A program made the position numbers and the translations under genes. A DNA stretch of 17,088 nucleotides, from assembly GCA_017429885.1 (NCBI GenBank), contig JAFROA010000019.1:1-17088 (forward strand). Direction: 5' to 3'. This document shows, one piece after another, positions 1-17,088 of the stretch (its first letter is position 1; each line of letters starts with the position of its first letter). The DNA is from Bacteroidales bacterium. GTDB taxonomy: Bacteria; Bacteroidota; Bacteroidia; Bacteroidales; UBA932. Under the pieces are notes generated by a model, which was not told the DNA's origin, did no database searches, and saw nothing but the letters and a program-made list of their open reading frames with translations.

Positions 1-10
1 CGACGCCAAG

Positions 11-115
11 AAACTCCGGTCCCTGCCCCTGCCTGTCATTCTGAGCGAAGCGAAGAAACTCCGGTCCCTGCCCCTGCCTGTCATTCTGAGCTAAGCGAAG
101 AAACTCCGGTCCCTG
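11..115. repeat. 45-bp tandem direct repeat (about 2.3 copies)
   Basis: The phrase AAACTCCGGTCCCTG recurs at 11, 56 and 101, giving a 45-bp period. Each unit carries a core close to CTGTCATTCTGAGCGAAG. The copy at 31-67 matches 3713-3749 in the same orientation at 36 of 37 positions. Such GTCATTCTGAGCGAAG-type repeats are, as general knowledge, widespread intergenic repeats in many bacterial genomes. No protein is expected from this stretch. Confidence 0.85.
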
Positions 116-129
116 AGCCAGGGCAGCGG

Positions 130-314
130 CGGGCAACGCCCCGCGCTTGCCTGCCCTGAGCCTGTCGAAGGGTCGCCCGGACTACTAGCATCGGCCAAGC
201 TGGAGGCTTCGCTAACTCGGTCCTGAAGGCCCTCAGACACACGCTCCGCTTATCGCCGCATGGCTCTCGCTCCCCCACGTCCGTTCTCCTAAGACCGCTG
301 CGGGGCGTTGCCCG
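130..314. repeat. Region bounded by a 15-bp perfect inverted repeat
   Basis: Positions 130-144 (CGGGCAACGCCCCGC) and 300-314 are exact reverse complements. The 155 bp between them contain a CCTGAGCCTGTCGAAGGG element near 157-174, which is another common intergenic repeat type, and a near-palindrome CTGAAGGCCCTCAG at 223-236. Open frames here are short and GC-rich and look like no known protein. I see no gene in 1-436; the stretch holds repeats and then the AT-rich promoter region of the next operon. Confidence 0.6.
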
Positions 315-355
315 TCACAGCCATGTCGACAACACCCGCAACGATTGCAATAATA

Positions 356-416
356 CAACTTTATCAAATATCTTTTTAATTATTATGCCGATTTTCCAAC
401 TTTATCATTATTTTTG
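356..416 (+). promoter_or_regulatory. Promoter/operator region of the MqsR-Panacea operon
   Basis: TATTTTTG at 409-416 matches the Bacteroidetes -7 consensus TAnnTTTG and lies 20 nt before the toxin start. The -33 element is weak: TATG at 384-387, spacer 21. An 11-bp direct repeat, CAACTTTATCA, occurs at 356-366 and 397-407, 41 bp apart (about four helical turns), and the second copy abuts the -7 box. Since the antitoxin carries an HTH, these are reasonable autoregulatory operators, but that is inference. Confidence 0.5.
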
Positions 417-436
417 CGAAAAAACTATGAAAACTT

Positions 437-787
437 ATGGCAACACGTGGAGATGTGGAGAAGTTTCTGGCTCAGTTCCAGATTAAGATGAGGGTGTACG
501 GCATCCTTTATAGGGATGACAGGGGGAAGAATCAGGAAGCGCTTGAAGAGCTTGAGATTGTCCCATCTTATGGAAGAGTGATTATCGAGAACCTGTCCGT
601 TGAAAACTATGTCCAAGGGCCGGTCATTGATGAACTTAACAGCCTCGGAGAAATGTGGGTATTTGGCAAAGATGTCAGGAAGCGTGAGGTGTACATCAAG
701 ATAATGCTTGGGGCGGAGGGCTGTCAGACAATCTGCATTTCATTCCATCTGGCTGAGCACAGATTGAGTTATCCATTCAAGAGATGA
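437..787 (+). CDS. MqsR-type toxin (putative mRNA interferase)
   Basis: This 116-aa protein resembles MqsR toxins, which are small RelE-fold ribonucleases that cleave mRNA. The diagnostic part is residues 71-116: GEMWVFGKDVRKREVYIKI, then CISFHLAE and a final YPFKR, matching the W..F......VYLKL...SF pattern of MqsR. Tyr86 and Lys88 fall, by eye, where E. coli MqsR has Tyr81 and the adjacent Lys. The protein is about 15 residues longer than E. coli MqsR because of a charged N-terminal stretch (RYDDR-like, 25-35). Its stop overlaps the start of the antitoxin by 4 nt (ATGA), so translation is probably coupled and the toxin comes first, the order known for mqsRA. An ATG at 427 is out of frame, so the start at 437 is preferred; no clear ribosome binding site is visible. 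Confidence 0.85.
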   Translation: MATRGDVEKFLAQFQIKMRVYGILYRDDRGKNQEALEELEIVPSYGRVIIENLSVENYVQGPVIDELNSLGEMWVFGKDVRKREVYIKIMLGAEGCQTICISFHLAEHRLSYPFKR

Positions 788-1752
788 AGAGTCCATACAC
801 GGGGAAAGAAATGACGTTGGTCTATGAGAGACGAACCTGGAAGTTCAGGGGCGAGGAGATCCCGTATATTCATACAGCGTTCAAATGCGAGGATTCCGGG
901 GAGCTTTTCACGACGGACGAGACCGACACCGCCGGATTCATGCAGGTGACCAACAGGTACCGCGAACGGTACGGGATCCCCTACACCGACGAGATCATCT
1001 CCATCCGTAAACGGTACGGAGTCTCGGCGGCCAAGATGTCCCTCATCATGGGATTCGGCGCCAACCAATACAGGCTGTACGAGCTCGGAGAGGTGCCCAG
1101 TGTCTCGAACGGCAGGATGATCCGCACCGCCGCTGAGCCTGAAGTATTCCTTCAAATGTTGGATGGAGCCAAACACCAACTCGGTCATAATGAATACATT
1201 ACCATCGCCGAGAAGGTGCGGCGGGCCGTCCCGGACAAAGACTCTTCACTGAATATATTCACTTGCCCCCGAGGCGAAGACAACGGCTTCGCCGCGCGAT
1301 CCTCAACGAGGTTGAAGAACATTCTCCTATTCATTCTCTCTCATTGCGGGGACGTCTTCCCGGCGAAGATGAACTCGCTCCTGTTCCACGTCGATTTCCT
1401 TTCTTTCAGGGAACTAGGCATGGCCATGACGGGCCTGTCTTACAAGGCCTTCGATTTCGGCCCCGCACCCGACTATTGGCTCAGGGTGTACAGTTCCTTC
1501 GACGAGATCAAGCCTGTCACGGGCGCTTCCCTCAACTACGAGGGCGTGATCCTGACCAGCGACTGCCAACCCGACATGTCATCACTCTCCCCTAAGGAAG
1601 TCACTATCCTCAGCGAGGTTTGTGAGAAGCTGGGGAGTCTCACCTCCCGAGAGATCACCGAGCGAGTCCATAAGGAAACCGCCTGGCTGAACGCCCTTGG
1701 CTCCGGCAATCACATCGACTTCGAGGATGCGTTTGGAAAGATGGGGATTTAG
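784..1752 (+). CDS. Antitoxin: MqsA-like N-terminus, HTH and C-terminal Panacea/SocA (DUF4065) domain
   Basis: This 322-aa protein should neutralise the upstream toxin and repress the operon. Residues 1-60 align by eye with the MqsA N-terminal domain (MKSPYTGKEM against MKCPVC..GEM), but three of the four zinc-binding cysteines are replaced (Ser3, Thr6, Ser38); only Cys35 remains. Residues 65-118 form an Xre/MqsA-like HTH, with YGVSAAKMSLIMGFGANQYR followed by LYELGEVPS. After a linker, residues about 175-305 match the Panacea/SocA-like DUF4065 domain (LKNILLFILSH, FLSFRELGMAMTGLSYKAFD, FGPAPDYW). Panacea is known as a general antitoxin domain that pairs with many unrelated toxins, so neutralisation may lie there rather than in the MqsA-like part. 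The gene ends 10 bp before the stop of the convergent fic gene. Confidence 0.85.
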   Translation: MKSPYTGKEMTLVYERRTWKFRGEEIPYIHTAFKCEDSGELFTTDETDTAGFMQVTNRYRERYGIPYTDEIISIRKRYGVSAAKMSLIMGFGANQYRLYELGEVPSVSNGRMIRTAAEPEVFLQMLDGAKHQLGHNEYITIAEKVRRAVPDKDSSLNIFTCPRGEDNGFAARSSTRLKNILLFILSHCGDVFPAKMNSLLFHVDFLSFRELGMAMTGLSYKAFDFGPAPDYWLRVYSSFDEIKPVTGASLNYEGVILTSDCQPDMSSLSPKEVTILSEVCEKLGSLTSREITERVHKETAWLNALGSGNHIDFEDAFGKMGI

Positions 1753-1762
1753 GAGGTCTTTC

Positions 1763-3283
1763 TTAGGAAATCAGCGAAACGATAAACCGGACGAACGGCT
1801 CTATCTCCTCCTCGACGCTGGCTTTCTCCAACGAAGCCATGTACTCATCACGACGCTCGACTGGAATCACAATCCAGGGATATCCACCGGTTACCAGCTG
1901 ACTATTCATCGTGAATCGAGCCGTACGTCCATTGCCATCCATGTACGGATGGATGTACACAAAGAAGAAATGCCCTAATACAGCACGAACGAAAGCATCC
2001 GGCTCTTCCAGCATCAACGAAGACAGGGCCGTCATCGCATCCAGCACAGCATCCGGATTAAGCGGAACGTGCATGGAATCTCTGATATACACCTGACTCG
2101 CACGATACCCTATAAGGTCCGAAGCCTTGATGATACCGGCCCGAACGCATGGTTCAAACAGCTGAAAATGCCAGCTCTGATGGTTCTTGACGTACATTTG
2201 GGCTGGATCCAGACCATCAAACGCATCCTTCACCGACTGCTTCAGGGATTGGTAGGCCTGATAGTACCCTCGAGCCGCTAAGGCATTCTTTCGCTCAATG
2301 TCGGCGGCGTCATTCTTAGGGTCCCAGTTCCCGCTTCTCACCTTCTCCAACAGGCCTTCCGTTATCTTGTACCCTTCGATTGACAAGGAGTTGTAACTGT
2401 CCTTAATATAAGTCGCGTCCATCTGGGCCAAAATACACTCCGGCGCCTGTTGCACAGGATGTATTCCGAAGGCCTCAATAGTTGAAACCACCTTCGGGCG
2501 CATCTTCATCCACATCAGGCGTAGGCGGGAAGCATACGGCGACGGCTCAAAACGATCCAGGCGAATGTCCTCTTCGAAAGGATTTTCCTCATGAATCGAA
2601 TAGCCAACCTGCTTCATCATCGTGATGAATTGGTCTGCCATCTCATCCCGGCCGATAGAACGAAGCGCGCCAGCTACCCTACCGGCGCGTGAAGTATACC
2701 CCCCATCTATCGCCGCTGTGACAACAGGGGTAACATCTCGAAGTGAAGCCAGACAAGTCCGGGCTTCCAGAGCATCGCGCCGATAGTAATCCGGCCCCAC
2801 CATAAGAAGCGCGTAAGCAAGCGGATACAGGTGAATGCCATAGTGAGACTCTACCTCAACAGACGGAGGTAGCGACGCCTTGATGTCCAAAAGAGATGTG
2901 CCGAACGGAAGCGCCAAGATGTTATTGGCCGCGGCGTCACTGCGGACAATCAATTGTCGAGGCACCACGCTTTTGCCGCTGTGGAAATAGAGTGACAACT
3001 CCGGAGACAGGCACCATTTTTCCCCGAACTTGCTATTCAGGTACGCGACTATGAAATGCCAGTACGACACATACCAGACGGTTGAGTCCCCTTCATGTCC
3101 CGGATAAGATGGGATGTACCATCCTTTAATGACTCTCTTGAGAAAGCCACTATTCATGAGCCGCTCTGTATGGGTGCGTCCCAGCGTATCAGCGCTATGG
3201 ATAACCAGGTTCTCACCGTGGGCATCCTGGTACTTTTTGAGTACAGCCATTGATTCTGCCTGCTTTTCTTGAATGGTTGCCAT
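1763..3283 (-). CDS. Fic family protein with AbiEi-like N-terminal region
   Basis: This 506-aa protein has two parts. The C-terminal part (about 285-506) is a Fic domain, which usually transfers AMP from ATP to a target hydroxyl. The active-site motif is complete at residues 445-456: HPYMDGNGRTAR, with catalytic His445 and phosphate-binding Arg453. An inhibitory helix motif S..x..EG is seen at Ser299-Glu303-Gly304, before the Fic core, which fits class II (intramolecular N-terminal inhibition). The N-terminal part (about 10-230) resembles AbiEi-type winged-helix antitoxin/regulators: THTERLMNSGFLKRVIKGWY (37-56) followed by the LSPELSLYFHSG segment (92-103). Its expected role is DNA binding or target recognition. 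The gene stands alone on the minus strand, convergent with the TA pair, with its own promoter region. Confidence 0.88.
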   Translation of the reverse strand: MATIQEKQAESMAVLKKYQDAHGENLVIHSADTLGRTHTERLMNSGFLKRVIKGWYIPSYPGHEGDSTVWYVSYWHFIVAYLNSKFGEKWCLSPELSLYFHSGKSVVPRQLIVRSDAAANNILALPFGTSLLDIKASLPPSVEVESHYGIHLYPLAYALLMVGPDYYRRDALEARTCLASLRDVTPVVTAAIDGGYTSRAGRVAGALRSIGRDEMADQFITMMKQVGYSIHEENPFEEDIRLDRFEPSPYASRLRLMWMKMRPKVVSTIEAFGIHPVQQAPECILAQMDATYIKDSYNSLSIEGYKITEGLLEKVRSGNWDPKNDAADIERKNALAARGYYQAYQSLKQSVKDAFDGLDPAQMYVKNHQSWHFQLFEPCVRAGIIKASDLIGYRASQVYIRDSMHVPLNPDAVLDAMTALSSLMLEEPDAFVRAVLGHFFFVYIHPYMDGNGRTARFTMNSQLVTGGYPWIVIPVERRDEYMASLEKASVEEEIEPFVRFIVSLIS

Positions 3284-3306
3284 ACTGGTCTTTTAGTCAA
3301 TAATCA

Positions 3307-3503
3307 TTAGTTTATTTTGCTGCGTAAGCTTTAGTTTATATCGCTTCGCAACACTAGCTCAAATGCAAAGATACGGCAAAATAACCAATTTTCAAGCATT
3401 TATGCGCACAATTTGACAAAGGACATTTTCCAGTTAAAGGCAACCAGCATACAAATAATCAAGAAATTTATTAGTTTATTTTGTTTTGGAGTTATTAGTT
3501 TAT
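3307..3503. repeat. Four TTAGTTTAT direct repeats in two pairs around the fic promoter
   Basis: TTAGTTTAT occurs exactly at 3307-3315, 3331-3339, 3471-3479 and 3495-3503. Within each pair the spacing is 24 bp, and the two pairs are 164 bp apart. One pair lies downstream of the predicted promoter and the other upstream. This regular placement suggests protein binding sites, perhaps for the DNA-binding part of the Fic protein itself, which is inference. Confidence 0.6.
3366..3396 (-). promoter_or_regulatory. Predicted promoter of the fic gene
   Basis: Read on the minus strand, CTTG (3396-3393), a 19-nt spacer and TATCTTTG (3373-3366) match the Bacteroidetes -33/-7 promoter; the -7 box is perfect. 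Transcription would begin near 3360, giving a leader of about 75 nt before the ATG at 3283. Two copies of the TTAGTTTAT repeat fall inside that leader. Confidence 0.6.
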
Positions 3504-3602
3504 TTGTAAGAATGCGAAGAAGCACTACTAAACAACTGTCGAAGACCGAAATAGTCTTCTAAGAAGCACAGACCTTCCGTAAAACAGACAAAAAGCCATT
3601 CG

Positions 3603-3700
3603 AACGGTCCAGGTGGAACCGATCGTGTCGCGCCTGCGCCGAAAACACGGGCAAAACGACTCAGGTGGAACCGAGCGTGTAGCGCCTGCGCCCCTCCACG
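3603..3700. repeat. 52-bp dispersed repeat, two copies
   Basis: AGGTGGAACC at 3611 recurs at 3663, a 52-bp period. The unit reads on through a GTGTCGCGCCTGCGCCG core and GAAAACACGG. The stretch 3611-3652 matches 16961-17002 with three mismatches in 42 and in the same orientation. The second copy here is truncated after GCGCCTGCGCC and runs into the 45-bp element at 3713. Frames on the minus strand that spell ARFHL..FGAGATRSVPP come from this repeat and are not real genes. Confidence 0.85.
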
Positions 3701-3712
3701 GTTCCTGCCCCA

Positions 3713-3749
3713 GCCTGTCATTCTGAGCGAAGCGAAGAAACTCAGGTCC
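3713..3749. repeat. Copy of the 45-bp repeat
   Basis: This 37-nt stretch equals 31-67 except for one base and has the same orientation. It sits at the junction between the fic region and the kinase-operon region. The rest of 3500-3915 shows no gene; a 7-bp inverted repeat, ATCGGTA/TACCGAT, is at 3799-3805 and 3819-3825. Confidence 0.8.
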
Positions 3750-3798
3750 ATGAACTTGTCGATCCACCGTTAGTACTATTTTCTCATTCGGAATTATT

Positions 3799-3825
3799 AT
3801 CGGTAATTTTGCAAAAAATACCGAT
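3799..3825 (-). terminator. Weak candidate hairpin downstream of the operon
   Basis: ATCGGTA (3799-3805) and TACCGAT (3819-3825) can form a 7-bp stem with a 13-nt loop, about 90 nt after the stop of the last operon gene. No T-tract follows on the minus strand, so this is a poor match to an intrinsic terminator. It is listed because no better terminator is visible before the repeats. Confidence 0.2.
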
Positions 3826-3915
3826 GTTCTTCAACTGATTGTTTAATATAATCTACTCACTGTTTATTCAACTCTCACTAAAGTGACAATTGAGGTACAA
3901 ACAACACTGGATTGT

Positions 3916-5721
3916 TTATCTTCTGACAATTGTCGTGTACGAAGGGACATCGAATGTCTTAGATACTGTTTGACCCGAGGCCATATAGAGAGATCTCAAT
4001 GCATTATTATTCATAGGATTGCAATCCAGATACTGAAGATTCGGGTTTTTAGACACATCTAAAGAAGTCAGCTTATTATAATAGCAATACAGATTTGTCA
4101 AAGCCGTGTTCTTCGTCACGTCTAGAGAGGTCAACTGATTATAATAGCAATACAGGTATTCCAGCTTATTGTTCTTCGTCATGTCAAGAGATGTCAACTG
4201 GTTAAAATAGCATTGCAGGCCAGTCAACGCCGTGTTATGAGACACATTGAGAGTGGTAATCTTATTTGAACCACAATTCAGATATTGTAGCATCGTGTTC
4301 TTAGTCACGTCTAGAGCGGTCAACTGGTTATTGTAGCAATACAAAGAGGTCAGCGCCGTGTTCTTCGATACGTCAAGAGTGGTAATCTTATTAGAACCAC
4401 ACTCCAGAAATTGTAACGCCGTGTTCTTCGAAACGTCAAGAGCAGTCAATTGGTTACTATAGCAAGACAGTTGAGTCAACGCCGTATTATGAGACACATT
4501 GAGAGTGGTGATCTTATTTGAACCACAATTCAGATTTTGTAGCATCGTGTTCTTTGTAACGTCTAGAGCGGTCAACTGGTTATTGCTGCAAGACAGTTGA
4601 GTCAATACCGAGTTCTTCGAAACGTCTAGAGCGGTCAACTGGTTATCGTAGCAATACAAATCCCGTAGCTCCGTATTCTTCGAAATGTCGAGAACGGATA
4701 ATTGGTTATAATAGCAAGATAGTTGAGTCAATACCGTGTTCTTCGAAACAACAAGGGTAGTTAACTGATTCGCTCCACAATTCAGCCGTGTCAGAACGGT
4801 ATTATTTGACACATCAAGTGCTTTCAGCTGATTCCCAGAGCAGTACAGTGTTTGTAGTTTGACATTTCGGGAAAGGTCTAATGTTTTAATATTCCCCGGA
4901 TTATTAATCCGATACCATCGTGAGCCATCTTGATTAGTGCCTGATGACGTTGAGTAAGAATGCGTAACATTAAGAATAGTCAAGTTCACACAATACTCTA
5001 TTCCCTGAAGTGATTCTATCTCGCTGTTATTGGGGATTTGAATCGCATTCACTTTTTCTGCCTCCGAAACACTGATCTTCCCGTTCTTATTCAGGTCGAA
5101 GTTATTGAGCATGTACATCCGGAAGTTGGCATCGGGGAAGCTCACTTCTTCAGCGGTCACTGTCACTTTACAACTGGCGACGGAGCCACCATCCTTCGCC
5201 CGGGCATAGATTGTAACAACACCCTCAGTAATGGCGGTTACTTTACCGGATGAGCTGACAGTCGCGATCTTCTCATCACTGCTGGACCACGTGATAGTCT
5301 TATCGGTAGCATTATATGGCGATACTGTAGCTGAGAGTGTCAAAGACTCTCCTTCATTAATCGTAACCGATGTCTTGTCGAGTTGCACTCCTGTAACAGG
5401 AGTACTCGTGACTGTGACTTCACATGGCAGACTTGTCACTCCTTCAGTGGATGCCGTGATCTTCGTGACTCCGATTTTGTAGGCTTTGATTAATCCATTA
5501 CTCACCCCGGCAACCGTAGGGTCACTGCTTGACCATGTAATCCTCTCGTACTCTGCTCCAGAAGGTTCAACCGTTGCTGTTAACGTCTTTGTTTCCCAAA
5601 CTTTAAGAGTTACCGTATTCTCGCTCAGCCTGACACTCCCTACCTCCGGCAGCCATTGGCAGCCATATACAATTAAAAAGACGACTAATAAGAAAGGGCT
5701 ACTTTTGATATTAAGTTTCAT
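3916..5721 (-). CDS. BIG2 and leucine-rich repeat lipoprotein
   Basis: A 601-aa secreted, probably surface or periplasmic lipoprotein. The start at 5721 is chosen because it puts a clear lipoprotein signal at the N-terminus (hydrophobic residues 9-20, Cys21 after VYG) and follows the upstream stop by 4 nt; a start at 5751 would overlap the previous gene and bury the signal. Two BIG2 (Ig-like) domains span about 25-105 and 108-190, each with the ITWSSSD motif. A Ca-binding, dockerin/EF-hand-like loop DLNKNGKISVSEAE lies at 209-222. From about 289 there are 13 complete 21-residue leucine-rich repeats of the form L..L.C..NQLTALDVSKNT plus a degenerate one. A short non-repeat tail (581-601) ends the protein, with no obvious type IX sorting domain. 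A role in binding or adhesion is plausible; a ligand cannot be inferred. Confidence 0.88.
   Translation of the reverse strand: MKLNIKSSPFLLVVFLIVYGCQWLPEVGSVRLSENTVTLKVWETKTLTATVEPSGAEYERITWSSSDPTVAGVSNGLIKAYKIGVTKITASTEGVTSLPCEVTVTSTPVTGVQLDKTSVTINEGESLTLSATVSPYNATDKTITWSSSDEKIATVSSSGKVTAITEGVVTIYARAKDGGSVASCKVTVTAEEVSFPDANFRMYMLNNFDLNKNGKISVSEAEKVNAIQIPNNSEIESLQGIEYCVNLTILNVTHSYSTSSGTNQDGSRWYRINNPGNIKTLDLSRNVKLQTLYCSGNQLKALDVSNNTVLTRLNCGANQLTTLVVSKNTVLTQLSCYYNQLSVLDISKNTELRDLYCYDNQLTALDVSKNSVLTQLSCSNNQLTALDVTKNTMLQNLNCGSNKITTLNVSHNTALTQLSCYSNQLTALDVSKNTALQFLECGSNKITTLDVSKNTALTSLYCYNNQLTALDVTKNTMLQYLNCGSNKITTLNVSHNTALTGLQCYFNQLTSLDMTKNNKLEYLYCYYNQLTSLDVTKNTALTNLYCYYNKLTSLDVSKNPNLQYLDCNPMNNNALRSLYMASGQTVSKTFDVPSYTTIVRR
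4235..4590 (-). repeat. 252-bp higher-order duplication inside the LRR array
   Basis: The LRR units are 63 bp each. The stretch of about 100 bp beginning at 4239 recurs at 4491 with only a few differences, an offset of exactly 252 bp, or four LRR units. At protein level the order LDVTKNTM / CGSNKITTLNVSHNTA appears twice in the same positions. This points to recent duplication of a four-repeat block. Confidence 0.75.
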
Positions 5722-5725
5722 AGCA

Positions 5726-6448
5726 TTAGATATTTCTGACGAAATCTTCACGTATTATCACCTTGGAAATAAGGTCAATCTTATCGTTTTGACTAAGATT
5801 AATCCCGCATGATTGACTTAGATCTTTCCAGATAAAGTCGAGCAATTCTGCCTTATCTTTTTGTGGAACAATAATAAACTCAACATCTTCTGGTTTATAT
5901 AGAATCGGTGTTCCATACGAAGGTTTGATCGAACCGTTGCTCTGGTTATTTATGCAGCGGCTATCAGAATCGCTGAACCAGTCTTTAGTAGAATCGCCAA
6001 TTATCCTCCACTCGTTATCAAGATAATTACACTGTGCTTTATCCTTGATACTATAGTAAGGTTTAGAGATACCAAGGATTTCGTAGTCTTTAGGAGGATG
6101 ACCATTAAGAAATGCTTTTGATGCTTCAATAATCATCTTTGTTAATTTGCATCGAGAGTTATTTGGATAATAGATAACTGGCTGAAAATTAACTTTCCTC
6201 CATGCCCATTTCCTCTTATTCATCCCAAATCCATATTTTCTTTCATCTCGAAAGTCAATATAAGATATAGGTATATCGCAAAAGCATAACATTGGGATAC
6301 ATATTCCTCTCGTGTCACCTTTCTTTATATAGATATCCTCTATACAATGATACATCTTGAAACCCTCTTTCAAAATGCCCTTGACACTATCAAGAGAACG
6401 AGTAAAATGGAAAAAGGAGGAACTTATATAATTTCTTCTTGCAGCCAT
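5726..6448 (-). CDS. AbiGi-like protein (abortive-infection antitoxin family)
   Basis: This 240-aa protein resembles the AbiGi family (AbiG phage abortive infection, antitoxin component). The landmarks are SFFHFTRSLDSVKGILKEGF (11-30), IPMLCFCDIP (51-60), YGFGMNK (72-78), NFQPVIYY (87-94) and NEWRII (145-150), in the usual order. In AbiG, AbiGi is followed by the toxin AbiGii; here the next gene is an LRR lipoprotein and no AbiGii-like gene is visible. The H-F-T ... E-W-R layout also recalls ADP-ribosyltransferase-like folds such as DarT, but that is only an impression. The gene starts 19 nt after the barrel-protein stop and is clearly more AT-rich than the kinase genes upstream, which suggests separate acquisition. 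It is likely cotranscribed with its neighbours. Confidence 0.75.
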   Translation of the reverse strand: MAARRNYISSSFFHFTRSLDSVKGILKEGFKMYHCIEDIYIKKGDTRGICIPMLCFCDIPISYIDFRDERKYGFGMNKRKWAWRKVNFQPVIYYPNNSRCKLTKMIIEASKAFLNGHPPKDYEILGISKPYYSIKDKAQCNYLDNEWRIIGDSTKDWFSDSDSRCINNQSNGSIKPSYGTPILYKPEDVEFIIVPQKDKAELLDFIWKDLSQSCGINLSQNDKIDLISKVIIREDFVRNI

Positions 6449-6467
6449 TTTGATACTTCATTATAAT

Positions 6468-8423
6468 TTAGAGACTTATTCCCAAAACCGGGGCGACGAT
6501 GGTGCCCATTGAGTTGTTGCTGCCACTGAAGGTGTTCAGGCCTGCCTTAAGGCCCAGGCAGAGGGCTGTGTTGCCGCCGAGGGATATCCGATATCCCATC
6601 ATTCCGGAGGCAGACATGCCAAATCCAAATTCGGGAGACCCGAAACCGACACCAGCGCGGCCTCCAAGGAGGAATGATCCCTTCTTTGCCGCAGACACGA
6701 AATACCGCGCGTCAACGAATCCTTGAACAACGGACATCCTTCCTCCGCTATAACTATCGTAGGCGGCCCCGCCTCCGATGAAGAAACCTGAATTTCCCAT
6801 CCAACCAAGTGTGGCGGAAAACTCCATGACCGTCCCTTTGAGCCAATAGGTGTTCCCGTCCCGGCTTGAGACAACTGATGTCGGACCGAAACCGTAAGGG
6901 ACGGCTTCCAAAACGAAGGCTAGTCGCCCAGACTTTGCCTTGGCCGGTTTCTCAACCGCAGGTTTTGGCTGGCTCTCCGGCACGGGAGCGACAGGAGCGA
7001 CCTGAGCGGGGATCTCTTCAACAACAGGGGTGGGGGCCACTTCAGGAATCGCTTCCAGTCCCTTTTCAAGGTAGTCCTTCGGATAATCAAAAGTCACCTT
7101 ATCCAGGATGTTGGCATATTCTTCAGAAGACCATGATAAAGAGCACCTATTCACAATCTCATCAAAGGAAAGCAATCCGACAGAAGCGAAAGGGACTGAC
7201 TTAGATTGGGCTAGCTCAGCTAAAGCATCCGCTTTTTCTTGAAGTTTGTCTGACTCTTCTTTACTCTTAACTGCGCCGCCGCGGCCAAAACGGGCGCAAC
7301 GAGCGGCCTTTTCATAGACTTTCGCAGCCATGTCTTCCGGGAGCTTGCCAAGATCCTTATTCAGAAGCGTCGTTTTAAGATAGGAATAAGCCTTATCAAA
7401 ATCTTTTGTCTCGACAGGGCTGACGCCATCGTAATACGCGATGCCTAACGCCGCTTGCGAGTACACGTCTCCCCGAGACGCGGCTTTCTCGAACAGTTCC
7501 AGGGCTTTCCTTGTGTCTTTTGCCGTACTGATTCCTTCATTGAAATAACAACCAAGGATATAATCCACCTTAGAACTCGTCCCTTCAAGCTTACTGTACA
7601 AATTGAAGGCCCTCTCCTGAAACACCCCGGTACCTGCTCCGGTCCTGTAACAATCGGCAAGGGCCTCAATTCCGACAGGGTCATTCTTTTCAGCCACTTT
7701 TCCGAAAAACTTGAAAGCCTCCACCTCATTCTTTCCCACACCCTCACCGTGGTAATACATTCCACCAATTAAGGCCAACGACTGAGGGATTCCGGCATCA
7801 GCGGCCACTCTCAAATAGTCGAACGCCTGGCTAGGGTTTTGAATGAATCGCGAACCTAGCAAAGCGGACGCTTCCGGTAATCCAAACTCATGAAGATCTT
7901 TTAATAATTGAACAGACTTCTTCTCGTCTTGAGTGATGCCCAGCGACGGGTTTCCTTCCGCATAATTCTTCGCATAAAGCAGTTTGGCGAAAGGATAGTC
8001 TCTCTCAAAAGATCTACCTACATAGTCAAAAATCACAGTTTGATCAAAATTCCTATCAGAACAAACCTGCGCGAGAACCCAAGCGGCAAGACCGTCTCCC
8101 GCCCCAGCGGCCTTTTGCCCCCACTGCCAAGCGTTGTAGAGATCTTTACTCGTCCCTATCCCGTTTCTTGAAAGGTACGTGACCATGGCCTCCGCGGGAG
8201 CATATTCCTTTTCCGCGGATCGGAGGAACCAGTAATAAGCGGATTTCTCGTTATTCTCTCCCCCTTTCTTCAAACAGGAGAATCCCAACTCGTACATCGC
8301 CTCCAGATCCCCTTTTCTGGCCATATTCAACAGCGCTCTCTCGTCATTCTGAGCCGACGCGATGACGGGGATTGACGCGATCGCGATAAATAAGCATAAT
8401 ATTTTATTCGATTTCATAAGCAT
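6468..8423 (-). CDS. Exported Sel1-repeat protein with C-terminal putative outer-membrane barrel
   Basis: This 651-aa protein begins with a signal peptide (hydrophobic 8-22, cleavage expected after ASA at 24; a second Met at residue 3 is an alternative start). Residues about 30-400 are a series of Sel1/TPR-like helical repeats, with cores such as AMYELGFSCLKKG, SLALIGGMYYHGEGVG and SQAALGIAYYDGV. A proline-rich linker follows (about 460-497). Residues 500-651 alternate hydrophobic and glycine-rich strands (FFIGGGAAYDSY, SFLLGGRAGVGFG, LCLGLKAGLN) and end in VLGISL, which is typical of small outer-membrane beta-barrels, though the terminal residue is Leu rather than Phe. The likely arrangement is a periplasmic Sel1 solenoid tethered to an outer-membrane barrel. 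It starts 3 nt after the TM-kinase gene, whose periplasmic tail also looks Sel1-like, so the two may interact. Confidence 0.8.
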   Translation of the reverse strand: MLMKSNKILCLFIAIASIPVIASAQNDERALLNMARKGDLEAMYELGFSCLKKGGENNEKSAYYWFLRSAEKEYAPAEAMVTYLSRNGIGTSKDLYNAWQWGQKAAGAGDGLAAWVLAQVCSDRNFDQTVIFDYVGRSFERDYPFAKLLYAKNYAEGNPSLGITQDEKKSVQLLKDLHEFGLPEASALLGSRFIQNPSQAFDYLRVAADAGIPQSLALIGGMYYHGEGVGKNEVEAFKFFGKVAEKNDPVGIEALADCYRTGAGTGVFQERAFNLYSKLEGTSSKVDYILGCYFNEGISTAKDTRKALELFEKAASRGDVYSQAALGIAYYDGVSPVETKDFDKAYSYLKTTLLNKDLGKLPEDMAAKVYEKAARCARFGRGGAVKSKEESDKLQEKADALAELAQSKSVPFASVGLLSFDEIVNRCSLSWSSEEYANILDKVTFDYPKDYLEKGLEAIPEVAPTPVVEEIPAQVAPVAPVPESQPKPAVEKPAKAKSGRLAFVLEAVPYGFGPTSVVSSRDGNTYWLKGTVMEFSATLGWMGNSGFFIGGGAAYDSYSGGRMSVVQGFVDARYFVSAAKKGSFLLGGRAGVGFGSPEFGFGMSASGMMGYRISLGGNTALCLGLKAGLNTFSGSNNSMGTIVAPVLGISL

Positions 8424-8426
8424 TCA

Positions 8427-10268
8427 TTATTTCCATCCTGGGTCAACTACATCTTCCTCATAGTAACCTTCTTTTCTCAATTTAACCACCACAGGGGTCC
8501 CCTTAGCTTGACCAGCTTTTTGGGCATAAGCATGAGCGGAATCATAGTCAGTCGCGATATAACAATATTGAGCATAACGATAGCACGCCTCCTGATCACC
8601 GGCGTCAGCCAATTGTTTGACTCTAGTCCAGTCATTTCGGTTGATTGCCGCCTCCAAAGTGTTGTCATTCTCTGCCTTCTCGAGCCGGGCTTTCTCCGCG
8701 GCCGCTTCTTTTTCTTTCTTTTCTTTTGCTAAACGATCTTCTTCCTTATTCTGCCCCGATGGTTTTTCTTTAATAGCTGTTTTCTCGTTCTGAGATGAGT
8801 CTTGGACAATCTCAGCAGGAACGGTCTGTTGAGTATCTGCCGGTTCAAGGACGTTATGATCAACTATTCCTTCACTCTCATCAATCGCTTGAACACTTTC
8901 TTTGACTATTCCCTTGTTATTCCAAGGCTTCCAAACAAATAGAACTCCAGCCGCCGCCAATAGAGCGATCGATAGCATGATGAGTCCACTTATGCCGGTG
9001 CCCTTCTCCTTAGTGGCCGCCGCCGCTCTTGCGGCTTTCGCGGCTTTCGCGGCTTTCGCGACCTCGATCCGCTTGGCCTTCTCTGCCTCTTTAGCTTTTC
9101 GGGCTTCCTCAGCCGCCTTACGGGCGGCCTCCTTGCGGGTGCGTTCTTCCTCTTCCTTGCGCTTACGCTCTTCCTCGGCAGCCTTGCGGGCAGCCTCCTT
9201 CCGGGCGCGCTCCTCCTCTTCCTTGCGCCTCCGTTCCTCCTCAGCCGCCTTGCGGGCAGCCTCTTCCTTCTGACGTTTCTCCGCCTCTTCGCGAAGACGC
9301 TGCTCTTCCCGGCGCCGCCGTTCTTCCTCTATCGCTTTCTGACGAGCCTCCTCAGCCCTTTGCTCCTCCAATTTCCTCCGACGTTCAGCCTCTGCTCTCA
9401 ACCTTTCATCCTCTTCCCTTTTCCTCCTCCAGGCATCTTCCCAGGGTAAATAGACAGAACGCCCTGACAGGACATCTGAAGCATACCAATCAAGATCGTC
9501 AGCTTTAGGCCTTTCCCAAGTGTCCTTGGATAAACAGGCGGCTACCGTGGATTTAAGGCTATCCGACCACTGTCCCTTAAGATCCGGAGTCTCACCACCA
9601 TGAAGCTGAATAACACCCCCTTGGCCGAAGAAAGGTAACTCTCCTTCCAACAGCTCATACATAGTGGCGCCCAAAGCCCAAATATCCGTCGCTTTAACAG
9701 CGGACGCGTCGCTTGAGAACATCTCAGGACCCATATACCCGATAGTTCCTTGAGTCGTACTTTCGGACAAATCCCTTACAGAGTTTCTCCGCAACGTGCT
9801 TCTCATCTTCACGCTAACGCCGAAATCCGATATCAGGAAATCTCCTTGCGGATCCCTTAGAATGTTGTCAGGCTTGATGTCCCGATGGATAATATCTTTT
9901 GAGTGGAGATACGCGAGACCAGCGCTAACATCTTTAATGAATTTCCAGGCGTCTTCTTCCGTGATTCTCCCGATGAGCTCGTTCGCCGACAACGGGCAAT
10001 ATGGCATCACTAGATAAGGCCGTTTCTCGACCACATCAAAATGTGAGGCATGAAGAAGATTGGGATGATTGAGGTTGAAAGCCGTCCTGAACTCAGACTT
10101 AAACTCGTTTATCCCGCGGGTGTCCAGGGCGATGTATATCTTTAAGGCCACCTCCATGTCAAGAATGTCGTCCCAGGCTTGCCAGACCTCACCGAAGGTT
10201 CCTCGTCCACGTTCAGAAACCAGCCGATAGCGTCCGTTTATGACTTCTCCTTCTTTGAGTGTCATCAT
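8427..10268 (-). CDS. Transmembrane Ser/Thr protein kinase with long charged helix and periplasmic Sel1-like tail
   Basis: A 613-aa Hanks-type kinase. The kinase domain (about 14-265) has the glycine loop GRGTFG (21-26), Lys43, HRDIKPDN (128-135), DFG (148-150) and GTIGYMGPE (174-182), so it should be active. The activation segment (151-173) is rich in Ser, Thr and Arg. Residues about 280-418 are almost wholly Glu, Arg, Lys and Ala, predicted as a very long helix. One transmembrane segment follows (about 427-446), then a periplasmic region with a second charged stretch (506-534) and a Sel1-like helical pair (537-590, ACYRYAQYCYIATDYDSAHA). The start overlaps the phosphatase stop by 4 nt (ATGATGA), so kinase and phosphatase are probably translationally coupled. 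The topology suggests it senses or signals across the inner membrane. Confidence 0.9.
   Translation of the reverse strand: MMTLKEGEVINGRYRLVSERGRGTFGEVWQAWDDILDMEVALKIYIALDTRGINEFKSEFRTAFNLNHPNLLHASHFDVVEKRPYLVMPYCPLSANELIGRITEEDAWKFIKDVSAGLAYLHSKDIIHRDIKPDNILRDPQGDFLISDFGVSVKMRSTLRRNSVRDLSESTTQGTIGYMGPEMFSSDASAVKATDIWALGATMYELLEGELPFFGQGGVIQLHGGETPDLKGQWSDSLKSTVAACLSKDTWERPKADDLDWYASDVLSGRSVYLPWEDAWRRKREEDERLRAEAERRRKLEEQRAEEARQKAIEEERRRREEQRLREEAEKRQKEEAARKAAEEERRRKEEEERARKEAARKAAEEERKRKEEEERTRKEAARKAAEEARKAKEAEKAKRIEVAKAAKAAKAARAAAATKEKGTGISGLIMLSIALLAAAGVLFVWKPWNNKGIVKESVQAIDESEGIVDHNVLEPADTQQTVPAEIVQDSSQNEKTAIKEKPSGQNKEEDRLAKEKKEKEAAAEKARLEKAENDNTLEAAINRNDWTRVKQLADAGDQEACYRYAQYCYIATDYDSAHAYAQKAGQAKGTPVVVKLRKEGYYEEDVVDPGWK
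9112..9265 (-). repeat. 66-bp tandem repeat encoding the kinase charged helix
   Basis: The sequence for ARKAAEEE recurs at 9112, 9178 and 9244, a 66-bp (22-residue) period, inside the Glu/Arg/Lys/Ala-rich region of the transmembrane kinase. Copies differ mostly at single bases. The repeat can change in copy number without breaking the frame and would then alter helix length. Confidence 0.75.
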
Positions 10269-11377
10269 TCTTCTCCCTTTATGGATATGCTCACCTCTTC
10301 CTCAACCTGCTCAGGATCATGATTCTGGCCAAAGCATCCTCGGACAAGGTATGCGGCCAGGCAAAGGATTCCGACCGCCGCTATCAAAGCGACCACTCGA
10401 AGGATAGCTCGAAGCCATTTTCTCATGCCGCCCCTCTTAGGCCTGTCTGACTCGGCAGGACTCTCCTCCTCAACATCAATCGGCTTTTCATCAGGGCCAG
10501 CGGTCTCTGACACGTTTTCTTTGTCAGGCTCCTCCCCATCAGTGATCTCACACAGGACGGCTGTCACGTTATCGTGCCACTCGGCGGCCTCGGCCGCTTT
10601 CCAAAGAGCGGCGCGACAGGCGCTCATAGACGCGCGATTGGCGCTGATGATCTGCCCCATCTCATCGTCATGGAGCACGCCGCTTAAGCCGTCACTGTTC
10701 AGAAGAAATATGTCCCCTTTGAACATTTGGACTGAGACAGAGTCGGCGACCGCCTTCTTACTCGTGTCTCCAAGGCTCCGGGTTATGATGTTATTGTACG
10801 GATGGATAAAAGCCTCTTCCGCCGTAATCTTACCATTGTCAACTAGTTCCTGGACATAAGAGTGATCCTTAGACAACTGCTTCAGGCCATCGGGCTCGCG
10901 ATAAAGATATATCCTGCTGTCACCAAGCCAAGCCAAGGAGGCTTCAGTCCCATGAAGCCAGGCCATGACGATAGTGCTGCCCATACCCTCACATTCAGGG
11001 TGATCCTTAGCATGTTTCTTGATCGCCTCGTCCGCCAAGGTGACGACCTTTTTGAGATACTTCTCCCTGCCATCAGAATTCTCCATCGCATAGTGTGGCA
11101 CATTCTCCTTTGAAAATGCCACCTTGACGATGTTAATGGCTATTTCCGACGCCACCTCTCCGGCGTTCATACCACCCATCCCATCAGCGACAACCAGGAG
11201 ACATCCATATTCTGTCAGAATCATCTCCTTGTCGGACTCGAAAAGGGCGGCATCCGTGTCAGCTCCAAGGTCGGCATTGACGAACATATTGTCCTCATTG
11301 CCGCTCCTCGGTGCCTCAGGATTGTATCTTCCGGCCGCGTCAGTGTAAGCGGCCAGCTTGAACTTGACTTGCGTCAT
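10265..11377 (-). CDS. Membrane-anchored PP2C-type Ser/Thr phosphatase
   Basis: This 370-aa protein is a PPM/PP2C metal-dependent phosphatase, expected to remove phosphate from Ser/Thr residues placed by the two operon kinases. All family motifs are present: NED (27-29), ADGMGG (64-69) with metal-binding Asp65, GMGST (131-135), GDSR (152-155), SDG (228-230) and HDN (268-270). After the catalytic domain (about 5-279) comes an acidic linker (280-312) and one transmembrane helix (about 323-345), then a short acidic tail. The catalytic domain is thus cytoplasmic at the membrane, like the downstream kinase. It overlaps both neighbours by 4 nt (ATGA), the tightest coupling in the operon. Confidence 0.93.
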   Translation of the reverse strand: MTQVKFKLAAYTDAAGRYNPEAPRSGNEDNMFVNADLGADTDAALFESDKEMILTEYGCLLVVADGMGGMNAGEVASEIAINIVKVAFSKENVPHYAMENSDGREKYLKKVVTLADEAIKKHAKDHPECEGMGSTIVMAWLHGTEASLAWLGDSRIYLYREPDGLKQLSKDHSYVQELVDNGKITAEEAFIHPYNNIITRSLGDTSKKAVADSVSVQMFKGDIFLLNSDGLSGVLHDDEMGQIISANRASMSACRAALWKAAEAAEWHDNVTAVLCEITDGEEPDKENVSETAGPDEKPIDVEEESPAESDRPKRGGMRKWLRAILRVVALIAAVGILCLAAYLVRGCFGQNHDPEQVEEEVSISIKGEE

Positions 11378-12210
11378 TTTTTATTCGTTTTCTTGGTTTT
11401 CTTTTCCTGCTTCGGAGTGGCTGGGACCAGCTTTGGCTTATCCTCTGAAAGAACTGGAGTCTCAATTGGATTGTCAATCATGATTATCCTCCATCCCTCG
11501 GGACCGTTGTCAAGAAATCCAAGTATTTCAAAATGAATAGTCCCCGCAGAAGGATACGTGGGTTTGATGAATACGCCGCCGATTGCCCCTTCAGGAGCGG
11601 TTTTACCAGTCATGCTGACAATAGTGGAGTCTGCATGCTGTCCATAAGCATTAATCGATAGTATATTCTCTTTCTTAGACAGCCAAACCACAAAACCATC
11701 GACTTTTTCGCTCCAACCTCCAACCATTAGTCCTTCAGAAACATCGGATGAGACTTCGACTACCTCATAAGATGTCATCGGTATTTGTTTGTGGGTCTTA
11801 ATAATCGGGACTGTAGTGGGCTTGAATACAGAATCTCCAGGAGAGAGGATCTCCGAGGAAGAGATAACCGGAGTCATTCCGGGGAATTTCTTGACATCAT
11901 TGTTGCCGAACCATGGAGTAGCCACATTTACGGGAGCGATCCAACCTCCTTTGGTCTTGACACAGAACCCCTCAGCGACACCGAAGAAGTCCTTGTCCTC
12001 AACATTGAACTTCTCGTGGGACAAGGTGTCTTCAAGCTGGTATTTCAGGCGCATGACGCAAAGAGCGTCCTTCATCGCCGAGACAACCATATTCTGGCTC
12101 TCTGAAGTGACAGAGGGCCTCACTCTCGGGAAAATCTGGGCTTCTGCCCGGGACATGCCCGCGAGAAGCGCGAGACATGTGATAATCAGTCCTTTAACAA
12201 ACGGTCTCAT
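11374..12210 (-). CDS. Exported protein of unknown function
   Basis: I do not recognise this 278-aa protein. It has a clear signal peptide (hydrophobic 8-18, cleavage expected after AEA at 24) and so should be periplasmic. The middle (about 75-245) looks like a compact beta-rich domain, with GFCVKTKGGWIAPVNVATPW (81-100), VDGFVVWLSKKENILSI (170-186) and GAIGGVFIKP (208-217). The C-terminal 25 residues are rich in Lys, Pro and Thr and lack a membrane anchor. The GFCVKTKGGW...GAIGGVF arrangement faintly recalls a trypsin-fold protein without catalytic residues, which is only a guess. It lies 2 nt after the FHA-protease gene and overlaps the phosphatase start, so a role with those envelope proteins is likely. 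Confidence 0.8.
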   Translation of the reverse strand: MRPFVKGLIITCLALLAGMSRAEAQIFPRVRPSVTSESQNMVVSAMKDALCVMRLKYQLEDTLSHEKFNVEDKDFFGVAEGFCVKTKGGWIAPVNVATPWFGNNDVKKFPGMTPVISSSEILSPGDSVFKPTTVPIIKTHKQIPMTSYEVVEVSSDVSEGLMVGGWSEKVDGFVVWLSKKENILSINAYGQHADSTIVSMTGKTAPEGAIGGVFIKPTYPSAGTIHFEILGFLDNGPEGWRIIMIDNPIETPVLSEDKPKLVPATPKQEKKTKKTNKK

Positions 12211-12212
12211 GA

Positions 12213-13748
12213 TTAATAAATAGCTGCTATCGGGACAATGATTCCAATGTTTCTTCCTGCGCTCATCGAGACTATTCCTACCGCCACAAGATTGCCGGAA
12301 GAATCCCTGGCAAGGACAGGACCGCCTGAATTACCACTCTCATAATTGGTGTTTGTGGTCACGATGCCACCGTTCTGAAGACCATTGACGGCAACTGTGG
12401 CATTCCCATACACAGGAGAGATACCACGTGATGAGGCCCCAAGTCCAAGAGGGAATCCAAGGACAGTCAGTTCGGTCATTCTCTCGAGATTGCAACTAAG
12501 TTTCGCGTCAGGAACGATAGGGCCGGACTTACCGAAAATCATATAAGCATAATCAAGGTGCTGAAGGCTATAGTCAGCCAACGAGACCTTGTAACCCTCA
12601 TCATCGGTGTCGTGGAGGTCGTGGGACCGGTTCATGATCATCTGGTCGCTCGTGAACCTGACATTATCTCCTGTCGAAGTGGCGCCAAGGAAGTGCGCGA
12701 CAACTTTCCCGCCGTTATTAACAAGAAGATTCAGCTCATATAACTCTTTATCAATCTCACCTCCTGCCATCCAATATGACCATCCTTCAATGACATGCCT
12801 TGCCGTGACAAAACGTCCGTCTGAAAGGAGAAAACCTGTCCCAGTCCACCCTGGAACTCCAGGTTCACCGCACTTTAAATACGCTGATTTCCCATCAGGG
12901 GTAGTGATATCGAATCCTTCTGTGTAGATAAAATAGATGCCAGGCACAAGAGCGTCAATCGCCTCGTTAAGTGTCTTATTCCCAGACATATCCGGGGCTG
13001 GGCCAGGTGTGTACTCTGTCTTGCCCGCTTTCTGGAGCTCCGCGACTTTTCGAGTGGTGCTAGAGAGCTGGCTTGAGATAGCCTGATTCTTTTTCTTCAA
13101 TTCAGCTACAACTTCCTCGTTCTTGGCCTTCTCCTCCTCCTGCTGCTGAGTCAATTGCTCAATGGCTTGATTCGCGTCGATGAGCTTACTGTTCGACTGG
13201 TGAAGAAGCCATCCGCCAACAGCGCACGCCGCGACCAGGAGAGCCAGCAGGCAACACAACGCTGTCTTGTAAGGTCTCAAAGCCTGTTTGCGGAACAGGG
13301 ACAGGCGGTTTGTTAGGCCAATCGACTTGACTAATCCCTCATTGCCCTCAGGCGCGACGAAGCCGAGTTTAGGGCCGTTGGTTGAAAGTTGGATCTCATC
13401 TCCGTTCTGGAGATACCAGCTGGTCTCCACCTTATTCCCGTTCAGATAGGTCGAGTTAGTCTTGGACAATTGGATGAGTTTCCAACCATTCCCTTCTTTG
13501 ACGATGGCCGCGTGACGACGGCTCACCGTCGTGAAAGACTCGTCGAAACGGACCTGGCACTTGGGGTCGCGCCCCAACTCCACGCTGTCGATAATGATCT
13601 TCTGGACAGCGCCTTCCTGATGGTACTTGCTCCTTGTCTTGTGCACAAGCTCATAATACCTGCGGCCTTTTCCCGCGAAAACGGATTTGACACCCGCTCC
13701 AACCGATCCCGCGAAGGATCTTTCATATTTAACTGTTTGCTGTGACAT
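12213..13748 (-). CDS. FHA domain - transmembrane - trypsin-like serine protease
   Basis: This 511-aa protein joins a phosphothreonine reader to a protease. The N-terminal FHA domain (about 35-132) keeps its key residues: GR (59-60), SRRH (76-79) and NSTYLNG (98-104). One transmembrane helix lies at about 163-183, followed by a coiled coil (about 188-240). The C-terminal trypsin-like domain (about 265-511) has a GTGFLLSDGRFVTARHV segment (303-319) with His318, Asp399 in HLDYAYM, and Ser474 in SGNSGGP (471-477), so the catalytic triad is complete. The FHA part should face the cytoplasm and the protease the periplasm. This is HtrA/DegS-like in layout but without a PDZ domain. Substrate unknown; binding of phosphorylated kinase or other partner through FHA is the likely control. 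It is 16 nt from the FHA-kinase gene upstream. Confidence 0.9.
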   Translation of the reverse strand: MSQQTVKYERSFAGSVGAGVKSVFAGKGRRYYELVHKTRSKYHQEGAVQKIIIDSVELGRDPKCQVRFDESFTTVSRRHAAIVKEGNGWKLIQLSKTNSTYLNGNKVETSWYLQNGDEIQLSTNGPKLGFVAPEGNEGLVKSIGLTNRLSLFRKQALRPYKTALCCLLALLVAACAVGGWLLHQSNSKLIDANQAIEQLTQQQEEEKAKNEEVVAELKKKNQAISSQLSSTTRKVAELQKAGKTEYTPGPAPDMSGNKTLNEAIDALVPGIYFIYTEGFDITTPDGKSAYLKCGEPGVPGWTGTGFLLSDGRFVTARHVIEGWSYWMAGGEIDKELYELNLLVNNGGKVVAHFLGATSTGDNVRFTSDQMIMNRSHDLHDTDDEGYKVSLADYSLQHLDYAYMIFGKSGPIVPDAKLSCNLERMTELTVLGFPLGLGASSRGISPVYGNATVAVNGLQNGGIVTTNTNYESGNSGGPVLARDSSGNLVAVGIVSMSAGRNIGIIVPIAAIY

Positions 13749-13764
13749 ATGTGATTATTGTTTA

Positions 13765-15036
13765 TTAATATCCTTCAACCCTTAGTTTGACATCCCCGAT
13801 GGATATGATATCCCCAGGTTTGAAAGGGACGCCGTACCGGTCCGCCTCCCTTGAATTGACGTAGGTACCATTGAGGGAGTCCCTCCAACGGCCTCCGAGC
13901 AACTGGCCGTCCCTTATGTACCACTGCCCTGAAAGAGGATCCTTCTCAAGAGTGCAGTGGTGACGGGAAATGTATTTGCTTGATTCCTCGAGAACCGGGA
14001 TCTGATTATGAGTCAGCTCGTCATCCCTGCCCATAGTGAGGGTAAGCCGTCCTCCGAGCAGACGGTCAAGGTAATAGACCTTCCCATAATCCTCGCCTTG
14101 CATTATTCTCAGCAGAGTGCCGTTGACAACCGGATGGAAAGAATCAACCGAGGGTTCCCTTGCGGGGATCCCTGTGGCGGGAAGCTTTTCCATCACTTCT
14201 TTCGTGGTCTGGATCCTATGATGGAAATCGGGCCTGAGGCATCCTTCGATAACAGGCCCCCACACTCCGGAATTGTCCGCAAGTTTCAAAGCTTCCCTGT
14301 CCCATCTCCCGTCCTTACCGTTCTGAAGATAACGCGGAAGGGTGTTCTCGTTCAACTCTCCGAAAGGCAGTTTCCCGACGATCAGCTCGTACATCAGAAC
14401 GCCGAAAGAGAATATGTCGGTCGTGGGCAGGACGGTCGCCTGCCCTCCCCTAGGCGGATTGACCTGCTCCGGAGGCATATATGGGAATGTCCCGAATATC
14501 TGCTGAGGCTTTCCCATGAAGCCGCGCTCGGTCATCCTTTTGTTCTGGTCGCCGGATATTCCGAAATCTGTCAGGACAGCCGAGGTGTCTTCACGGAGGA
14601 GGACGTTCTCCGGCTTGAGATCCCTATGGACCTTCCCCCTTGAATGAAGCGCGCCCAATCCGTTAAGGATGTCCCGGGCAACAGCCACTTGGTTGACCTG
14701 ATGGGTCTTCGAATAGTCCCGCAGGTCTCCGAGCGGACAATATTCCATCTGAATGTAGGGATTGCCGTTCACCTCGCCGTAGGAGAATGAGTGTACCAGA
14801 TTGGGGCTGTCAATCAGGCCGGTGTTGTATTCCATCACGAAACGCTCCCTGAGCTTCTCGTGATGGTCAGGAGATATGGCCCACAATTTCAAGAGTTTAA
14901 GGGCATATTCCCGGGAATCCCGTCCGATCACTTTATAGACTATTCCGAAAGCACCGTTCCCGAGGATCCTCTGGACCTTGAAACCGGGGCCGATCACGTC
15001 ACCGACGCCGAACTCGCATCTTTGCGCAACGGGCAT
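13765..15036 (-). CDS. Soluble Ser/Thr protein kinase with C-terminal FHA domain
   Basis: A 423-aa cytoplasmic Hanks-type kinase. The kinase domain (about 18-285) has GNGAFG (26-31), Lys47, HRDLKPEN (137-144), DFG (157-159) and the MPPEQ form of the APE motif (187-191), so it should be active. The C-terminal FHA domain (about 313-420) has GR (336-337), SRHH (357-360) and NGTYVN (389-394), all intact, with an insert before the NGT loop. No transmembrane segment is present. A kinase that carries its own FHA can bind its autophosphorylated form or its substrates. It starts 12 nt after the zinc-ribbon/FHA gene and precedes the FHA-protease. Confidence 0.93.
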   Translation of the reverse strand: MPVAQRCEFGVGDVIGPGFKVQRILGNGAFGIVYKVIGRDSREYALKLLKLWAISPDHHEKLRERFVMEYNTGLIDSPNLVHSFSYGEVNGNPYIQMEYCPLGDLRDYSKTHQVNQVAVARDILNGLGALHSRGKVHRDLKPENVLLREDTSAVLTDFGISGDQNKRMTERGFMGKPQQIFGTFPYMPPEQVNPPRGGQATVLPTTDIFSFGVLMYELIVGKLPFGELNENTLPRYLQNGKDGRWDREALKLADNSGVWGPVIEGCLRPDFHHRIQTTKEVMEKLPATGIPAREPSVDSFHPVVNGTLLRIMQGEDYGKVYYLDRLLGGRLTLTMGRDDELTHNQIPVLEESSKYISRHHCTLEKDPLSGQWYIRDGQLLGGRWRDSLNGTYVNSREADRYGVPFKPGDIISIGDVKLRVEGY

Positions 15037-15048
15037 GTGAATAAGTGA

Positions 15049-15687
15049 TTAGACTTTGAACACAAACCTTCTGTTTCCGAGGACAATCACATCACCGTCA
15101 GCGATTTCCATCTTTCTGCCGGCATGGACAAATGTACTGTGCTGGGCACTCTTGTCCTCGATGAACCATTTCCCGTTCTCCAAAGTGATCTCCGCCTGTG
15201 TTTTGGACGTGATTGTGTTATTGGCCGGATCGGTGTTCTCTCTCCTGAGTTCCACCTTCTCTCCGGCATAGTTCATAGCCGGGATCTCCCCTTGCTCATT
15301 ATCCCACGCGACTGGCTGGAGTTTGAACGTCTTTCCGGAGTTTGGATTGCTCCAGGGGTTCACGGTCGAGTCATACTTGGAAGCGGCTCCGGCCATTGGC
15401 GGAGGGGCGATGAAAGGCGCACCATCTGCGGCCTGCTTGAAAAACTCCTTACCGCAGTTAGGGCAACGGACTGATCCTTCCCTGATCGGGAATCCGCACT
15501 CAGGGCATGTGTTGGGGTCTTCTTTCGGGGCGATGGGAGCCTGTCCCTCACGGACTGTAGACTTGACATCCACAGGCTCTTGTGCCGGCGTTGGGGAATA
15601 GACTGGTTGGCCTGCCAGGGGACTGTTACATTTCTCGCAACGCTGAGCCCCTTCGGGGTTCTCCCAACCACAATTGGTACATCTCAT
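15049..15687 (-). CDS. Double zinc-ribbon protein with degenerate FHA domain
   Basis: This 212-aa cytoplasmic protein is the first gene of the operon. The start at 15687 is preferred over 15738 because it puts the first zinc ribbon directly at the N-terminus. Two zinc ribbons are seen: Cys3/6/17/20 and Cys61/64/75/78, each CxxC-x10-CxxC, joined by a proline-rich linker. The C-terminal region (about 120-212) has the shape of an FHA domain: RENTDP, ITLENGKWFIEDKS, then ADGDVIVLGNRRFVFKV. Key pThr-binding positions are changed: the SxxH motif reads SKTQ and the NGT loop reads HST. It may be a scaffold or a protein-interaction FHA that does not read phosphate. There is no membrane segment. Confidence 0.85.
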   Translation of the reverse strand: MRCTNCGWENPEGAQRCEKCNSPLAGQPVYSPTPAQEPVDVKSTVREGQAPIAPKEDPNTCPECGFPIREGSVRCPNCGKEFFKQAADGAPFIAPPPMAGAASKYDSTVNPWSNPNSGKTFKLQPVAWDNEQGEIPAMNYAGEKVELRRENTDPANNTITSKTQAEITLENGKWFIEDKSAQHSTFVHAGRKMEIADGDVIVLGNRRFVFKV

Positions 15688-15995
15688 GATAGGTGGTACT
15701 ATTTCGCGGCTGGCTCCAACGGTCGCGGTTTTAAACAAAGAAAGTGTGGAGCATTCCGTCTATCTGTTCTGAGGCTCTGGACTGCCTTAACCCAAATAAA
15801 CAATACTCCACACCCGTATGGCATCGCGCGGATCGCGCGGGGCTGTCATACAAGGTGATGAATGTCTTGCTTATCCCTGGGTTATGAAATTGTCCAGATC
15901 TCAGAACAAGGATGAAGCGGTTACACTTTCATCAAATATGTCTGTCAGACGTAAGACGCCTAACTTCACAAATATAATGAAAGTATCATTACATT
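15688..15995 (-). promoter_or_regulatory. Intergenic leader/promoter region of the kinase operon
   Basis: This 308-nt gap between rhuM and the zinc-ribbon gene has no convincing gene. On the minus strand TATATTTG (15976-15969) is a perfect -7 element, but no TTTG is found at the expected -33 distance; a start there gives a leader of about 275 nt. TTTATTTG (15800-15793) is a weaker second candidate. An inverted repeat, GTGTGGAGCATT at 15744-15755 and AATACTCCACAC at 15802-15813 (one mismatch in 12), could be an operator or a leader stem. Confidence 0.4.
15744..15813. repeat. Inverted repeat in the kinase-operon leader
   Basis: GTGTGGAGCATT (15744-15755) and AATACTCCACAC (15802-15813) are reverse complements except for one base, separated by 46 nt. 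They lie 57-126 nt before the first start codon of the operon. Neither arm is part of the 45-bp or 52-bp dispersed repeats. Confidence 0.6.
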
Positions 15996-16814
15996 TTACG
16001 GGTGCGGGGCAATTATTTTCAATAGTTTCTCTATACCGACCGAGTCTAGACGGGAAAAAGCGAATACCTTCTTTCCCAAATCCTTAAGTGATGCGCCAAG
16101 ATGATAGATGTCATCATCAATGATCAAGAAACGGTCATGTACATTATTTATCGAAAGAATATCTATCGGAGCATACTGGGCATTGTATTTTTGAATATCA
16201 AGACACGACATCGAAGACTTGTTTGATGTGTAGATTGACGCTGTCACACCTGCTCTCCTTTTAGCCAGAATGTGAAGAATTGAGTCATCCACATAGTTGT
16301 CGATCAAGACTACTGACCTCTTCGCGCTCTTTATCAAATCACAAGCGAACACATATGCGTCAAAAATCTGTCCGTCATAGATTATCCTTTCTTCGTTAAC
16401 GGTCGTCCTCCTCTCCAATTCCTCGAGTCTGCGACCAATAGCGTAGCCCCGTGTCAGACAGTCTTTCAATATCGAATTAGCCCATCGACGAAATTGTACA
16501 CCTCGAGATGATTTGACTCGAAAGCCAACCGAGATAACCATCTCAAGATTGTAGTATTCAACCATTCTTGTGACTTTTCTTCCTCCCTCTTGTTGAACTG
16601 TCGCAAATTTTGCGACAGTTGACATATCTTTCAATTCCTCATTAAGAGCATTGTCGATATGTTTCCCTATAGTTTTCACATCTCTTGAGAATAGGCTGGC
16701 CATCTGCATACGAGTTAACCAAACAGTCTCGTCTCCAACACGGACCTCCAACCTGATTGTCTCATCTGGATTAAAAACCGCCACTTCCCCTTTCGCGCTC
16801 AAAATGTCATTCAT
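15996..16814 (-). CDS. RhuM family protein with PLD-like C-terminal domain
   Basis: This 272-aa protein has a RhuM domain at about 10-130, shown by VWLTRMQMASLF (31-42), FSRDVKTIGKHI (42-53), YYNLEMVISVGFRV (87-100) and GVQFRRWANSILK (105-117). The C-terminal part (about 150-265) resembles the phospholipase-D-like fold, with VVLIDNYVDD (168-177) and HDRFLIIDDDIYHLGASLKD (226-245). The HxK(x4)D motif appears as HDR...D (His226, Arg228, Asp233), so Lys is replaced by Arg and only one motif is present. RhuM was named from a Salmonella pathogenicity island and such proteins often sit beside restriction-modification or other defence genes; the biochemical role is unsettled. It is separated from the kinase operon by 308 nt and appears to have its own promoter. 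Confidence 0.85.
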   Translation of the reverse strand: MNDILSAKGEVAVFNPDETIRLEVRVGDETVWLTRMQMASLFSRDVKTIGKHIDNALNEELKDMSTVAKFATVQQEGGRKVTRMVEYYNLEMVISVGFRVKSSRGVQFRRWANSILKDCLTRGYAIGRRLEELERRTTVNEERIIYDGQIFDAYVFACDLIKSAKRSVVLIDNYVDDSILHILAKRRAGVTASIYTSNKSSMSCLDIQKYNAQYAPIDILSINNVHDRFLIIDDDIYHLGASLKDLGKKVFAFSRLDSVGIEKLLKIIAPHP

Positions 16815-16843
16815 TTCTAAATCATCTTATTAATTATCAATAT

Positions 16844-16887
16844 AAAAACGCACCGCGACACGGGCACGATCTCCCATATCGCGGTGC
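16844..16887 (-). terminator. Hairpin with T-run in the rhuM leader
   Basis: GCACCGCGA (16850-16858) and TCGCGGTGC (16879-16887) form a perfect 9-bp GC-rich stem with a 20-nt loop that can pair further (GGG with CCC). On the minus strand the stem is followed by GTTTTTATA, the form of an intrinsic terminator. It ends about 30 nt before the rhuM start, so it either ends transcription from beyond the window or attenuates rhuM. Confidence 0.55.
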
Positions 16888-16922
16888 AGTCTCTGCGTAC
16901 TGCGGCAGTCAGTATTTCTCTG

Positions 16923-16954
16923 TAAAGATAGTCAATAGTCTGGTAAATCGCAAA
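16923..16954 (-). promoter_or_regulatory. Predicted promoter of rhuM-like gene
   Basis: On the minus strand TTTG (16954-16951), a 20-nt spacer and TATCTTTA (16930-16923) fit the Bacteroidetes promoter with one mismatch in the -7 box. The start would be near 16915, giving a leader of about 100 nt that includes the hairpin at 16850-16887. The TTTG element touches the edge of the 52-bp repeat array. Confidence 0.45.
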
Positions 16955-17088
16955 CGGCACAGGTGGAACCGAGCGTGTCGCGCCTGCACCGAAAACACAG
17001 GCTAAACGGCACAGGTGGAACCGAGCGTGTCGCGCCTGCACCGAAAACACAGGCTAAACGGCACAGGTGGAACCGCACATGTCGCACC
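16952..17088. repeat. 52-bp tandem direct repeat at the right edge
   Basis: AAACGGCACAGGTGGAACCG begins at 16952, 17004 and 17056, a 52-bp period; the third copy diverges and is cut by the window end. The unit matches the repeat at 3603-3700 in the same orientation. The minus-strand frame through it (ARHARFHL.. ATRSVPP) mirrors that at 3600 and is a repeat artefact. The copies are directly adjacent with no variable spacers, so this is not a CRISPR array. Confidence 0.85.

What the first reader, a model, noticed from the sequence alone, without database searches (positions are those of the whole stretch)
6468..15687. Seven-gene operon that looks like an envelope-spanning phospho-signalling system
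In one tightly packed minus-strand run there are two Hanks-type kinases, one PP2C phosphatase, three FHA domains, a transmembrane FHA-protease, an exported protein and a Sel1/outer-membrane-barrel protein. Gene gaps are 12, 16, 2, -4, -4 and 3 nt, so the parts are very likely made together. Together they supply writer, eraser and readers of Ser/Thr phosphate, and predicted links from cytoplasm through inner membrane and periplasm to the outer membrane. Known parallels are PpkA/PppA/Fha (type VI secretion) and TerY-kinase-phosphatase triads, but neither the secretion genes nor a vWA protein is here. I know of no named system with this composition. Function as signalling, secretion control or defence is inference.
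Basis: partly seen in the sequence, partly recalled or inferred. Interest (0 to 1): 0.85.

Follow-up and report, generated by a model that had tools for sequence, protein, structure and literature searches.

The report
Envelope phospho-signalling operon with paired proteases
A six-gene set of kinases, a phosphatase, phosphate-reading proteins, a membrane protease and its apparently dead twin travels as one unit through many gut-type bacteria (Bacteroidales); it looks like an undescribed system for passing signals across the cell envelope, but what it does has not been tested.

Summary
In detail: seven tightly packed minus-strand genes with the stated domains and gaps. Six are a conserved unit: zinc-ribbon-FHA (A), kinase-FHA (B), FHA-TM-trypsin (C), an exported protein (D), PP2C-TM (E), kinase-TM (F). 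Of 48 relative loci with enough flank, chosen by C alone, 43 hold A, B, C, E and F in one same-strand run and 37 hold all six. In 149 genomes of the family, D and A occur only where C does (8 each). Catalytic residues are almost invariant. D, with no Pfam match, is predicted to have an HtrA/3C-like fold with the serine position lost in 64 of 64 rows: probably a pseudoprotease. The seventh gene, Sel1 solenoid plus eight-stranded barrel, fills a variable slot. Some relatives add a MotA/ExbB-type pair; five have a likely invertible promoter, all OFF. No library or paper searched names the set; KKP, nearest by content, differs in a defining feature. Best reading: a trans-envelope Ser/Thr phospho-switch coupled to a periplasmic protease-pseudoprotease pair. 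Direction and output are inference. Neighbours in relatives give the defence reading no support.

The parts
15969..15976 (-). Bacteroidales-type -7 box TATATTTG, candidate promoter of the operon
   Evidence: Only minus-strand TAWWTTTG match in the window (4 matches on both strands, 2.31 expected, so weak alone). Also present upstream of a second copy of gene A in the same genome, where the upstream genes differ. The consensus is recalled, not from a call.
15742..15815 (-). Stable leader hairpin followed by a T-rich stretch (terminator or attenuator-like)
   Evidence: MFE -35.3, z -4.57; a like stem before the second copy of gene A, z -5.20. Not enriched over ordinary intergenic regions: z under -3 in 17 of 58 A leaders and 18 of 69 controls. 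No Rfam match.
15049..15687 (-). Gene A: double zinc ribbon plus FHA-like domain, cytoplasmic adaptor
   Evidence: Pfam; eight cysteines each kept in 66-69 of 69 rows; usual FHA Asn position is N in only 5 of 69
13765..15036 (-). Gene B: soluble Hanks-type kinase with C-terminal FHA
   Evidence: Pfam; K47, H137, D139, N144 and D157 in 70 of 70 rows; FHA R337 in 67, S357 and N389 in 70 of 70
12213..13748 (-). Gene C: cytoplasmic FHA, TM 164-182, probable coiled coil, periplasmic trypsin-like protease
   Evidence: Pfam; TM; FHA R60, S76, N98 in 77 of 77; H318 in 74, D399 in 76, S474 in 76 of 77
11374..12210 (-). Gene D: exported PA-clan (HtrA/3C-like) pseudoprotease, predicted
10265..11377 (-). 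Gene E: PP2C phosphatase with C-terminal TM
   Evidence: Pfam, NCBIfam Stp1_PP2C 201.7 bits, cut-off 230; five Asp of the PP2C motifs in 74 of 74 rows; TM 324-342
8427..10268 (-). Gene F: Hanks-type kinase, single TM, periplasmic tail (likely receptor kinase)
   Evidence: Pfam; H128, D130, N135 and D148 in 92 of 92 rows, K43 in 91 of 92; TM 426-444
6468..8423 (-). Gene G: periplasmic Sel1 solenoid (about 30-430) plus eight-stranded outer-membrane barrel (499-650); variable sensor/anchor slot

Best explanation
A modular trans-envelope Ser/Thr phospho-signalling and proteolysis system. Shown from sequence: six genes form a conserved unit; two kinases, the phosphatase, two of three FHA domains and the protease keep their functional residues. 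Predicted by tools: C, E and F each cross the inner membrane once; D has a protease fold with a ruined active site; G joins a periplasmic solenoid to an outer-membrane barrel. Inferred mechanism: the variable outer-membrane or periplasmic protein (here G) and the periplasmic tail of F sense an envelope or surface state; F, with B, raises phospho-threonine in the cytoplasm; FHA domains, at least those of B and C, read it; gathering of C by its cytoplasmic FHA gates the C protease in the periplasm, held or blocked by its dead relative D; A is an adaptor; E resets the switch. The output would be regulated cutting of a surface or periplasmic protein.
For: Synteny: A, B, C, E, F in 43 of 48 loci with enough flank, all six in 37. 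D in 8 of 149 family genomes, each next to C on the same contig; A in 8 of 149, all C carriers, on C's contig in 7 of 8. Functional residues. D pseudoprotease. G barrel and solenoid. Variable slot: of 83 accessory proteins scanned (of 95 found), 26 have BACON, 7 OMP_b-brl_2, 5 WG, others TPR, LRR, PEGA; 50 of 95 have an N-terminal hydrophobic segment. F tails vary too: RHS in 4, BACON in 2, MORN in 2, FGE-sulfatase in 1 of 62 scanned (62 of the 68 chosen).
Against: No phosphorylation, localisation or protease activity is measured. In 3 of 77 C proteins the active-site His is Arg, and one each lacks Asp and Ser. D was not called in 15 of 84 loci of the tree set (one of these, L071, has a D that the gene-calling rule lost), so the pair cannot be essential everywhere. 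G is found in only 6 of 80 relative loci. 45 of 95 accessory proteins show no N-terminal hydrophobic segment by my simple rule. The D-C link by hhalign has only 40% probability and covers D residues 38-106; TM-scores of D's Foldseek hits are low; 11 of 64 D rows have a His within two columns of the expected site and 1 of 64 an SG near the Ser site. A's FHA-like domain has Asn at the usual place in only 5 of 69 rows, so it may not bind phosphate.
Confidence: 0.5

Rival explanations
1. Anti-phage defence of the KKP type: the phosphatase holds two toxic kinases in check; a phage product blocks the phosphatase, the kinases stop growth, and the protease or barrel are accessory sensors.
For: Two kinases (one with FHA) plus PP2C, as in KKP, whose clusters are also reported in Bacteroidetes (PMC11341870, abstract and passages). 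Patchy distribution and window neighbours RhuM, AbiGi-like, Fic and SocA-like.
Against: No cold-shock domain in F or in 62 relatives. No match to C in 50,697 phage or 72,556 plasmid records, and no relative in viral contigs (C only was searched). Of 99 flanking proteins of relatives (of 110 found), the seven PADLOC families hit at 1e-15 match at most 2 members each (no background control). Membrane topology and protease pair have no place in KKP.
Confidence: 0.15
2. Outside-in envelope stress response: C works like DegS. Periplasmic damage activates the C protease, which cuts D or the tail of F or E and so changes cytoplasmic kinase output.
For: C's protease and D belong with HtrA-like proteases; C spans the membrane with a cytoplasmic reader; the slot protein is often a BACON or barrel protein.
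Against: No PDZ domain in C, the sensor of DegS (recalled). No sigma or anti-sigma match among the window proteins scanned.
Confidence: 0.2
3. Phospho-regulation of an energy-driven envelope machine, like TPP on T6SS or the FHA protein in Myxococcus Agl-Glt: the MotA/ExbB-type pair of some relatives is the engine and the window carries a version that has lost it or borrows another.
For: c8 has MotA_ExbB (7.4e-15) and weak ZorA similarity; 14 of 84 loci have c7 or c8, including both loci from outside the order. Agl-Glt joins an FHA-TM protein, TPR proteins, a barrel and a TolQR-like motor (PMC3169522, passages).
Against: The pair is absent from the window and was not called in 70 of 84 tree loci. 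TssC (VipB) in 0 of 17 carrier genomes (whether the Pfam model finds Bacteroidales TssC was not checked).
Confidence: 0.1
4. Phase-variable control of the cell surface: the slot protein is the product that matters and the phospho-module is its regulator.
For: Five relatives have inverted repeats around a -7 box just upstream of A; all four loci whose upstream gene is the recombinase of cluster c13 are among them.
Against: 5 of 78 A genes only (redundant set); all in one orientation; no such repeat in the window.
Confidence: 0.05

Closest known systems
KKP (PfkA-PfkB-PfpC) of Pf prophages, PMC11341870 (abstract and passages)
   Same: Two Hanks-type kinases, one with FHA, and a PP2C in one operon
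   Different: No cold-shock-domain kinase; adds zinc-ribbon-FHA, FHA-TM-trypsin, pseudoprotease, TM phosphatase and an outer-membrane slot; C not found in phage records
T6SS threonine phosphorylation pathway PpkA-PppA-Fha (recalled)
   Same: Kinase, PP2C and FHA reader control a trans-envelope assembly
   Different: TssC/VipB found in 0 of 17 carrier genomes; a protease pair is not part of it as far as I recall
TerY-kinase-phosphatase triads (recalled; actinobacterial kinase-PP2C-vWA neighbours in PMC7159879, passages)
   Same: Kinase plus PP2C, zinc ribbon
   Different: No vWA match among 14 window proteins
Myxococcus Agl-Glt gliding machinery, PMC3169522 (passages)
   Same: FHA-TM-periplasmic protein, repeat proteins, outer-membrane barrel; a TolQR-like motor, compare the pair in some relatives of ours
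   Different: No kinase, phosphatase or protease in the passages seen; homology of parts not tested; no motor in the window
HtrA/DegS/DegP periplasmic proteases
   Same: Fold of C's protease (Pfam, NCBIfam) and of D (model)
   Different: No PDZ; C is fused to a cytoplasmic FHA; D looks inactive

Membership tests
KKP | PfkA-like kinase with cold-shock domain (PF00313) | tested here: not met
   No CSD in F; not among the 20 families found in 62 relatives of F at 0.001
KKP | FHA-bearing kinase plus PP2C in the same operon | tested here: met
KKP | Carried by prophages | tested here: inconclusive
   Only C was searched: no tblastn match in 50,697 phage records, no relative in viral contigs; an unrecognised prophage is not excluded
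T6SS TPP pathway | Linked to T6SS genes | tested here: inconclusive
   VipB/TssC in 0 of 17 carrier genomes, 12 of them at least 90% complete; the control rang in 1 of 14 named genomes, E. coli; sensitivity for Bacteroidales TssC not verified
TerY triad | vWA protein beside kinase and phosphatase | tested here: not met
   No vWA match in 14 window proteins
PknB/Stk1-Stp1 | PASTA repeats on the kinase | tested here: not met
   None in F or in 62 relatives; NCBIfam PknB_PASTA 155.3 bits, cut-off 450
DegS/HtrA | PDZ domain | tested here: not met
   No PDZ match in C or D
PA-clan protease fold (D) | Double beta-barrel fold | tested here: met
   By model only:
PA-clan protease fold (D) | Catalytic His and Ser | tested here: not met
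   Ser column never S in 64; His column H in 2 of 64; columns placed by sequence, not by superposition
Zorya | ZorA/ZorB motor | tested here: not met
   No motor match in the window proteins scanned; only distant similarity in relatives
MADS defence (MAD6 kinase) | MAD6 equivalog score | tested here: not met
   123.5 (F) and 112.9 (B) bits, cut-off 460
Agl-Glt machinery | Homology of Glt proteins and AglRQS motor | not tested
   Only architecture compared

The most novel reading that the evidence does not exclude
A categorically new bacterial signalling system, widespread in Bacteroidales: cytoplasmic Ser/Thr phosphorylation is converted into periplasmic proteolysis by a single-pass FHA-protease paired with a pseudoprotease, plugged into exchangeable outer-membrane sensors, in some lineages powered by a MotA/ExbB-type channel and switched on and off by an invertible promoter.
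Probability: 0.35. Interest if true: 0.9.

Novelty: new variant of a known kind. Interest (0 to 1): 0.72.

Why it matters
Ser/Thr phospho-signalling in Bacteroidales is, to my knowledge, little described (two paper searches for it gave nothing), and the kinase-phosphatase-FHA modules I know act in the cytoplasm or on secretion machines. A conserved unit that couples them to a transmembrane protease and a dead protease partner would be an inside-to-outside (or reverse) switch across a two-membrane envelope, in bacteria common in animal guts. It gives concrete, testable parts, and relatives lie in named strain records (Barnesiella sp. An22, Odoribacter laneus YIT 12061, Palleniella intestinalis PINT).

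Tried and rejected
Defence island: flanks of relatives hold few PADLOC matches (99 of 110 flanking proteins scanned, no background control), although the window's own neighbours do. One flank protein is a CHAT-domain protein (L019). Mobile-element carriage on phages or plasmids: no match of C. T6SS link. Conserved leader RNA: strong hairpins upstream of A (17 of 58 with z under -3) are no commoner than in control intergenic regions (18 of 69) (shuffles kept two-base blocks, an approximation), so I do not claim a riboswitch or attenuator. Rfam: no match. ON orientation of the invertible promoter: eight further stretches were taken from related genera, of which L120, L121 and L122 repeat contigs already held (L032, L024, L028) and some begin at A; no new repeat found. 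L025 has a 14 bp repeat pair 308 nt apart that I take for chance. Motor pair as a clade marker: six changes on the C tree, four forced by starred branches, 8.9 expected when shuffled, so it was lost or moved repeatedly. D by sequence in the PDB: one chance match, E 0.71. Literature: ten searches of an open-licence PMC library only; subscription papers and preprints were not seen; three papers were opened and read in passages. PHROGs was not searched.

'Run' means same strand with gaps up to 600 nt. Some G-handle loci are the same contigs as loci (for example L102 = L021, L103 = L025), so the 78 A genes and its 558 controls hold repeats; the repeat listed for L026 is another one than the pair with the -7 box. 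Genes were called by a longest-ORF rule. L054 dropped out of the synteny counts because no C was left there after gene calling.

Full report
1. Observation. The window holds seven minus-strand genes at 6468-15687 with the domains and gaps stated. I call them A (zinc-ribbon-FHA), B (kinase-FHA), C (FHA-TM-trypsin), D (exported, no Pfam), E (PP2C-TM), F (kinase-TM) and G (Sel1, barrel). A TM is predicted in C, E and F and none in A and B (a second, weak stretch in C lies inside its protease domain). This puts kinases, phosphatase and FHA domains in the cytoplasm and the protease of C, the tails of E and F, and D and G beyond the inner membrane.

2. Do the genes travel together? In a six-frame reading of these loci the neighbours of C are strikingly constant. 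Of 48 loci with at least 3.5 kb before and 5.5 kb after C, a same-strand run (gaps up to 600 nt) holds B in 46, A in 45, E in 47, F in 44, D in 41; 43 have A, B, C, E and F, and 37 have all six. Over all 79 loci with a called C the commonest order is ABCDEF (26 loci, plus 9 with an extra F). Median gaps are 6 (A-B), 22.5 (B-C), 11 (C-D), 3 (D-E) and 8 nt (E-F). In the reverse test, a D profile hit 8 of 149 genomes of the window's family, each beside C; A hit 8 of 149, all carriers of C (7 on the same contig; in the eighth, A sits with B and three F kinases on another contig). Full-length C is in 9 of these 149; four further genomes have weak hits to the FHA half only, some beside other PP2C and kinase genes (L010, L011, L013), which I did not pursue.

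3. Distribution. Beyond the family, C was found at 1e-20 in 7 of 247 genomes of the order and 3 of 296 of the phylum, each count including the window's own genome, and in 6 of 158, 3 of 111 and 1 of 93 genomes of three genera, each count including the carrier that was the centre. Two hits outside the order keep C with E and F, one also with A and B (L100, L099). The tree of 84 C proteins mixes families (Barnesiella next to Bacteroides, Bacteroides with Muribaculaceae), which suggests transfer, though labels are those of metagenome bins (quick method, midpoint root). C was absent from phage, plasmid and viral collections. The protein search returned 2350 clusters at E 0.001 or better among 7997 scored candidates, itself a capped number, so the family is large.

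4. Are the parts active? Across relatives the kinase residues are intact (B 70 of 70; F 92 of 92 except one Lys), the PP2C Asp residues too (74 of 74), the FHA residues of C (77 of 77) and nearly all of B, and the protease triad of C (His 74, Asp 76, Ser 76 of 77). Residue roles are recalled from the families. A's zinc cysteines are conserved, and its FHA keeps the Arg (68 of 69) and Ser (63 of 69), but the usual Asn is present in only 5 of 69.

7. Additions in relatives. A pair c7/c8 (coiled-coil membrane protein plus MotA/TolQ/ExbB protein) is in 14 of 84 tree loci, including the two from outside the order; in 10 of the 11 such loci it lies within two genes of C. Similarity to ZorA/ZorB is weak. 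A short FHA-TM protein (c5) is in 16 of the 48 loci. Four loci have a tyrosine recombinase 268-353 nt upstream of the longest A frame, and all four, plus L026, have 15-20 bp inverted repeats 147-181 nt apart with a TAnnTTTG box 28-30 nt from the outer end of the left arm, reading away from the operon; no such box reads towards it inside these segments (L028 has a second reverse box). Arms of 15 or more were found upstream of 5 of 78 A genes and 7 of 558 other genes. This is the layout of invertible promoters in Bacteroidales (recalled), OFF in all five assemblies; inversion itself is not shown.

8. Second copy. The window's genome holds another A (70% identical) and, by the DNA alignment, the start of another B at the end of a 3.5 kb contig beside a glycoside hydrolase and a GlcNAc 2-epimerase gene. 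A -7 box and a leader hairpin are shared by both copies, but hairpins are no commoner upstream of A than elsewhere.

9. Mechanism and standing. The best reading is a phospho-switch across the envelope that gates a protease-pseudoprotease pair (0.5). DegS-like stress sensing (0.2), defence of the KKP kind (0.15), control of a powered machine (0.1) and surface phase variation (0.05) are rivals. By composition KKP is nearest (PMC11341870, abstract and passages), but its defining cold-shock kinase is missing. The conflict-system survey PMC7159879 (passages) describes kinase, PP2C and vWA neighbours and trypsin-based systems but not this set in the passages seen. I rate it a new variant of the known kinase-phosphatase-FHA kind, with a fair chance that it deserves its own class.

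Noticed in passing
L028:3717-3903, L057:6623-6837, L068:6665-6864, L081:1779-1964, L026:508-697: Likely invertible promoter upstream of gene A in five relatives; a tyrosine recombinase lies just upstream in four, and all five assemblies show the OFF orientation.
   Followed up: partly
L123:2728-3539 (G000:C80): Second copy of the operon's start (A, 70% identical, then the beginning of B) in the window's own genome, cut by the contig end.
   Followed up: yes
L022, L028, L030, L043, L047, L061, L063, L067, L071, L082, L098, L099, L100, L101, L110, L115, L116: MotA/ExbB-type protein and/or a coiled-coil membrane partner in the same locus as C in a minority of relatives.
   Followed up: partly
window 15742-15815: Strong hairpin plus T-rich stretch in the 5' leader, shared with the second copy although the upstream genes differ.
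   Followed up: partly
window 784-3283, 5726-6448 and 15996-16814: SocA/MqsA-like, Fic, AbiGi-like and RhuM genes surround the operon, as in a defence or mobile region; few such genes flank the relatives of the operon (a RhuM gene lies beside it in L045).
   Followed up: partly
window 3916-5751: Big_2 plus leucine-rich-repeat surface protein with low GC (0.40-0.44), overlapping the AbiGi-like gene; a related LRR protein follows the cluster in L062.
   Followed up: no
L124:6100-12889: Three F-type kinases close together, beside A and B.
   Followed up: no
L096:7685-10568, L090:5625-6922, L110: B and/or C read as two ORFs, possibly decayed copies or assembly errors.
   Followed up: no
L081: A locus from a record titled Clostridia is the nearest in the C tree to a Bacteroidales locus (L068) on short branches: mislabelled bin or recent transfer.
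   Followed up: no
L010, L011, L013, L016, L018: Weak FHA-type hits of C beside other PP2C and kinase genes in the same family of genomes: perhaps a second, different kinase-phosphatase-FHA cluster.
   Followed up: no
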